Below are positions 1-58,775 of a DNA stretch of 58,775 nt, piece after piece; within the stretch, counting starts at the first letter, position 1; every line of letters begins with the position of its first letter. This DNA is from a bacterium (GTDB taxonomy: Bacteria > UBA9089 > JASEIO01). Under the pieces are notes generated by a model, which worked only from the letters and a program-made list of their open reading frames with translations, did not search any database and was not told the origin of the DNA. The stretch covers positions 1 to 58,775 of the forward strand of contig JASEIO010000004.1 of the NCBI GenBank assembly GCA_030017475.1, written 5' to 3'. Both the position numbers and the translations under genes were made by a program.

Positions 1-1
1 T

Positions 2-523
2 TTCTTTACCGCACTGAACATCCCAACAACCCACATAGATAGGTATGAAAGAACAGCCGCTGGAACAATGAGTATAGTTGTAGAAGGAATCTATGGAAAG
101 GCAGGACCACTAAAACTAAAATTCCATATAGGACCAGATAAGGATGAGGTAATAGAGACAGCTATTCAAGAGATAAATACAAAGACAATCGGATTGACTT
201 CGGAGGCAGGAGATAAGGCAAAACTTTCCATAATGTCTCGGGAAGAGGCAAACAATGCGATTGAATTAGCAGATAATGCAATCGACTTTATATCAGGTGA
301 GAGAGGAAAATTAGGGGCAGTTCAAAATAAACTCGAACATGCATTGAATTATACTGGAACAATGGAGGAGCAGGAAACAGCATCCTTAGGAAGAATAAGG
401 GATACAGATTATGCCCGAGAGATGATGAGATTTGCAAGGAACCAGATACTACAGCAGACAGGATTGGCAATGCTTGCCCAGGCAAATATGCAGCCACAGA
501 ATGTATTAGCGATATTGAGATAA
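2..523 (+). CDS. fliC: Flagellin, C-terminal part (cut by window edge)
   Basis: The reading frame is open from base 2, so the gene starts outside the window; the ATG at 68 is internal. The last ~100 residues are the conserved flagellin C-terminal helix: the motif SRIRDTD appears here as GRIRDTDYAREM, followed by RNQILQQTG and MLAQANMQPQ. This region forms the D0/D1 domain that packs in the filament core and carries the export and polymerisation contacts. The preceding stretch (GIYGKAGPLKLKFHIG) would be the variable outer region, the likely place for the glycans made by the island downstream. A stem-loop follows the stop. The family call is certain; which flagellin copy this is cannot be seen. 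Confidence 0.95.
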   Translation, partial: FFTALNIPTTHIDRYERTAAGTMSIVVEGIYGKAGPLKLKFHIGPDKDEVIETAIQEINTKTIGLTSEAGDKAKLSIMSREEANNAIELADNAIDFISGERGKLGAVQNKLEHALNYTGTMEEQETASLGRIRDTDYAREMMRFARNQILQQTGLAMLAQANMQPQNVLAILR

Positions 524-540
524 TCGAAGCAAACAATAGA

Positions 541-570
541 TTGGGGGAGGGATTTCCTCCCCCAAATCTA
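541..570 (+). terminator. Stem-loop after flagellin
   Basis: A perfect 10-bp stem (541-550 with 556-565, arm TTGGGGGAGG) encloses a 5-base loop 17 bases after the flagellin stop. There is no real T-run after it, so it may act as a 3' stabilising hairpin for an abundant flagellin mRNA as much as a terminator. Confidence 0.65.
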
Positions 571-692
571 CTACAACAGATGAACTTGAGAGGATTCACC
601 ACGAAGAGACACAAAGGTACAAAGAAAACAAGAGGTCAGGATTTATAATCTGTTGATTAATCTTCGTATCTTGTGGCATATCACGAGAAAAT

Positions 693-743
693 GGAAATTA
701 GGAAAATAGAGAATGACATTTAGTCTCTAATCTCCTAATTTCC
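693..743 (+). other. Interrupted 17-bp inverted repeat before flaG
   Basis: Arms 693-703 and 733-743 (GGAAATTAGGA) pair perfectly, with a second perfect 6-bp pairing inside (707-712 with 724-729). The 3' arm ends 6 bases before the ribosome binding site AGGTGGTGA of the next gene. The loop also spans simple AT-rich sequence of the kind spread between genes here, so it may be a decayed repeat and not a control element. Confidence 0.5.
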
Positions 744-762
744 AATTTAGGTGGTGATTAAG

Positions 763-939
763 ATGGAAGGAGGTATAGGTGTTGTTTATGACATAAGTCT
801 TAAGTTTTTAGTTCGGCATGGTGGAGATATTGTAACCTTAGTAGTAGATAAGCAAAGAAATAGGGTTATAAGACAGATTCCATTAAAAAGTACGATAAGA
901 CTATCCGAAGCAGCACATAAGATAGATAGCACTGCATAA
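763..939 (+). CDS. flaG: FlaG-like short flagellar protein
   Basis: A 58-residue protein. Its core (residues 8-45) follows the FlaG pattern: LKFLVRHGGDIVTLVVDK, then a turn, then VIRQIPLKS, a strand-turn-strand followed by a C-terminal helix. FlaG proteins sit between flagellin and fliD in many genomes and influence filament length. This one lacks the long N-terminal part common in FlaG. ATG 763 is chosen because AGGTGGTGA (749-757) lies 5 bases upstream; GTG codons at 751 and 754 are also possible but would overlap that site. Confidence 0.7.
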   Translation: MEGGIGVVYDISLKFLVRHGGDIVTLVVDKQRNRVIRQIPLKSTIRLSEAAHKIDSTA

Positions 940-950
940 GAGAAGAAAAG

Positions 951-1139
951 ATGCGTATCGATATCATGAAGGGGATTCAGTTGAATATAGCAAATGAACT
1001 CTCTTTGGTTCAAGAGGCACAGGAAGATCTCTTAAACCTGATCGCTTCGGGACCCCAGCAAGATTTAGTCGAAGATATGACAAAACTAAATGTAGCCTTG
1101 ATGGTGGGATTAGGTGGAAACGTAGACGAGACAGCCTGA
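951..1139 (+). CDS. Small protein, possible YjfB-like motility protein
   Basis: A 62-residue, mostly helical protein directly after flaG. Its C-terminal GLGGNVDETA resembles the conserved end of the YjfB putative motility family, whose short members end in a Gly-Gly/Gln-Asn-hydrophobic-Asp motif. The rest (residues 10-45) is an amphipathic helix rich in Leu, Glu and Asp and has no motif that I recognise. The size, the end motif and the place between flagellin and fliD support a flagellar link, but the family assignment is tentative. No strong ribosome binding site precedes the ATG (only AAGAAAAG), and the ATG at 966 is an alternative start. Confidence 0.55.
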   Translation: MRIDIMKGIQLNIANELSLVQEAQEDLLNLIASGPQQDLVEDMTKLNVALMVGLGGNVDETA

Positions 1140-1292
1140 ACAGAGGACAGATTTAAAAAGTTCTCTGACTTCTGACATCTGATCTTGAGAAGCCAGGGAG
1201 GGACTTTTAGATTATTTTAACAGGGAGGGACGGGTTCAAGGGAGCTAAAGGGGTTCCCTTGGATCCCACTTTCGGTATCTACTCCTTTTTAT
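1140..1292. other. Intergenic, simple decayed repeats
   Basis: No gene seen. It begins with CAGAGGACAGAT, a string that recurs at 12556-12567, followed by an imperfect inverted stretch (TTCTCTGACTTCTGACATCTG). A G-rich run (GGGAGGGACGGG) follows. These look like remnants of short dispersed repeats. Confidence 0.4.
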
Positions 1293-1320
1293 TAAAGTTT
1301 ATCCAATAAAATGTCGATAT
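1293..1320 (+). promoter_or_regulatory. Sigma28 (FliA) promoter for fliD
   Basis: TAAAGTTT (1293-1300), 12 bases, GTCGATAT (1313-1320). This matches the flagellar sigma factor consensus TAAAGTTT/GCCGATAA with one extra spacer base. The same 12-base spacing recurs at 12402-12429, which supports both. Predicted RNA start is near 1327. Confidence 0.8.
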
Positions 1321-1357
1321 ATATAATAGAGAATAGGAGCGATATCAAGGAGGGTTT

Positions 1358-1396
1358 ATGAAATATAGGGGTAGAGAAAGATGCTGGCAATCTTAG
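1358..1396 (+). CDS. Possible 12-residue leader peptide
   Basis: ATG 1358 is preceded by AAGGAGGG (1347-1354), one of the best ribosome binding sites in the window, and encodes MKYRGRERCWQS. Its TAG stop at 1394-1396 touches the descending arm of the terminator hairpin at 1383-1401, the geometry expected of a transcription attenuator. The peptide has three Arg plus Cys and Trp but no run of a single amino acid, so what it might sense is unknown. It could also be a chance ORF; translation is inferred from the ribosome binding site only. Confidence 0.35.
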   Translation: MKYRGRERCWQS

Positions 1397-1408
1397 CCAG
1401 CCTTTTTT
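1383..1408 (+). terminator. Terminator-like hairpin between sigma28 promoter and fliD
   Basis: GCTGGC (1383-1388) pairs with GCCAGC (1396-1401), followed by C and six T. It lies about 60 bases after the predicted sigma28 start and 36 bases before fliD, so fliD transcripts from that promoter must read through it. A near-identical hairpin follows the next gene pair at 4714-4740. Confidence 0.65.
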
Positions 1409-1444
1409 GTATCACTGAAACACAGAAGGATGGGGGTGTTTTAA

Positions 1445-4252
1445 ATGGTAGTTTCAAGGTTAGCAGGGTTAGGTTCAGGGGCTATATCTGGAATAGATTG
1501 GGAAGCCATAATCCAGCAATTGATCTATTTTGAGAGGCAGCCTGTAAGGAATTGGAGGGTTCGTCAAAGTAATTATGAATACGAGATAAACGCCTGGCGT
1601 GATGTGAACATGAGACTTAAAAACCTCCAATCAAGGGCAAATGATCTGATGAGTGCCTCTATCTGGAAGACAAAAAGGTCTACCTCCTCTAACACAGATA
1701 TTGTTGTTGCTACTTCGGGTACAGATGCAACAGAGGGTAAGTATGATGTAAGGGTAAGGCAATTGGCTACCCAATCTATATCAAAATCAACAAATGAGTT
1801 GAATACCAAAAAGGGGGCAAAGAGTACGCATGAGGTAAGGGCTGGGTCCCCAGTAGTAAATCTTGATTCAGACTTTTCCACCACAAACTTTGATAATGCA
1901 ATCGATGGGTCGATTAAGGTAAATGGCTATACATATAATATAGCGGATTATTCCAGTGTGCGGCAGCTTATGGATGACATAAATGATTATTCAAAGACTA
2001 GCTTATCAAAAGTAGCTGCTCCCGGAAAAAAGATAGATATAGAAAAACCCTGGGAAAGTGCTGGTTTTGAAAACGTACCTGTAGGTACGGTTACCATAAA
2101 TGATGTTGTATTCGATTTATCGGATTATTCCACTGTAAAGGAATTTATGGATGAGATAAATGACTTCTCAAAGGTCAGTTCTGCTCAAACAGGAAGTGGT
2201 AATACAAATGATCCTATCGATAGATTTTTTGGGACATCGGTTGATGGTACTATTACCATCAACAATACCACATTCACCATATCAAATTATAAGACAGTGG
2301 ATTCATTAATCACTGCGGTTAATAATAGCTATTTTGCAGATGCTACTTTAAGTTATGATAATGAAAAGATGTTATTTACTATCAGGAGGGATACACCTGG
2401 TACGGATTTAAATCTTTCTCAAACTGGAGAAAATCCATTCTTTACCGCGGCTAAAATCTCTGTTTTAGATGCAGATGTCACTATAACCTATGATTCTGCA
2501 ATAGATAAGTTTACTATTTCGAGGAATACGCCTGGGCAGGATCTGAATCTATCGCAATCAGGTACCCCAGGACAAGGGGAAAATCTATTCTTTAACGAGG
2601 TGAAGATCAATACCTTTCATTCAGGTGCAACTATAAGATATGACCCGACAACGGATAAGTTTTCTATCGAACACGATGATCCAGGAGCTACTTTGAAGTT
2701 ATGGCAGTCAGGTACAAACCCATTCTTTAAAGAGATCAATATATTTAAAGAGATCGATACAGAAAGGGAGTATACAACTAATGTAACAGGGGTTAATCCT
2801 TCACTTGCCCTTTATTTGGCTGGGTTTGACAATCCAGTGGGGGTTAAGGACGAAGGTGTATTCAAGATAAATAATGTGGAGATAACATGGGATGCTGATC
2901 AAGATACATTGAATGGGATTATAGGTAGAATCAATGCATCTGGGGCTCAAGTGACTGCATTCTTTGATGAATCAATGGATAAGATAAGCCTAACCTCTAA
3001 GGATTATGGGAGTAATCCTATAATGGTTTCGGATGTATCAGGTACCTTTGCCTTGACTACATTAAAGCTGCCTGAAAAAACCCCATCCGAAGACTTAGGA
3101 ACAGATGCTGCGTTTACTATCAATTCTACTAATTCGGACGATGAGATAACCAAGGGTTCTAATACCTTTACTATGAATGGGATTACATTCACCCTGAAGA
3201 ATGTATCAAAGGACCCCTGGACCAACTATTCTGATGCCAATCCTACCACCATCCAAGTGACACTTGATATATCCCAAGCAAAGGATGCCATTGAACAATT
3301 TGTTACCCAATATAATTCAACACAATCGTTTATAGAAAAGAAGATAGCCTATGATCCAGATACAAAAAAGGCAGAGGACCTGAATGCAGATATAACCGCA
3401 ATGTCTATAAATAGCCGAATAAGGAGGTTGACTACTGATAGATATAACAAACGTGCAACTATCACAAGCCAATTCCCAGTAACCCTATCAGGGGAGACAT
3501 CCATTGATGTTAGTAAGCCATTTGATCAGGCAGGTTTTGATCAAACCCCTACAGGTAAGGTTGTAATTAATAGGGTGGAATTTGATTTAGCGATTTATAC
3601 TGGTGGTTCAAAGACCGTACAGGATTTTATGAATGATGTAAAATCCAAGGCAAATGTCTCTATAACGTATGATTCAACATCGGATAGGTTTACCATAAGA
3701 AATGAGGATTATGGTGAAGATCTGGTTTTAATAGAAAAGGATTATACAAATGTAGGATTCTTTACAGAGGTAAATATAACCCCTGGTACTTATGAAACCT
3801 TAAAGAACGATATGAACAAATTGGCTGATATTGGGATAACAACAGGGAAGTATAAGTCGGATCAAAAGAATCAATTGGTGATTGATTCCGCTAAATTAGA
3901 AGCGGCATTAAGGGATAGACCAGAAGATGTAAGGAAGTTATTTGCTATAGATATGGATAAGCGGGGAGATGAGGATTATGGACTGGCTTATGAGTTATAT
4001 GAATATCTAAGCTCCTTAACAAAAAGTACTGGGGTTGTTGGAAATAAAATCAATGCATTACAGGGTTTGGTAACGGATATTGATAAGGATATGAAGGATT
4101 TTGAGGCAAGGTTAGTGATGAAGGAGGAATATCTACGGTCTCAATTTATTCTTATGGAAGAGGCAATAGGCAAGATGCAGGCCCTCTCTACATCAATTTC
4201 TGGTTATCTTACCTCTCTTCTTACCCCTAACATCAGCCTGAGATGGAAATAA
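1445..4252 (+). CDS. fliD: Flagellar hook-associated protein 2 (filament cap), oversized
   Basis: A 935-residue FliD, the cap that folds flagellin at the filament tip. The N-terminal domain (1-110) has the family opening (GLGSGAISGIDWEAIIQQL) and the C-terminal domain (787-930) ends in the usual long coiled coil. The centre is expanded by repeats. Copies of a hook-like unit (GTVTINDVVFDL, GTITINNTTFTI, GKVVINRVEFDL) occur near residues 150, 210, 265 and 695. Copies of a second unit (TYDSxxDKFTI...PGxDLNLSQSG...FF) occur near 300, 345, 395 and 740. Most FliD proteins have 450-700 residues. It is transcribed from the sigma28 promoter at 1293 through a leader and terminator. GGATGGGGG upstream supports the start, and a gene in FliS/FliT position follows after 8 bases. 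Confidence 0.95.
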   Translation: MVVSRLAGLGSGAISGIDWEAIIQQLIYFERQPVRNWRVRQSNYEYEINAWRDVNMRLKNLQSRANDLMSASIWKTKRSTSSNTDIVVATSGTDATEGKYDVRVRQLATQSISKSTNELNTKKGAKSTHEVRAGSPVVNLDSDFSTTNFDNAIDGSIKVNGYTYNIADYSSVRQLMDDINDYSKTSLSKVAAPGKKIDIEKPWESAGFENVPVGTVTINDVVFDLSDYSTVKEFMDEINDFSKVSSAQTGSGNTNDPIDRFFGTSVDGTITINNTTFTISNYKTVDSLITAVNNSYFADATLSYDNEKMLFTIRRDTPGTDLNLSQTGENPFFTAAKISVLDADVTITYDSAIDKFTISRNTPGQDLNLSQSGTPGQGENLFFNEVKINTFHSGATIRYDPTTDKFSIEHDDPGATLKLWQSGTNPFFKEINIFKEIDTEREYTTNVTGVNPSLALYLAGFDNPVGVKDEGVFKINNVEITWDADQDTLNGIIGRINASGAQVTAFFDESMDKISLTSKDYGSNPIMVSDVSGTFALTTLKLPEKTPSEDLGTDAAFTINSTNSDDEITKGSNTFTMNGITFTLKNVSKDPWTNYSDANPTTIQVTLDISQAKDAIEQFVTQYNSTQSFIEKKIAYDPDTKKAEDLNADITAMSINSRIRRLTTDRYNKRATITSQFPVTLSGETSIDVSKPFDQAGFDQTPTGKVVINRVEFDLAIYTGGSKTVQDFMNDVKSKANVSITYDSTSDRFTIRNEDYGEDLVLIEKDYTNVGFFTEVNITPGTYETLKNDMNKLADIGITTGKYKSDQKNQLVIDSAKLEAALRDRPEDVRKLFAIDMDKRGDEDYGLAYELYEYLSSLTKSTGVVGNKINALQGLVTDIDKDMKDFEARLVMKEEYLRSQFILMEEAIGKMQALSTSISGYLTSLLTPNISLRWK

Positions 4253-4260
4253 AGAGGTGA

Positions 4261-4674
4261 ATGATGAAAGAGACATTGCTTGATGATCTGAATAGTATGT
4301 CCTTTAGATTAGGGAAGATAAAAGATGTTATACAAGAGGTCTCTATTGATTTGCAGGTAGGGAATGAGGGAAGGGCAATGTTGCTATTACAAGGGATATG
4401 TAATAGTATTGATGATAGTATTGATGATATGGTCTATTTGATCGGTCAAACAAGGGACCTCTTTGGATTGGATTATTCGCATATCGCCCATGGAGATAGA
4501 AATGTTGATAAGATGATACAGGATTTAAAGGAGAATCTTCTTCAGATAATTGCTGCCTTAGAGCAAAAAGACCTTGTACTACTTTCTGACTTACTTGAAT
4601 ATAGGCTAAATCCACTACTTAGTTCCTTCCAGGATATAACAAAGGTCATTGTATCTAAGGTCTCAAACAATTAA
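4261..4674 (+). CDS. Small helical protein in FliS/FliT position
   Basis: A 137-residue, all-helical, acidic protein 8 bases after fliD and probably cotranscribed with it. It does not show the FliS N-terminal pattern (YxxxxxxTASPxxLxxMLY). The motif EQKDLVLLSDLLEYRLNPLL (residues 101-120) is of a kind seen in small proteins of flagellar clusters, but I cannot attach a family name. The position suggests a secretion chaperone for FliD or flagellin, or a protein linked to the glycosylation genes. Function is inferred from position only. The hairpin terminator at 4714 follows 40 bases later. Confidence 0.8.
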   Translation: MMKETLLDDLNSMSFRLGKIKDVIQEVSIDLQVGNEGRAMLLLQGICNSIDDSIDDMVYLIGQTRDLFGLDYSHIAHGDRNVDKMIQDLKENLLQIIAALEQKDLVLLSDLLEYRLNPLLSSFQDITKVIVSKVSNN

Positions 4675-4713
4675 AAATGAACCGTAAAATTGAGATCCCT
4701 TTGTGATAAAAGT

Positions 4714-4740
4714 GCTGGCAATAAAATAGCCAGCCTTTTT
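4714..4740 (+). terminator. Terminator of the fliD operon
   Basis: GCTGGC (4714-4719) pairs with GCCAGC (4729-4734), then C and five T. The stem and tail match the hairpin at 1383-1408 upstream of fliD, so fliD and its partner lie between two copies of the same terminator. Confidence 0.7.
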
Positions 4741-4767
4741 AATATGTTTTTGACCTAAAAATTTTAA

Positions 4768-4796
4768 TTGACAAAACAATTGATATGTATTATAAT
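4768..4796 (+). promoter_or_regulatory. Consensus sigma70 promoter facing fapA
   Basis: TTGACA (4768-4773), 17 bases, TATAAT (4791-4796): a perfect consensus. It starts transcription across the decayed gene at 4820-5150, in antisense to it, and into the FapA-like gene at 5233, giving a leader of about 430 bases. Confidence 0.75.
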
Positions 4797-4819
4797 TCCA
4801 ATATAAGAATGGCTAAGTA

Positions 4820-5150
4820 GTTTGTAAGATGTTTAACATCAAGTTTACCTCGTCCTTTTGAGTCTGTCCCACGTAAATCAAGTTAGCTGCCTTGTAGCAG
4901 GTACAACGGAAACGAAGGGATTAAACAAAAAGGTCTCTATCAGGACAGGGTTGTATCCATAACATTTTCCCAATCGTATGCAACCCTTTTAGTAACCATA
5001 CCAAGTAATTTTGGTCCAAGATTCTTTGATCTCACCCAGGGCAAGATAAGAAATCGTGTGTTATTTATTACCAGGTGTAAGTGTCGCTTCCTCTGTTCAT
5101 CAGTCTATCCTATAAACCTGTCTCTCGGTGCAATCCTCAGTTGGGGTAAA
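4820..5150 (-). pseudogene. Decayed DUF4338 / DruA-like gene
   Basis: Read on the minus strand, the region decodes as broken pieces of a DUF4338 protein, the family named DruA in the Druantia anti-phage system but mostly found near mobile elements. Recognisable pieces are APRDRFIG (about 5131-5108), a TAG at 5107-5105 where Trp is expected, TDEQRKRHLHLVINNTRFL, then ILPWVRSKNLGPKLLGMV and RVAYDWE. After frameshifts come TCYKAANLIYVGQTQ and, in another frame, KGRGKLDVKHLTN near 4820-4860. With at least one nonsense change and two frameshifts the gene is dead. It fills most of the 558-base space between the fliD operon and fapA; no RNA gene needs to be assumed there. Confidence 0.8.
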
Positions 5151-5232
5151 CTACCGACTGGAGAAGAGATAGTATCTTTTAGGAATACAAGCTGAGGGAC
5201 ATATTATCCAAACTAAAATTAGTGGGGTTACC

Positions 5233-8200
5233 ATGGATGAAAGACTTAAGGCCTTAGAGGATATGGAAGATGAACTGAGTAGATTGGAAAGGGAGCTGGA
5301 AGATAACGGAGATTCTTTGGATATTGATGAAAAGATAAAGGCATTTGAAGACTCATTAAGAGGAATAAAGACCCAGTATGTTCCTACAATTGATGGAAAG
5401 GCTGAAGTGGAAATATCAGAGGATCAACTAAAGGCATATCTAACTGTTACATCACCAAAAATCGGTGGGAAAGAAGCGAGTTTAAAAGAGGTTAAAGAAG
5501 AATTAGCAGGATTAGTTGAAGTGGATGAAGCCCGGATTCGGCATATTGTAGAGAATAAAGAGTTTGATAAGAAATTTTTGATTGCTGAAGGGATACCACC
5601 AGGTATAGGAGAAGATGCCTACCTTTCTTACAAACTTCAGGGAGAGAAGGTAGTGCCAGGACAAATCTTGGCAGTTAAAGTCCCTGCAACATGTGGCAAA
5701 CCTGGAATCTCTGTAACTGGGGATGAGATTCCTGGAAAAACAGGGGATGATTTCCAACTCATTCCAGGTAGGAATGTATCTTTATCAAGGGATGGGGTAA
5801 GGGCCTATGCTACAGATTTTGGAAGGGTTAACTGGGTAAAGGATAAAGTAAATGTTGAGCGATGTTATAAGGTTATGGGTTCGGCAAATAGGAAATTGGG
5901 TGATATTGAATTTGCGGGCAAGGTTTCGATTGAGGGAGATGTTTCAGATATCAATATTAATGCCAATTCTATCGAGGTTAAAAAAGGGGTTGTTAATGCC
6001 AAGCTAAAGGCCAAAGAAGATATTGTGGTTAAATCTTGTAAGGATTCTGAGCTAACCGCAGAAGGTAATGTCTTAATAAAAGATGACCTTGTAGGTGGAA
6101 AGGTCTTTGCAAACAGTATCCAAGCAAGAACCATTGGTGGAAGAGAAGGAGTGGAGACCCACATTTCAGTAAAAGATAAGATCTCTGCCTCTACAATCCA
6201 CAAAGGAGTAAGGATTGAAATATATAAAGAAAGGCTTTTGATAAAGGATAAAAAGGATAATATTACCTTCCATATTGAGGATGGAAAGATAAAAGGGAAG
6301 GAGTATGAAGAGATTACCCTCGAAGAAGGGATCCCTATAGAAAGAAGTAGGATTGATTTTACGAAATCCCCACCCTCTATAGTTATATCTTCAGATCTTT
6401 CCATAGAAAAGGCAAAGTTGCTTTTAGGGGTAAATGAGGAGGTAAAGATAAAAGAAGAGGGTGATAAGATAAGGGTTTTCCCTTCCTCAGCGAAGTCTTT
6501 TCCATGGGAAGAAGAGGTAACTGTAGATATAATAGTAGAAGAACCAAAGGATGGACATTTTGAATTCCAAAACACACAAGATGGGTTATATCTAATAGTT
6601 TCTCCTCCAATTGGCAAAGGTGAAAGGGTAAGTCTTGAAAAGGTCAGAGAGGAGATAAAAAGGAGAGATTTTGTTGGAGTGGATGATAAAAGGGTGGCGG
6701 AAGTGGTAAATAAATCTAATGGAGAGAAGATGAAGGTCGCAGAAAGGCAATATGATCATAGGATTGATTCTTCTATCTCTATTGAGTTATCCAAAGACTT
6801 GACTTCAGCAACAATGACTATCGCTCCCCCCAAAAAAGGTGGAAGATTACTGAATCTTACTCACCTAATGAAGGCATTAGATAAAGAGGGGATAGTAGCT
6901 GGGATTGATAAAGATGCACTAACCTCGATTTCTGAAAAGGTAGAGATTACCTCTCCTATAACTATAATGGTAGCCAAAGCCTCCCTTCCTACCAAAGGAG
7001 AAGATGCAAGATTCTCTTATAGATATGAAGGGAAGGCCATTGTTTCACAATTGTTAGCAGTAAAAGAGCCTCCTTCCTTGGGTAAACCTGGAGTGAATGT
7101 AAAAGGGGAGGAGATCCCTGCAGAATTAGGAGAGGATTTTGAAATCAAGGTAGATAAAAATGTGTTTCTATCTGAGGATGGATTGCGTGCCTATTCCTGT
7201 GTAGATGGCTGGGTATCTTGGGAGGAGAATAAGGTAAGTGTAGTAGGGGAGATTGGGAGGGAATTTGATCCAAAGAAGGATCCCCCATCTGTTGTAATTC
7301 CCTATTCCTCGATTGAGGAAGGAAAGAAAGAAGGTGCTCATCTTTTAGGTCTACCAATAGAAAAGGTGGATTATCGAGAGATGGAAGAAGGGAAAATAAG
7401 GATTGTTCCTTCGGATCTCCCTGGACCATGGGATGAAAAAGGGAGCTTTAAGTTTGTTAATACCAGGGAAGGTCTGTTTTTACAAGTCTTACCACCCAAA
7501 GGAAAGGGAGAAAGGGTAAAGGAAGAGGAGGTATTGAAAGAGATTGAAGATATGAAATTCGAGGAGATAGATTATAAAAAACTAAAGGATGTAGTGGATG
7601 AGTGTTCAGGTAAGGAGATATTGATTGGACCAAGACAGTTTATCCCAGGGATTGATAGTCAGGTAGTGGTAGAGATCTCAAGCGATAAAAAAAAGGCAAA
7701 CATTACAATTACCCCTCCAAAACCAGAGGGTTTAGAGGTTACCTTTCAAGAGGTAATCGAAATATTAAGGAAGAATAAGGTTTCAGTGGGAATCAAAGAG
7801 GATGTGATCAAGGAGGCAATAGATAAAAAACAATTTAATACATCTATATTAGTTGCTGAAGCCATTGAACCAATTCCTGGTAAGGATGGTTATATAGATT
7901 ATAGATTTAAGACAGATCAAGAGAAGATAAGATTATTAGAGGATGAACAAGGAAGGATTGACTTCAGGGAATTGAATAAATTGGAAAATGTAAAGGCAGG
8001 ACAACTCTTGGCAGTAAAGTTTCCCCCTAGCCTTGATGGAGGAAAAGAGGGGCTTTTAGTAACAGGAGAGGTAATTCCTGTCCCTTTAGGCAAGGAGGCA
8101 AGGCTTATAGGTGGAAAGAATACTATGTTATCCAATGATAAGCAGAAGCTTTATTCCAATATCTCTGGTCAACCTATATTGGTAGGAGATAGGGTATCAG

Positions 8201-9042
8201 TTGAGCCGGTTTATGAGATTAAGGGAGATGTTAATATGGGGACAGGGAATATACACTTTTTGGGAACAGTAATTATAGAGGGTTCTGTTTTTGATGGCTT
8301 TAAGGTAGAGGCCGAGGGAGATATAAAGATTAGGGATAGTGTAGGACGAGCAACTCTATTTGCTAAAGGGAATATAACAATTGGTGTAGGTGTTCAGGGT
8401 GGGAGAGTATTTTCAGGGGGTGATATTATTGCCAAATTTGTTGATGGATCTGAGTTGGGTGCTAAAGAGAATATAATTATTGGAGAGGAGGTTTTACACT
8501 CAGAGTTAAATGCGGGAAAATCAATTACCGTTTTTGGAAAGAGGGGTTCGATCATTGGAGGGCATATTACTGCTGGAGAAGAGGTTACGTCAAGGCGGAT
8601 TGGCTCCTCAGCCTTTACAAAAACCAAGATAAAGGTTGGAGCAGATCCAAAGACAAGACAGGAGATTCAAAGATTGGAGAAGGTACTTTCTAGTGAAATT
8701 AGGCATCTTGAAAGAATAAGATTGGATATAAAGACACTGGAGAGGATAGGTCAAGAAAGGGGACTAACTGATGAGGAAAAAAGGAGATTTGATAAATTGA
8801 TAAAGCTTAGAGACATATTATCCATGAAATTAAGATCCTATTCTGAAAGGCAAGAGATCTTAAACACCCAAATCCTATGTTCAACCGGAGGAAGGGTAAA
8901 TGTAGCAGAAATCTGTTTCCCTGGAGTATCAATCTTGATTAAATCTGCCAGCTTGATGATAAAGAATGATCCAATTGAGCAAGTAACCTTTGTGAATGAA
9001 GCCGAGGAGGTAAAGATAAAAGGTTATAATCCATCTAAATAA
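5233..9042 (+). CDS. FapA/DUF342 family polymer-forming protein, three-module
   Basis: A 1269-residue cytoplasmic protein, about twice the usual size of DUF342 proteins. The N-terminal DUF342 module occurs three times; each copy has the hallmark GQxLAVKxPPSxGKPGxxVxGEEIP (near residues 140, 600 and 920). The first module is followed by a short right-handed beta-helix (about 215-325). The third is followed by a second beta-helix (about 990-1130, with repeated small residues and G) and a charged coiled coil (1137-1200). Two linkers starting PPSIVIS and PPSVVIP resemble the small domain often fused to FapA. Members in Vibrio help set flagellar pole or surface programmes, and clostridial and other members occur beside flagellar genes. 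The exact role here is unknown. ATG 5233 has a weak GGGG site upstream. Confidence 0.88.
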   Translation: MDERLKALEDMEDELSRLERELEDNGDSLDIDEKIKAFEDSLRGIKTQYVPTIDGKAEVEISEDQLKAYLTVTSPKIGGKEASLKEVKEELAGLVEVDEARIRHIVENKEFDKKFLIAEGIPPGIGEDAYLSYKLQGEKVVPGQILAVKVPATCGKPGISVTGDEIPGKTGDDFQLIPGRNVSLSRDGVRAYATDFGRVNWVKDKVNVERCYKVMGSANRKLGDIEFAGKVSIEGDVSDININANSIEVKKGVVNAKLKAKEDIVVKSCKDSELTAEGNVLIKDDLVGGKVFANSIQARTIGGREGVETHISVKDKISASTIHKGVRIEIYKERLLIKDKKDNITFHIEDGKIKGKEYEEITLEEGIPIERSRIDFTKSPPSIVISSDLSIEKAKLLLGVNEEVKIKEEGDKIRVFPSSAKSFPWEEEVTVDIIVEEPKDGHFEFQNTQDGLYLIVSPPIGKGERVSLEKVREEIKRRDFVGVDDKRVAEVVNKSNGEKMKVAERQYDHRIDSSISIELSKDLTSATMTIAPPKKGGRLLNLTHLMKALDKEGIVAGIDKDALTSISEKVEITSPITIMVAKASLPTKGEDARFSYRYEGKAIVSQLLAVKEPPSLGKPGVNVKGEEIPAELGEDFEIKVDKNVFLSEDGLRAYSCVDGWVSWEENKVSVVGEIGREFDPKKDPPSVVIPYSSIEEGKKEGAHLLGLPIEKVDYREMEEGKIRIVPSDLPGPWDEKGSFKFVNTREGLFLQVLPPKGKGERVKEEEVLKEIEDMKFEEIDYKKLKDVVDECSGKEILIGPRQFIPGIDSQVVVEISSDKKKANITITPPKPEGLEVTFQEVIEILRKNKVSVGIKEDVIKEAIDKKQFNTSILVAEAIEPIPGKDGYIDYRFKTDQEKIRLLEDEQGRIDFRELNKLENVKAGQLLAVKFPPSLDGGKEGLLVTGEVIPVPLGKEARLIGGKNTMLSNDKQKLYSNISGQPILVGDRVSVEPVYEIKGDVNMGTGNIHFLGTVIIEGSVFDGFKVEAEGDIKIRDSVGRATLFAKGNITIGVGVQGGRVFSGGDIIAKFVDGSELGAKENIIIGEEVLHSELNAGKSITVFGKRGSIIGGHITAGEEVTSRRIGSSAFTKTKIKVGADPKTRQEIQRLEKVLSSEIRHLERIRLDIKTLERIGQERGLTDEEKRRFDKLIKLRDILSMKLRSYSERQEILNTQILCSTGGRVNVAEICFPGVSILIKSASLMIKNDPIEQVTFVNEAEEVKIKGYNPSK

Positions 9043-9060
9043 TTTTGGGGAGGAGACAAT

Positions 9061-9249
9061 AAAAACGACACTCATGTTGTTATTCTCTAACCTTGAACCG
9101 CTCTCAAGGTAGAGATAATCTCAACAACTGGTGATTCTGGTGATCATTGGGATGTAAAGGTGTTGAAGGAACATACATTTAATCCGCCGGATGAAAAAGA
9201 TTCTCCAAATAATGGAAAATCTTATGCAATAGATTGGAAATGGTTATGA
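9061..9249 (+). pseudogene. Unrecognised gene relic coupled to the next gene
   Basis: One frame reads NKNDTHVVIL, two stops close together, then about 52 open codons (starting TALKVEIISTTG, ending AIDWKWL) up to a TGA at 9247-9249. That stop overlaps the ATG at 9246 of the glycosyltransferase in an ATGA arrangement typical of translationally coupled neighbours. No start codon with a ribosome binding site is seen. It is most easily read as the C-terminal end of a deleted gene. I do not recognise the family. Confidence 0.4.
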
Positions 9250-10412
9250 GAATTTGTTACTTAAGTGAAGGGAGTAGTATCCATACCAAAAGAGAGATTA
9301 AATATTTTGTTAATCAAGGTCATGAGATTCATCTTATCTCATGGACAGATGAGGAATTAGAAGGGGTGATTGTCCATAAGATGGGATTTGATCTATTCGC
9401 ATGGTCGGGAATTTTGACAAAAGATAAAAGGATATTAAATGCTAAAGAGGAGATTAATAATACCTTAAGAGAGATTAATCCAGATATCCTTCATTCATGT
9501 TATATTACAAATTTTGGATATTGGGGAGCTATATCTGGATTTCACCCTTTCATAATTACACTTATGGGATCAGATATCTATCTGAACCCAATAAGATCGG
9601 ATCAAGATCATTTATTGACTAAATATACATTAGAAAAGGCAGATTTAATAATTGTAGAATGTGAGGACTTAGGTAAAAAGGCGATTCAATATGGAGCAAA
9701 AAGGGATAAGGTCAAGGTGATTCCTGGAGGGATAGGGGTTGATTTGAATAGGTTCCATTTGAATATAGACTCGAATATAAGGGATAGATTGAAATTGAAC
9801 AATTCGCCTGTTATTATTAGCGTTAGAAATTTTGAGTATAAATATAACATCAAATCAATAATTGATTCTATCCCTCATGTTTTAGAAAAGTTTCCTGAAG
9901 CAAAATTCATATTTTTGGGTAGTGGTAATTTAGAAAATCAATTAAGAGATAGGATTCAAGAATTAAAAGTTACGGAGGCTGTTCGTTGGATTGGAAAGGT
10001 ACCTCATAGCGATATTCCAAAATATCTTTCTGCATCAGATATCTTTGTAGCAGTTCCTGTAACAGATGCAATATCTGTATCTCTATTAGAGGCTATGGCA
10101 TGTGGGGTAGCTCCAATAGTAACTGATCTTCCCCCAAATAGGGAGTGGATTAAAGATGGCTTTAATGGTTACCTTGTTCCAATTACAATCTTAGGTCATT
10201 ATAGAAAAGATGGTACTGTATACAGTGCCTATCGTTTAGAAAAAAATACCCTACTTGATAGTATTCTAAAGTTAATTGAAAATGAAGATATAAGAAGACA
10301 ATTTGTGAAAAGAAATTGGGAGATTGTATCTAAAAAAGCAGATTATTATAGAAATATGGGAAAGATAGAATCTTTATATAATAAATTGATTAAAAGGGTA
10401 AGGGATGGATAA
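9246..10412 (+). CDS. GT4-type glycosyltransferase
   Basis: A 388-residue GT-B glycosyltransferase of the GT4 (Glycos_transf_1) type. The N-terminal acceptor domain opens MRICYLSEGSS. The C-terminal nucleotide-sugar domain has GGIGVDLNRF, a donor-binding segment EAKFIFLGSGN, and the EX7E region as SVSLLEAMACGVAPIVTD. It probably transfers a hexose-type sugar to a flagellin glycan or surface glycan; donor and acceptor cannot be read. ATG 9246 is chosen because the usual family N-terminus starts there and GGAA lies 6 bases upstream; ATG 9240 is an alternative. An IS5-type relic begins immediately after the stop. Confidence 0.88.
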   Translation: MRICYLSEGSSIHTKREIKYFVNQGHEIHLISWTDEELEGVIVHKMGFDLFAWSGILTKDKRILNAKEEINNTLREINPDILHSCYITNFGYWGAISGFHPFIITLMGSDIYLNPIRSDQDHLLTKYTLEKADLIIVECEDLGKKAIQYGAKRDKVKVIPGGIGVDLNRFHLNIDSNIRDRLKLNNSPVIISVRNFEYKYNIKSIIDSIPHVLEKFPEAKFIFLGSGNLENQLRDRIQELKVTEAVRWIGKVPHSDIPKYLSASDIFVAVPVTDAISVSLLEAMACGVAPIVTDLPPNREWIKDGFNGYLVPITILGHYRKDGTVYSAYRLEKNTLLDSILKLIENEDIRRQFVKRNWEIVSKKADYYRNMGKIESLYNKLIKRVRDG

Positions 10413-10414
10413 AT

Positions 10415-10524
10415 CGGTTCCGCCGGTTGCTAATTCGCTGGGAGAAGAAAGTCGAGAACTACTGGCGATGATCCATTTCGCTTGTGCCTGGATTACCTTC
10501 CGAGCTGCTGGACTTTTCGGATAG
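10415..10524 (+). pseudogene. IS5-family transposase, C-terminal relic
   Basis: The sequence decodes as RFRRLLIRWEKKVENY, a one-base deletion at about 10454, then LAMIHFACAWITFRAAGLFG and a stop at 10522-10524. This is the typical C-terminus of IS5-type DDE transposases (RFRR-x-RWEKK-x-ENY-x3-HxAC). No N-terminal part or terminal repeat is recognisable. Its GC-richness contrasts with the neighbouring genes. Confidence 0.85.
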
Positions 10525-10628
10525 GCTCTAAGTCGAGTTAATGAACCCGATATTATAATTTGGAAAAGCTACGTTTAAATAATCTTGGTAGTAGCGGAGA
10601 GAGATAGGGTATAGATGGAAGATTACAA

Positions 10629-12404
10629 ATGGACAACTATCATCATAATCTAAGATTCATAGATCCTGCCTTAAGAATGCGATTGGATAATATCTCTACC
10701 AATCACATATCAATCCATTCTACAAATGCAGGGATTCCTACACTAAAGGTCTTTGGCCGTTTTTTGCACAGTAGCTATGACCCTGTTCTTGAGGCAAAAA
10801 GGCTTGTTTCAAGATTGGGGGATTTGAAAAGGAAAGAGGTGGTTATTGTTTTAGGTCTTGGATTGGGTTATCATGTAAAGCAAATTTTGACAAAACTTAA
10901 CCCAGAAAATATATTGGTGATAATTGAAAAGGATCTGGCTATCTTTAAAGTAAGTATGGAGGTTCAGGATTTGCATGAGGTTTTATCCCATCCTGATGTA
11001 GGATTGATTATAGGGGATAAAGATATAGGGATATATGATAGATTGAGAGAGGTTATTACCCTTGATAGGATAGATCGAGTAAGGGTCTTTAAACATCCTC
11101 CTTCCACTTCTATTTACAAAGATTATTATAGTAATGTAGTCAATATTATAGAGACCATTATCCGCCAGCAACACTTAAACTTAGGCTCGCTTACGGAGTA
11201 TGGACAGATCTGGCAGGAAAATATACTGAAGAATCTACCGGAGATAATCAATAATCCACCAGTTGATTCATTATTCGGGCGCTTTAAGAATATGCCAGCC
11301 ATAATTATCTCTGCTGGACCATCCCTTGATAAGAATGTAGAGGAATTAAAAAGGGCAAAGGATCGGGCCTTATTAATCGCAGTAGACACAGTTTTAAAAC
11401 CGCTCCTTTTTAGAGGTATAAGACCAGATATAGTAGTCTCATGTGATGCACAAGAGGAAAATTACATCTATGTTAAAGGTATAGAGGTAGAGGATATAGT
11501 ACTTGTGGCTGATTCTATTTGCTATCCATTGATCTTTGAAAATTTTAAAGGGATTAAATTGATCTCATCTCATGGACACCCAGTCATGGAATGGATCCAA
11601 TCCTATATAGAAAGATATGGGGATTTGCTTAAAACTACTCCCTTGGAAACAGGGGGTTCAGTTGCTACAGTAGCTTTTGATTTAGCAAGAAAGGCGGAAG
11701 CAAATCCAATTGTATTTGTTGGGCAAGATTTATCGTATCCTGGAGAAAGGATCTATTCAAAGGGGGTTCCTTCTCGTTTGATTGATTCAGTGAGTAGATT
11801 CAATACCTTAGAGATGATGAATAGAGAGGCAATAAGGAATAAAGGAGTAGTATTTGCAACTGATATTTTTGGCAAAAAGGTACCTACGCATGAAAATCTA
11901 CTCATATATCGGGACTGGTTTACGAATGAGATGAAAAAAACTGAGGGTTTATGTATCAATGCAACAGAAGGTGGGATTTTAAAAGAAGGAGTCAAGATAA
12001 TGGATCTATCATCTGCAATTGATAAGTACTGTAAAGAGTCAATCGATATCCAGGGGTTGTTAAGGGAGTCATTAAACTATAAACCAAAGGTAGATATAAA
12101 AAGACTAAAAAGGGATATAAAAAACCTGATTATTGAATTGAAAGGGATAGAGGAGATATCCCAAAAGGCTATTAAACTGAAAGACTTAGATAAATTTGAA
12201 GGATTAAAGGGATGGATCAGTAAGTTACCTTCCGCAAGATTTATCACTGGTGGCATCCAAGGAATCTTATGGAGATTGAATAAAATAGAGGATGGGCAAG
12301 ATATAGATAAGAGATTAGAAGGAAATATCTCACTCTTCCAAGGGATAAATAAGGTATCCAAGAAAATACAGGCTCTTTTAAATCAAGTATTAGAAAAACT
12401 CTAA
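10629..12404 (+). CDS. Maf-type flagellin glycosyltransferase 1 (DUF115)
   Basis: A 591-residue motility accessory factor. Maf proteins are thought to transfer CMP-activated nonulosonic acids to Ser/Thr of flagellin in the cytoplasm before export. The Maf N-terminal region (about 1-200) has the Rossmann-like VIVLGLGLGYHVKQIL. The central MptE-like DUF115 domain starts near residue 220 with PAIIISAGPSLDKN and continues through ALLIAVDT, RPDIVVSCDA, GGSVATVAFDLA and FVGQDLSYPG. The C-terminal helical region has INATEGGILKEG. This is the most divergent of the five: it opens MDNYHHNLRF, not MDYYxSNL, and lacks the paralogues' DATEGGAKI form. It is separated from maf2 by a sigma28 promoter that overlaps its stop codon. 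Confidence 0.9.
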   Translation: MDNYHHNLRFIDPALRMRLDNISTNHISIHSTNAGIPTLKVFGRFLHSSYDPVLEAKRLVSRLGDLKRKEVVIVLGLGLGYHVKQILTKLNPENILVIIEKDLAIFKVSMEVQDLHEVLSHPDVGLIIGDKDIGIYDRLREVITLDRIDRVRVFKHPPSTSIYKDYYSNVVNIIETIIRQQHLNLGSLTEYGQIWQENILKNLPEIINNPPVDSLFGRFKNMPAIIISAGPSLDKNVEELKRAKDRALLIAVDTVLKPLLFRGIRPDIVVSCDAQEENYIYVKGIEVEDIVLVADSICYPLIFENFKGIKLISSHGHPVMEWIQSYIERYGDLLKTTPLETGGSVATVAFDLARKAEANPIVFVGQDLSYPGERIYSKGVPSRLIDSVSRFNTLEMMNREAIRNKGVVFATDIFGKKVPTHENLLIYRDWFTNEMKKTEGLCINATEGGILKEGVKIMDLSSAIDKYCKESIDIQGLLRESLNYKPKVDIKRLKRDIKNLIIELKGIEEISQKAIKLKDLDKFEGLKGWISKLPSARFITGGIQGILWRLNKIEDGQDIDKRLEGNISLFQGINKVSKKIQALLNQVLEKL

Positions 12405-12429
12405 AGTTTTATTTAGGTTTTGCCGATAA
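12402..12429 (+). promoter_or_regulatory. Sigma28 (FliA) promoter upstream of maf2-maf4
   Basis: TAAAGTTT (12402-12409), 12 bases, GCCGATAA (12422-12429): both hexamer-type elements match the flagellar sigma consensus exactly. The -35 element includes the TAA stop of maf1. Predicted RNA start is near 12436. It places the maf2 operon in the late flagellar class, together with fliD. Confidence 0.85.
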
Positions 12430-12451
12430 ATATAATAGGAAAAGTATATAA

Positions 12452-12505
12452 ATGGAGTTTCTTGTGGTTCAAAAAGCCATGGAAGGGGAAAATAATAGGT
12501 TTTAA
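12452..12505 (+). CDS. Possible 17-residue leader peptide
   Basis: ATG 12452 encodes MEFLVVQKAMEGENNRF with a TAA at 12503-12505, 8 bases before the terminator hairpin. AGGAAAAG (12437-12444) lies at a usable distance but almost at the predicted 5' end of the RNA, so translation is doubtful. Listed because the fliD leader has the same layout. Confidence 0.22.
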   Translation: MEFLVVQKAMEGENNRF

Positions 12506-12512
12506 GATAACG

Positions 12513-12549
12513 GGGCGATTGTAGTCTTTATGACACATCGCCCTTTTTT
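12513..12549 (+). terminator. Terminator between sigma28 promoter and maf2
   Basis: GGGCGAT (12513-12519) pairs with ATCGCCC (12537-12543), followed by six T. It ends a potential RNA of about 115 bases that starts at the sigma28 promoter, or it acts as an attenuator 60 bases before maf2. Confidence 0.75.
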
Positions 12550-12609
12550 ATTATAATCAGAGGACAGATCAAAATTCCAAATTGCAAATTCAAATTTCTG
12601 TATAAGAAA

Positions 12610-14367
12610 ATGGACTATTATAATTCAAATCTCCAGGTCTTAAAGACTAAACAGCCTGAACTAATCGAGCGGCTAAACAAGGTATCTATGGATAAAGATA
12701 TTGCGCTTCTTAAAGAAGCTGTCCTGGATCCAAGGATTGATTTAGATGAATGGAATGTTATTGCTGTTTTAGGTTTTGGATTTGGGAGGCTTGTCAAGGA
12801 ATTGATAAACCGGACTGATGAAGATATCCTTATCTTGGCAATCGAACCTAAGCTACGGATGTTTAAATCAGCCTTACATGACCACGACCTAAAAGAGGTA
12901 TTTAGTTCTAAAAAACTGAGTTTGGCTATTGCTGAAAAACCAACAGATATCCTTCTTCGAATACACGAGCGATATGAGGATTTTAAAGGGGTCTCTCGCC
13001 TATTACTATTGGAAAATGGAGGTTTTTTTAGGACCTCTTCTCAATATTTTGAAGCGGTTGTAATGTGTTTAAGGCACGCCTTTTCACTATCCTTTTATGC
13101 CGCTAATACCATAAGATTATTACTTCCTATGTGGATAAGGAATGTGTTGGACAATCTGGAGGCAATAGTCAGGAGTCCAGGGGTAGGTAGACTGTTTAAT
13201 AAATTTTTAGAAGTTCCTGCTATCATCGTATCTGCAGGTCCATCCCTGGATAAGAATGTAGGGGATCTGTGTTTGGCAAAGGATAAGGCATTGGTCATTT
13301 GTGTAGATACTGCGTTAAGGACCTTATTGCGGCGAGGAATAAGACCTGATCTGGTAGTCTCTTGTGATGGGTCCCGGAAGAACTATGATTATTACATTAG
13401 TGGAGTGGATATCCGTAACTTGACCCTAATAACTGACCCTATTGTTTATCCAAAAACTATCCTTGAGTTCAATGGACATGTATTTATCCGAGGGGTAAAA
13501 GAAAAGGACTCATTTGTAAACCTCTTCTTAGATCTTATTGGCTCTAAAGGCGATGTTCCAGCAGGAGGGGGGTCAGTTTCTCATTATGCCTTCAATTTAG
13601 CTAAGTATTTTGGGTGCGACCCTATTATCTTTGTGGGATTGGACCTATGTTTTGATGGAGATAAAACCTATACAAATGGTGTTCCAAGGGTAAGGATGGA
13701 TGAGGCAAGAAGGGATTCTAAAGAGGAGGAGCATGTTTTGATAGAAGACATATATGGAAAAGAGATAATAACACCTCGACACCTATACAACTTTTTACTC
13801 TGGTTTAGAACTGAGATAAGGAATGATCCATTGGGAATAACCTATATTGATGCCACAGAAGGTGGGGCAAAGATTCAAGGGACGCACATTATGCCCTTAC
13901 GTCAGGCAATTAAGGACTTCTGCAAGCGGAAGATTGATGTAAAAGGGATCTTAGAGGAGGCAGTTAAAAACTATGAACCTCCAGGTGTAGAGAATCTGAT
14001 CAATAGACTGGGCAGCCTCATAGATGAATATGAGTTGGTGATAAATCTCTCAAAGGAGGGAAGGAAAAAGGCTGAAGATATTCCATCTAAAGGATTGGAT
14101 GAGATTGATGGCCTATTTGATGAATTAGAAGAAATAAGTCAGCGAATAACTGAAAGGCAGTACTTTTTAGAGCTTAATCGTCCAAATGTAGAAGAGTTTC
14201 TGTATGAGATGAAGGATGGAATCCGTAAGATAAGGCATAGTAAAGATATCCTTATAGATTTAGCTGACGAATACAAGGTATTCTTTGATAAGATCTATGA
14301 TATCTCTAATGGTACATTGCCTCATATAGTGAATGCAAGAAATAGGTTAAACCTATCCAGGGGATGA
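12610..14367 (+). CDS. Maf-type flagellin glycosyltransferase 2 (DUF115)
   Basis: 585 residues with the full Maf layout: MDYYNSNLQVL opening, VIAVLGFGFGRLVKEL near residue 55, PAIIVSAGPSLDKN near residue 201 at the start of the DUF115 domain, then VDTALRTLLRRGIRPDLVVS, GGGSVSHYAFNLAKYFG, IFVGLDLCFDG and DATEGGAKIQG. The C-terminal ~150 residues are helical. It begins a run of four genes (maf2, maf3, maf4, neuA) with gaps of 1-30 bases, so one transcript from the sigma28 promoter is likely. It is closer to maf3 than to the others by eye. Confidence 0.92.
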   Translation: MDYYNSNLQVLKTKQPELIERLNKVSMDKDIALLKEAVLDPRIDLDEWNVIAVLGFGFGRLVKELINRTDEDILILAIEPKLRMFKSALHDHDLKEVFSSKKLSLAIAEKPTDILLRIHERYEDFKGVSRLLLLENGGFFRTSSQYFEAVVMCLRHAFSLSFYAANTIRLLLPMWIRNVLDNLEAIVRSPGVGRLFNKFLEVPAIIVSAGPSLDKNVGDLCLAKDKALVICVDTALRTLLRRGIRPDLVVSCDGSRKNYDYYISGVDIRNLTLITDPIVYPKTILEFNGHVFIRGVKEKDSFVNLFLDLIGSKGDVPAGGGSVSHYAFNLAKYFGCDPIIFVGLDLCFDGDKTYTNGVPRVRMDEARRDSKEEEHVLIEDIYGKEIITPRHLYNFLLWFRTEIRNDPLGITYIDATEGGAKIQGTHIMPLRQAIKDFCKRKIDVKGILEEAVKNYEPPGVENLINRLGSLIDEYELVINLSKEGRKKAEDIPSKGLDEIDGLFDELEEISQRITERQYFLELNRPNVEEFLYEMKDGIRKIRHSKDILIDLADEYKVFFDKIYDISNGTLPHIVNARNRLNLSRG

Positions 14368-14368
14368 A

Positions 14369-16123
14369 ATGGGCTATTATCAATCTAATTTACGGTTATT
14401 AAAAGAAAAGGAGCCTTTGTTGGTTAGGCGTTTAGATAAGGTATCTACATTAAAAGATATCCACATTTTTAAAGAAAAGGTGGTACCCAAGGATATCGAT
14501 TTAGATAAAACCGATGTTATTGTCGTTTTAGGATTTGGGTTAGGGGATCTTATTAAAGAGTTGATAAAAAGGACAGATGAGGATATCCTCATCTTGGTGA
14601 TTGAACCAAGTATGCCAATGTTTAAGTCAGCCCTCGCCTTAAGGGATCTATCCGAAATCCTTAAATCCAAGAAGGTGAGTTTAGCTATAGGAGAGACACC
14701 AATTTCTGCCACTTTAGGTAGATTGAATGAATATTCCGAAAATTTAGAAGGGATCTTTGAACTCTGGATTGTGGAAAATGGTACATTTTTTAATCCCGCA
14801 AAGAGTTATTATCTTGAAGCCAAAAGGTATCTAAAAGAGGCATTCTCCATAATGAGTCATCATGTGGTTACTGTAAGAAGACTGCATATTACATGGAAAA
14901 GGAATGTGTTAAGAAATTTGGAGGCAATGGTTATACATCCAGGTGTAGACAGACTCTTCAACAAATTCTTAAAAAAACCAGCCCTTATTGTATCTGCAGG
15001 TCCATCCTTAGATAAAAATATAAAAGACATATCTCTGGCAAAGGATAGGTCATTGGTCATTTGTGTGGATACTGCCTTAAGGAGTTTATTGGGGCAAGGG
15101 ATAAGACCTGATTTGGTAGTGTCCGTTGATGCATCCTGTGAAAATTATACCTATTATCTAAAAGGGATAGATGTAGATGGACTTATTCTAATAACAAATC
15201 CGATTGTCTATCCAGATATCATCACTAAATTCGGTGAGCGTGTCTTTATATCCGATATGGAAAGACCCATAGTGAAATTCCTTGGAGGTTTTATTGGATT
15301 TAAAGGTTACATTGATAAGGCAGCAGGTTCGGTCTCTCAATATGCATTTAATTTGGCCCGTCATTTTGGATGCGATCCTATTATACTTGTAGGGTTAGAT
15401 TTAGCCTATCCAGATGGGAGATTCTATGCTGAGGGGATTCCAAAGGAGAGGATAAAGAAGGCGCAAGAGATTGAATTTAAAGACAAGGTTTGGGTAGAGG
15501 ATATATATGGAGGAAGGGTTCCAACCTCTCATCTATTTTATACCTTCTTGCTTTGGTTTAATGCAAAGATAAAAGAAACCTGTAATTTGACAACTTATAT
15601 TGATGCTACTGAAGGTGGGGCAAAAATAGAAGGGACAAGGATTATGACTTTAAAGGAGGCTATTAAAGAATTCTGCAGATCTAAGATTTGGATTAAAAGA
15701 ATCCTATTTGATGCCCTGTCATATTATAAACCTCCATCCACAGAAGGTCTAATCCGTGGATTAGATGAGCTGATAGATGAATATAAGACAGTGAAGTTTC
15801 TTTCAGAAGAAGGGAAACGAAAGGTTGATAGTATCTTATCCAAAAAAACTTACGGACTTGAAGAGATTGACCAATCACTACAACGATTAGATGGGATAAC
15901 TCAGAGGATAATTGAGAAGGAAAACTTCTCAAGTTTCAATCAATTTAATGTACAAAGCTTACTATACGAGATGAAGAGAAATCTCAGAAGGATAAAAAAG
16001 GGTAAAGATATATTCTTTGATTTGGCTAAAGAATACAAAACCTTTTTTGAAGAGATTCAAAAACTCTGTGATGGTATTGCTTTAGACCTTGAAGATGCAA
16101 GGGATAGACTAAGTAGGTCGTAA
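14369..16123 (+). CDS. Maf-type flagellin glycosyltransferase 3 (DUF115)
   Basis: 584 residues, same domain order as maf2 and clearly its close paralogue: MGYYQSNLRLLKEKEP opening, VIVVLGFGLGDLIKELI, ALIVSAGPSLDKN near residue 204, AGSVSQYAFNLARHFG, ILVGLDLAYPDG, DATEGGAKIEG. The start is one base after the maf2 stop, so the two are coupled. Tandem paralogues of this kind could modify different Ser/Thr sites, use different nonulosonic acids, or serve phase variation as in Campylobacter. No homopolymeric slippage tract long enough for phase variation is visible in it. Confidence 0.92.
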   Translation: MGYYQSNLRLLKEKEPLLVRRLDKVSTLKDIHIFKEKVVPKDIDLDKTDVIVVLGFGLGDLIKELIKRTDEDILILVIEPSMPMFKSALALRDLSEILKSKKVSLAIGETPISATLGRLNEYSENLEGIFELWIVENGTFFNPAKSYYLEAKRYLKEAFSIMSHHVVTVRRLHITWKRNVLRNLEAMVIHPGVDRLFNKFLKKPALIVSAGPSLDKNIKDISLAKDRSLVICVDTALRSLLGQGIRPDLVVSVDASCENYTYYLKGIDVDGLILITNPIVYPDIITKFGERVFISDMERPIVKFLGGFIGFKGYIDKAAGSVSQYAFNLARHFGCDPIILVGLDLAYPDGRFYAEGIPKERIKKAQEIEFKDKVWVEDIYGGRVPTSHLFYTFLLWFNAKIKETCNLTTYIDATEGGAKIEGTRIMTLKEAIKEFCRSKIWIKRILFDALSYYKPPSTEGLIRGLDELIDEYKTVKFLSEEGKRKVDSILSKKTYGLEEIDQSLQRLDGITQRIIEKENFSSFNQFNVQSLLYEMKRNLRRIKKGKDIFFDLAKEYKTFFEEIQKLCDGIALDLEDARDRLSRS

Positions 16124-16150
16124 CTATTCATTAAATTGGGAGGAGGAATA

Positions 16151-17902
16151 GTGGACTACTACAGTACTAATCTACAATATCTAAGAGAGATTGAGCCTGA
16201 ATTGGCAGAAAGGTTGGAAGGTGTTTCTCCTGCACTACATGTTACACTTCCTAAGAATTCCCTTTTGGAAGACTCAGCTCTAAAGGATACTGGTATTGTG
16301 GCCATTTTAGGATTTGGATTAGGAGACCATGTGAAGGAGATAATACGTAGGACAGATAAAGAGACCTTTATTTTGGTGGTTGATCCTGATATAAGCACCT
16401 TTAAGACTGCTATGATCTATCGGGATTTAACCCCTATCTTTCAAGAGAGAAGGGTTGGATTAGCCATTTCTGAAGATCCAACTTTTGCAACCATAGTGAG
16501 ACTTGACAAGTTCAGTGCCTATACTAGATTGATAAAAAAGGATTTAAGGATAATGATAATTAGAAACAAACTTCTTGAAAGGCGTTTTCCAGAATATTAT
16601 CGAGCTGTAAGAGATGCATTACATCAGGCATCTATTTTCGCCTCTAAATCACTTTCTACATCAATAAAATTGGCATCTATTGTTCAAAGGAATGTCTTGA
16701 AAAATCTTGTGCATATGGTTAGGAGGCCAGGGGTAGATTCCTTATTTGGATGCTTTAGTGGTATTCCAGGAATAATTGTGGCATCCGGTCCATCCTTAGA
16801 TAAGAATGTAAGGGATTTGTATGGAGCTAAAGGGCATGCCCTAATAGCCTGTCTTGATACCTCCATTTCTACCCTTTTACATCATGGAATTAAACCAGAT
16901 TTGGTGGTTACCCTTGATCCATCTAAGAAGAATTATGATTATTATTTTAAGGATATAGATCTATCTGGCGTAAACTTAGTAGCAAGTATGACCACATATC
17001 CAAAGATAATCTCTCGCCATAAAGGTACAATATTTCTGGCTAATCCAGAGAATGGCTTAGTAAGATTTTTAGGAGATACCATATCCTTTAATGGTCTTGT
17101 CCCTAAAGGTGGTGGATCAGTAGCCCATTTTACCTTCAATTTGGTTAGATGCCTAGGATGCGATCCGGTTATATTTGTTGGGCAAGATCTGGCATTTGAT
17201 GGTAAAAAGACCTATACAGAGTTCGTTCCAGATCAAAAGAAAGAGGATATCCAGCGGGAGATTGCTGAAAAAGGGACTGTATGGGTTGAGGGTATAGATG
17301 GCAACCCTGTTTTGACCTCTCAGGTCCTTTCTGATTTCTTGCGCTGGTTTGAGATTGTAATCAGATTTACAAAACACAAGACCACATATATCGATTCGAC
17401 TGAAGGAGGGGCAAAGATAAAAGGGACACACATTATGTCATTAAAAGAGGCAATAAATAATTATTGTAGGAAAGGGGTCGAGATCGAAGGGATAATAAAA
17501 AAGGCTGAAGAAGGATATAAACCACCCACCTTAGATAGATTGGTTGATGCAATTGTCCAATTGAGAGATGCCTGGGGAGAGATAGTGAAGATTGCGAAAC
17601 AGGGAAAGGAAAGGATAGATGGACTTGAAAGACTCAAATCTTTACATAAACAGATAGAAGACCATAGGTTATTCAAAGAGACTACTACTTCTCTAAATCC
17701 TTTTGAATATAAACTAAAGAGGAGATTGGAAAAGATTGAAGGATATAAGAAAAGAGATAACTTAGAATTCCACAAGATGAAGGCATATAGGAGCTATTTT
17801 AATAAGGTCTTACGGTTTTCCCATTCTACAATTTGGCATCTTGAGGGGGTAGAAAAGAGACTAAGAAACGTAAATGAAATATATGGATATATGGGAGGAT
17901 AA
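16151..17902 (+). CDS. Maf-type flagellin glycosyltransferase 4 (DUF115)
   Basis: 583 residues. GTG 16151 is chosen as start because it aligns with the MDYYxSNL opening of the paralogues (VDYYSTNLQYL) and GGAGGAGGA (16139-16147) lies just upstream; the frame is also open 15 bases further up. The N-terminal VAILGFGLGDHVKEII and the DUF115 start GIIVASGPSLDKN (near 205, with Ala-Ser replacing Ser-Ala) are followed by GGGSVAHFTFNLVRCLG, IFVGQDLAFDG and DSTEGGAKIKG (Ser in place of Ala). It is followed after two bases by the CMP-sugar synthetase, which would make the donor for this enzyme class. Confidence 0.92.
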   Translation: MDYYSTNLQYLREIEPELAERLEGVSPALHVTLPKNSLLEDSALKDTGIVAILGFGLGDHVKEIIRRTDKETFILVVDPDISTFKTAMIYRDLTPIFQERRVGLAISEDPTFATIVRLDKFSAYTRLIKKDLRIMIIRNKLLERRFPEYYRAVRDALHQASIFASKSLSTSIKLASIVQRNVLKNLVHMVRRPGVDSLFGCFSGIPGIIVASGPSLDKNVRDLYGAKGHALIACLDTSISTLLHHGIKPDLVVTLDPSKKNYDYYFKDIDLSGVNLVASMTTYPKIISRHKGTIFLANPENGLVRFLGDTISFNGLVPKGGGSVAHFTFNLVRCLGCDPVIFVGQDLAFDGKKTYTEFVPDQKKEDIQREIAEKGTVWVEGIDGNPVLTSQVLSDFLRWFEIVIRFTKHKTTYIDSTEGGAKIKGTHIMSLKEAINNYCRKGVEIEGIIKKAEEGYKPPTLDRLVDAIVQLRDAWGEIVKIAKQGKERIDGLERLKSLHKQIEDHRLFKETTTSLNPFEYKLKRRLEKIEGYKKRDNLEFHKMKAYRSYFNKVLRFSHSTIWHLEGVEKRLRNVNEIYGYMGG

Positions 17903-17904
17903 GA

Positions 17905-18618
17905 TTGAAGGTTTTAGGGATAATTCCTGCAAGGGGTGGAAGTAAGGGGTTAAGGGATAAGAATATTCGATCCCTTTTAGGGAAACCCGTTATCTACTAT
18001 ACCATTAAACACGCCCTAAATTCTGAGGTGATTGATAAGGTAGTTGTCTCAACAGAGGATGCGAAGATTGCTAAAATCGTTGAGGGGTATGGTGTTCAGG
18101 TTATCAAAAGGCCAAAAGACTTAGCGACAGACAATGCCCCTATAGAGTTATCATTAAGACATGCAGTTAGGTATTTGGAGCATAATGGATACCTTGCTGA
18201 TCTTATAGTATTATTGTATGCCAATGTACCAGTCAGGGATAAGGGGATAATAGAAAAGGCGGTCAATTATCTGATTGAAACCAAGGCAGATTCAGTCTTG
18301 AGTTTTAAAAATGTAGGCAAGTTTCATCCAGAATGGATGTTTAGATTGGATAAGGAGAAAAGGGCCATCCCATTTATGAGATCCAATATATTTAGAAGAC
18401 AGGATCTATCCCCTTTATATATCCATGATGGAGCAGTTACGGTTATTAGAAAGGATGTACTGATGCAAACTGAAGGAAAATCTGGTCTATATTCCTTTAT
18501 GGGGGAGGATATAAGGGGGATTATTCAAGATGGATATACAGTTGATATTGACTCCTTACTTGATTTTGAGCTCGCCAAGGTCCTACTAAATAATAGAAAT
18601 TTGATGGTGGATGATTAA
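17905..18618 (+). CDS. neuA: CMP-nonulosonic acid synthetase (NeuA/LegF/PseF type)
   Basis: A 237-residue cytidylyltransferase that activates a sialic-acid-like sugar with CTP to give the CMP donor used by Maf. The N-terminal nucleotide site LGIIPARGGSKGLRDKNIR is the family signature; KPVIYYTIKHAL, VVSTEDAKIAKI and the metal-site region near GEDIRGIIQDGYTVDIDSLLDFELA also match. TTG 17905 is the start, with GGGAGG (17893-17898) 6 bases upstream. The length fits the bacterial flagellar forms. Whether the substrate is legionaminic, pseudaminic or another nonulosonic acid is not readable from this gene, but the neighbours favour the legionaminic type. Confidence 0.9.
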   Translation: MKVLGIIPARGGSKGLRDKNIRSLLGKPVIYYTIKHALNSEVIDKVVVSTEDAKIAKIVEGYGVQVIKRPKDLATDNAPIELSLRHAVRYLEHNGYLADLIVLLYANVPVRDKGIIEKAVNYLIETKADSVLSFKNVGKFHPEWMFRLDKEKRAIPFMRSNIFRRQDLSPLYIHDGAVTVIRKDVLMQTEGKSGLYSFMGEDIRGIIQDGYTVDIDSLLDFELAKVLLNNRNLMVDD

Positions 18619-18634
18619 TTAAGGAGATTAAGAT

Positions 18635-20053
18635 ATGGATATTTTACTTATATTTCCTCCAATCAGAGAAGATGATCTACCACGAAATTTCCCTACTGGC
18701 TTAGGTATAATTGCCCAGGTCTTAATAGATCAAGGTCACAATGTAAGGGTCTTGGATATTAATGGCAATAGATGGAGAAGGGAAGAGGTAGAAAGAAGGA
18801 TAAAGAACGCAAGCTATGATATAGCTGGTATTGGAGGTCTGATTACGGTATATAACTATACAAAATGGCTAATACCAATCCTTAAGAAAAGGAATCCAAA
18901 GGCTCCTGTTATAATAGGAGGAAGTGTTGGTTCCTCAATCCCAGAGCTTATTCTTAAAAAAACAGAGGCAGATATTGTAGTAATTGGGGAAGGGGAAGAG
19001 ACCATTAAGGAACTAATAACTACTTTAGAAGCTGGAGGAGATTTAAAGGATGTCAATGGGATTTGGTTTAGGGATGATGGGAGGATTTCAAAAACCGCGC
19101 CTCGTGAACCCATCAAGGACTTGGATAGGATTCCCTTTCCATGCTTTGACCTATTTCCTATGGAGGTATACCTTAAGAATCCAGTAGTAGGGATTGGAAG
19201 GGATATAGACCTGATTACGAGTCGTGGTTGTCCGCATAGGTGTATATATTGTTATCAGATATTTGGAAGGACCTATCGGTATCATTCTGTAGAATATATG
19301 ATCGAGCTAATCAAATTATTAAAAAAGAGATACAGAATCGATTTCGTATCCTTTCAAGAGGATTGTTTTGTGGTGAATAAAGAAAGGGTTTATCGGTTTT
19401 GTGAGGAATTACTTAGGCAAAGGCTAAAGATCAAGTGGTCTTGTACTGGGAGGGTAAATCTTGTAACAGAAGATATGTTAAAAAAGATGAAACAGGCAGG
19501 GTGTGTTTCTGTCTCATATGGAATAGAATCTGGAAGTCAAGAGATTTTAGATAGGATGAAAAAGGGGGTTAAGGTTGAACAGGCCTATCGTGCAATTAGG
19601 CTCACTCGAAAGATTGGATTAAGGGCACCAACATCCTTTATGCTTGGAACCCCTGGTGAGACAAAAGAGACTATTCAAGAAACCATAGATTTCTGTAAAT
19701 CTCTAAACCTTCCCCTGCAATCTATTATGTTTACTACACCCTATCCCGGTACCCCTTTATATGAAGAGATAAAGGAAAATGGGTTAATAAAGGATGAGGA
19801 AGGGTTTATCATGGGATTGGGCGATGCATTGAGGTTCACTATAAATCTGACCAATTTCAGTGACCAGGAATTGATCCATTTTCAAAGATCAATGGTTGAA
19901 GAGGTAATGGAGTCTTATAATAAGCCAAATTTCTTGAAAGAGGCATTTCAGGGATGTAGGCTATATGGCCCAAGATTATATCTAAAGGGTCTAATCCAAA
20001 GTCAAGGAAGGGCATTCAAGTTACATCGAAAAAGGCATGGATTTAACGAATGA
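18635..20053 (+). CDS. B12-binding domain radical SAM protein
   Basis: 472 residues. An N-terminal cobalamin-binding-like domain (1-130, with GLGIIAQVLIDQGH and VIGEGEETIKEL) is followed by a radical SAM barrel with the [4Fe-4S] motif CPHRCIYC (about residue 195) in the context ITSRGCPHRC. SYGIESGSQEIL and MLGTPGETKETI are standard later motifs. Such proteins often methylate or rearrange unactivated carbons. It lies inside the nonulosonic acid operon: AAGGAG is 8 bases before its ATG, and its stop overlaps the next gene by ATGA. It may tailor the sugar before activation. The substrate is unknown and the role is inferred from position. Confidence 0.85.
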   Translation: MDILLIFPPIREDDLPRNFPTGLGIIAQVLIDQGHNVRVLDINGNRWRREEVERRIKNASYDIAGIGGLITVYNYTKWLIPILKKRNPKAPVIIGGSVGSSIPELILKKTEADIVVIGEGEETIKELITTLEAGGDLKDVNGIWFRDDGRISKTAPREPIKDLDRIPFPCFDLFPMEVYLKNPVVGIGRDIDLITSRGCPHRCIYCYQIFGRTYRYHSVEYMIELIKLLKKRYRIDFVSFQEDCFVVNKERVYRFCEELLRQRLKIKWSCTGRVNLVTEDMLKKMKQAGCVSVSYGIESGSQEILDRMKKGVKVEQAYRAIRLTRKIGLRAPTSFMLGTPGETKETIQETIDFCKSLNLPLQSIMFTTPYPGTPLYEEIKENGLIKDEEGFIMGLGDALRFTINLTNFSDQELIHFQRSMVEEVMESYNKPNFLKEAFQGCRLYGPRLYLKGLIQSQGRAFKLHRKRHGFNE

Positions 20054-21198
20054 AAAAGATTGCTGTTATAACAGGGACAAGGGCTGATTATGGTTTATTG
20101 CATTGGATATTAAAAGAGATTGATGAGGATACGGATTTAGAACTAAGGTTAATAGTCACTGGTATGCATCTATCGCAAGAATTTGGTTTAACTATTAAAG
20201 AGATTGAAAAGGATGGATTTAAGATAGATGAAAAGGTTGAGATGCTCCTATCCTCTGATACAGGTGTTGGCATAGCAAAGTCCATAGGATTAGGAGTAAT
20301 AGGGTTTGCAGATGTCTTAGAGAGATTAGACCCAGATATTTTATTGGTATTGGGTGACAGGTTTGAGATATTTGCTGCTTGTACTGCAGCTATGGCTTTA
20401 AATATCCCTATAGCTCATATAGCAGGTGGAGAGTCAACAGAGGGTGTAATTGATGAACAGATAAGGCATGCCATTACCAAGATGAGTCACATCCATTTTC
20501 CTTCTATAGAATTCTATGCAAAAAGGATTAGGAGGATGGGCGAAGAAGACTGGAGGGTTTTTGTTGTAGGTGGGACAGGGCTTGATCATATAAAAAGGCT
20601 TGATTTGATGACAAAAGATGAAATAGAAAGAGTGTTAGATATAAAGATTGAAAAGCCAACCTTGTTAGTCACTTATCATCCTGTAACATTAGAATCTGAA
20701 GATACAGATAGGCAAGTTGATGAATTATTAAGAGCCTTAGAAGAGACAGGAGCAAGAATAATCTTCACCTATCCAAATGCTGAGGTAAAGAGCAGGGAGA
20801 TAATCAAAAAGATAAAGGGATTTGTACTTAATTATCCTAAGGCAAAGATATTTATTAATCTTGGACAAAGGAGATATTTAAGTTTACTAAAATATGTTGA
20901 TGTAATGATAGGTAATTCTTCTTCAGGGATAATAGAGGCACCTTCGTTTGAATTACCAGTTGTAAACATCGGAAATAGGCAAAAGGGAAGAATAAGGGCA
21001 AGAAATGTTATTGATGTTGGTTATACCAAAGAGGAGATAATAAAGGGGATTGATAGAGCCTTAGATAAGGGGTTTAAAAGGAGCTTGAAGGGTTTGAAAA
21101 ATCCCTATGGAAATGGAGATTCCAGTAAGAGGATTGTAGATGTTTTGAAATCAATAGAGATTGATGATAGGCTTCTTAAGAAGAGATTTAGTGATTAG
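20050..21198 (+). CDS. neuC: NDP-N-acetylhexosamine 2-epimerase, hydrolysing (NeuC/LegG)
   Basis: 382 residues, the usual length. It converts a UDP- or GDP-linked N-acetylated sugar into the free 2-epimer that NeuB/LegI condenses with phosphoenolpyruvate. It opens KKIAVITGTRADYGLL, a signature of the hydrolysing branch, followed by PDILLVLGDRFEIFAA, AHIAGGEST, MSHIHFP, LVTYHPVT and MIGNSSSGIIEAPSF. The GDP-sugar context (PtmE-like and LegB genes nearby) favours LegG activity on GDP-2,4-diacetamido-trideoxyhexose over sialic NeuC. The ATGA overlap with the radical SAM gene indicates coupling. Confidence 0.9.
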   Translation: MKKIAVITGTRADYGLLHWILKEIDEDTDLELRLIVTGMHLSQEFGLTIKEIEKDGFKIDEKVEMLLSSDTGVGIAKSIGLGVIGFADVLERLDPDILLVLGDRFEIFAACTAAMALNIPIAHIAGGESTEGVIDEQIRHAITKMSHIHFPSIEFYAKRIRRMGEEDWRVFVVGGTGLDHIKRLDLMTKDEIERVLDIKIEKPTLLVTYHPVTLESEDTDRQVDELLRALEETGARIIFTYPNAEVKSREIIKKIKGFVLNYPKAKIFINLGQRRYLSLLKYVDVMIGNSSSGIIEAPSFELPVVNIGNRQKGRIRARNVIDVGYTKEEIIKGIDRALDKGFKRSLKGLKNPYGNGDSSKRIVDVLKSIEIDDRLLKKRFSD

Positions 21199-21269
21199 TT
21201 GGTATGGGGGGAGAGATTCTTATCACGAAATAGATTTACCATTTCTTGGTGAAAAAAGGGAGGTTTTTA

Positions 21270-21914
21270 GTGAAAAAGGTAGTTGGAGTTGGAGCAGGTG
21301 GTCATGCTAAGGTCTTGATAGACATTTTAAAGAAAGAGGATACATATGAAATTGTAGGAATTACTGATGTAAAACAGGAGCTTTTCGGTTCAGAGATTTT
21401 TGGTATTCCAATAATCGGAAGTGATGAAGAACTTCCAAGACTATTTGAATCAGGTGTAGGATATGCCTTTATTGGAGTAGGCTCGGTTAGGGATCCAAGC
21501 CTTAGAACTTATCTCTTTAGAAAAACACTCCAAATAGGATTTCGGATGATTAATATTGTCCATAAATCTGCCATTATCTCGGATGAGGTAGTGTTAGGGT
21601 GTGGAATTTCTATAATGGCTGGAGCAATTATCAATATAGGGGTTAAAATAGGTGATAATGTTATTATAAATACAGGGGCAATAATAGAACATGATTGTGT
21701 TATTGAGGATAATGTTCATATCTCGCCAGGGGTAAAGATAGGAGGAGGGGTAAGGATTGGCAAGGATACCCATATTGGGATTGGTGCAACTATTATACAG
21801 AATAAAACTATTGGAGAGGATGTAGTGGTTGGAGCTGGTTCAGTAGTAATAAGAAATGTCCCGGATAGGGTTACAGTAGTTGGATCTCCTGCTAAGATCT
21901 TGAAAAAGGGGTAA
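21270..21914 (+). CDS. neuD: NeuD/LegH-type sugar O/N-acetyltransferase
   Basis: 214 residues. An N-terminal Rossmann-like PglD_N domain (VVGVGAGGHAKVLIDIL) precedes a left-handed beta-helix of hexapeptide repeats (about residues 95-205, for example GAIINIGVKIGDNVIINTGA) with the PglD-family HDC motif (EHDCVIEDNVHISPG), where His is the expected catalytic base. In legionaminic acid pathways the LegH member N-acetylates the 4-amino group installed by LegC. GTG 21270 is preferred because GGGAGG (21258-21263) lies 6 bases before it; the frame is open to 21246. Confidence 0.85.
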   Translation: MKKVVGVGAGGHAKVLIDILKKEDTYEIVGITDVKQELFGSEIFGIPIIGSDEELPRLFESGVGYAFIGVGSVRDPSLRTYLFRKTLQIGFRMINIVHKSAIISDEVVLGCGISIMAGAIINIGVKIGDNVIINTGAIIEHDCVIEDNVHISPGVKIGGGVRIGKDTHIGIGATIIQNKTIGEDVVVGAGSVVIRNVPDRVTVVGSPAKILKKG

Positions 21915-21916
21915 AA

Positions 21917-22984
21917 ATGGATAAAGATTTTAGAGATATCTTGGTTTCTCCAGATACCTCTATTAGAGAAACTATGAAGGTAATTGATGAAGGGGTGATG
22001 GAGATTGCCTTGGTTGTGAATGAAGAAAATAGACTATTGGGAACAGTAACAGATGGTGATATAAGGCGTGCTATCTTAAAGGATATTGGGTTAGAGGAGA
22101 AGATTAAAAATGTGATGCACCCAAATCCTGTTACAGCAAGAGTTAGTACCCTAAAAGAGGATCTACTGCATTTAATGAAATCAACCTCCCTGAGACAGAT
22201 ACCTATTGTAGATGAAGAACATAGGGTCATTGGCATCAAATTGTTAAAAGATTTGATCAAGGAAAAGGGAAAGGAGAATATAGTGATCATTATGGCTGGT
22301 GGTTTAGGAAATAGATTGAAACCTTTGACCAATTCCATTCCTAAACCCCTATTAAAGGTGGGTAAAAAACCATTATTAGAGATTATAATTGAGCAATTAG
22401 AGTCTTATGGGTTAAGGGATATCTTTATTTCAGTGAATTATAAGCCAGATCTAATTGAAAACTATTTCCAAGATGGTAGGCAGTATGGAGTAAAGATACG
22501 TTATTTAAAAGAAGATAAGCAATTAGGGACTGCCGGCTCTATTAGATTAGCTAAAGAGTGGATAGAAAAACCTTTCTTAGTTATGAATGGGGATCTGTTA
22601 ACCAAGGTAAATTTTGATAGCCTATTAGACTACCATTTACAGAATGGATATAGTTTAACAATGGCGATAAATAGATATAGGTTTCAAATTCCTTATGGAG
22701 TGGTGGATTTAGAGGATACTAAGGTAAAAGGTATTTCAGAAAAACCATCTCTTGCCTTTTTTATTAACGCTGGTATTTATGTAATAAATCCAGAACTTAC
22801 TAAGTTTATTCCTGAGAATGAATACTTTGATATGCCTGATTTGATCAATAAGGTTATCGAAAATAAAGAGATTATAGGGAGTTTTCCAATTCGGGAGTAT
22901 TGGTTAGATGTTGGAGAAATAGAGGATTTCAAAAGGGCTAACCACGAATATGATAAATACTTTAATAACACTCATGGAGAATAG
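21917..22984 (+). CDS. CBS-domain sugar nucleotidyltransferase (PtmE-like)
   Basis: 355 residues. Two CBS domains (about 1-115) are followed by a nucleotidyltransferase domain with IMAGGLGNRLKPLTNSIPKPLL, where the GG-x-G-x-R and the Lys are the nucleotide-binding residues, then GTAGSIRLA and FLVMNGDLLTK with the metal-binding Asp. This fusion is the architecture of Campylobacter PtmE, which makes GDP-glucosamine/GDP-GlcNAc for legionaminic acid. Its place between neuD and legB, with gaps of only 2 bases, supports that role. Assignment to GTP over UTP is by homology of context and is not proven by sequence. Confidence 0.85.
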   Translation: MDKDFRDILVSPDTSIRETMKVIDEGVMEIALVVNEENRLLGTVTDGDIRRAILKDIGLEEKIKNVMHPNPVTARVSTLKEDLLHLMKSTSLRQIPIVDEEHRVIGIKLLKDLIKEKGKENIVIIMAGGLGNRLKPLTNSIPKPLLKVGKKPLLEIIIEQLESYGLRDIFISVNYKPDLIENYFQDGRQYGVKIRYLKEDKQLGTAGSIRLAKEWIEKPFLVMNGDLLTKVNFDSLLDYHLQNGYSLTMAINRYRFQIPYGVVDLEDTKVKGISEKPSLAFFINAGIYVINPELTKFIPENEYFDMPDLINKVIENKEIIGSFPIREYWLDVGEIEDFKRANHEYDKYFNNTHGE

Positions 22985-22986
22985 GA

Positions 22987-23976
22987 ATGGATTTGGTAAA
23001 TAAAAGGATTCTTGTTACTGGAGCTGGTGGATTTATTGGAAGTCATTTAGTAGAAAGACTGGTTGAATTAGGGGGAAGGGTTCGGGCCTTTGTAAGATAT
23101 AATTCTATGAATAACTGGGGATGGATAGATACCTTTCCAAAAGAAAGGAAAGATAAAATAGAGATATTTTGTGGTGATATTAGAGAGGCTAGATCCGTGG
23201 ATAAGGCTATGAAGGGGATAGATGTGGTTTTCCATTTAGCAGCTTTAGTCGCTATTCCCTATTCTTATATCTCTCCAAGCTCTTTTGTAAGGACTAATGT
23301 AGAGGGCACCTTGAATATTTTACAGGCTGCATTAGATAATGATTTAGAGAGGCTTATCCATACATCAACAAGCGAGGTATATGGAACAGCAAAGTATGTT
23401 CCAATCGATGAAAGGCATCCCTTGCAGCCCCAATCACCCTATTCCGCTAGTAAGATTTCAGGAGATATGTTGGCAGAAAGCTTTTATCGATCATTTGGAT
23501 TACCAATAGCTATAATAAGGCCTTTCAATACCTATGGTCCTCGTCAATCTGCAAGGGCTATAATCCCTACCATAATAACTCAAGCCTTAAATAGAGATGT
23601 AGTAGAATTGGGATCATTACATCCTACAAGAGACTTGACTTATGTGGAGGATACGGTAGATGGTTTTATTAAGATTGCCGAATCACCTAATTCTATAGGA
23701 GAGGTGATTAACATAGGTTCTAAATCTGAGATCTCTATCAAAGATTTGGCAAAAAGGATTTGTGAGATTTTGGGAAGGAAACCCTCTTTAAGCATTAAAG
23801 ATGAAAGAATCCGACCAAAAAATAGCGAGGTCGAACGTCTATTAGCAGAGAATAAAAAGGCAAAGGAACTCATTGGATGGGAACCGAAGTACACCTTAGA
23901 TGAAGGACTTGAGAAGACTGTGATATGGTTTAAGGAGAACCTATCTCTTTATAAACCCGAGATATATAACCTTTAA
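22987..23976 (+). CDS. legB: GDP-N-acetylglucosamine 4,6-dehydratase (LegB)
   Basis: A 329-residue extended SDR enzyme that makes the 4-keto-6-deoxy intermediate of the legionaminic pathway. The NAD site is VTGAGGFIGSHLVERL, the catalytic Tyr/Lys are in SPYSASKISGD, and the typical LegB stretches YNSMNNWGWIDTFP, VAIPYSYISPSSFV, TSTSEVYGTAKYVPI and FNTYGPRQSARA are all present. In known clusters legB is followed by legC. Here legC is missing, and only a seven-codon relic of it may remain at 23995. Confidence 0.92.
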   Translation: MDLVNKRILVTGAGGFIGSHLVERLVELGGRVRAFVRYNSMNNWGWIDTFPKERKDKIEIFCGDIREARSVDKAMKGIDVVFHLAALVAIPYSYISPSSFVRTNVEGTLNILQAALDNDLERLIHTSTSEVYGTAKYVPIDERHPLQPQSPYSASKISGDMLAESFYRSFGLPIAIIRPFNTYGPRQSARAIIPTIITQALNRDVVELGSLHPTRDLTYVEDTVDGFIKIAESPNSIGEVINIGSKSEISIKDLAKRICEILGRKPSLSIKDERIRPKNSEVERLLAENKKAKELIGWEPKYTLDEGLEKTVIWFKENLSLYKPEIYNL

Positions 23977-23994
23977 AAATATGGACAATGTGAT

Positions 23995-24018
23995 ATGATC
24001 CCCTTATCTACGCCTTAA
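23995..24018 (+). pseudogene. Possible start of a deleted LegC aminotransferase gene
   Basis: Nineteen bases after the legB stop, ATG 23995 encodes MIPLSTP and then TAA (24016-24018). This short sequence resembles the usual N-terminus of LegC-type DegT/DnrJ aminotransferases, and legC normally sits exactly here. The remaining ~90 bases before the phosphatase gene show no further LegC similarity that I can recognise. Seven residues are a thin basis, so this is an inference from sequence plus position. Confidence 0.4.
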
Positions 24019-24121
24019 AATAGCAAAAGATACTATTCCTCCTTTGTAAGAGCAAATACAATAGATAGAGCGTAGAAAGAGAGAAGGCAGAACTCCTTTT
24101 TTAGAATTCAAAGTGAGGGCA

Positions 24122-24712
24122 ATGATAAGAAATAAAAGGGCTGTTTTCTTAGATAGAGATGGGACAATCAATGAGGATCTGGATTATGTAATCGATCCCT
24201 CTCATTTCAAATTATTAGATAAGGTCCTTGATGGGATGAGATTGTTACAACAAAATTATTTTAAGATAATTGTAATATCCAATCAATCAGGTGTCTCAAG
24301 AGGTTATTTCACAATCCATCAGGTAGATAATTTCCATCGCAAAATGAGGGATGAATTGAAAAAGGGGGGAATAGAGGTCGATGGGATATATTTTTGTCCC
24401 CATTATAAAAATGGGAAGGTTAAAGAATATGCGATTGATTGTTTATGTAGAAAACCAAACCCTGGTCTAATCTTACAGGCAGCGAATGATTTCCAGTTAG
24501 ACCTAAAAAGATGTTTCATGGTAGGAGATAAAATTCTGGATGTTGAAGCAGGAATAAAGGCAGGTTGCAAATCAATCCTTGTATTAACCGGGAAAGGGAA
24601 GGAGGAATTAAAAAATAGGAAGGCTTGGGAGATCCATCCGCATTATATTACACGTGATTTGCTTGATGCTGCCTATTGGATAATTAAGACATCCTATAAT
24701 CAGGATGTCTGA
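24122..24712 (+). CDS. gmhB: D,D-heptose 1,7-bisphosphate phosphatase (GmhB)
   Basis: A 196-residue HAD-superfamily phosphatase of the histidinol/heptose bisphosphate type. Motif I is FLDRDGTINED, motif II is VISNQSGVSRGYF, the zinc-binding loop is CPHYKNGK...CLCRKP, and motif III/IV is KRCFMVGDKILDVEAG. It removes one phosphate from heptose-1,7-bisphosphate between the kinase and nucleotidyltransferase steps of HldE. HldE and GmhA lie 9-11 kb downstream. ATG 24122 is taken as start; GTG 24113 is possible. A perfect stem-loop overlaps its 3' end. Confidence 0.88.
   Translation: MIRNKRAVFLDRDGTINEDLDYVIDPSHFKLLDKVLDGMRLLQQNYFKIIVISNQSGVSRGYFTIHQVDNFHRKMRDELKKGGIEVDGIYFCPHYKNGKVKEYAIDCLCRKPNPGLILQAANDFQLDLKRCFMVGDKILDVEAGIKAGCKSILVLTGKGKEELKNRKAWEIHPHYITRDLLDAAYWIIKTSYNQDV
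24687..24710 (+). other. Perfect 9-bp stem-loop between gmhB and the fusion gene
   Basis: AGACATCCT (24687-24695) pairs perfectly with AGGATGTCT (24702-24710) around a 6-base loop. It overlaps the last codons of gmhB and ends just before GAGGAGGGA, the ribosome binding site of the next gene. No T-run follows, so it is not a terminator. It may separate or tune translation of the two genes. Confidence 0.5.
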
Positions 24713-24722
24713 GGAGGGATGA

Positions 24723-26918
24723 ATGGAAAGTGGAAAACAAGATGAGATAGTGACTAAATTGTATAAGACTGGTGTAAGTGCCTTTGAGCTTAAAGAGTAC
24801 AAAGAGGCAAGACGGGCCTTTAAAATGATGACTGAGCTCTCACCTTACTATTCAAAAAGATTCAGTGAATCGATAGGTGATATCTTGTTTAAAATGGGCT
24901 ATTTCTGTGATGCTGCAAGGATGTATCTATGGGCGAAGACGGATAACAATTCTTTCCATATTTCACGCAAGTTGGCAGAGGCATATCTTGAAGCAGGACT
25001 ATATGAATTGGCATCACAAGAATATGAACAGATTGAATACAAAGATCTTCATAGATTAACGGAAATAAATGAAAGATGTAGATTACAATCAGAACTGAAC
25101 GAGTTCTTTGAAGCCAATTACCAAAAGAACTTGCTATTTCTTAAAGAACGCTATCCAGAGTTAGCAAACCTCCTTATCTCTTCGGATGATAATGGGGTAA
25201 TAAGGATATTCAGATTAAAAAGTGGCACATTTTGTTTCTTTGATACTACGACCCGAAGGTTAATCTATGAAGATAATGCCTCGGCAAACGAGAATAAAGA
25301 TGTTGTAGACAAGGCTATCATATTAATAGGGTTAAATACAGGGTACTATCTCCATACATTCCTTAAACTGCCTATACTAGCCCCGATACCTCTATCTTTG
25401 GGGTACAAGATCCCTCTTTATGTAGTTGAGGATTCACTTGATGTCTTTCGTGCAAATCTTAAGATCCATGATTTCCAAAAGATTTCTGAGGAATTGAAAA
25501 GGGTCGTCTTTTTTGTTGGTAAGGAATGGAAGGATGATTTTAGAAGGTTCTTTTCAGATCTACAAAGACCCATACCAAATAGGTATATCCTAAAAAACAT
25601 AAGCCCTTTAGCCTCTGAGGTGGAAGGCTTAGTGAAATCTATTGCAAATGAAAGAGAACGCAAATATCATGTGTTTATCCAAAATCGGGACGAATATTAC
25701 AATAATCTAAAGGAAGAGGATTTGAAACGGATATTCTCCAATAAAGGTGGAAGACCATTAAGGATATTGTTTCTAACCTCTCGATTTACAACCTTTCTTC
25801 AGTATTGTACACGTGATATAAGTAGTGGCTTTCAAGAATTGGGTCACAAGACCTGCATATCAATCGAACAGGATGATATCAGCCGCATAACCCACGATTT
25901 CTTGCAGAAATCCTTGGCAGAATTCAAACCGGATATGATCTTCAATATTGACCATTTGCGAACAGAGAGGCAAGAGGACCTTTTTCCAAAAGGTATCCCA
26001 TTTGTAACCTGGATTCAGGATGATATGCCTAACCTATTTAACAAAGAGTATGTCAAACGATTATCCGATAGAGATTTTATATACCTCTTATTCTCAAGCT
26101 TTGCACCTAAGTGCTATGAAAGCGGATATAAAGAAATTAAGATGCTTCCGTCAGCTTGTAACCCAAAGATATACAACTTGGATGTGGAAACTAAAAAGGA
26201 ATATGAGTGTGACCTGGCCTTTGTAAGTCATTGCTCTCCCCCACAGCCCAATCCTGAGTATCCTGGACTAATTGAACGTATCACCGAGATAAGGATGTCA
26301 AGTAGTGAAAGGATTACCTATGGAGATCTTGATTATTGGCTTGATTGTATAAAAAGGGCAGAAAGAGAACTCTCTATGGATATTTCAGAAGATAAGATTC
26401 CTGAGATACTCAGATATATAGATTTTTGTGTAAATAGATACGTAAATAGAATAAAACCAATCCTTTGGGCAGAGGAGTTGGGGATTAAGATAAAGCTATA
26501 TGGAAAGGGATGGGAAGAGATACCAAGGCTTAGGAGGTATGCAATGGGTCCAGTTACTCCTGGGGAAGTTCTCAAATCAGTTTACCATTCAGCAAAAATA
26601 CACCTTCATATCTCCGAGGTAGAGGGTGCTTTCCACAGTAGGGTATTGGAGTGTATTGCATCAGGTGGATTCATATTGATGTTTCGTCCACTTAAACTTG
26701 AGGAGATAAGCAATTATTTGACGATAGAAAGGGATATAATCTTGTATGATTCTAAAAAGGATTTTCAAGAAAAGGTTAGATTTTACCTAAATAATGAAAC
26801 TGAAAGGAAGAAGATATCAGAAAGTGGTAGAGAGAAGATTCTAAAGGAACATACCTATAAAAGACGTGCAGAATCTATAATTCAAGACATTAGAGATAGA
26901 TTAGATACTAATTACTGA
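24723..26918 (+). CDS. TPR / Maf-N-like / CgeB-like glycosyltransferase fusion
   Basis: 731 residues in three parts. Residues 1-115 are TPR-like helices (AFELKEYKEARRAFKMM). Residues ~130-330 match the N-terminal region of the Maf proteins in this window: YQKNLLFLKERYPELANLL corresponds to the MDYYxSNLRLLKxxxPxL opening, and AIILIGLNTGYYLHTF to VIAVLGFGLGxxxKEL. The catalytic DUF115 motif AGPSLDKN is absent. Residues ~345-725 form a CgeB-like GT-B glycosyltransferase (LRILFLTSRFTTFLQY, WIQDDMPNLF, HISEVEGAFHSRVLECIASGGF, KEHTYKRRAESII). GAGGAGGGA precedes the ATG. This looks like a flagellin-modifying enzyme in which the Maf recognition region drives a different transferase. The domain reading is by eye. 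Confidence 0.82.
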   Translation: MESGKQDEIVTKLYKTGVSAFELKEYKEARRAFKMMTELSPYYSKRFSESIGDILFKMGYFCDAARMYLWAKTDNNSFHISRKLAEAYLEAGLYELASQEYEQIEYKDLHRLTEINERCRLQSELNEFFEANYQKNLLFLKERYPELANLLISSDDNGVIRIFRLKSGTFCFFDTTTRRLIYEDNASANENKDVVDKAIILIGLNTGYYLHTFLKLPILAPIPLSLGYKIPLYVVEDSLDVFRANLKIHDFQKISEELKRVVFFVGKEWKDDFRRFFSDLQRPIPNRYILKNISPLASEVEGLVKSIANERERKYHVFIQNRDEYYNNLKEEDLKRIFSNKGGRPLRILFLTSRFTTFLQYCTRDISSGFQELGHKTCISIEQDDISRITHDFLQKSLAEFKPDMIFNIDHLRTERQEDLFPKGIPFVTWIQDDMPNLFNKEYVKRLSDRDFIYLLFSSFAPKCYESGYKEIKMLPSACNPKIYNLDVETKKEYECDLAFVSHCSPPQPNPEYPGLIERITEIRMSSSERITYGDLDYWLDCIKRAERELSMDISEDKIPEILRYIDFCVNRYVNRIKPILWAEELGIKIKLYGKGWEEIPRLRRYAMGPVTPGEVLKSVYHSAKIHLHISEVEGAFHSRVLECIASGGFILMFRPLKLEEISNYLTIERDIILYDSKKDFQEKVRFYLNNETERKKISESGREKILKEHTYKRRAESIIQDIRDRLDTNY

Positions 26919-26989
26919 TTGGGGAGAACCACAGATGATCACAGATAGTGAAAAAAGATACCAAAGCTCGAATGATTAAAACTCTAAAC

Positions 26990-27010
26990 CCTAAACTCGA
27001 AGTTCTAAAC
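26990..27010 (+). repeat. Left arm of inverted repeat flanking the S23-type gene
   Basis: This 21-base stretch (CCTAAACTCGAAGTTCTAAAC region) matches the reverse complement of 27411-27431 at 17 of 21 positions. Together the two arms bracket the four-helix-bundle gene. Just upstream (26930-26955) is the simple repeat ACCACAGATGATCACAGATAG. Confidence 0.6.
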
Positions 27011-27018
27011 AAATCCAA

Positions 27019-27384
27019 ATGACCAAAACTCAAAGTTCAAAACAGTATGATTTGGAAGATCGCACCATTGAATTTGCAAGAAGGGTTAGAGCCCTTGTAA
27101 AGAAATTACCTAAGACAATAGGAAACATTGAAGATGGAAAACAGGTTGTCAAGGCGTCTGGATCAGTAGGAGCAAACTATATTGAGGCCAATGAGTCATT
27201 AAGCAAGAAAGACTTTGTTATGAGAATCAAAATCTCCCGTAAAGAAGCGAGAGAGAGCCGATATTGGTTAAGATTAATAGACATAGGTAGCAATAGTGAG
27301 AATGAAAAGGAAAGGGAAGATTTGGTACAAGAAGCAACAGAACTTATGAAGATTTTTGGCTCCATAGTTGAAAAATCAAAATAA
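27019..27384 (+). CDS. Four-helix-bundle protein (S23 / 23S rRNA intervening-sequence family)
   Basis: A 121-residue protein of the family first found inside 23S rRNA intervening sequences (TIGR02436). Hallmarks are LEDRTIEFARRVRALVKKLP, VKASGSVGANYIEAN and the second half KISRKEARESRYWLRLI. Members form pentameric helical bundles; their function is unknown. The first ~10 codons are made of the simple repeat sequence that surrounds the gene, a common feature of this family in draft genomes. It breaks an otherwise contiguous glycan operon and is flanked by inverted repeats, so it was probably acquired as a small mobile unit. Confidence 0.88.
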   Translation: MTKTQSSKQYDLEDRTIEFARRVRALVKKLPKTIGNIEDGKQVVKASGSVGANYIEANESLSKKDFVMRIKISRKEARESRYWLRLIDIGSNSENEKEREDLVQEATELMKIFGSIVEKSK

Positions 27385-27410
27385 TGTTTTGGATTTTGTG
27401 TTTTGAGTTT

Positions 27411-27431
27411 GTTTAGAATTTAGGATTTAGG
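27411..27431 (+). repeat. Right arm of inverted repeat flanking the S23-type gene
   Basis: Reverse complement partner of 26990-27010 (17 of 21 positions). The similarity continues inward more loosely as strings such as CAAAACTCAAAG against TTTGTGTTTTGAG. Confidence 0.6.
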
Positions 27432-27491
27432 ATTTATTCAGGACTGTGGGTGTTCCCCAAGATTTTGAGTAGCTACATTAAATAGGGTAAA

Positions 27492-28487
27492 ATGATGAAT
27501 ACCGTATTAGTGACTGGTGGTGCAGGATATGTCGGTAGTGTCTTAGTACCTAAACTATTAGCTAAGGAATATTATGTAAAGGTGCTTGATCTCTATATTT
27601 ATGGAGAAGATGTCCTCGATGGGGTAAAAGGTCATCCTAATCTTGAACAGATAAAAGGTGATATCAGAGATCTACCGCTTTTAGAGAAGGTTATCCATAA
27701 TACTGATGTAGTAATCCATTTAGCATGTATCTCAAATGATCCAAGTTTTGAATTAGACCCACAATTGGGTAAATCTATTAATTATGATGCATTCTTAGAC
27801 CTTGTGGATATATCCAAAAAGGGCAGTGTGAGACGGTTTATTTATGCATCTTCATCAAGTGTTTACGGCATTAAAGAAGAGAAGAATGTAACGGAAGAAT
27901 TACCACTTGAACCACTTACAGATTACTCTAAGTATAAGGCATTATGTGAAGAGAGGTTACTAAAGGAGCAATCACCTGACTTTACACCAGTTGTTATACG
28001 TCCGGCAACAGTTTGTGGCTATTCTCCTCGTATGCGGCTTGATTTGACAGTAAATATCCTAACCAATTTAGCTATCAATACTGGTCGTATAACCGTCTTT
28101 GGAGGAGAACAGAAAAGACCAAATATCCATATAGAGGATATTACGGATCTATATGTGAAGCTATTAGAATTCCCTGATGATATGATTAAAGGTAAGATAT
28201 TCAATGCAGGGTATGAAAATTACAAAATCTCACAGCTTGCAGAGATGGTTCGAGAGGTAGTGGGTAAGGACGGTGTAAAGATTATTACTGCCAAAACGGA
28301 TGATCTACGCTCATATCATATTTCTTCTGAAAAGATCAAGCAAGAATTGGGTTTTGAACCAAAGCATACCATTGAGGATGCTGTAAGAGACCTCTCCAAG
28401 GCCTTTCAGGAAGGTAGAATTCCTAATCCAATGGGTGATATCCGATATTATAATATTAAGATGATGAAGGCCATTCACCTAAAGTGA
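27492..28487 (+). CDS. NAD-dependent epimerase/dehydratase (extended SDR)
   Basis: 331 residues. The NAD site is VTGGAGYVGSVLVPKL and the catalytic Ser/Tyr/Lys are in YASSSSVYG and YSKYKAL. It follows the family usual for nucleotide-sugar epimerases and dehydratases (VIHLACISNDPSFELDP, PATVCGYSPRMRLD). It begins a series (epimerase, transketolase halves, methyltransferase, radical SAM, reductase) that looks like a cassette building an unusual, possibly heptose-derived, sugar. An NDP-heptose epimerase or dehydratase role is plausible but not provable from sequence. Two Met codons (27492, 27495) are both possible starts. Confidence 0.82.
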   Translation: MMNTVLVTGGAGYVGSVLVPKLLAKEYYVKVLDLYIYGEDVLDGVKGHPNLEQIKGDIRDLPLLEKVIHNTDVVIHLACISNDPSFELDPQLGKSINYDAFLDLVDISKKGSVRRFIYASSSSVYGIKEEKNVTEELPLEPLTDYSKYKALCEERLLKEQSPDFTPVVIRPATVCGYSPRMRLDLTVNILTNLAINTGRITVFGGEQKRPNIHIEDITDLYVKLLEFPDDMIKGKIFNAGYENYKISQLAEMVREVVGKDGVKIITAKTDDLRSYHISSEKIKQELGFEPKHTIEDAVRDLSKAFQEGRIPNPMGDIRYYNIKMMKAIHLK

Positions 28488-28530
28488 TTTCAAGTTATTT
28501 ATTGGTGTAAGGAAAATGGAGTGACATAAG

Positions 28531-29385
28531 ATGTCAAAACAAAACAGATTATTAGCTCGATTGGAGAAGGAGGCAAGAAATGTACGTCGTGATATTGTAA
28601 GGATAATCACTCGTGCAGGAGAGGGGCATATAGGACCAGCACTCTCTTGTGTGGATATCCTATGTGTTCTCTATTTTGAGATATTAAGGGTAGATCCGAA
28701 TCAGCCTAATTGGGAGGAACGAGATAGAGTTATCTTAAGTAAGGGTCATGGGTGCACTGCCTTGTATTCTGTTTTGGCAAGGAGAGGCTTTTTCCCCGTA
28801 GAGGAATTAAGTACTTATGGAAAAACAGGTACTATTTTTGGTGGTCATCCTGATAGGGGGATGGTCTATGGAGTGGAGGTTTCAACTGGATCATTGGGTC
28901 ATGGACTTTCATTAGGTGCAGGAATGGCCTTGGCAGCTAAGGTTGACCACAAAGATTATCGAGTTATAGTAATTTTGAGTGACGGTGAGTGTCAAGAAGG
29001 ATCTACTTGGGAAGGGGCCATGTTCGCAAGGATGCATAAGCTTGACAACTTAACCGCTATTGTTGATAGAAATGGATTCCAGGCGATTGGTCGTACTGAA
29101 GATATTGTTTCGATTGAACCTTTTCGTGAAAAGTGGGAGGCATTCGGCTGGAGCACCAGGGAAGTTAATGGACATAACTATGAGGAACTTTTAGATACCT
29201 TAAACCAGATCCCTTTCAAAAAAGGGTTACCGAGTGTAATTATTGCCCACACTGTTAAAGGTAAAGGGGTGTCATTTATGGAAAATAAAGAGATTTGGCA
29301 TGCTAAAGTACCTTCTGATGAGGAATTCAAACAGGCTATGCTTGAACTTGGAAAAAGGGATAATTCGGAGGTATATGAAAAATGA
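28531..29385 (+). CDS. Transketolase, N-terminal subunit
   Basis: 284 residues, the thiamine-diphosphate-binding half of a split transketolase. The ThDP/Mg site is ILSDGECQEGSTWEGAMFA; HxxRAGEGHIGPALSCVDIL and SKGHGCTALYSVLA are the usual substrate and cofactor segments. It overlaps the C-terminal subunit by ATGA. Split transketolases are common in secondary sugar clusters. In this context it could supply sedoheptulose-7-phosphate, the substrate of GmhA, or perform a two-carbon transfer on a nucleotide sugar. Confidence 0.9.
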   Translation: MSKQNRLLARLEKEARNVRRDIVRIITRAGEGHIGPALSCVDILCVLYFEILRVDPNQPNWEERDRVILSKGHGCTALYSVLARRGFFPVEELSTYGKTGTIFGGHPDRGMVYGVEVSTGSLGHGLSLGAGMALAAKVDHKDYRVIVILSDGECQEGSTWEGAMFARMHKLDNLTAIVDRNGFQAIGRTEDIVSIEPFREKWEAFGWSTREVNGHNYEELLDTLNQIPFKKGLPSVIIAHTVKGKGVSFMENKEIWHAKVPSDEEFKQAMLELGKRDNSEVYEK

Positions 29386-30302
29386 GAAATGCATATGTAC
29401 GAGCACTTTATGATATAGCATCCAAAGATAATAGAATTTTTATCTTGACTGCGGATATAGGTATCTTTGCCTTTAATAGAATTAAGGAAGATTTTCCTGA
29501 TAGATTCTACAATCTTGGTGTAGCAGAAGCGAATATGATGAGCATTGCGGCAGGTCTTGCATTAAGTGGAAAGATACCATTCACCTTTGGGATTGCACCT
29601 TTTGTGACAATGCGATGCCTTGAACAGATCCGGATCGATATTTGTTATCAGGTTCTCCCTGTAAAGATAGTCAGTGTAGGTGGAGGTTTTGTGTACGGTG
29701 CCCAGGGGACCACACACCATGCAATAGAAGATTTAGGTATTCTCCGCACCCTTCCTGAGATTGTAATTATTTGTCCTGCGGACCCCATTGAAACAGAGAA
29801 GGCGACGTATGCAACTATGGACTTAGAGAGACCCACGTATATCCGTATAGGACGAAACAATGAACCAAGTATATACAAGAAGGACTATGATTTCAAGATA
29901 GGTAAAGCTGTAATCATGCGAGAAGGGGAAGATATTACACTTATCAGTTGTGGCTTGGTTGTAAGAAATGTGCTTGAGGCATCTGAAGAACTTGCTAAAG
30001 ATAATATAAATGCCAGGGTTGTAAATATGCATACAATCAAACCGATTGATCATGAGATGATATTACGGTGTGCAGAAGAAACAGGAGCAATCGTCACCGT
30101 AGAGGAGCACAATATCATAGGGGGATTGGGAAGTGCTGTAGCAGAGGTCTTAGCTGAAGAGATAGGTTTTGGTATCCCATTCAGAAGGATAGGTATCGAA
30201 GATACATTTTGTCGATTTCATGCAGATTATCCTGTTTTGCAAGAAAGGTATGGTGTATCTAAAAAAAACATTTCAAAAGTAGCGAAGGAATTGTTGTCTT
30301 AA
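29382..30302 (+). CDS. Transketolase, C-terminal subunit
   Basis: 306 residues, the pyrimidine-binding and C-terminal domains. The conserved stretches are RFYNLGVAEANMMSIAAGLA (with the Glu that activates the ThDP aminopyrimidine ring), FVTMRCLEQIRIDICYQ, GTTHHAIEDLGILRTLP and VTVEEHNIIGGLGSAVAEVL. It is coupled to the preceding N-terminal half by an ATGA overlap, so the two form one heterotetrameric enzyme. Confidence 0.9.
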   Translation: MRNAYVRALYDIASKDNRIFILTADIGIFAFNRIKEDFPDRFYNLGVAEANMMSIAAGLALSGKIPFTFGIAPFVTMRCLEQIRIDICYQVLPVKIVSVGGGFVYGAQGTTHHAIEDLGILRTLPEIVIICPADPIETEKATYATMDLERPTYIRIGRNNEPSIYKKDYDFKIGKAVIMREGEDITLISCGLVVRNVLEASEELAKDNINARVVNMHTIKPIDHEMILRCAEETGAIVTVEEHNIIGGLGSAVAEVLAEEIGFGIPFRRIGIEDTFCRFHADYPVLQERYGVSKKNISKVAKELLS

Positions 30303-30436
30303 GGTAAACTTTCTATGTGGGTGGAAGAAGGATAAAATGGAATAGTGGGGGGAGTCTTTCTTTCTTGAGAGTATAATGAAAGGTTTTTTATTATCCGCGA
30401 AATCAGATGTTATTATAGATTAGGAAAAAGGGTCTT

Positions 30437-31099
30437 ATGGGGAAATTGTTGAACATAACAACAGCTTTACACCGGAAAACAAAAAGGGACTATATTGGTA
30501 GAATGATGGATGAGAAGGTGATGTGTTCAAAGATAGCAAGAAGGTATAACAAAGACTACTGGGATGGAGAAAGAAGATACGGGTACGGTGGATATATGTA
30601 CGATGGGCGCTGGGAAATTGTTGCGAGGAATCTCATTGAGAACTATCAACTTGCAAAAAATGCTCGAATATTAGATGTAGGATGCGGAAAAGGATTTTTG
30701 CTTTATGAGTTTAAGAAGCTTTTGTCTGATGCAACGGTGAAAGGGTTTGATATATCGCAGTATGCAATAGAGAACGCAAAAGAGGAAATCAAGAAGGATG
30801 TCTTTATCCATAAAGCCCAGGAACCGTATCCTTTTGAAGATAAAGAATTTGATCTTGTGGTATCAATAACAACACTTCATAATCTTTGTATATATGATTT
30901 AAAATTGGCATTGCAAGAGATAGAAAGGGTTGGCAAGAATAAATACATAACGATGGAAAGTTATCGAAATGAAGAGGAATTGTTTAACCTACAATGCTGG
31001 GCATTGACCTGTGAATCATTTTTCAGGCCGGAAGAATGGGTATGGTTATTTAATGAGTTTGGATATACAGGAGACTGGGAGTTTATTTATTTTGAGTAA
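30437..31099 (+). CDS. Class I SAM-dependent methyltransferase
   Basis: 220 residues. Motif I is ARILDVGCGKGFLLYEF (about residue 75), the acidic motif II is KGFDISQYAIENAKEE, and the post-motif FDLVVSITTLHNL is typical of the Methyltransf_11/25 type. The N-terminal ~60 residues (YNKDYWDGERRYGYGGYMYDG) are rich in Tyr and Gly and may bind the acceptor. It probably methylates a sugar or sugar nucleotide of the cassette; the target atom is unknown. It is followed after 17 bases by a radical SAM gene. Confidence 0.85.
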   Translation: MGKLLNITTALHRKTKRDYIGRMMDEKVMCSKIARRYNKDYWDGERRYGYGGYMYDGRWEIVARNLIENYQLAKNARILDVGCGKGFLLYEFKKLLSDATVKGFDISQYAIENAKEEIKKDVFIHKAQEPYPFEDKEFDLVVSITTLHNLCIYDLKLALQEIERVGKNKYITMESYRNEEELFNLQCWALTCESFFRPEEWVWLFNEFGYTGDWEFIYFE

Positions 31100-31116
31100 T
31101 TGTAATAGGAGAAAAG

Positions 31117-32187
31117 ATGGGGCTTTTATATACGAAAATGAAGGTGTTTCACTTCAAGGAGAAAATAGATTCACTCCCTTATACTACCGATAAGATAATG
31201 TCCCCTATTCATATAAGAATAAAACCGACCAATGTTTGTAATCATAATTGTTACTATTGTGCATATAGGGTGGAGGATTTACAGTTAGGAAAAGATATGA
31301 TACCAAGAGATTATATTCCTAAAGAGAAAATGATGGAAATAATTGATGATATAGAAGAGATGGGAGTAAAGGCGGTTACATTCAGTGGTGGTGGGGAGCC
31401 GTTTTGTTACCCTTATTTATTAGAAACTGTTAAGAAATTATCTCAATCTCCTGTTAAGTTTGCAGCTTTAACAAATGGTTCACTGCTTCATGGAGAATTG
31501 GCAGAAACCTTTGCACATAATGCCCAATGGATAAGGATTTCCATGGATGGATGGGATGATAAAAGTTATTCCGAGTATAGAGGTGTACCAGATGGTGAGT
31601 TTACCAAAATAGTGACAAATATCAAAAACTTCAAGAAGTATGATGGGAGATGTTTCTTGGGGGTTTGCATTATCGTTGATAGAAAGAATGCCTCTTATGT
31701 GTGGGAGTTGATGAAGAGATTAAAGGATAGTGGTGTTAATAGCGTAAAGATTGCACCTTGTATTGTGAGTAACAACGGAAGGGAAAATAATGAGTATCAC
31801 AAACCGATATTTGACAAGGTGAGAGAACAAATTGCGCGAGCGTTCAGTGAGCTTGCTGAGGAAGGATTTGAGATATTCGATTCCTATCACGGACAGTTGG
31901 AGACTTTTGAGAAAGATTACACCTGGTGTCCTTATCTCCAGGTCCTTCCTGTCATCGGAGCAGACCTTAATATATACCCATGTCAGGATAAGGCATATAA
32001 TCTTGATGAAGGACTCATTGGTTCTATTAAAAATTGTCGATTCAAGGATTTTTGGTTTTCAGATAAGAATAGGTTTTTTAAAATTAATCCTTCTGTGCAT
32101 TGTAATCATCATTGTGTGGCGAATGCAAAGAATAAACTTATTTTGGATTATCTGAATGCAGATAGAGAGCATTTAGGGTTTGTATAG
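31117..32187 (+). CDS. Radical SAM protein with SPASM-like C-terminus
   Basis: 356 residues. The radical SAM cluster is CNHNCYYC (about residue 40), followed by the S-adenosylmethionine-binding FSGGGEPFCYPYLLETV. The C-terminal cysteines (CPYLQVLPVIG, IYPCQDKAYN, HCNHHC) resemble an auxiliary iron-sulfur cluster region of the SPASM/Twitch class. Related proteins in sugar clusters carry out dehydrogenation, epimerisation or deamination on carbohydrates. The substrate here is unknown. It belongs to the cassette that continues with the reductase and HldE. Confidence 0.85.
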   Translation: MGLLYTKMKVFHFKEKIDSLPYTTDKIMSPIHIRIKPTNVCNHNCYYCAYRVEDLQLGKDMIPRDYIPKEKMMEIIDDIEEMGVKAVTFSGGGEPFCYPYLLETVKKLSQSPVKFAALTNGSLLHGELAETFAHNAQWIRISMDGWDDKSYSEYRGVPDGEFTKIVTNIKNFKKYDGRCFLGVCIIVDRKNASYVWELMKRLKDSGVNSVKIAPCIVSNNGRENNEYHKPIFDKVREQIARAFSELAEEGFEIFDSYHGQLETFEKDYTWCPYLQVLPVIGADLNIYPCQDKAYNLDEGLIGSIKNCRFKDFWFSDKNRFFKINPSVHCNHHCVANAKNKLILDYLNADREHLGFV

Positions 32188-32213
32188 TATATAAGAAACC
32201 TTACTTTATAACT

Positions 32214-33107
32214 ATGCGTTCACAACCAATTAACCTAATTGTTGGCTCAGACAGTTTTATCGGTAAGGCGTTGATGGCGCATCTGCAACGGGCTGGGAAG
32301 CGAGTGGTGGGGACGACAAGACGACACGAGGCTGTAGATAAATTCCACCTTTACCTCGACCTGTCTGAAGATGTAGAGACATGGCAGTGTCCCTGGCCCG
32401 TTTCGGTGGCTGTGGTGTGTGCAGGTGTGACAAAGCTCGATGTCTGTAGTCGTGATCCAGTAACAAGTGCCCATGTGAATGTACAAGGAGTATCTACATT
32501 AGTAAAGAATCTCGTGGCAGGAGGCGCATTTGTGATCTATCTATCGACAAATCAAGTGTTTGACGGTTCAGTACCATACCGCTTGCCTAATGATCCGCTT
32601 TCACCAATTACAGAATATGGCCGACAAAAGGCAGAGACTGAGCGCAGGATCAGTCAGTGGAACGATTCTGTTGCTATTGTCCGTTTCACAAAGATTTTGG
32701 GTTTAGGTATCTCCCCTTTTTCTGAATGGACAGAGGCTTTAAAAAAAGGTAAGAATATTCATCCCTTTGTTGATATGTATATAGCTCCAGTGCCATTATC
32801 TTGTGCTGTATCGGTTTTACATCTGGTTGTGGATCAGCGTCTTCCAAATATCTTGCAGGTGTCTGGTGGAGTTGATGTCTCCTATGCGGAAGCAGCTTAC
32901 CGTGGAGCCTCATTGTTAGGGGCTGATTTACGGCTTGTACAGCCGGTTAAAGCTCATCAATCGAACAAGTATACAGAGCCGGTTCCGCTCCATACTACGT
33001 TAAATATTGATCGCCTTAGGTCGATGTTGGGAATTGAACCCCCCAATGTGTGGTGGACTATAGAGAAAGCCTTTATTCAACCCCATGTACTTTTAGGGAT
33101 TTATTAA
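32214..33107 (+). CDS. RmlD-like sugar-nucleotide reductase
   Basis: 297 residues, an extended SDR of the RmlD substrate-binding type. The nucleotide site is IVGSDSFIGKALMAHL; STNQVFDGSVPYRLPND and the Tyr/Lys pair in EYGRQKAETE match dTDP-4-dehydrorhamnose reductase-like enzymes. It probably reduces a keto group of the cassette's nucleotide sugar. The first 300 bases are clearly GC-richer than the surroundings, with CGN arginine codons in place of AGA/AGG, which suggests recent transfer of this part of the cassette. Confidence 0.8.
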   Translation: MRSQPINLIVGSDSFIGKALMAHLQRAGKRVVGTTRRHEAVDKFHLYLDLSEDVETWQCPWPVSVAVVCAGVTKLDVCSRDPVTSAHVNVQGVSTLVKNLVAGGAFVIYLSTNQVFDGSVPYRLPNDPLSPITEYGRQKAETERRISQWNDSVAIVRFTKILGLGISPFSEWTEALKKGKNIHPFVDMYIAPVPLSCAVSVLHLVVDQRLPNILQVSGGVDVSYAEAAYRGASLLGADLRLVQPVKAHQSNKYTEPVPLHTTLNIDRLRSMLGIEPPNVWWTIEKAFIQPHVLLGIY

Positions 33108-33196
33108 GAGTGAGGAGTGTGTGGTATGTTCATAGGCCATATTTGCTCAATTGGGATTAAAAGGATGCAGTTTGTGTCCTGAAAGGAGAAAGAACA

Positions 33197-34717
33197 ATGG
33201 GTTCAAAAAAGGTTGTGGATATTGACACGTTAGCTAAAATAACTGCCAAATTTCGAGAAAAAGGGAAGAAAATCGTTCACTGTCATGGTTGCTTTGATCT
33301 GATGCATATTGGGCATATCAAGTATTTTCAATCGGCAAAGAGAATGGGAGATATTCTGATTGTAACAGTGACTCCGGATCGCTATGTAGTACGGGGACCT
33401 GGACGGCCAGTTTTCAACGAAGTACTAAGATCGGAATCGGTTGCTGCCCTTGACTGCGTTGATTATGTCTCTATCAATCGTTGGACTACGGCTGTTGAAA
33501 CTATCCATCTCTTAAAACCACATCTTTATGTCAAAGGAGCTGACTTTGAGAGGGTAGAGAATGACCTGACAGGATATTTGGCTAAGGAGCAGGAAGCGAT
33601 CCGTGAAGTTGGCGGTGAATTGGTGTTCTCGAATGAAGAGGTCTTTTCCTCATCTAAACTTCTAAAGGACTACTTTGGTGTTCTTCCAAAGGAGCTTGAT
33701 AAATTTTTAGTCCGTTTCACAAAGAGATTTAATATTGATAAGGTAGTAGATGTACTTAACCAAATGCAAAAGGTTAAGACTCTTGTTATAGGAGAGGCAA
33801 TTATCGATGAATATAACTTTTGCCATGTACTTCAGCGGGTATCCAAGGCCCCTATAGTTGCGACAAGATTGTTTGCTTCGGAATCCTATGCTGGTGGAGC
33901 CTTGGCTGTTGCTAATCACCTGGCAGGTTTTGTTGACGAGGTAGGGATGGTAGCACTTCTTGGCAGGGAGGATTCCCGAGAGGAATTTATAAGAGGGCAT
34001 CTCAAGCCAAATGTTACACTATTTCCTTGTTTCCGTGAGGATGGACCAACAGTAATAAAGCGTCGATTCCTTGAAGAAGGTAGTATGCAGAAGATGTTTG
34101 AGGTGTGTCATTTTAATGATTATCCAATAAATGGTGGAACCGAAGAGAAGGTTATCAATTTGCTCAAGGAGTTTCTACCGAGGTACGATATGGTAATCTG
34201 TGCAGATTTTGGTCATGGTTTTTTCACCAAAAGGATCATTGATTTACTTGGGAGAGAGGCTCCATATTTAGTTGTAATGGCCCAGTCAAACAGCGCAAAC
34301 TTTGGATTCAATCTCGTGACCAAATACCCTCGTGCAGATTATGTGGTAATTGATCACCAGGAGATAAAATTGGCATGTCATGACCAACATGGCGAGCTCG
34401 AGCCAATGATAAAACAGATATCTCGTAGCCTCAACTGTCATCGGATAAATGTGACCCTCGGTCGTGAAGGGACACTTTATTGTAATAATGGGACCTTCTA
34501 TCGAATTCCTGTTGCATCCTGGAAGGTCGTTGACACAATCGGTGCAGGGGACGCTGTTTTGGCTATAACTTCACCATTGACCTACTTGAATTTGGATCCA
34601 GAATTGATTGCCTTTATTGGTAACTGCGCTGGGGCATTAGCAGTTCAATATCTTGGAAATAAGGAGAGCGTTGATCCAGCAAGCCTGACAAAATTGATTG
34701 AGGTCTTGATGAAATGA
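33197..34717 (+). CDS. hldE: Heptose nucleotidyltransferase-kinase (HldE type, reversed domains)
   Basis: 506 residues. An N-terminal cytidylyltransferase-like domain (KIVHCHGCFDLMHIGHIKYF, with the HxGH nucleotide site; VKGADFE) is followed by a PfkB-family kinase domain (GGALAVANHL; catalytic DTIGAGDAVLA near residue 450). E. coli HldE has the opposite order, kinase first. It would phosphorylate heptose-7-phosphate at C1 and later add ADP or GDP. Partner genes gmhA (downstream) and gmhB (9 kb upstream) complete the pathway. GAAAGGAGAAAG lies a few bases before the ATG. Confidence 0.88.
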   Translation: MGSKKVVDIDTLAKITAKFREKGKKIVHCHGCFDLMHIGHIKYFQSAKRMGDILIVTVTPDRYVVRGPGRPVFNEVLRSESVAALDCVDYVSINRWTTAVETIHLLKPHLYVKGADFERVENDLTGYLAKEQEAIREVGGELVFSNEEVFSSSKLLKDYFGVLPKELDKFLVRFTKRFNIDKVVDVLNQMQKVKTLVIGEAIIDEYNFCHVLQRVSKAPIVATRLFASESYAGGALAVANHLAGFVDEVGMVALLGREDSREEFIRGHLKPNVTLFPCFREDGPTVIKRRFLEEGSMQKMFEVCHFNDYPINGGTEEKVINLLKEFLPRYDMVICADFGHGFFTKRIIDLLGREAPYLVVMAQSNSANFGFNLVTKYPRADYVVIDHQEIKLACHDQHGELEPMIKQISRSLNCHRINVTLGREGTLYCNNGTFYRIPVASWKVVDTIGAGDAVLAITSPLTYLNLDPELIAFIGNCAGALAVQYLGNKESVDPASLTKLIEVLMK

Positions 34718-34745
34718 GTAAGGAGTGAAGAGTGGAGGTTTTAGT

Positions 34746-35309
34746 ATGAGAGAATGGTTAAGTAATTACATTGCGGAGCATACAAGGGTGATTCAGTCTT
34801 TGGATCAGGATGCAGTTGTTAGTTTAATCGAGATGGTTAAGGATGTTCGTAGTGAAGATCATCAGATTTTCGTAATAGGAAATGGGGGAAGTGCTGCCTG
34901 TAGTGGACATCTTGCGGTTGACCTTGGAAAAGGAGCTTCTTTTGGCAAAGAGAAGCGTTTTCGTGTCTTCTCCCCTGTTGATAATGTATCTTGGTTGACT
35001 GCGATTGCAAATGATTTGAGCTATGAGGATATATTTAGTGAGCAGATCGAAAATTTTGCCTCGCCAGGAGACCTTCTTTTGGCAATAAGCGTAAGTGGTA
35101 GTTCACCAAATTTAGTAAAGGCAGTAGATAGAGCAAAGTCACTCGGACTTAAAACATCTGCGATAGTCGGTGACAAAAATGGAATCCTTATTAATATGGT
35201 AGATCACGTAATTATAGTCCCTTCAAGGCACTATGGACATGTTGAAGATATCCACACCGCTATCTGCCATATGATTGCTTATTACTTTATTGAGGAGGTT
35301 AGGAGTTAG
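34746..35309 (+). CDS. gmhA: Sedoheptulose-7-phosphate isomerase (GmhA)
   Basis: 187 residues, a SIS-domain isomerase giving heptose-7-phosphate. It has the family segments FVIGNGGSAACSGHLAVDLGKG, SVSGSSPNLVKAVDRA and the C-terminal HVEDIHTAICHMIAYYF, whose Glu and His residues correspond to the metal and catalytic positions. ATG 34746 is chosen because GGAGG (34734-34738) lies 7 bases upstream; the frame is open to 34725. It follows hldE by a short spacer with the low-complexity run GAGTAAGGAGTGAAGAGTGG. Confidence 0.92.
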   Translation: MREWLSNYIAEHTRVIQSLDQDAVVSLIEMVKDVRSEDHQIFVIGNGGSAACSGHLAVDLGKGASFGKEKRFRVFSPVDNVSWLTAIANDLSYEDIFSEQIENFASPGDLLLAISVSGSSPNLVKAVDRAKSLGLKTSAIVGDKNGILINMVDHVIIVPSRHYGHVEDIHTAICHMIAYYFIEEVRS

Positions 35310-35346
35310 AAGTAAGCAGTAAAGAAACAGCTTACTGTTTACTAAA

Positions 35347-36312
35347 ATGTATAAGATATTCGATAGATCAGCTTTATATATTCGTCCACTATCAGAGCGA
35401 CGGTCTGAACTGTCGATTAATTCCTTTCTTCATGAGGGTGAGGTGGCGTTACGGTATGAAAATCCCGATTTGGATACATTGGCTGATAGGATAGTATCTT
35501 CCAGTAGAGATGATAGTCAGGTGATCATTATGATGGGGGCTCATGTGATTCGTTCGGGTGTCTCAAAGCACATTATTGATCTTATGGAGAAGGGATTTAT
35601 CACCCATATTGCCATGAATGGTGCTTGTCCTATTCATGAATTCGAGCTTTCCCGAATTGGGAAGACCACCGAGGATGTTGCCCATTACATAAAGAGAGGG
35701 GAATTTGGGTTATGGAAAGAGACATCAGAGTTAAATGACATAATCATATCTTCCTACAAAGGAGGACTTGGTCTTGGAGAGGGTGTTGGTAGATTCATTG
35801 AAGAAAGTAACTACCCTTATAAGGGATTTAGTATTCTTGCCGCTGGATATCGATTGAGGATTCCTGTTACAGTCCATGTTGGTATAGGGTATGACATAAT
35901 CCATGAACATCCGAATTGTGATGGAGCAGCTATAGGGGAGACTTCGTACAGGGACTTTCTGATATTTGCCCGATCGGTTCAGGGTCTTGAAGGTGGTGTG
36001 TTACTATGTCTTGGTACACAGGTTATGGGACCAGAGGTATTCCTCAAGGCATTAGCAATGGCACGGAATGTGGCACATCAAAGGGGTGAAGTGATATCTC
36101 ATTTCACAACGGCTGTATTTGACCTATTCAAGATTCCAGGTGATTATTACACAGAGCCCTCTAAATCTGACCCTATGTACTACTATAGACCATGGAAGAC
36201 GTTGTTGGTTCGAACTGTTTCAGATGGTGGTGAAAGTTTCTATTTCTGTGGTGAACATAGGGCAACCATCCCAAACCTACACCACTTGATCATAGAAAAA
36301 AGGAATGAGTAG
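35347..36312 (+). CDS. Conserved protein of heptose clusters, deoxyhypusine-synthase-like fold suspected
   Basis: 321 residues with strongly conserved-looking segments: IIMMGAHVIRSGVSKHIIDLM, ITHIAMNGACPIHEFELSRIG, GLGLGEGVGRFI, RIPVTVHVGIGYDIIHEHPNCDGAAIGE and SHFTTAVFDLF. I recall similar proteins beside gmhA/hldE genes; they are usually left as hypothetical. The Gly-rich segments and the NGA-x-IHDFE-like motif suggest an NAD-binding fold distantly like deoxyhypusine synthase, but no catalytic lysine can be assigned. The upstream spacer contains an imperfect hairpin (AGTAAGCAGTAAA with CTTACTGTTTACT). Function in the heptose pathway is inferred from position only. Confidence 0.75.
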   Translation: MYKIFDRSALYIRPLSERRSELSINSFLHEGEVALRYENPDLDTLADRIVSSSRDDSQVIIMMGAHVIRSGVSKHIIDLMEKGFITHIAMNGACPIHEFELSRIGKTTEDVAHYIKRGEFGLWKETSELNDIIISSYKGGLGLGEGVGRFIEESNYPYKGFSILAAGYRLRIPVTVHVGIGYDIIHEHPNCDGAAIGETSYRDFLIFARSVQGLEGGVLLCLGTQVMGPEVFLKALAMARNVAHQRGEVISHFTTAVFDLFKIPGDYYTEPSKSDPMYYYRPWKTLLVRTVSDGGESFYFCGEHRATIPNLHHLIIEKRNE

Positions 36313-36362
36313 TGACGTGCTAATAAAAGGTATACTGGTATAGTTATTTCATAGAGGAGAGG

Positions 36363-37367
36363 ATGAAGAAGATTAGAATTGGTGATCGATTAATTGGAGA
36401 AGGGGAGCCTACGTTTATTATTGCTGAAGCTGGGGTTAATCATAATGGGGATGTTGAATTAGCCAGGAGATTGATCGATGTGGCAAAAGAGGCCGAGGTA
36501 GATGCAGTAAAATTCCAGAGCTTTCAGGTAGATAAATTGAGTATCAAATCAGAACCTCAGTATGAAATGTTACAGAGATTAGAGTTAAAGAAAGACGATT
36601 TTATCCTCTTGTCAGGATATGCAAAGGATAAAGGAGTGAAATTTCTGTCCAGCCCGTTTGATGAAGAGGGTGTAGATTTACTGGTAGATTTAGAGGTACC
36701 TGCAATAAAGGTTGCATCAGGGGAGATAACAAATTTACCCTTCCTTAGGTATATAGCCAAAAAAGGATTGTCCATAATCCTTTCAACTGGTATGTCTACA
36801 CTTGGGGAGATAGAAGAGGCAGTAGATACAATAAAATCTGAAGGAAATGAAGATATAATTTTATTACACTGCACATCAAATTATCCAGCAAAACCCGAGG
36901 ATGTAAATCTAAAAGCTATGGATACGTTAAGACAGGCCTTTAATTTACAAATAGGATATTCTGACCATACATTAGGGATTGAAATAGCTTTAGCTTCAGT
37001 GTCAAGAGGAGCCAAGGTCTTAGAGAAACACTTCACATTGGATAAAAATTTACCAGGTCCTGATCATAAGACATCCCTTGAACCATTTGAATTAAAGCAA
37101 ATGGTAGAAGGCATTAGGGCAATAGAAAAGGCTATGGGTTCTGGTTTAAAAAGACCTGTATCCTCAGAGCTAAAGGTAAGAAAAACTGCAAGACGTAGCA
37201 TTGTGGCTAAGACAGATATCCAGAATGGGATGACGATTACTCAGGATATGTTAGCAATAAAAAGACCTGGTTTTGGATTATCCCCAAAGTATATCGATCT
37301 TGTTATTGGTAGAAAGGCAAAAAGATATATAAGGAGTGATGAGGTAATTACCTGGAATGATATATAG
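36363..37367 (+). CDS. neuB: Nonulosonic acid synthase (NeuB/LegI)
   Basis: 334 residues. It condenses the free epimerised sugar with phosphoenolpyruvate to give the nine-carbon acid. The TIM barrel has FIIAEAGVNHNGD, VDAVKFQSFQ, IKVASGEITN, LLHCTSNYPAKPEDVNL, GYSDHTLG and EKHFTLDKNLPGPDH; the C-terminal SAF (antifreeze-like) domain (about 280-334) has RRSIVAKTDIQNGMTIT. It is separated from the other nonulosonic acid genes by the heptose cassette, and it directly precedes maf5. GGAGAGG lies just before the ATG. Confidence 0.93.
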   Translation: MKKIRIGDRLIGEGEPTFIIAEAGVNHNGDVELARRLIDVAKEAEVDAVKFQSFQVDKLSIKSEPQYEMLQRLELKKDDFILLSGYAKDKGVKFLSSPFDEEGVDLLVDLEVPAIKVASGEITNLPFLRYIAKKGLSIILSTGMSTLGEIEEAVDTIKSEGNEDIILLHCTSNYPAKPEDVNLKAMDTLRQAFNLQIGYSDHTLGIEIALASVSRGAKVLEKHFTLDKNLPGPDHKTSLEPFELKQMVEGIRAIEKAMGSGLKRPVSSELKVRKTARRSIVAKTDIQNGMTITQDMLAIKRPGFGLSPKYIDLVIGRKAKRYIRSDEVITWNDI

Positions 37368-37381
37368 GGATAGAGGATGCA

Positions 37382-39157
37382 ATGGATTATTATCGATCTA
37401 ATCTACGATTGTTAAAAAAGAGGGATCCTGCTTTAGTAAAAAGAATAGAAGAGGTTTCGCCTATTCCATCTATCATTCAACCAGAGATAAATATAGATAG
37501 TAGTATTTGTGACTATGAAATTATTGCAGTCTTGGGATTTGGATTGGGACGTCATATCAAGGAATTGATAGATAAGACTGAAGATACAACCTTTATTTTA
37601 GTGGTGGATCCTGATTTAAAAGCCTTTAAATACGCTTTGTCTTCAGTAGATTTAACCTCTATCCTAATCCAGGATAGGGTGGTTTTAAGCATAGGTGAGG
37701 AGCCACATTTTGCTACTATTATAAAACTTGAGAGATACTATCAGAATTTGAAAGGGGATTGGAAGATAAAGATAATTACCCATCAATGGTTTTTAAGACG
37801 TGCTCCAGCATACTATAAAGATGTAGAAAAAAGTCTAAAAGTTGCTGCCAACCTTGCCCTTGGGTGTTTGGTAACCTCATTCAAGATCTCTAAATATGCC
37901 CAAGGTAATCTGTTAAAAAATCTTCCATTTATGGTTAAATGTCCAGGATTGGATAGAGCGTTTGGGAGATTTAGAGATATCCCAGCCCTTATTATTGCGC
38001 CAGGTCCTTCTTTAAATAAAAACATAGGAGAGCTTAAAAATGCAAAAGGACGTGCCTTGATTATATCCGTAGATACTGCTTTACGACCACTTTTAAGATA
38101 TGGAATAAGACCAGACTTAGTGGTCGCTGCTGATTGGAGTAAAAAGAATTATGATTATTTTTTTAAGGGAATAGATACACCTGATGTAACATTGGTTGCT
38201 GATTTGTCGGTATTTCCAAAGGTACTAACTACATTTTCTGGACCTATATTTGTATGTAGTTGTGGGAATAGGACTGTTAATTGGTTAGGGAGGTTTGTCG
38301 ATTTCCGCTCATTTACTGCTCGAGGTGGAGGGTCTGTAACCCATGTTGCCTTTTCAGTAACTGAATTATTAGAAAATAATCCAGTTATATTCGTTGGGCT
38401 TGATTTGTCATTCCCAGATAAAAAAACCTATGGAGCGAAAGGGATTTGTTTAAAAAAGAGGCTTGAGGAGAGAAAAAGAATGAAGAATCAAGAGATACTT
38501 TGGGTGGATGGTGTTTGCGGAGAGAAGGTGATGACAACTCGATTATTCTATAACTTCTTGGAATGGTTTGAGGTGGCTATAAAACTTTCGCCAAATAAGA
38601 GATATATTGATGCCACAGAGGGAGGGGCAAGGATAAATGGGACAGAGATTTTGACCTTAAAGCAGGCCATTAGCACCTATTGCCAGAAACCAATCGAGAT
38701 AGATAATATCTTAAGAGATGTAAGGGAATCATATAAGGTTCCAGAATTAAATGGATTAACCAATGAGTTGGAAGATGGAATAGAGGGATGGAACAGGATT
38801 AAGGAATTTGGAAGAAAAGGGGTTAGGGTTTCAAAAGAGTTGATATCTTCCTTAAAGAGGGATATGGTGAAGAACCAATTATTTCAAGAGCTAAATGGAC
38901 TTCAGAAACAGATAATTAATGAAGAAAGATATTTTATGCTCAATCTGGATGAGGTGGAAGATACATTTATGAAAATGGAGATGGGGTTAAAGGGAATAGA
39001 ACAGGATGAAGCTAATACCCAATTGAAGGTTGCTGAAATCCATAAAAATTTCTTTAAAGGGATCCTTAAGATCAGTAATAGGATGATTCCGAGGTTAAAA
39101 AAGACAAGAAAGGAATTATCGAAGATACAAGGAGGGTTCACTAATGAAACAGTTTAG
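37382..39157 (+). CDS. Maf-type flagellin glycosyltransferase 5 (DUF115)
   Basis: 591 residues, 14 bases after neuB. The Maf opening MDYYRSNLRLLKKRDPAL, VLGFGLGRHIKELI, and the DUF115 start LIIAPGPSLNKN near residue 200 are present; the usual SAGPSLDKN is changed to APGPSLNKN. ISVDTALRPLLRYGIRPDLV, RGGGSVTHVAFSV, FVGLDLSFPD and DATEGGARINGTEI follow. It resembles maf4 more than maf2/maf3 by eye. It overlaps the next gene, a CgeB-like transferase, by 14 bases, which links the two in expression. Confidence 0.92.
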   Translation: MDYYRSNLRLLKKRDPALVKRIEEVSPIPSIIQPEINIDSSICDYEIIAVLGFGLGRHIKELIDKTEDTTFILVVDPDLKAFKYALSSVDLTSILIQDRVVLSIGEEPHFATIIKLERYYQNLKGDWKIKIITHQWFLRRAPAYYKDVEKSLKVAANLALGCLVTSFKISKYAQGNLLKNLPFMVKCPGLDRAFGRFRDIPALIIAPGPSLNKNIGELKNAKGRALIISVDTALRPLLRYGIRPDLVVAADWSKKNYDYFFKGIDTPDVTLVADLSVFPKVLTTFSGPIFVCSCGNRTVNWLGRFVDFRSFTARGGGSVTHVAFSVTELLENNPVIFVGLDLSFPDKKTYGAKGICLKKRLEERKRMKNQEILWVDGVCGEKVMTTRLFYNFLEWFEVAIKLSPNKRYIDATEGGARINGTEILTLKQAISTYCQKPIEIDNILRDVRESYKVPELNGLTNELEDGIEGWNRIKEFGRKGVRVSKELISSLKRDMVKNQLFQELNGLQKQIINEERYFMLNLDEVEDTFMKMEMGLKGIEQDEANTQLKVAEIHKNFFKGILKISNRMIPRLKKTRKELSKIQGGFTNETV

Positions 39158-40304
39158 AATATTTATCTATACCGCTAGTAATAAGAGTATGCTTAAATAC
39201 CTTATGGAGGATGTGGTATCGGCATTACAGGAATTGAATCAGATTGTATATGTCCTCGATATACACAATATCGATTCACCAAAGACGTTAGTCTCCATGG
39301 GGGAGGATAAGATTTCGGAATTCAAACCAGATTTCGTGTTCAATATGAATGGTTGTGGTCTTCCATCGCCTCTTTTGGATAAGCTAAAGATTCCATTTTG
39401 TACATGGTTTACGGCTGATCCAACCTTTCTTTTAAAACCTAAGGATGTCTCATCTTACCATCACATTTTTGTATTTGATCGCTCCCTTATACCAGAATTA
39501 AAAAGAAGAGGGTTTGAGCAGGTCTATTACCTCCCCTTAGCTACCAATCCAAAGATATTCAAACCATTATATCTATCAGAAGGAGATCTATATAGATATG
39601 GATGCGATCTAAGTTTTGCAGGTACCTGTAGTCGATCCATTGGCTTTAGGCAAAGAAGGCAGGAGATCTATCAATTTCTTGGGGAAGATTTGGTAAACTC
39701 CTTATTAGAACTTAAGATTGATTTTCCAACAAGACCAATAATAGATATATTTAAACAATTAATTAAAGATAATAAGGATTTTCTTAAGGATAAGGATAAA
39801 GGGCTTCTATTTATATATCTCAAATTTATAGAATTTGAGGCCATGAATCTATTTAGAAAGTTAGTGATTATGTCAACCTCTAATTTTGAGATACATCTAT
39901 ATGGAGATGATGGATGGAAGGATATTAAACATCCAAAGGCCTTTTTTCATGATAGAATAGATAACAGGACCGAATTGCCAAGGTTATACAATGCTACCAA
40001 GATAAACCTAAGTCTTCCTGTATCTACCAAAGAGGCAGTGACTATGAGTACCTTTGATATACCAGCATGTGGTGCCTTTATGTTATCAAGTTTTAGAGCT
40101 GATTTAACAAGATTGTTTAAAGAAGGAGAGGAAGTGGTTTGTTTTAGAAATAGGAATGAATTGAAAGATAAGATAGATTATTATCTCAGACACGAAAGGG
40201 AGAGGAAGGAGATAGCTAACCGAGCAAGAGAGAGGATATTAAATGAGCACACCTTTGTCCATCGAATGAAAAGGATACTTGATGTAATGGAAGATTTTAT
40301 TTAA
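39144..40304 (+). CDS. CgeB-like glycosyltransferase A
   Basis: 386 residues of the CgeB/Glyco_trans_1_2 type. The N-terminal domain reads FRIFIYTASNKSMLKYLMEDV, with ALQELNQIVYVLD and FCTWFTADPTF. The C-terminal domain carries TKINLSLPVSTKEAVTMSTFDIPACGAFMLSS, where the acidic/polar residues of the donor site are expected, and ends NEHTFVHRMKRIL. These enzymes are frequent in flagellin glycosylation islands and probably extend the first sugar. A close paralogue lies at 43854, and a relic of a third copy follows immediately downstream. Confidence 0.85.
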   Translation: MKQFRIFIYTASNKSMLKYLMEDVVSALQELNQIVYVLDIHNIDSPKTLVSMGEDKISEFKPDFVFNMNGCGLPSPLLDKLKIPFCTWFTADPTFLLKPKDVSSYHHIFVFDRSLIPELKRRGFEQVYYLPLATNPKIFKPLYLSEGDLYRYGCDLSFAGTCSRSIGFRQRRQEIYQFLGEDLVNSLLELKIDFPTRPIIDIFKQLIKDNKDFLKDKDKGLLFIYLKFIEFEAMNLFRKLVIMSTSNFEIHLYGDDGWKDIKHPKAFFHDRIDNRTELPRLYNATKINLSLPVSTKEAVTMSTFDIPACGAFMLSSFRADLTRLFKEGEEVVCFRNRNELKDKIDYYLRHERERKEIANRARERILNEHTFVHRMKRILDVMEDFI

Positions 40305-40307
40305 CTA

Positions 40308-40392
40308 TGGAAAAACTTACACCATTGTCTTATCTGATTTCAGGGAGGATCTAATTAGGTTTTTTAAACCTTGGATTATCGCCAAAACCATC
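40308..40392 (+). pseudogene. Relic of a CgeB-like glycosyltransferase
   Basis: One frame decodes LSDFREDLIRFFK, which matches LSNFREDLVRLFREG and LSSFRADLTRLFKEG of the two CgeB-like genes on either side. Only about 85 bases remain between the stop of copy A and the GT4 gene. It indicates that a further tandem copy was lost by deletion. Confidence 0.6.
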
Positions 40393-40407
40393 TAAGAGGT
40401 GGATTTG

Positions 40408-41454
40408 ATGAAGAACATAAGGGTATTACAGCTAACAAGTACGTTAAGGATAGGAGGTGCCCAACTGGCACTATTGTCACTTGTCAAAGAGACAAAATGC
40501 ACAAATGTAATTGTATATAGTGAATGTGATGATATGTGTGAGGATTTAAAAAGGCTTGGAGTTAAGGTAATAAAGCTTCAATTTGAAGAAGATGATTTTC
40601 CAGACAAATTATGTGAGATAATAAAGAGCGAAAGAATAGATATTGTGCATTGGCATGGTGGTGGGGGTCAATATAATAGATTCTGTTATAGATTTGTCCC
40701 CAAGATAAAAGACCTCGGAGTAAAATTTGTCGAGACACCTCACTGTGCTAGACCAAATGATTTTCCAGATGATATGATAGATGCTATTGTCTGCAGCTCA
40801 AATTATACCTATAGTATACAACAAAAGAAGAGTAAGTCAGTAGTAATTCCATTTGGCTTTGATTATAGTGAATATGACAGGGTTTACAAAGATCACCTTA
40901 AGTTCAAAAATAGCAAATTACAGATTGGGAGGCTTGGAAGGGTTGAACCAATAAAAATTCCTCATGATACAATTAAGGTAGCAAACATTGTGTATGAGTG
41001 TGGGGTATTTCAGGATGTAGAATTTATTGTTGCAGGATTTGTCTCTGGCGGTCTTAATTATGCATTTGAGTTAGCACGTCTCTCGAGACCCAATACAAAA
41101 CTTCTCTTTAAGACATATACAGGGGAGGAAAAGCTCAAACTTATAAATTCATTCGATATCTTCCTCTATCCTACATCATGTGAATCCTTTGGTCTATCAT
41201 TTGTAGAGGCCATGTTTATGGGAAAGCCAATTATAACTTATGACCATTGGGCAAATAAGGATACTGTAGGTCCTGGAAATATAATAGTGCCATTTCAGGA
41301 TATAAGGGCGCTATTTGCAGCAACTATTGACCTTATCACAAATAAGGAAAAGAGAGAAAGGATAGGATTAGAGAATCTACAGATTTCCAGAGAAAGATTC
41401 AGTGGAAAAATCTTTGGGCAAAGGATGCTTAATCTTTATGAATCCTTAAGGTAA
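40408..41454 (+). CDS. GT4-like glycosyltransferase
   Basis: 348 residues. The GT-B fold has an N-terminal glycine-rich loop LTSTLRIGGAQLALLSL, a central VVIPFGFDYSEY, and a C-terminal SCESFGLSFVEAMFMGKPIIT with the two Glu of the donor site. It probably adds a hexose-type sugar to the flagellar glycan. ATG 40408 fits the AGAGGTGG ribosome binding site; the GTG at 40399 would overlap that site. Confidence 0.85.
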   Translation: MKNIRVLQLTSTLRIGGAQLALLSLVKETKCTNVIVYSECDDMCEDLKRLGVKVIKLQFEEDDFPDKLCEIIKSERIDIVHWHGGGGQYNRFCYRFVPKIKDLGVKFVETPHCARPNDFPDDMIDAIVCSSNYTYSIQQKKSKSVVIPFGFDYSEYDRVYKDHLKFKNSKLQIGRLGRVEPIKIPHDTIKVANIVYECGVFQDVEFIVAGFVSGGLNYAFELARLSRPNTKLLFKTYTGEEKLKLINSFDIFLYPTSCESFGLSFVEAMFMGKPIITYDHWANKDTVGPGNIIVPFQDIRALFAATIDLITNKEKRERIGLENLQISRERFSGKIFGQRMLNLYESLR

Positions 41455-41494
41455 AAATTGGTCTCTTTAAAGATCGTGTGATGGAGAAGATATT

Positions 41495-42400
41495 ATGAAG
41501 ATTAACTTAGCAACTCCAATTTATGAATGGGGGGCGAGTACGCCAGTTAAGGATGCGCTCATTGAACTAAAACACGATATTATAATAACTGATTACAGAA
41601 ATGACCCCGGCTCAGTTCCGTCTTCATTGTTGGAGAAGGACTATGATATACTCTTAGCCCTAAGGGGGGAGAGTCTACCCCCTCAGATATTAAAAAAGGT
41701 TAAAAAGCCAAAGATACTATGGCATGCAGAAATAATCCATCAAAATGAAGAAGAAAAGGATGAGATTTCCTTACTTAGACTAAATAGATTAAAATATAAT
41801 ATTGATTATTTTGATTTAATACTACATCATGATTATACAGCCTTGGATACCATTAGGAAGATTACCTCAAAAAAAGTGATATGGGTCCATCTAATGGCAG
41901 TTAATCCAAAGGTGTTTAAGAAACTTAATATTAATAAAGAGTATGATATTGGATTTATAGGAATTCCGAGTAAAAGAAGATTAGAGATTTGTAGAGCGAT
42001 TAAAAAGGTAACTAACTTGAATTGCCTATTTGTTACATGCTACGATCCTTTTAAAACAAATAGATTAATCAATCAGTGCAAGATATTTTTAAACATTCAT
42101 TTTACAAACATCTTAAATACTGAAGCAAGGATTCACGAATGTTTAGGAGCTGGTACCTTTATGTTAACAGAAGAGTTGTCAATGCCTGACCTATATAAAG
42201 ATGGCGAGCATCTCGTCAATTGGAAAAGGAATGATTTCCATGACTTAATCTATAAGATATCTTATTATTTAAAAAACGAAAGTGAAAGGGAGGAAATAGC
42301 CACAAAAGGACATAAGTATGCCTATGAAAATTATAGATATATCGATACAGTAAAAGATATGCTTAAGATAATTAAAAATAACCTGAATCTAAAGAGCTAA
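41495..42400 (+). CDS. Short CgeB-like glycosyltransferase
   Basis: 301 residues, a GT-B protein of the Glyco_trans_1_2 type. ILWHAEIIHQNEE and VHLMAVNPKVFKKL lie in the middle; the C-terminal donor region is NTEARIHECLGAGTFMLTEELSMP, and the end ENYRYIDTVKDML corresponds to the EHTFVHRM region of the longer CgeB-like proteins. Shorter than copies A and B because the inserted helices in mid-protein are missing. One base separates it from the next gene. Confidence 0.8.
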   Translation: MKINLATPIYEWGASTPVKDALIELKHDIIITDYRNDPGSVPSSLLEKDYDILLALRGESLPPQILKKVKKPKILWHAEIIHQNEEEKDEISLLRLNRLKYNIDYFDLILHHDYTALDTIRKITSKKVIWVHLMAVNPKVFKKLNINKEYDIGFIGIPSKRRLEICRAIKKVTNLNCLFVTCYDPFKTNRLINQCKIFLNIHFTNILNTEARIHECLGAGTFMLTEELSMPDLYKDGEHLVNWKRNDFHDLIYKISYYLKNESEREEIATKGHKYAYENYRYIDTVKDMLKIIKNNLNLKS

Positions 42401-42401
42401 A

Positions 42402-43382
42402 ATGAAGATTGGACTATTTAATGTTTTACCACTAATTACTAAGATAAGGTACCCGAGATATATCAATCTTTATAATGCCTTTAAGTTATTAGGTCACGAT
42501 ATTCTCTTTAATAATTTTGATGTAGATATAATATTTTATAGAATGACAGATCCTAAGCTTGATTTAAAATTTATGGAATACGCCAATAATATGAAGAAAC
42601 CAACAATCTATGATTTTTATGTAGGGCTTTACATTAAGGAATATTTGGAGGCAGCTAAGTTAGCTACTAAAGTAATAACACACTCCAAATCAGAGGCATT
42701 GCGTTTAGGGGATTTGATCTCAAGATCGGATATTATACCAATTTATTGTGTCCCTGATTGTTCTACATTTACCCCTGAGGTTCCACCAAAGATTAAAAAC
42801 AGCGGTCCTATTTTTATATACCATGGTAGTTTTACGTATTGCACACAGATACAACTTGCTATTAGAGCATTTATTGAGGTCTTAAAGAAGTATCCGAGTG
42901 CCTTATTTTATCTAATTGGTTACAGTAAAAGAAAAGATATAGACCCAGAAAGTGGTAGGATAAATGATATTGGTGAACAATGTAAAAGGCTAAGTGAAGG
43001 AATTCCTCAGGTTAAATATATAGAACCTGTTTGGATTCCTGAAATAGTTGGATATCTTAATTCCGCTCGGATATATTTATCATCCTTTGGTGGTAGTATA
43101 AAAGCTCAGTGTACAGCTCGTTCAGGAATGTTTGAGGCCATGGCTTGTGCTCGAACAATAATTACATCGGATACCTTAGAAAATAGAAATTTTATAGAAA
43201 ATGGAAAAACTGGTTTTTTAGTTCAACCTGATGATTTCAAGACTATAGCTGAGGTAATCTTGTATATATTAGATAATAAGATCAATACAGGACCTTTAGC
43301 AAGAGAATCGTTGATAAAAAGAGACTTAGTTGCCTCTCGATATATTCCCTCGCTCATTAAACTGGACTTTCTAACACCTTAG
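42402..43382 (+). CDS. GT4-like glycosyltransferase, last gene of the run
   Basis: 326 residues. The C-terminal half has the GT4 features FIYHGSFTYCTQIQLAIRAF (the start of the nucleotide-sugar domain), IPEIVGYLNSARIYLSSFGG, and RSGMFEAMACARTIITSD with the usual Glu near EAMACG, then ENGKTGFLVQPDD. The N-terminal half is short and divergent, without a clear acceptor motif. It ends the co-directed glycosyltransferase run; a 471-base gap with a small minus-strand gene follows. Confidence 0.82.
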   Translation: MKIGLFNVLPLITKIRYPRYINLYNAFKLLGHDILFNNFDVDIIFYRMTDPKLDLKFMEYANNMKKPTIYDFYVGLYIKEYLEAAKLATKVITHSKSEALRLGDLISRSDIIPIYCVPDCSTFTPEVPPKIKNSGPIFIYHGSFTYCTQIQLAIRAFIEVLKKYPSALFYLIGYSKRKDIDPESGRINDIGEQCKRLSEGIPQVKYIEPVWIPEIVGYLNSARIYLSSFGGSIKAQCTARSGMFEAMACARTIITSDTLENRNFIENGKTGFLVQPDDFKTIAEVILYILDNKINTGPLARESLIKRDLVASRYIPSLIKLDFLTP

Positions 43383-43488
43383 ACTAAACAGTCCTATTTG
43401 TTTTTTGAAGTTCCGATACCTCAAAAGATAGCATTAGACTACTTGGTTATATTGACATTAGAATACCAAATATTGATAAGGACAACTA

Positions 43489-43611
43489 CTAAACCTTTGG
43501 TTTATTATGTTTCTCTTTGTAGTCTTGGTAGATAGCTATAATTCCAATAGGGATGACAACTATGGCAACACCTATTAAAATTATTAACATACCTAATGTA
43601 GTATCAGACAT
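43489..43611 (-). CDS. 40-residue single-span membrane protein
   Basis: An ATG at 43611 on the minus strand, preceded by GGGGGT at a good distance, encodes MSDTTLGMLIIL..., one hydrophobic span of about 22 residues (LGMLIILIGVAIVVIPIG and onward) and a charged tail (YQDYKEKHNKPKV). A sigma70-type promoter lies upstream on the same strand (43716-43743). It sits alone and antisense in the gap between plus-strand glycosyltransferases. I do not recognise a family. A clean ribosome binding site, promoter, membrane topology and stop make it a credible small gene. Apart from this gene and its promoter, I see nothing else in the 471-base gap. Confidence 0.65.
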   Translation of the reverse strand: MSDTTLGMLIILIGVAIVVIPIGIIAIYQDYKEKHNKPKV

Positions 43612-43715
43612 TTTGGTACCCCCATTATTTGTCAACAATTGTTGCTATTACAAATGTCAAATAATGCCTTTAGTAGATTTTCTCGTTGTCTTTTTGTAAA
43701 ATATACCATATTTTT

Positions 43716-43743
43716 ATATTAGCACAAAGGGTAATTTTGTCAA
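43716..43743 (-). promoter_or_regulatory. Sigma70-type promoter of the small membrane protein
   Basis: On the minus strand: TTGACA (43743-43738), 16 bases, TAATAT (43721-43716). A leader of about 100 bases follows to the start at 43611. It contains the palindrome CAACAATTGTTG (43633-43644), which might be an operator. Confidence 0.6.
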
Positions 43744-43853
43744 TAGAATTAACTCTTTAATAATAATCCGTTACCAAAATGATTACAATTTGAAATTGGA
43801 TGATGGTTCACATAGATAGGAGATTGTAAGGATTCTGAAAGGGCGGTAATTTA

Positions 43854-45095
43854 ATGAAAAATTTACCTTCTTTTAAGATATTAACCTTTATTCCTGCTAC
43901 AGGAGTGGCTTTACCCTATATTGCTAAAGATGTAATCTCTGCTCTTCAGGAGCTTAATCAACAAGTTTTGGTACTTGATCTAAAGGATTTTCATGAAGAT
44001 CAATTGAGAATATTTTCATCCATAGAAGAGGCGATTATTAAATATAAACCAGATTTTATATTTACCCTTGCCACTATTGTCCTATATTCTGAACTATATA
44101 TCAAATATAAAATCCCCTATCTATCTTGGTTTACAACAGATCCAAAACTTTGGTTACGTCCTAATTCTCTTTCTGAATACTATTACATTTTTGTATGCAG
44201 TAAAGAAGCAGTTTCTGAATTGAAGGCCCAAGGTTTTAAAAATACATTTTATCTTCCATTATGTACCAATCCTAAGATATTTAAAAAATTAAACTTAGAA
44301 AATGGCGAATTGGAAAGATATAGATGCGACATCTCATTTGTAGGTACCTATAATAGATCAATTGGATTTAGAGAGAATAGGGATTTTTATAATAAGTTCT
44401 TAACCCCTTCGTTCGTCCAGGATATAATAAAAAGACAAAGTGAAAATCCTAATGAACAGATAAGGAATGTATTTGCAGAAGCTCTTAAGGATAAGTTTAA
44501 TTTTCAAAAGGGTATTTCTGCAATAGAGAAGTATGTCCCAAATTTAGAAGCAATTATTGCAGCTTTAGAATATGAAGCAATGGTAAGATATAGAAGAGAG
44601 GTCATTGATACTATCTCTAATTTTGGAATAAACCTATATGGAGATTCTGGATGGAGGGAGATTAGACATCCAAAGGTTAAATATAGAGGATGGATAGATA
44701 ACAGACAGGATTTACCAAGGCTTTATAATGCCACCAAGATAAACCTAAATTTATCCGTATCTTCAATGAAAGACGCTTTAAATATTAGCTCCTTTAATAT
44801 ACCAGCCTGTTCTTCTTTTATGTTATCAAATTTCAGAGAGGATTTGGTAAGATTATTCAGAGAAGGGGATGAGGTAGTCTATTTTAGAGATAAAAAGGAT
44901 TTAAAGGAAAAGGTAGATTATTATTTAAGAAATGATAAGGAAAGGGAAGAGATAGCAAAACGAGCCCAAAGAAGGATACTAACACAGCATACCTTTGTCC
45001 ACCGGATGGAAAAGGTACTCAGAATAATGGAAAGGTTTTTGTTTTTCTTATTATGTAAGTCTTTTTTTATCAAAATAATGCGATTAACGTTATAG
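43854..45095 (+). CDS. CgeB-like glycosyltransferase B
   Basis: 413 residues, paralogue of the gene at 39144. Shared segments include ALQELNQQVLVLDL, YLSWFTTDPKLW, FYLPLCTNPKIFKKL, LYGDSGWREIRHPKVKYRGW, NIPACSSFMLSNFREDL and TQHTFVHRMEKVL. Its end carries an extra hydrophobic tail (FLFFLLCKSFFIKIMRLTL) absent from copy A; this may be a membrane anchor or simply readthrough after loss of the original stop. It is the last gene of the island before the housekeeping block. Confidence 0.83.
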   Translation: MKNLPSFKILTFIPATGVALPYIAKDVISALQELNQQVLVLDLKDFHEDQLRIFSSIEEAIIKYKPDFIFTLATIVLYSELYIKYKIPYLSWFTTDPKLWLRPNSLSEYYYIFVCSKEAVSELKAQGFKNTFYLPLCTNPKIFKKLNLENGELERYRCDISFVGTYNRSIGFRENRDFYNKFLTPSFVQDIIKRQSENPNEQIRNVFAEALKDKFNFQKGISAIEKYVPNLEAIIAALEYEAMVRYRREVIDTISNFGINLYGDSGWREIRHPKVKYRGWIDNRQDLPRLYNATKINLNLSVSSMKDALNISSFNIPACSSFMLSNFREDLVRLFREGDEVVYFRDKKDLKEKVDYYLRNDKEREEIAKRAQRRILTQHTFVHRMEKVLRIMERFLFFLLCKSFFIKIMRLTL

Positions 45096-45251
45096 CGAAG
45101 AGATTTCAAAGGTAAGGGTTGGATTAAGCGAAGATTGCCACGGATGAAAGGTTAATTGAGAACCTTCAAAATGAAACCCTACTATTTATAAATCTCTATG
45201 CCTTTATTCCCAAACCTCCTTTCAGTTATTTATACTTTCGTGCAAAATTGG

Positions 45252-45280
45252 TTGACACAGACTTAAGTTTGGATTATATT
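45252..45280 (+). promoter_or_regulatory. Sigma70 promoter of thpR
   Basis: TTGACA (45252-45257), 17 bases, TATATT (45275-45280). Predicted RNA start near 45287, 21 bases before the thpR ATG. Confidence 0.75.
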
Positions 45281-45307
45281 AATTTATGAAAATGTTCAAA
45301 GGGTCAA

Positions 45308-45871
45308 ATGGAGTTAATAAGGGCGTTTATTGCTATACCTATAATAGATGAGATTAAAGAGCGAGTGAGAGAGATTCAAGATGAGTTGAAAGGAGCAGGT
45401 GCACGCGTTACATGGGTAGATCCGAAGAAGTTACATCTCACTTTACGCTTCCTGGGAAATGTAGAGAAGGATAGATTAGAGAGGGTCTTCGAACAAACAA
45501 CGAAGGTGGTAAAAGATTATCATCCATTCAAGGTATCCTTTTCTAAGATTGGATGTTTTCCAAGGCCAGCCTCTCCTCGAGTGATTTGGGTTGGCGTAGA
45601 GAGTGGGCGGACTCACCTTATAAAATTGGCTACGAATCTTTCACTGAGGCTACAGTCTATTGGATTCGAAGAAGAGAAGACATTTTCTCCTCACTTAACA
45701 TTAGGAAGGGTAAAAGATGGTCAAAATAGAGATAGATTGGTTCGTCTCATATCGAAGCGAAAAGAGGTTTTTATTGGGGAGATGGAGGTGGGTAAGGTAG
45801 AAGTGATGAGGAGTGAATTAACCCCTGCGGGCCCAATCTATACTATATTGAAAGAGACCTACCTCTTTTGA
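45308..45871 (+). CDS. thpR: RNA 2',3'-cyclic phosphodiesterase
   Basis: 187 residues, usual length of the 2H phosphoesterase family. The two catalytic HxTx motifs are HLTLRFLG (about residue 43) and HLTLGRVK (about residue 130). It opens cyclic phosphates at RNA ends. It lies directly before recA, an arrangement common in Firmicutes-like and other bacteria (thpR/ligT next to cinA and recA). Confidence 0.93.
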   Translation: MELIRAFIAIPIIDEIKERVREIQDELKGAGARVTWVDPKKLHLTLRFLGNVEKDRLERVFEQTTKVVKDYHPFKVSFSKIGCFPRPASPRVIWVGVESGRTHLIKLATNLSLRLQSIGFEEEKTFSPHLTLGRVKDGQNRDRLVRLISKRKEVFIGEMEVGKVEVMRSELTPAGPIYTILKETYLF

Positions 45872-45877
45872 AAAAGG

Positions 45878-45906
45878 TTGACATTTGTAAAAAAGGTTTG
45901 TATAAT
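45878..45906 (+). promoter_or_regulatory. Consensus sigma70 promoter of recA
   Basis: TTGACA (45878-45883), 17 bases, TATAAT (45901-45906): exact consensus. The RNA should start near 45913, so the leader before the recA ATG (45924) is only about 11 bases and contains just the ribosome binding site GGAGG (45914-45918). No obvious LexA box of the CTGT-N8-ACAG or GAAC-N4-GTTC type is seen. Confidence 0.85.
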
Positions 45907-45923
45907 GGATGGTGGAGGATAGA

Positions 45924-46919
45924 ATGGGTGAAAGAGAAAAGGTACTGGAATTGGCTTTAGCGCATATTGAAAAGCAATTTGGGAAGGGTTCAATTATGCG
46001 CTTAGGAGAGCAAAAAGCGATAGGAAAGATAGAGGCTATTCCTACAAGTGCCTTATCTCTTGACTTAGCCATTGGAATAGGAGGATTTCCAAGAGGGAGG
46101 GTGGTAGAGGTCTTTGGCCAAGAAGGATCAGGGAAAACTACCTTAACTTTACATGTTGTAGCTAATGCCCAAAAGCAAGGTGGAGTAGCTGCCTTTATTG
46201 ATGCTGAGCATGCCTTAGATCCAACGTATGCTAAAAGGTTGGGTGTAGATGTGGATAATCTCCTTATCTCTCAGCCTGATACTGGAGAACAGGCATTAGA
46301 GATTGCAGAGACCTTAGTTAGATCAGGGGCAATTGATGTTGTTGTAATTGATTCTGTGGCTGCCCTTGTTCCTCGAGCGGAGATTGAGGGGGAGATGGGT
46401 GATGTTCATGTGGGATTGCAAGCTCGCCTAATGAGTCAGGCATTGCGTAAGCTTACATCCTCTATAAGTAAATCTAAAACATGTGCCATCTTTATCAATC
46501 AAATCCGAATGAAGATTGGGGTTATGTTCGGTAGTCCAGAGACAACCCCTGGAGGTCACGCTTTGAAATTCTATGCCTCTCTTCGTTTAGATATGAGAAG
46601 AATTCAGCCGATTAAAAAAGGGGATGAAGTAATAGGGAACTTGGTAAAGGTAAAGGTGGTTAAAAATAAGGTGGCACCACCATTCCGTGAGGCAACCTTT
46701 GATATAATATATGGGGAAGGAATTTCAAGGGAAGGGAGCCTGTTGGATGTAGGGGTAGAAAATGGATTCATTAATAAATCAGGCGCCTTTTACTTCTATG
46801 GAGATAATAAACTTGGCCAAGGAAGAGAGAATGCTAAGCAATATCTTAGGTGTAATCCTAAGCTTTCGCTTGAGATTGAAGAAAAGATTAGGCAAAAATT
46901 TGGTTTGATCAACACCTGA
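45924..46919 (+). CDS. recA: RecA recombinase
   Basis: 331 residues. Walker A is GQEGSGKTT, Walker B is [12 protein letters not shown], and the makes-ATP-turn segment [19 protein letters not shown], the L1/L2 loops ([34 protein letters not shown]) and the C-terminal domain are complete. ATG 45924 is the start: the ATG at 45909 lies before the predicted RNA start and the N-terminus [12 protein letters not shown] is that expected for RecA. The acidic C-terminal tail of E. coli RecA is short here. Drives homologous recombination and repair. Confidence 0.97.
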
Positions 46920-46929
46920 GGGTGAAAAG

Positions 46930-47883
46930 ATGGCTGGAGAAAGGATATTAGTGGTGGATAATGATGAGAGTGTGGTGGAAAGTCTAAGCGAGGTTCTTAA
47001 GAATGAGGCATTTGTAGTTTATACTGCCGAAGATGGCCATAAGGCCTTAGAAATAGCCAGAAAGGAAGTGCCAGATCTTATCTTGCTGGACATTATAATG
47101 CCAGATATGGATGGGTTTGAGGTTTGCCAAAGGTTAAAGGATAATTTCTTCACTGCTCACATTCCCATTATAATGCTTACAGTAAGGGATCATATCAATG
47201 ATAAGGTAAAAGGATTAGATTTAGGGGCAGATGATTATATAAACAAGCCTTATGATTATCAAGAGCTCATTGCCAGAATCGGGGCAATTTTAAGGAGAAC
47301 ACATTTAGATAGAGATTCTAATCCCTTAACTGGCCTTCCAGGAAATATTACAATTGAGCGAAAGATAAAAGAACGTATTTCGTCAGGGGAATTGTTTGCT
47401 GTCCTCTATGCGGATTTAGATGACTTCAAGCCTTACAATGACTATTATGGATATTCGAGAGGAGACGAGGTGATTAGGACCTTATGTAAAATTATCCTTT
47501 CTACAATGGAGCAGTGCGGATCGTTTTCTTCAGATTTTGTAGGACATATTGGAGGAGATGACTTTATAATTGTTACTACCCCAGATAAGGTCAAATCTAT
47601 TTGTGAAAATATCATTAATAAGCTTGAGCAAGAATCCCCAGGACTTTTTAGAGAAGAGGATAGAAAGAAGGGTTATATTGAAATCCAAGATAGGCAAGGA
47701 AATATGAGACGGTTTCCTACATCATTCACTATTACCATTTCTGTAGCTACCAATCAACAGACAAAATTAACCACCCATTTACAGATAAGTGATATTGTAG
47801 CTGAATTGAAGCGCTATGGGAAGAGACATGAAGGATCAATTTACGTAATCGACAGAAGAACCTATAAAGAAGAACATCATTAA
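46930..47883 (+). CDS. Receiver-GGDEF protein with altered GGDDF site
   Basis: 317 residues. The N-terminal receiver domain (1-120) has the acidic pair VVDND, the phospho-acceptor Asp in LLDIIMPDMDG, the Thr/Ser in MLTVRD and the Lys in NKPYDY. The C-terminal GGDEF-type domain (130-310) starts DSNPLTGLPGN and has ADLDDFKPYNDYYGYSRGD and the signature HIGGDDFIIV in place of GGDEF/GGEEF. This form is common in a branch of receiver-GGDEF proteins that may not make c-di-GMP. Cotranscribed with recA (10 bases apart). Confidence 0.88.
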   Translation: MAGERILVVDNDESVVESLSEVLKNEAFVVYTAEDGHKALEIARKEVPDLILLDIIMPDMDGFEVCQRLKDNFFTAHIPIIMLTVRDHINDKVKGLDLGADDYINKPYDYQELIARIGAILRRTHLDRDSNPLTGLPGNITIERKIKERISSGELFAVLYADLDDFKPYNDYYGYSRGDEVIRTLCKIILSTMEQCGSFSSDFVGHIGGDDFIIVTTPDKVKSICENIINKLEQESPGLFREEDRKKGYIEIQDRQGNMRRFPTSFTITISVATNQQTKLTTHLQISDIVAELKRYGKRHEGSIYVIDRRTYKEEHH

Positions 47884-47887
47884 TTGT

Positions 47888-48877
47888 CTAGATAATCCTT
47901 ACCTCTTGTTTCCCTTCCTTTATTTCTCCAATTAGGTATGTGCTTACAAAATTTTTTAAATCTTCCATAGCGAAAGGGGCATCTTTTTCACTTAAGACAA
48001 CCACCATACCAATACCCATGTTAAAGGTCCTGTACATCTCATCTTTACAGATATTACCCCTTTTCTGAATAATATGGAAGATTGATGGGGTAGGGAAATC
48101 TTTCTCTTTAATTTCACAAGATAAACCTTGTGGCAATATCCTTTTTATATTATCAAATCCGCCCCCTGTGATATGGGCAATACCTTTTATATCAAATTTC
48201 TTTTTTGCGGAAAGTATTGGCCTTACATAAATTTTTGTAGGGGTTAATAATTCCTCTTTAAAGTGCGCCAATTCTTCATCTAATATCTTTCTAACTAATG
48301 AATAACCATTTGAATGCAGCCCAGATGAGGATAAACCAATTACCTTATCCCCTGGTTTTATTTTTTGTCCATCGATTATTTTATCCTTATCCACTACACC
48401 AACCGAAAACCCCACCAATTCATACTCCCCTTCCCTATAAAATCCAGGCATCTCTGCAGTTTCCCCACCAAGTAGGGAACAATTTGCCTCTTTACATCCA
48501 GCCACAATCCCCTTTATTATATCCTCCGCTATATCTATTTCCAACTTACCCATACCTAAATAATCAAGGAAAAATAATGGCTCTGCGCCCGCAGTTACCA
48601 AATCATTCACTCCCATAGCTACTAAATCAATTCCAATTGTATCATGTTTTCTTAATAAACTGGCTATTTTAAGCTTTGTTCCTACTCCATCACAACTTGA
48701 GACCAAAACTGGCTCTTTATACCTTTCAAATTTAGCCTCAAATAATCCAGAAAATCCGCCAATATCAGTTAAAACTTCCGCCCTATTTGTAGTTTTAACT
48801 AATGGGCGAATCCCCTTTATTAACTCCCACCCTTTTGCTATATCAACACCTGCATCCTTATAAGTAATACCACCCAT
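47888..48877 (-). CDS. purM: Phosphoribosylformylglycinamidine cyclo-ligase (AIR synthetase)
   Basis: 329 residues. PurM closes the imidazole ring in purine synthesis. Visible signatures are SCDGVGTKLKIA, GIDLVAMGVNDLVTAGAEPLFFLDYLG, LLGGETAEMPGFY, LSSSGLHSNGYSLVR and AHITGGGFDNIKRILP. It follows purF on the minus strand with a gap of about 9 bases, and is convergent with the receiver-GGDEF gene with only 4 bases between them. Confidence 0.96.
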   Translation of the reverse strand: MGGITYKDAGVDIAKGWELIKGIRPLVKTTNRAEVLTDIGGFSGLFEAKFERYKEPVLVSSCDGVGTKLKIASLLRKHDTIGIDLVAMGVNDLVTAGAEPLFFLDYLGMGKLEIDIAEDIIKGIVAGCKEANCSLLGGETAEMPGFYREGEYELVGFSVGVVDKDKIIDGQKIKPGDKVIGLSSSGLHSNGYSLVRKILDEELAHFKEELLTPTKIYVRPILSAKKKFDIKGIAHITGGGFDNIKRILPQGLSCEIKEKDFPTPSIFHIIQKRGNICKDEMYRTFNMGIGMVVVLSEKDAPFAMEDLKNFVSTYLIGEIKEGKQEVRII

Positions 48878-48886
48878 ATATCACTT

Positions 48887-50221
48887 CTATCTTATAGGAT
48901 AATTTCCATCAAAGCAGGCAGTGCAAAAACCTTTATTGTCTTTAGAAACAGAGTTTAACAGTCCAGAGATACTTAAATAGCCAAGGGAATCCACTCCCAT
49001 ATATTCCCTTATTTCCTCTATGGTGTGATTTGAGGCAAGTAGTTCTTCCCTTGTTGGAGTATCGATTCCATAGAAACAAGGGTGTTTAATTGGGGGTGAA
49101 CTTATTCTTAAATGTATCTCCTTTGCCCCAGCTTCCCTAATTAATCTCAATATCTTTCTTGAAGTTGTTCCTCTAACAATTGAGTCATCAATTACTACTA
49201 CCCTTTTCTCAGATAGCACATCATCAATAGGATTTAGTTTAATTTGAACCCCCATGTTTCTAATTGTTTGGGTCGGGGAAATGAATGTTCTGCCCACATA
49301 TCTATTTCTGACCAATCCCAAATTATAGTGGATTCCTGATTCTTCAGCATATCCAATAGCTGCTGATACCCCAGAATCAGGAATTGGGACTACCAAATCC
49401 GCTGAAGCCGGTTTCTCTCGTGCCAATTGTCTACCCATCTCCATCCTTACCTTATGCATATTTTCACCAAATATATCTGAATCTGGTCGAGCGAAATAGA
49501 CTGCCTCAAATATACAAAGGGCATTTCTTTCTGATTGGTGAATCTTCTTTGAAGTTATACCACTCTCGTTAATAACCACCATCTCTCCCGGCATAACCTC
49601 TCTTAAAAACTTGGCATTGACTAAATCTAAGGCACATGATTCAGAGGCCAATATATAGGAATGGATTAACCTTCCAAGACATAAAGGATGAAATCCAAAC
49701 GGATCTCTTATCCCAATCAGTTCTTTAGGAGTCATAATGATTAATGAATATGATCCTTTAATAAAGGATAGGGCTTCAGTTAAGGCAGGAAGAAATTCCC
49801 GTTTGCGAGACCTGGCTAATAGATGTACAATTACCTCTGAATCGACTGTTGTTTGGAAAATGGCGCCCTCAGCTTCAAGTTCTTTCCTTAAAAAGTTTCC
49901 ATTCACCAAATTCCCATTATGGGCAATAGCAATCTTGCCTTTACTGCATCCAACAACAAGTGGTTGAGCATTAACAATACTTGATTCGCCAAAGGTGGAA
50001 TATCTAACATGTCCAATGGAGATCTCTCCTTTTAACCTTTCTAAGACCTCGTCCGAGAATACATCCTGCACTAAACCCATTTGTTTATAAACTTCCATGT
50101 TTTCGCCATCAGATGTTACAATCCCGGCTGATTCTTGCCCTCTATGCTGCAAGGCAAAAAGTCCTAAGTAGGTTAATTTCGCTGCATTTTCCGCCCCATA
50201 AATCCCAAAGATTCCACACAT
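48887..50221 (-). CDS. purF: Amidophosphoribosyltransferase
   Basis: 444 residues, first step of purine synthesis. The start at 50221 is chosen so that the protein begins MCGIFGIYG: Cys2 is the glutaminase nucleophile exposed when Met is removed. The frame remains open to 50281, but the promoter -10 element (50253-50258) shows that the longer form would start before the RNA. FALQHRGQESAGIV, the PRPP loop VVVIDDSIVRGTTSRKI, and cysteines in HPCFYGIDTPTREEL and CTACFDGNYP indicate the [4Fe-4S] class known from Bacillus. Confidence 0.95.
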   Translation of the reverse strand: MCGIFGIYGAENAAKLTYLGLFALQHRGQESAGIVTSDGENMEVYKQMGLVQDVFSDEVLERLKGEISIGHVRYSTFGESSIVNAQPLVVGCSKGKIAIAHNGNLVNGNFLRKELEAEGAIFQTTVDSEVIVHLLARSRKREFLPALTEALSFIKGSYSLIIMTPKELIGIRDPFGFHPLCLGRLIHSYILASESCALDLVNAKFLREVMPGEMVVINESGITSKKIHQSERNALCIFEAVYFARPDSDIFGENMHKVRMEMGRQLAREKPASADLVVPIPDSGVSAAIGYAEESGIHYNLGLVRNRYVGRTFISPTQTIRNMGVQIKLNPIDDVLSEKRVVVIDDSIVRGTTSRKILRLIREAGAKEIHLRISSPPIKHPCFYGIDTPTREELLASNHTIEEIREYMGVDSLGYLSISGLLNSVSKDNKGFCTACFDGNYPIR

Positions 50222-50252
50222 TTCTTTACCGCTCCAAAACTCTCTCATTCTG

Positions 50253-50281
50253 ATTATATAAAACTTTCTTTGATTTGTCAA
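50253..50281 (-). promoter_or_regulatory. Consensus sigma70 promoter of purF-purM
   Basis: Minus strand: TTGACA (50281-50276), 17 bases, TATAAT (50258-50253). Predicted RNA start near 50246, 25 bases before the purF ATG. No purine riboswitch fits into so short a leader. Confidence 0.85.
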
Positions 50282-50321
50282 TGAATAAGATCATCTTGCG
50301 TTCTCTGTGGTTAGATTTTTC

Positions 50322-50351
50322 TTGACGGATAGATTAAAAAGGTGATATATT
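50322..50351 (+). promoter_or_regulatory. Sigma70-type promoter of the comEA-like pair
   Basis: TTGACG (50322-50327), 18 bases, TATATT (50346-50351). It faces away from the purF promoter 40 bases off. The leader to the ATG at 50428 is about 70 bases. Confidence 0.65.
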
Positions 50352-50427
50352 AATGACGTTTTGGAGTTAAAATGGGGTTTTTAGCCCAAATTCCTTTTGT
50401 AAGAAGTGCTTGGAGAGGGGAAAGAAA

Positions 50428-50787
50428 ATGGGAAAATTGACTGTTCTGCCTTTTTTGCTCATACCTTTAACTATTTCAATCCTTTCTGGGTGTAAAAAAG
50501 AGAAGGTTTCGAGTCTATCTACATCAAAAAGGGATGTAGCTATTGCCAAGGAAGAAAAAAGGCCATCTTCTCCTCCACCAGTTACTAAGATCAATGTAAA
50601 TACTGCTACGGAAGAGGATTTAGTAAGATTACCAGGGATTGGGAAGGTTAAAGCCGGCCGGATTATATCATACAGGAAGGAGCACGGAGTGTTTAAAAGC
50701 GTAGATCAATTGATTGAGGTGAAAGGAATTGGGAAGAAGACCTTAGAGCGAATCCGCCCTTTAGTTACGGTGAAAGATGCTAAATAG
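50428..50787 (+). CDS. ComEA-like helix-hairpin-helix lipoprotein
   Basis: 119 residues. The N-terminus [19 protein letters not shown] ends in a lipobox (LSGC), so it is probably a lipoprotein. A linker rich in Lys, Ser and Pro leads to a ComEA-type double helix-hairpin-helix domain (about 57-117): [23 protein letters not shown] and [15 protein letters not shown]. ComEA proteins bind incoming double-stranded DNA at the cell surface or periplasm. GGAGAGGGG before ATG 50428 decides the start. It overlaps the next gene by 11 bases. Confidence 0.85.
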
Positions 50788-51109
50788 ATTTTGGTTTAGA
50801 AGAGAAGAGCAAGTAGTTACCCTTTTCTTAATTGTTATATTAGTGGGAATTAATGCAGGGCTATTTATAAAAAGAGAGGGAATAAATGGGATGTTTCGCA
50901 AAAATAGATCATGCAGATTTGTAAATATCAATGAAGCAAATGATATAGAACTACAAACCCTTCCTGGAATTTCGAAACATCTGGCTAAAAGGATTATAGA
51001 TCATCGAAAGAAAAATGGCAATTTTCAGACACGGGAGGAAATAATAGAGGTTAAGGGAATTGGGGAGAAGACCTTTGCAAAGATCTCACATTTGATTACT
51101 GTTAAATGA
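50777..51109 (+). CDS. ComEA-like helix-hairpin-helix membrane protein
   Basis: 110 residues. One membrane span ([19 protein letters not shown], about 13-31) is followed by a ComEA-type domain: [25 protein letters not shown] and [15 protein letters not shown]. It is anchored by a span whereas its upstream neighbour is a lipoprotein; the two are translationally coupled. They may act as a pair in DNA uptake. No comEC or pilus genes are in the window. Confidence 0.85.
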
Positions 51110-51184
51110 GGATTTATAAATGGAAAATAAGGTAGTTTGTCAAAGGATAGATAGAACCATTGGTTCTTCTCCTGGAATATAATT

Positions 51185-51904
51185 ATGCTTTATGGAATTA
51201 TCTCTGATATCCATTCAAATAAACAGGCGTTAGATGCAGTCTTGGTCCAGTTGAAAGATGTGGATAAGATAATATGTTTAGGAGACATTATTGGGTATGG
51301 ACCAGAACCGAATGAGTGTGTGGAGATAATTAGAGGATTAAATGGGATTGTTATTGTAGGAAATCATGACTTAGCTAGTTTGGGAGAAAAGGATATCGAG
51401 CTTTTTAATCCGCATGCCAAAGAGGCAATTTTATGGACTACTACGAGGTTGAATGAGGAGAACAAGAGATACTTAAGAGATTTGCCTTATAAGGCAAATT
51501 TTGAGAACGCTGTAGTAGTACATGGATCTTTAAGAGACTTTACTGATGAGTATATCCTTTCAGTCTATGATGCCTTGGGAAGTTTTGAATTATTAGAACA
51601 TGAAATCTTGTTTATTGGTCATACCCATGCCCCTTATTATTTTCAAAAAGGTGATAGGGTTTATGGCGAGAGGCTACGAAATGGAGATATAATTAAGATA
51701 GATGGAATAAAGAGGATTATTAATGTTGGTTCTGTTGGTCAACCAAGGGATGTGGATAATCGGGCGAGCTTTGCAATCTTTGATACTGAAAAGAAAGAGA
51801 TTGAGATTAAAAGAGTTCCATATGATATTTCGAAAACACAAAGATTAATGAGAGAATACAAGCTGCCAGATTTTTTGATCTTTAGGTTAGAGATAGGAAT
51901 ATAG
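51185..51904 (+). CDS. Metallophosphoesterase (YfcE/diadenosine-tetraphosphatase-like)
   Basis: 239 residues. The calcineurin-like metal motifs are complete: IISDIHSN, CLGDIIGYGP, VGNHD, VVHGS and IGHTH. The family includes phosphodiesterases and protein phosphatase-like enzymes; the substrate is not readable. The insertion between GNHD and VVHGS is of normal size. Upstream at 51153-51167 is the palindrome AGAACCATTGGTTCT, a possible operator. Confidence 0.9.
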   Translation: MLYGIISDIHSNKQALDAVLVQLKDVDKIICLGDIIGYGPEPNECVEIIRGLNGIVIVGNHDLASLGEKDIELFNPHAKEAILWTTTRLNEENKRYLRDLPYKANFENAVVVHGSLRDFTDEYILSVYDALGSFELLEHEILFIGHTHAPYYFQKGDRVYGERLRNGDIIKIDGIKRIINVGSVGQPRDVDNRASFAIFDTEKKEIEIKRVPYDISKTQRLMREYKLPDFLIFRLEIGI

Positions 51905-51974
51905 AATGGATGGTTAGAGGACCTATCCTCTTTACCTAAATGAAAGAAGTGAATGGAGAAGGTGTGAATAAGGG

Positions 51975-52634
51975 ATGATGATAGATTTGCATACCCATTC
52001 GTTATTATCGGATGGGATACTGCTTCCTACTGAAATGGCAATACGGGCAGAAAAGATTGGCTATCAAGCTATCGCTATAACAGATCACATTGATTCATCC
52101 AATATCACCTTTATTATCCCAAGGATTATAGAGGTATGCAATGATTTGAATGCTGTTTTAGATATCCAGGTAATCCCAGGTGTTGAATTAACCCATGTCC
52201 CACCAAAAATCATTCCACGCCTTGTGCGGCAGGCAAGGGATTTAGGGATAAGATTGATAATTGTTCATGGAGAGACAATCGTTGAGCCAGTAGCCCCTGG
52301 AACAAATTATACCTCTTTAAACTGTGATATTGACATCTTAGCCCATCCTGGTTTAATAACCATTGAGGATGCACGATTGGCCTTTGAAAATGACATCTTT
52401 TTAGAGATTACCTCAAGGTCTGGGCATTGTTTAACCAATGGTCATGTGGTGAATATGGCTAAAAAGGTAGGTGCAAAATTGATCCTAAATACAGATGCCC
52501 ATTCTATGGATGACCTTATAGATTGCTCTATGGCTAAAAAGATTATGCTTGGTGCAGGATTAGAGGAACATGATTTTACGAGTTTATTAGCCAATTCCAA
52601 AAGTCTGATTGAAAGGGTGAATAGAAGATGTTAG
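51975..52634 (+). CDS. PHP-domain phosphoesterase (histidinol-phosphatase-like)
   Basis: 219 residues. PHP motifs are DLHTHSLLSDG, AITDHID, GVELTH, IIVHGETI, LAHPGLI and NTDAHS, giving the usual trinuclear metal site. It resembles the short histidinol phosphate phosphatase-like branch. With hisC two genes downstream, a histidine pathway role is possible, but the branch is poorly characterised. It overlaps manC by 7 bases. Confidence 0.87.
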   Translation: MMIDLHTHSLLSDGILLPTEMAIRAEKIGYQAIAITDHIDSSNITFIIPRIIEVCNDLNAVLDIQVIPGVELTHVPPKIIPRLVRQARDLGIRLIIVHGETIVEPVAPGTNYTSLNCDIDILAHPGLITIEDARLAFENDIFLEITSRSGHCLTNGHVVNMAKKVGAKLILNTDAHSMDDLIDCSMAKKIMLGAGLEEHDFTSLLANSKSLIERVNRRC

Positions 52635-53704
52635 GATTGAAAAAAATGATTTGGGGAATTATCTTAGCAGGTGGTCGAGGGGAAAGGTTTTGGCCTGCCT
52701 CTCGTAAGAAGAGACCTAAGCAACTATTAAGGATAACAGGTGATAAAACCATGTTAGAGGAGACAATCGAGAGGATAGAACCATTAATTCCAAAGACCCG
52801 TATACTGATCGTAACATCCCTTGATATCGCCCCTTCAATTCGAGCCATTTTCCCGCATGCCAAGATCTTAGCCGAACCCACAGGAAGGAATACCCTCCCT
52901 GCTATTTCCTTAGCTTCTTTATGGGTAGAAAAAGAGAATAAAGATGGGATACTGGTAGTCTTACCTTCAGATCATTTTATAAAAGACAAAGATAGATTCT
53001 TGAAAACCCTTAAAGCAGGGGTTAAATATGCAGAGAAACTTGATTGTTTAATTACTATGGGGATTACCCCTACTCGTCCAGAAACAGGTTATGGCTATAT
53101 TGAAGCTGGACATGAAGCAGGAAAAGAGGATGATATTTCTGTAAATAGAGTGAATGCCTTCCGAGAAAAGCCAGAGCAGGAAACCGCTCGGAGTTTTATC
53201 CGTAAGGGTAATTATTTTTGGAACTCAGGGATGTTTATCTTTAAGGTTTCTACGCTCATTCGCGCCATCCAGGAACATAGACCCAAACTTTACGAAAATT
53301 TAATGGAATTAAAGGTACATCTCGGAAAGAGAACCTGGAAAGGCGCACTAAATAGATTCTACACACAGATAGAATCCGAATCCTTCGATTATGGGATAAT
53401 GGAGCATGCAAAGAATATCTTAGTTATCAAGGCAGATTTCGGTTGGGATGACGTGGGAGATTTTTCGGCCTTAGAAAGGATATATGATAAAGATAGAGAT
53501 GGAAACATACACAGAGGAGAGTGTGCCTTATTTGAGACAAAGGACGTAATCGTATTATCCGAAAATCTTGTGGTTACTTTAGGAGTTAAGGATTTAGTAG
53601 TGGTTAATACAAAGGATGTAACATTTATCTGTAACAAAAAAAGGACCCAGGATGTGAAAAAGGTGGTAGAGTTTTTAAAAAGGGATTATGAAAGATACCT
53701 ATAA
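52628..53704 (+). CDS. manC: Mannose-1-phosphate guanylyltransferase
   Basis: 358 residues. The nucleotidyltransferase motif LAGGRGERFWPASRKKRPKQLL has the FWPxSR-x-PKQ pattern special to GDP-mannose pyrophosphorylases. GNYFWNSGMFIF and FGWDDVGDFSAL are typical later segments. The phosphomannose isomerase domain of longer ManC proteins is absent. It could feed GDP-mannose into the surface or flagellar glycans. The N-terminal start at 52628 is coupled to the preceding gene; ATG 52646 is an alternative. Confidence 0.92.
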   Translation: MLGLKKMIWGIILAGGRGERFWPASRKKRPKQLLRITGDKTMLEETIERIEPLIPKTRILIVTSLDIAPSIRAIFPHAKILAEPTGRNTLPAISLASLWVEKENKDGILVVLPSDHFIKDKDRFLKTLKAGVKYAEKLDCLITMGITPTRPETGYGYIEAGHEAGKEDDISVNRVNAFREKPEQETARSFIRKGNYFWNSGMFIFKVSTLIRAIQEHRPKLYENLMELKVHLGKRTWKGALNRFYTQIESESFDYGIMEHAKNILVIKADFGWDDVGDFSALERIYDKDRDGNIHRGECALFETKDVIVLSENLVVTLGVKDLVVVNTKDVTFICNKKRTQDVKKVVEFLKRDYERYL

Positions 53705-54755
53705 ATATTTAAGGACGAACATTAAGGGGCTATCGGCTTATGTGCCAGGTGAACAGCCGAGAGATTCGAGCTTTATCAAGCTAAACACCAATGAAAACCC
53801 TTATCCCCCTTCTAAGCGAGTTATCTCTAAGATTAAACAGGCTGTAAATCGTGACCTAAGGCTTTACCCAGATCCAATCTTTAAAAACTTAAGGAAAAGG
53901 ATTTCCAATATATATAAGATTGACTATAACCAAATAATCATTGGAAATGGCTCTGATGAGTTGTTGGATATGATTATGAAGGCTTTTGTGGGGAAAAAGG
54001 ATAAGGTTGTTTGTACCTACCCTACCTATAATCTATACAAGGTCCTTTCCTCAGTGTATGAAGCAAACCTGGTTGAAATTGAATCGAATGAGGATTTCCA
54101 AATTCCGATTGATAAATTGATAGATGCAAATGGCCACGTTACATTTTTATGCAATCCAAATACACCAACCGGTATATTTACGGATATCTCAGCAATAAGA
54201 AAACTTTGTGACAATGTAAAAGGAGTGGTTGTTGTGGATGAGGCCTATGTTGACTTTGCTCGGGGGAATTGTCTTGAATTGATAAAAGGATATGAAAATC
54301 TGATTGTCCTAAGAACCCTTTCAAAGTCATTTTCTTTAGCAGGGGCAAGAATCGGAATAGGCTTTGGGTCCCTGATTCCATTTTTATACAAGGTAAAGGA
54401 CTCCTATAATGTTAATCGTATAAGCTTAGTAGCGGCTGAGGCGGCGTTAGATGATATTCTGTATGCTGAAGCAAACATCAAAAGGATTATTAATTTAAGG
54501 TCCTATCTTACAAATTGTCTGAAGAAATTGGAATTTCAGGTTTATCCATCTGAGGCAAATTTTATCTTAATAAAGACACGCCATGCTTACAACTTATATA
54601 AATATCTAAAAGATAAAAAGATCTTAGTCAGATACTTCAATCAAAGGAGATTAAAGGATAAATTAAGGATAACCATTGGCAAAAAAGGTGAAATGGATCT
54701 TTTGATAAATGCTATAAAGGATTATCTGAAGGGGGTGTGTGATGGAAAGGATTGA
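53688..54755 (+). CDS. hisC: Histidinol-phosphate aminotransferase
   Basis: 355 residues, a class II fold-type I PLP enzyme. IKLNTNENPYPPSKRV, the PLP region GNGSDELLDMIMKAF, NPNTPTG, VVVDEAYVDFA, and the Schiff-base lysine in RTLSKSFSLAGARIG are all present. It overlaps manC by 17 bases. The rest of the histidine pathway is not in the window. It is the only PLP aminotransferase seen here and is not of the DegT type that LegC belongs to. Confidence 0.95.
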   Translation: MKDTYKYLRTNIKGLSAYVPGEQPRDSSFIKLNTNENPYPPSKRVISKIKQAVNRDLRLYPDPIFKNLRKRISNIYKIDYNQIIIGNGSDELLDMIMKAFVGKKDKVVCTYPTYNLYKVLSSVYEANLVEIESNEDFQIPIDKLIDANGHVTFLCNPNTPTGIFTDISAIRKLCDNVKGVVVVDEAYVDFARGNCLELIKGYENLIVLRTLSKSFSLAGARIGIGFGSLIPFLYKVKDSYNVNRISLVAAEAALDDILYAEANIKRIINLRSYLTNCLKKLEFQVYPSEANFILIKTRHAYNLYKYLKDKKILVRYFNQRRLKDKLRITIGKKGEMDLLINAIKDYLKGVCDGKD

Positions 54756-55146
54756 GATCTCTACTTCTCGGAAGACATGTTTAGTGGATATAACCCGGGA
54801 TGTGGAAAGGGTGGTTAAGGGAGGTGGGGTAGAAAAAGGGATATGTTTTGTGTTTGTGCCACACACAACCGCTGCCATTATAATTAATGAGAATGCTGAT
54901 CCATCAGTAGGAGAGGATATATTGATGGAGATAAATAAGATTGTCCCCTTTTCCAATAATTACTCACATTTGGAAGGGAATGCAGCTGCCCATATAAAAT
55001 CAAGTATAATAGGACAATCCGCTACCTTATTTATTGAAAATGGAAGGCTTGTCTTAGGCCGATGGCAGGGTATATATTTTTGTGAATTTGATGGACCAAG
55101 GAGAAGAGGTGTGTGGGTAAAGGTTATCGAAGATTTGAGAAAATAG
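54742..55146 (+). CDS. YjbQ/UPF0047 family protein
   Basis: 134 residues, the usual length. CFVFVPHTTAAIIINENAD, HLEGNAAAHIKSSIIG and LGRWQGIYFCEFDGPRRR are the conserved segments of this beta-rich family. Some members have weak thiamin phosphate synthase activity, but the true role is unsettled. ATG 54742 follows a GGGGG site and overlaps the end of hisC. Confidence 0.92.
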   Translation: MERIEISTSRKTCLVDITRDVERVVKGGGVEKGICFVFVPHTTAAIIINENADPSVGEDILMEINKIVPFSNNYSHLEGNAAAHIKSSIIGQSATLFIENGRLVLGRWQGIYFCEFDGPRRRGVWVKVIEDLRK

Positions 55147-55270
55147 ATGAATCAGCTTTTAGTTTTCAAACCAATTTAGGAGATAGCCCTTTGTGGAGGA
55201 ATCAAACTGATTTATTGTTCTACCATCCGATTTGCATCAGGATAAAGGGATATCTCTCTTGTTCCAAGAT

Positions 55271-57419
55271 TTAGAATTTAAAGATTGCCCCAAGGATGGG
55301 TAAAAATGGAAGTTGATAGACTGCCTTTCTTTCACAACTCCCTTTTTCTTCATCCCAATCCCAATAATACATAAATACATTTTTGTGATTGAACAGATTT
55401 ACTATCTCAAGATAGGTAGTAAGTTCTGAATTGGAGAAGCGAAAATCCTTACTCAATTTTAGATCTACCCTTTGATACTCAGGATATCTTTCTGAATTCC
55501 ACTTTCCTTCAATCGGAGTACCTTTATAAGGAGTATAAGGTTTTCCTGAACCAAAATGGTATTTAAGGTTTAAATCAAGCCATCTCTTTAGTTTATAATT
55601 AAAGACAAAAGGTATGGTGTGAGTCTCGTCATAATCATGATAGTACCATTTTATATCTTCATTATATCTTTTAGAGACAAGATAGGAATAGCTTAAGAAA
55701 CTTAAAATGTCTCTATCTTTATATTTAAAAAGAAGGTCTATCCCTTTTGCAAATCCTTTTTTATCAAGAACGAGCCTTTTATAATCCTTATAATATCCCT
55801 CTAATTTGATATTTACATTCCTAAATTTATGATCGACCCCTAATACATACTGATTGACCAATTTAGAGGGGATATCTTTCAAATGCTCACCGTTCACTTT
55901 AGAAAATTCTGTAAGCTCAGGAGGTTCATAATAGGCGCCTGCAGAAAGATTTAGACTTAGGTCTTTCAATAGATCATAGGAAAGGTTAAACCTTGGGGAT
56001 ATATTCCTTCTTTCATTTAGCTTAAAATAATCCCACCTTAATCCAGGAAAGAGATGAATCCGACCGAGATTAAGCTTATTCTGTAAATAAAAGGATACCT
56101 CAAAAGGATTTTTGTTATACTCCTCTTTTCCTTCTATATCCCTACCTTCTTTTATATCCCTAATTTTAAATGAATAGGTACCCTTTTCAATGGTGTAGAA
56201 AGCACCAATTTCTACTGAATGATTTTTATCTATTTCATACCCTAAGTCATTCCTTATTCCAAACCGCTCAATTTCATACTTATCTCGAAACCTTACCTCA
56301 GGGAAATTTACCTCCGTTCCTTCAGAATCCTTCTGTCTTGCAAGATATAAATTATAATAGAACCTTTCAGAGATTAAATATCTCCAACCAATATTTTGTA
56401 ATAGGGTCTTATCATCCAATCCAAGATTATCCTCTTTTGAATGCGCAAATTTCATTTTATCTTCAGAATAGATATTGGTTATAAAAAATAGGTGTTTCCT
56501 TAAGTTGAAAGAGGCCTTTCCTTGCAAGTCATAAAAATAGGGAAATATATATACCCTCTTCTATTTCAAATAGCTTTTTTAAGAGAACATCGAAAAAACT
56601 TCTTCTATAAGATGTAGCAAAAGACCATCTCCTAAAGATTGGTCCCTCTAATGAAAGACAGGAAGTTATGAAATTTACCTCTCCCTTTCCATCATACCCA
56701 TCCTTATCTCCTTCCTTATATCTTATATCTAAAACAGAAGATACATGCCCTCCATATTCCGCTGGAAAGCCACCTGTAATCAATTTCAGATCATTAACCA
56801 TCGAAGGATTAACAATTGAGAAAATCCCTCCCCCATATTTCATATGGTAAGGCGAAAGAAGTGGTATCTTGTCAACCAGGATCAGGTTTTCTGATGGATC
56901 GCCGCCTCTACATGAAAATAGACTTGTGAAATCATCTACCTTATTTACCCCTGGTAAGATTGTGATTACCCTTGTCACGTCCCCTACCTCTCCAGCTATA
57001 TTCTCTATTTCTTCTTCTTTTAAAAAATAATCACTTACGGTTATTCCCTCACTTCTTGGTAAATATCTTTTTTCTAAAACCTCAATCTCGGGAAGATAAA
57101 TGATTCTTTTCTTTAAACCTATATCTATCCTTTTCTCTGCGCCATTAACCTTTATCTCTTTTATCAATTCTTCATATCCAGTTTGATTTACCTTTAAGGT
57201 ATGTCTTCCAAATGGAACATTATAAATGAGATAAAATCCATTTTCATCTGTTACTGCCCTTAAATTTTCATCGACTACTAAGACTTGGGCATACGGAATA
57301 GGTTCTGATGTTTCTCTATCAATAACACAACCAAAAACTTTTCCAATCTCCGCAGTATAAATAATACCTACAGGAAAGATTATTAAAGATATCCACAGAC
57401 TGAAAAGAAGTTTATTCAT
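55271..57419 (-). pseudogene. TonB-dependent receptor with a frameshift
   Basis: Two frames join into one ~710-residue outer-membrane receptor. The N-terminal part (57419-56529) has a signal peptide, a carboxypeptidase-regulatory-like beta domain (GCVIDRETSEPIPYAQVLV) and the plug (GVNKVDDFTSLFSCRGGDPSENLILVD). The C-terminal part (down to 55271) has repeating barrel strands and a terminal Phe (AIFKF). The frame changes near 56545-56555 in a TATATATA run after EIEEG, consistent with slippage or an assembly error. Substrate unknown. It shows the organism has an outer membrane. It is coupled upstream to a deleted gene relic. Confidence 0.85.
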
Positions 57420-57517
57420 AATCTAAAAGCCTATCTCCAAAGAAACCCTTATATTTCAATCCAAATCCATAGGTTACGCCTTCCACGCCTTTTTGCTTAT
57501 CAAAGTATCCTATTCAT
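57412..57517 (-). pseudogene. Relic of an outer-membrane protein gene
   Basis: ATG at 57517 overlaps the stop of the upstream gene (ATGA) and reads MNRIL then stops. In a shifted frame the sequence continues GVEGVTYGFGLKYKGFFGD and ends in a stop (57414-57412) overlapping the receptor's start. It looks like the start codon and the last ~30 codons of a gene, joined by an internal deletion. The tail resembles the C-terminal strands of PorV-like outer-membrane proteins, a weak similarity. Confidence 0.5.
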
Positions 57518-58212
57518 TTTTCTCCTCCCTTGATTTTTTCAATCTCTTCTAAGAAACTTTTGAGTGAAACCAAAGACTTATCCTTCCTCTGATAAAAATG
57601 AAACAGATTATAAATTTTTCCGTCTTCTATAATGTATTCTCCTCTCGCATCCCAAAAGAGTGCAAAATAAGGCGGTTCTATATCTTTTACTAAAAAAACT
57701 AAAACCTCTTGATTTTTCTCAAACCAAGGAGTGCCACTCGCAAAACTAAAATACTGTTTCAGATTACCAACTTTCCCACCAGGAAAATTAATTATTACCT
57801 CTTTAGAATCTCCAAGCCACTCCTTCTCAAGTTCAGGAGAGCTCTTTAACCACTTTGTAGGTGAAATTGTTACAAGGGTAATAATAGTCTTCATCTCCGC
57901 TTGAACAGGTTCTGGTTCTAATTTATACACAGTGTCAGTTATTATTTTAGCTTCTATCTCTTTAACCTTACCCATGACTACACAATCCGCCTCTTTAAAT
58001 AGATGTTCTAAGGTTACGTCTTGTACTCTTTTCTGTCTATATATTTTCGCTATCCTGTCTTCTTTTAACTTTTCTATCGCACTCATTATCTTACGCTTAT
58101 CTCTTGATATCACCCTCATCCATTCTTTAGCAAATACCATATTCAAGAAAAAGGCAAGTAATATAGATAAAATTAACCCTAAAGATAAAGAACTTTTTAA
58201 TAGATTTCTCAT
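57514..58212 (-). CDS. Secreted protein of unknown function
   Basis: 232 residues. A clear signal peptide (SLSLGLILSILLAFFLNMVFA, cleavage after AKE region) precedes a basic helix and a beta-rich domain: LFKEADCVVMGKVKEIE, VTISPTKWLKSS, VIINFPGGKVGN and WFEKNQEVLVFL. Similar patterns of GKV...GG...GEEVLVFL occur in a broad family of secreted proteins without known function, often beside dockerin or matrix proteins. It is the first gene of a minus-strand unit with the outer-membrane relic and the TonB-dependent receptor. Confidence 0.82.
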   Translation of the reverse strand: MRNLLKSSLSLGLILSILLAFFLNMVFAKEWMRVISRDKRKIMSAIEKLKEDRIAKIYRQKRVQDVTLEHLFKEADCVVMGKVKEIEAKIITDTVYKLEPEPVQAEMKTIITLVTISPTKWLKSSPELEKEWLGDSKEVIINFPGGKVGNLKQYFSFASGTPWFEKNQEVLVFLVKDIEPPYFALFWDARGEYIIEDGKIYNLFHFYQRKDKSLVSLKSFLEEIEKIKGGEK

Positions 58213-58241
58213 CTTCTCCCTCCTACTATATCGCTAAACAC

Positions 58242-58270
58242 ATTCTAAACTAATTCAATCAGTTTGTCAA
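58242..58270 (-). promoter_or_regulatory. Sigma70 promoter of the secreted-protein operon
   Basis: Minus strand: TTGACA (58270-58265), 17 bases, TAGAAT (58247-58242). The ribosome binding site AGGAGGGAG lies just before the ATG at 58212. Confidence 0.75.
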
Positions 58271-58358
58271 GTTCCTACTCCCCCTAAGATTTTAGATTTT
58301 CATATAATCAGTAGATCACAAAACTATCACAAATAGCTTTACATAGATGGGTTCCTAT

Positions 58359-58413
58359 GGCATAATATCCTCTTAAAAAACAACTAATCAGGAAACGAGG
58401 AGGATATTATGCC
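58359..58413 (+). repeat. 14-bp inverted repeat burying the transposase start
   Basis: GGCATAATATCCTC (58359-58372) is the exact reverse complement of 58400-58413, with a 27-base loop. The right arm contains most of the AGGAGG ribosome binding site (58398-58403) and the ATG (58409). RNA that starts upstream of the left arm would fold and hide the start; RNA beginning inside the loop would not. Confidence 0.75.
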
Positions 58414-58775
58414 TAAAATAGATTTCACACAAGAACCAGTAATAATCAGTTCTAGTGAGGTATTGGAATTGACTACCAAAACCCTTAAAGGCTATTTCAA
58501 CCTCTTGGTTGATGGCCACAAATGGAGAGATGAAATCATCTTTCATATCCTGGTCAAGGCATCAGCCGAGGGAAATACAATTGAAGATGTCTGTAACCAG
58601 TTAAAGAATGCCCCTTCATCCAATGCGGTACGATATCAGTTGAAGAAAAACCTCTTGATGGACATCAAGGCCATAGAGGATCAAGCCAATAAGGCCCTAT
58701 TAAAACATCTACCTCCAGAGATCAAGGAGAAGAAACAAGATATAGCTATTGACTTAGTCTTCATCCCTTATCATG
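58409..58775 (+). mobile_element. DDE transposase, N-terminal part (cut by window edge)
   Basis: ATG 58409 with AGGAGG 5 bases upstream opens a frame that runs off the window after ~122 codons. It contains NLLVDGHKWRDEIIFHILVKA, NAPSSNAVRYQLKKN and, at the edge, IAIDLVFIPYH, where the Asp is the first catalytic residue of an RNase H-fold transposase. The pattern fits the ISH3/IS4-like group in which IDxxxIPYxG is diagnostic. The right end of the element is outside the window, and its left terminal repeat is not certain. Confidence 0.85.

Follow-up and report, generated by a model that had tools for sequence, protein, structure and literature searches.

The 58,775-nucleotide stretch of bacterial DNA analyzed here (contig JASEIO010000004.1, referred to below as the window) encodes a 731-residue protein, P0001, that joins three weak TPRs, a degenerate Maf N-terminal domain (MafN), and a CgeB-type GT-B glycosyltransferase domain. 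We propose, with a probability of roughly 0.58, that it is a cytoplasmic, flagellin-modifying, retaining GT-B glycosyltransferase whose TPR and MafN parts recruit the acceptor. What the sequences give directly is the domain make-up of the protein, the portability of MafN, its operon links, and its co-occurrence with flagellin.

Domain make-up of the window protein and its genomic context

Pfam searches placed the CgeB-like family PF13524 at residues 584 to 720 of the protein (E = 5.6e-26, 91.7 bits versus a gathering score of 25) and found no PF01973 (DUF115/MptE-like) catalytic domain at E values up to 10. This bears out the first-pass annotation, which held that a CgeB-like GT-B domain had replaced the DUF115 domain; because PF01973 is absent, we do not class the protein as a Maf. 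The family-invariant CgeB residues G594, W597, R640, F650, H710, T711, and R715 are all kept, and Foldseek matched the whole-protein model to the retaining GT4 GT-B enzymes MshA and BshA (E of about 1e-7). Pfam detected no DUF3880 (PF12996), an N-terminal GT-B segment that is common, not universal, in CgeB/PF13524 glycosyltransferases. A FliS/flagellin-like C-terminal helical domain was likewise absent by both Pfam and model, the protein terminating with the CgeB domain at residue 731. By sequence, we assign the protein to the CgeB/PF13524 GT-B glycosyltransferases.

The TPRs that had been proposed in front of MafN correspond to three weak Pfam matches across residues 13 to 103 (TPR_2, TPR_6, and TPR_16; each E of about 0.006 and under its cut-off), and the same part gave a weak match to the LcrH/SycD TPR chaperone of NCBIfam (E = 2e-4, far under the cut-off). 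The AlphaFold model of the protein (mean pLDDT = 75) contains helix pairs across residues 5 to 103 (helices 5-14, 20-39, 46-58, 61-72, 78-90, and 94-103, with low to moderate pLDDT), a long helix at 109 to 143, a Rossmann-like alternation from about 160 to 327, and a GT-B fold from 347.

The Pfam match to PF20157 (Maf_flag10_N) spans residues 197 to 271 (E = 2.4e-4) at 21.1 bits, slightly under the gathering score of 23.5 bits. An HMM of other MafN domains, from which the window protein was left out, matched it at E = 1.4e-7 among the window ORFs, where it ranked sixth behind five true Mafs with no further matches. Residues 107 to 346, aligned as a single sequence by hhalign against 21 other MafN domains, gave a probability of 97.4% (E = 1.6e-11, aligned residues 130 to 270). 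The similarity to the Maf N-terminal region is therefore significant, as the first-pass annotation had claimed, although the domain covers about residues 130 to 330 and not the whole of the 115 to 340 range originally given. The MafN profile A2 matched the Magnetospirillum Maf crystal structure in the PDB (5mu5) at E = 3.5e-8; the two profiles that match 5mu5, A2 and A1, contain the window protein as 1 of 11 and 1 of 9 rows, respectively. A phmmer search of the PDB with the single MafN segment of the window protein returned no real match. AlphaFold models of this part were moderate (mean pLDDT = 72 to 75), and the excised model gave no significant Foldseek match; its weak spermidine-synthase and methyltransferase matches were discounted as evidence.

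Both strings quoted in support of the original assignment fall on MafN signatures (consensus NLxxL...PxLA and GLGLGYH). Among 11 near-invariant positions, defined over 21 diverse MafN domains, the window protein retains E190, G203, G207, Y208, and E236 and is altered at six (Y182 for H, E183 for S, S187 for P, N191 for A, N205 for G, and Y209 for H). These sequence comparisons indicate a genuine but divergent, degenerate MafN.

Together with sugar-nucleotide genes and several GT4/CgeB glycosyltransferases, the features in Table 1 make the window a flagellar glycosylation island. A 23S rRNA intervening-sequence protein (PF05635) is encoded within the island at 27019-27384.

Table 1. Features of the window, with the parts of the TPR-MafN-CgeB protein
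Feature	Position	Strand	Remarks
Flagellin C-terminal end, probably cut by contig start	68..523	+	Flagellin_C, E 3.4e-23
FliD (filament cap)	1445..4252	+	FliD_N/FliD_C
Small helical protein, unnamed family, C-terminal DLLEYEL motif	4261..4674	+	Recurrent beside MafN genes
FapA (flagellar assembly protein A)	5233..9042	+	
Four classic Mafs (MafN + PF01973)	10629-12404, 12610-14367, 14369-16123, 16136-17902	+	Pfam
TPR-MafN-CgeB fusion protein P0001	24723..26918	+	ATG start, 731 aa; ORF real, coordinates confirmed
N-terminal helical hairpins, about 3 weak TPRs	24723..25043	+	Residues 1-107
Degenerate Maf N-terminal (Rossmann-like) domain, MafN	25110..25712	+	Residues about 130-330
CgeB-type GT-B glycosyltransferase domain	25755..26915	+	Residues 345-731
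Fifth classic Maf	37382..39157	+	Pfam
Free-standing CgeB-type glycosyltransferases (DUF3880 + PF13524)	39144-40304, 43854-45095	+	Pfam
PF13524 glycosyltransferase	41495-42400	+	Pfam

Distribution and partners of MafN

Scanning 84,980 species genomes with a MafN profile, together with genome searches, yielded 26 further MafN-CgeB proteins from at least seven phyla (Nitrospirota, Thermodesulfobacteriota, Myxococcota, Latescibacterota, and Hydrogenedentota among other lineages). The MafN profile was required: when genome contigs were scanned with the whole 731-residue protein as query, with confirmation by tblastn, no relative was found. Across all 27 proteins, Pfam detected PF13524 in 27, PF20157 in 25, and DUF3880 in 26, and 24 of the 26 others match PF20157 at E values up to 0.01. 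The window protein is the only one with a TPR match (1/27) and the only one missing DUF3880; no second TPR-MafN-CgeB protein was found among the 26 others, the sample of the window's own phylum being 19 genomes. The architecture had been put forward as new. By these sequence searches, MafN-CgeB is judged widespread and not unique to the window protein, and only the TPR prefix is private to it among the 27. MafN-CgeB adjoins FliD-FliS in three loci (L099, L122, and L144), and is preceded by GT9 in L077:4204-7809 and by a methyltransferase in L142:2489-5254.

Within the window's phylum, PF20157 was detected in 9 of 19 genomes, where MafN is joined to PF01973, to CgeB (G003, G004, and G008), to GT9 (three genomes), to a methyltransferase (G004), or to a methyltransferase plus GT2 (G006). 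Individual examples include the GT9 (heptosyltransferase-like) fusions L147:5849-8293, L046:1270-3153, and L050:1-1977 (minus strand), the methyltransferase protein L127:1808-2872, and the methyltransferase-GT2 protein L148:1687-4398. Two tandem MafN copies precede a single PF01973 in L149:1828-4233 (minus strand). A tree of 123 MafN domains implies at least 14 partner changes, a figure slightly inflated because a few labels are ORFs cut at contig ends, and partner labels cluster far more than shuffled labels do. On the CgeB tree, the starred branches cannot be explained unless the MafN fusion was gained or lost at least five times. Both trees put the window protein on a very long branch (the longest for MafN, the second longest for CgeB; 2.9 to 3.3 changes per column), so that its fusion may have arisen either within the main MafN-CgeB clade or independently of it.

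Bacteriovoracales and related bacteria also carry MafN as a stand-alone gene of about 220 to 240 residues; its 23 loci follow the order FliD, FliS, (FliT), MafN, GT9, GT9 (e.g., L083, L086, L087, L093, L096, and 18 more; one such operon was checked by Pfam). FliD and FliS lie upstream in 23/23 loci, with FliT detected in 22/23, and GT9 lies downstream in 21/23, the other two being loci that end just downstream. No classic Maf was seen within the retrieved flanks of these operons. Stand-alone MafN beside GT9 corresponds to the MafN-GT9 fusions in split form. The existence of stand-alone genes means that MafN cannot be explained as a structural requirement of one particular catalytic domain. Taken together, these sequence-level results strongly support MafN as a portable module (with GT115, CgeB, GT9, methyltransferase, or methyltransferase-GT2 as partner, or alone in FliD-FliS operons), as the first-pass annotation had supposed, and the portability extends further than that annotation envisaged.

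The small helical DLLEYEL protein of the window (4261-4674), for which no Pfam or NCBIfam family was found, has relatives in 17/23 stand-alone MafN loci, 10/17 MafN-CgeB loci, and 14/39 classic Maf loci, the last count omitting one borderline match that falls within a Maf ORF (L130, E = 1.3e-3). Reversed-sequence controls gave no match. Other members lie at L071:5083-5454, L088:5355-5963, L116:9713-10192, and L093:10154-10792, among others. The family recurs next to MafN genes of every architecture and is a candidate partner or chaperone.

Of the genomes tested, 17 with MafN-CgeB and 4 with stand-alone MafN, all contain flagellin (21/21), compared with 15/39 control genomes of the same domain (Fisher's exact test, p = 7e-7, an optimistic value in that the tested genomes are not independent, L099 and L122, for example, being close). 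All six flagellated genomes of the phylum have MafN (6/6). The source genome of the window protein also encodes flagellin, with a complete copy on another contig (G000:C67). The link between MafN and flagellin is not strict, however, because three genomes of this phylum that are 96 to 100% complete (G013, G017, and G018; loci L033, L034, and L032, respectively) have a classic Maf yet no detectable flagellin. In view of these three genomes, we abandoned the idea that every MafN protein acts on flagellin.

Putative function of MafN and of the window protein

How cytoplasmic O-glycosyltransferases choose flagellin is poorly understood. For the window protein, we infer flagellin as the acceptor, recruitment by TPR and MafN, and retaining chemistry: the CgeB-type C-terminal half would transfer a sugar, either onto Ser/Thr or onto a first sugar attached by Maf, and the noncatalytic TPR and MafN parts would guide the enzyme to flagellin ahead of the step in which FliS delivers flagellin for export. 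MafN in general is a portable module that flagellated bacteria attach to different transferases or make as an independent subunit alongside FliD-FliS-FliT. With MafN decayed and TPRs added in the window protein, recruitment may have passed in part to the TPRs, on the model of FlmG. Aeromonas Maf1 binds flagellin directly, without sugar, and passes it to the FliS-like chaperone FlaJ (PMC4065374), and FlmG binds flagellin through its TPR half, the other half being GT-B (PMC7591256); both findings fit recruitment by the N-terminal part. From the sequence data, MafN is a plausible flagellin-docking module. The wider proposal falls in our estimation a little short of even odds: MafN would be a general adaptor of bacterial flagellar glycosylation, either fused to at least four unrelated transferase classes or encoded separately in the FliD-FliS-FliT operon, and would present flagellin to the transferase that it carries, often with a DLLEYEL partner. 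The Maf N-domain has been described as a degenerate Rossmann fold whose function was stated to be unclear, and the Maf C-terminal helical domain has been likened to FliS and flagellin (PMC11339370). The published guess for the Maf-flagellin contact is this C-terminal domain, which is missing from the window protein, and this counts against docking by MafN.

We tentatively entertain, on the unlikely side of even, that MafN is instead a regulatory or donor-handling Rossmann domain that binds a SAM-, nucleotide-, or sugar-nucleotide-like ligand. Stand-alone, CgeB-, methyltransferase-, and GT115-linked MafN all keep the 11 near-invariant residues (HS...P..EA, GxGxGYH, and, on the following strand, an E), an invariance expected of a ligand site rather than of a variable protein interface. 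A GxGxG motif with an acidic residue is the pattern of class I methyltransferases and is the basis for reading these residues as a nucleotide- or SAM-type site. At the sequence level, MafN profiles also matched COMT and spermidine synthase weakly, and according to the account in PMC11339370, the authors of the Maf crystal structure described a degenerate Rossmann fold that weakly resembles methyltransferases. MafN would then have had an ancestrally methyltransferase/spermidine-synthase-like fold, of which the window protein, its site decayed, would keep the fold alone. However, no MafN ligand is known, six of these residues are lost in the window protein while its glycosyltransferase residues are kept, and the diversity of partners and the position in FliD-FliS-FliT operons fit the acceptor side better than the donor side. 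Docking and ligand-site roles of MafN may both be true.

It is also possible, at similar odds, that the enzyme extends a glycan begun by the Mafs of the island, as other glycosyltransferases of heteroglycan islands do, and makes no contact with flagellin itself, TPR and MafN serving only to keep it within a multienzyme complex. The five Mafs and several GT4/CgeB glycosyltransferases of the island are consistent with this reading, as is the finding that in Aeromonas lacking Fgi-1, flagellin bears only a single Maf-type pseudaminic acid derivative (PMC7874193). Against it, the free-standing CgeB glycosyltransferases of the island do without MafN, and no classic Maf is seen in the retrieved flanks of stand-alone MafN operons. 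That the MafN match is a chance Rossmann-fold similarity and the protein an ordinary TPR-GT4 enzyme would account for the subthreshold PF20157 score and for a poor AlphaFold MafN model with no significant Foldseek match, but this very improbable reading is largely refuted by the leave-one-out HMM and hhalign matches, the recurrence of this domain order in 26 further proteins, and the location in a Maf island. The long branches of the window protein do leave room for a possible drift toward another role.

Recruitment of a flagellin-modifying enzyme by TPR and MafN is the reading that we favor. Across many phyla, MafN occurs in fusions with CgeB, GT9, or methyltransferases and on its own next to FliD-FliS-FliT; its role thereby becomes directly testable with a protein of about 220 residues, and MafN is a possible tag for retargeting glycosyltransferases.

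Among known systems, the MafN-CgeB proteins of other phyla share with the window protein the MafN-CgeB order, flagellated genomes, and flagellar or GT9-rich neighborhoods; in contrast to it, they lack the TPR prefix and have canonical MafN residues and a recognizable DUF3880. The catalytic half of the window protein belongs to the CgeB/Glyco_trans_1_2 (PF13524) glycosyltransferases, whereas free-standing CgeB has neither TPR nor MafN; in open-licence papers, we found no link between CgeB-type enzymes and flagellin glycosylation. The TibC-type autotransporter heptosyltransferases (PMC4358343) show that a heptosyltransferase can glycosylate protein directly, a precedent that bears on MafN-GT9 and on stand-alone MafN genes next to GT9, although the acceptor is another one and MafN is not described there. 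Maf itself (Magnetospirillum, PDB 5mu5; MafN, PF01973, and a C-terminal helical domain) shares the N-terminal domain and the flagellar-island context, whereas the window protein has a GT-B domain and added TPRs in place of PF01973 and MafC, and its MafN motif residues are degraded. Caulobacter FlmG (PMC7591256), in which MafN is not described, works as a modular flagellin glycosyltransferase in which a TPR N-terminal part is paired with a GT-B C-terminal part, a design to which that of the window protein, with its weakly matched TPRs, may be similar.
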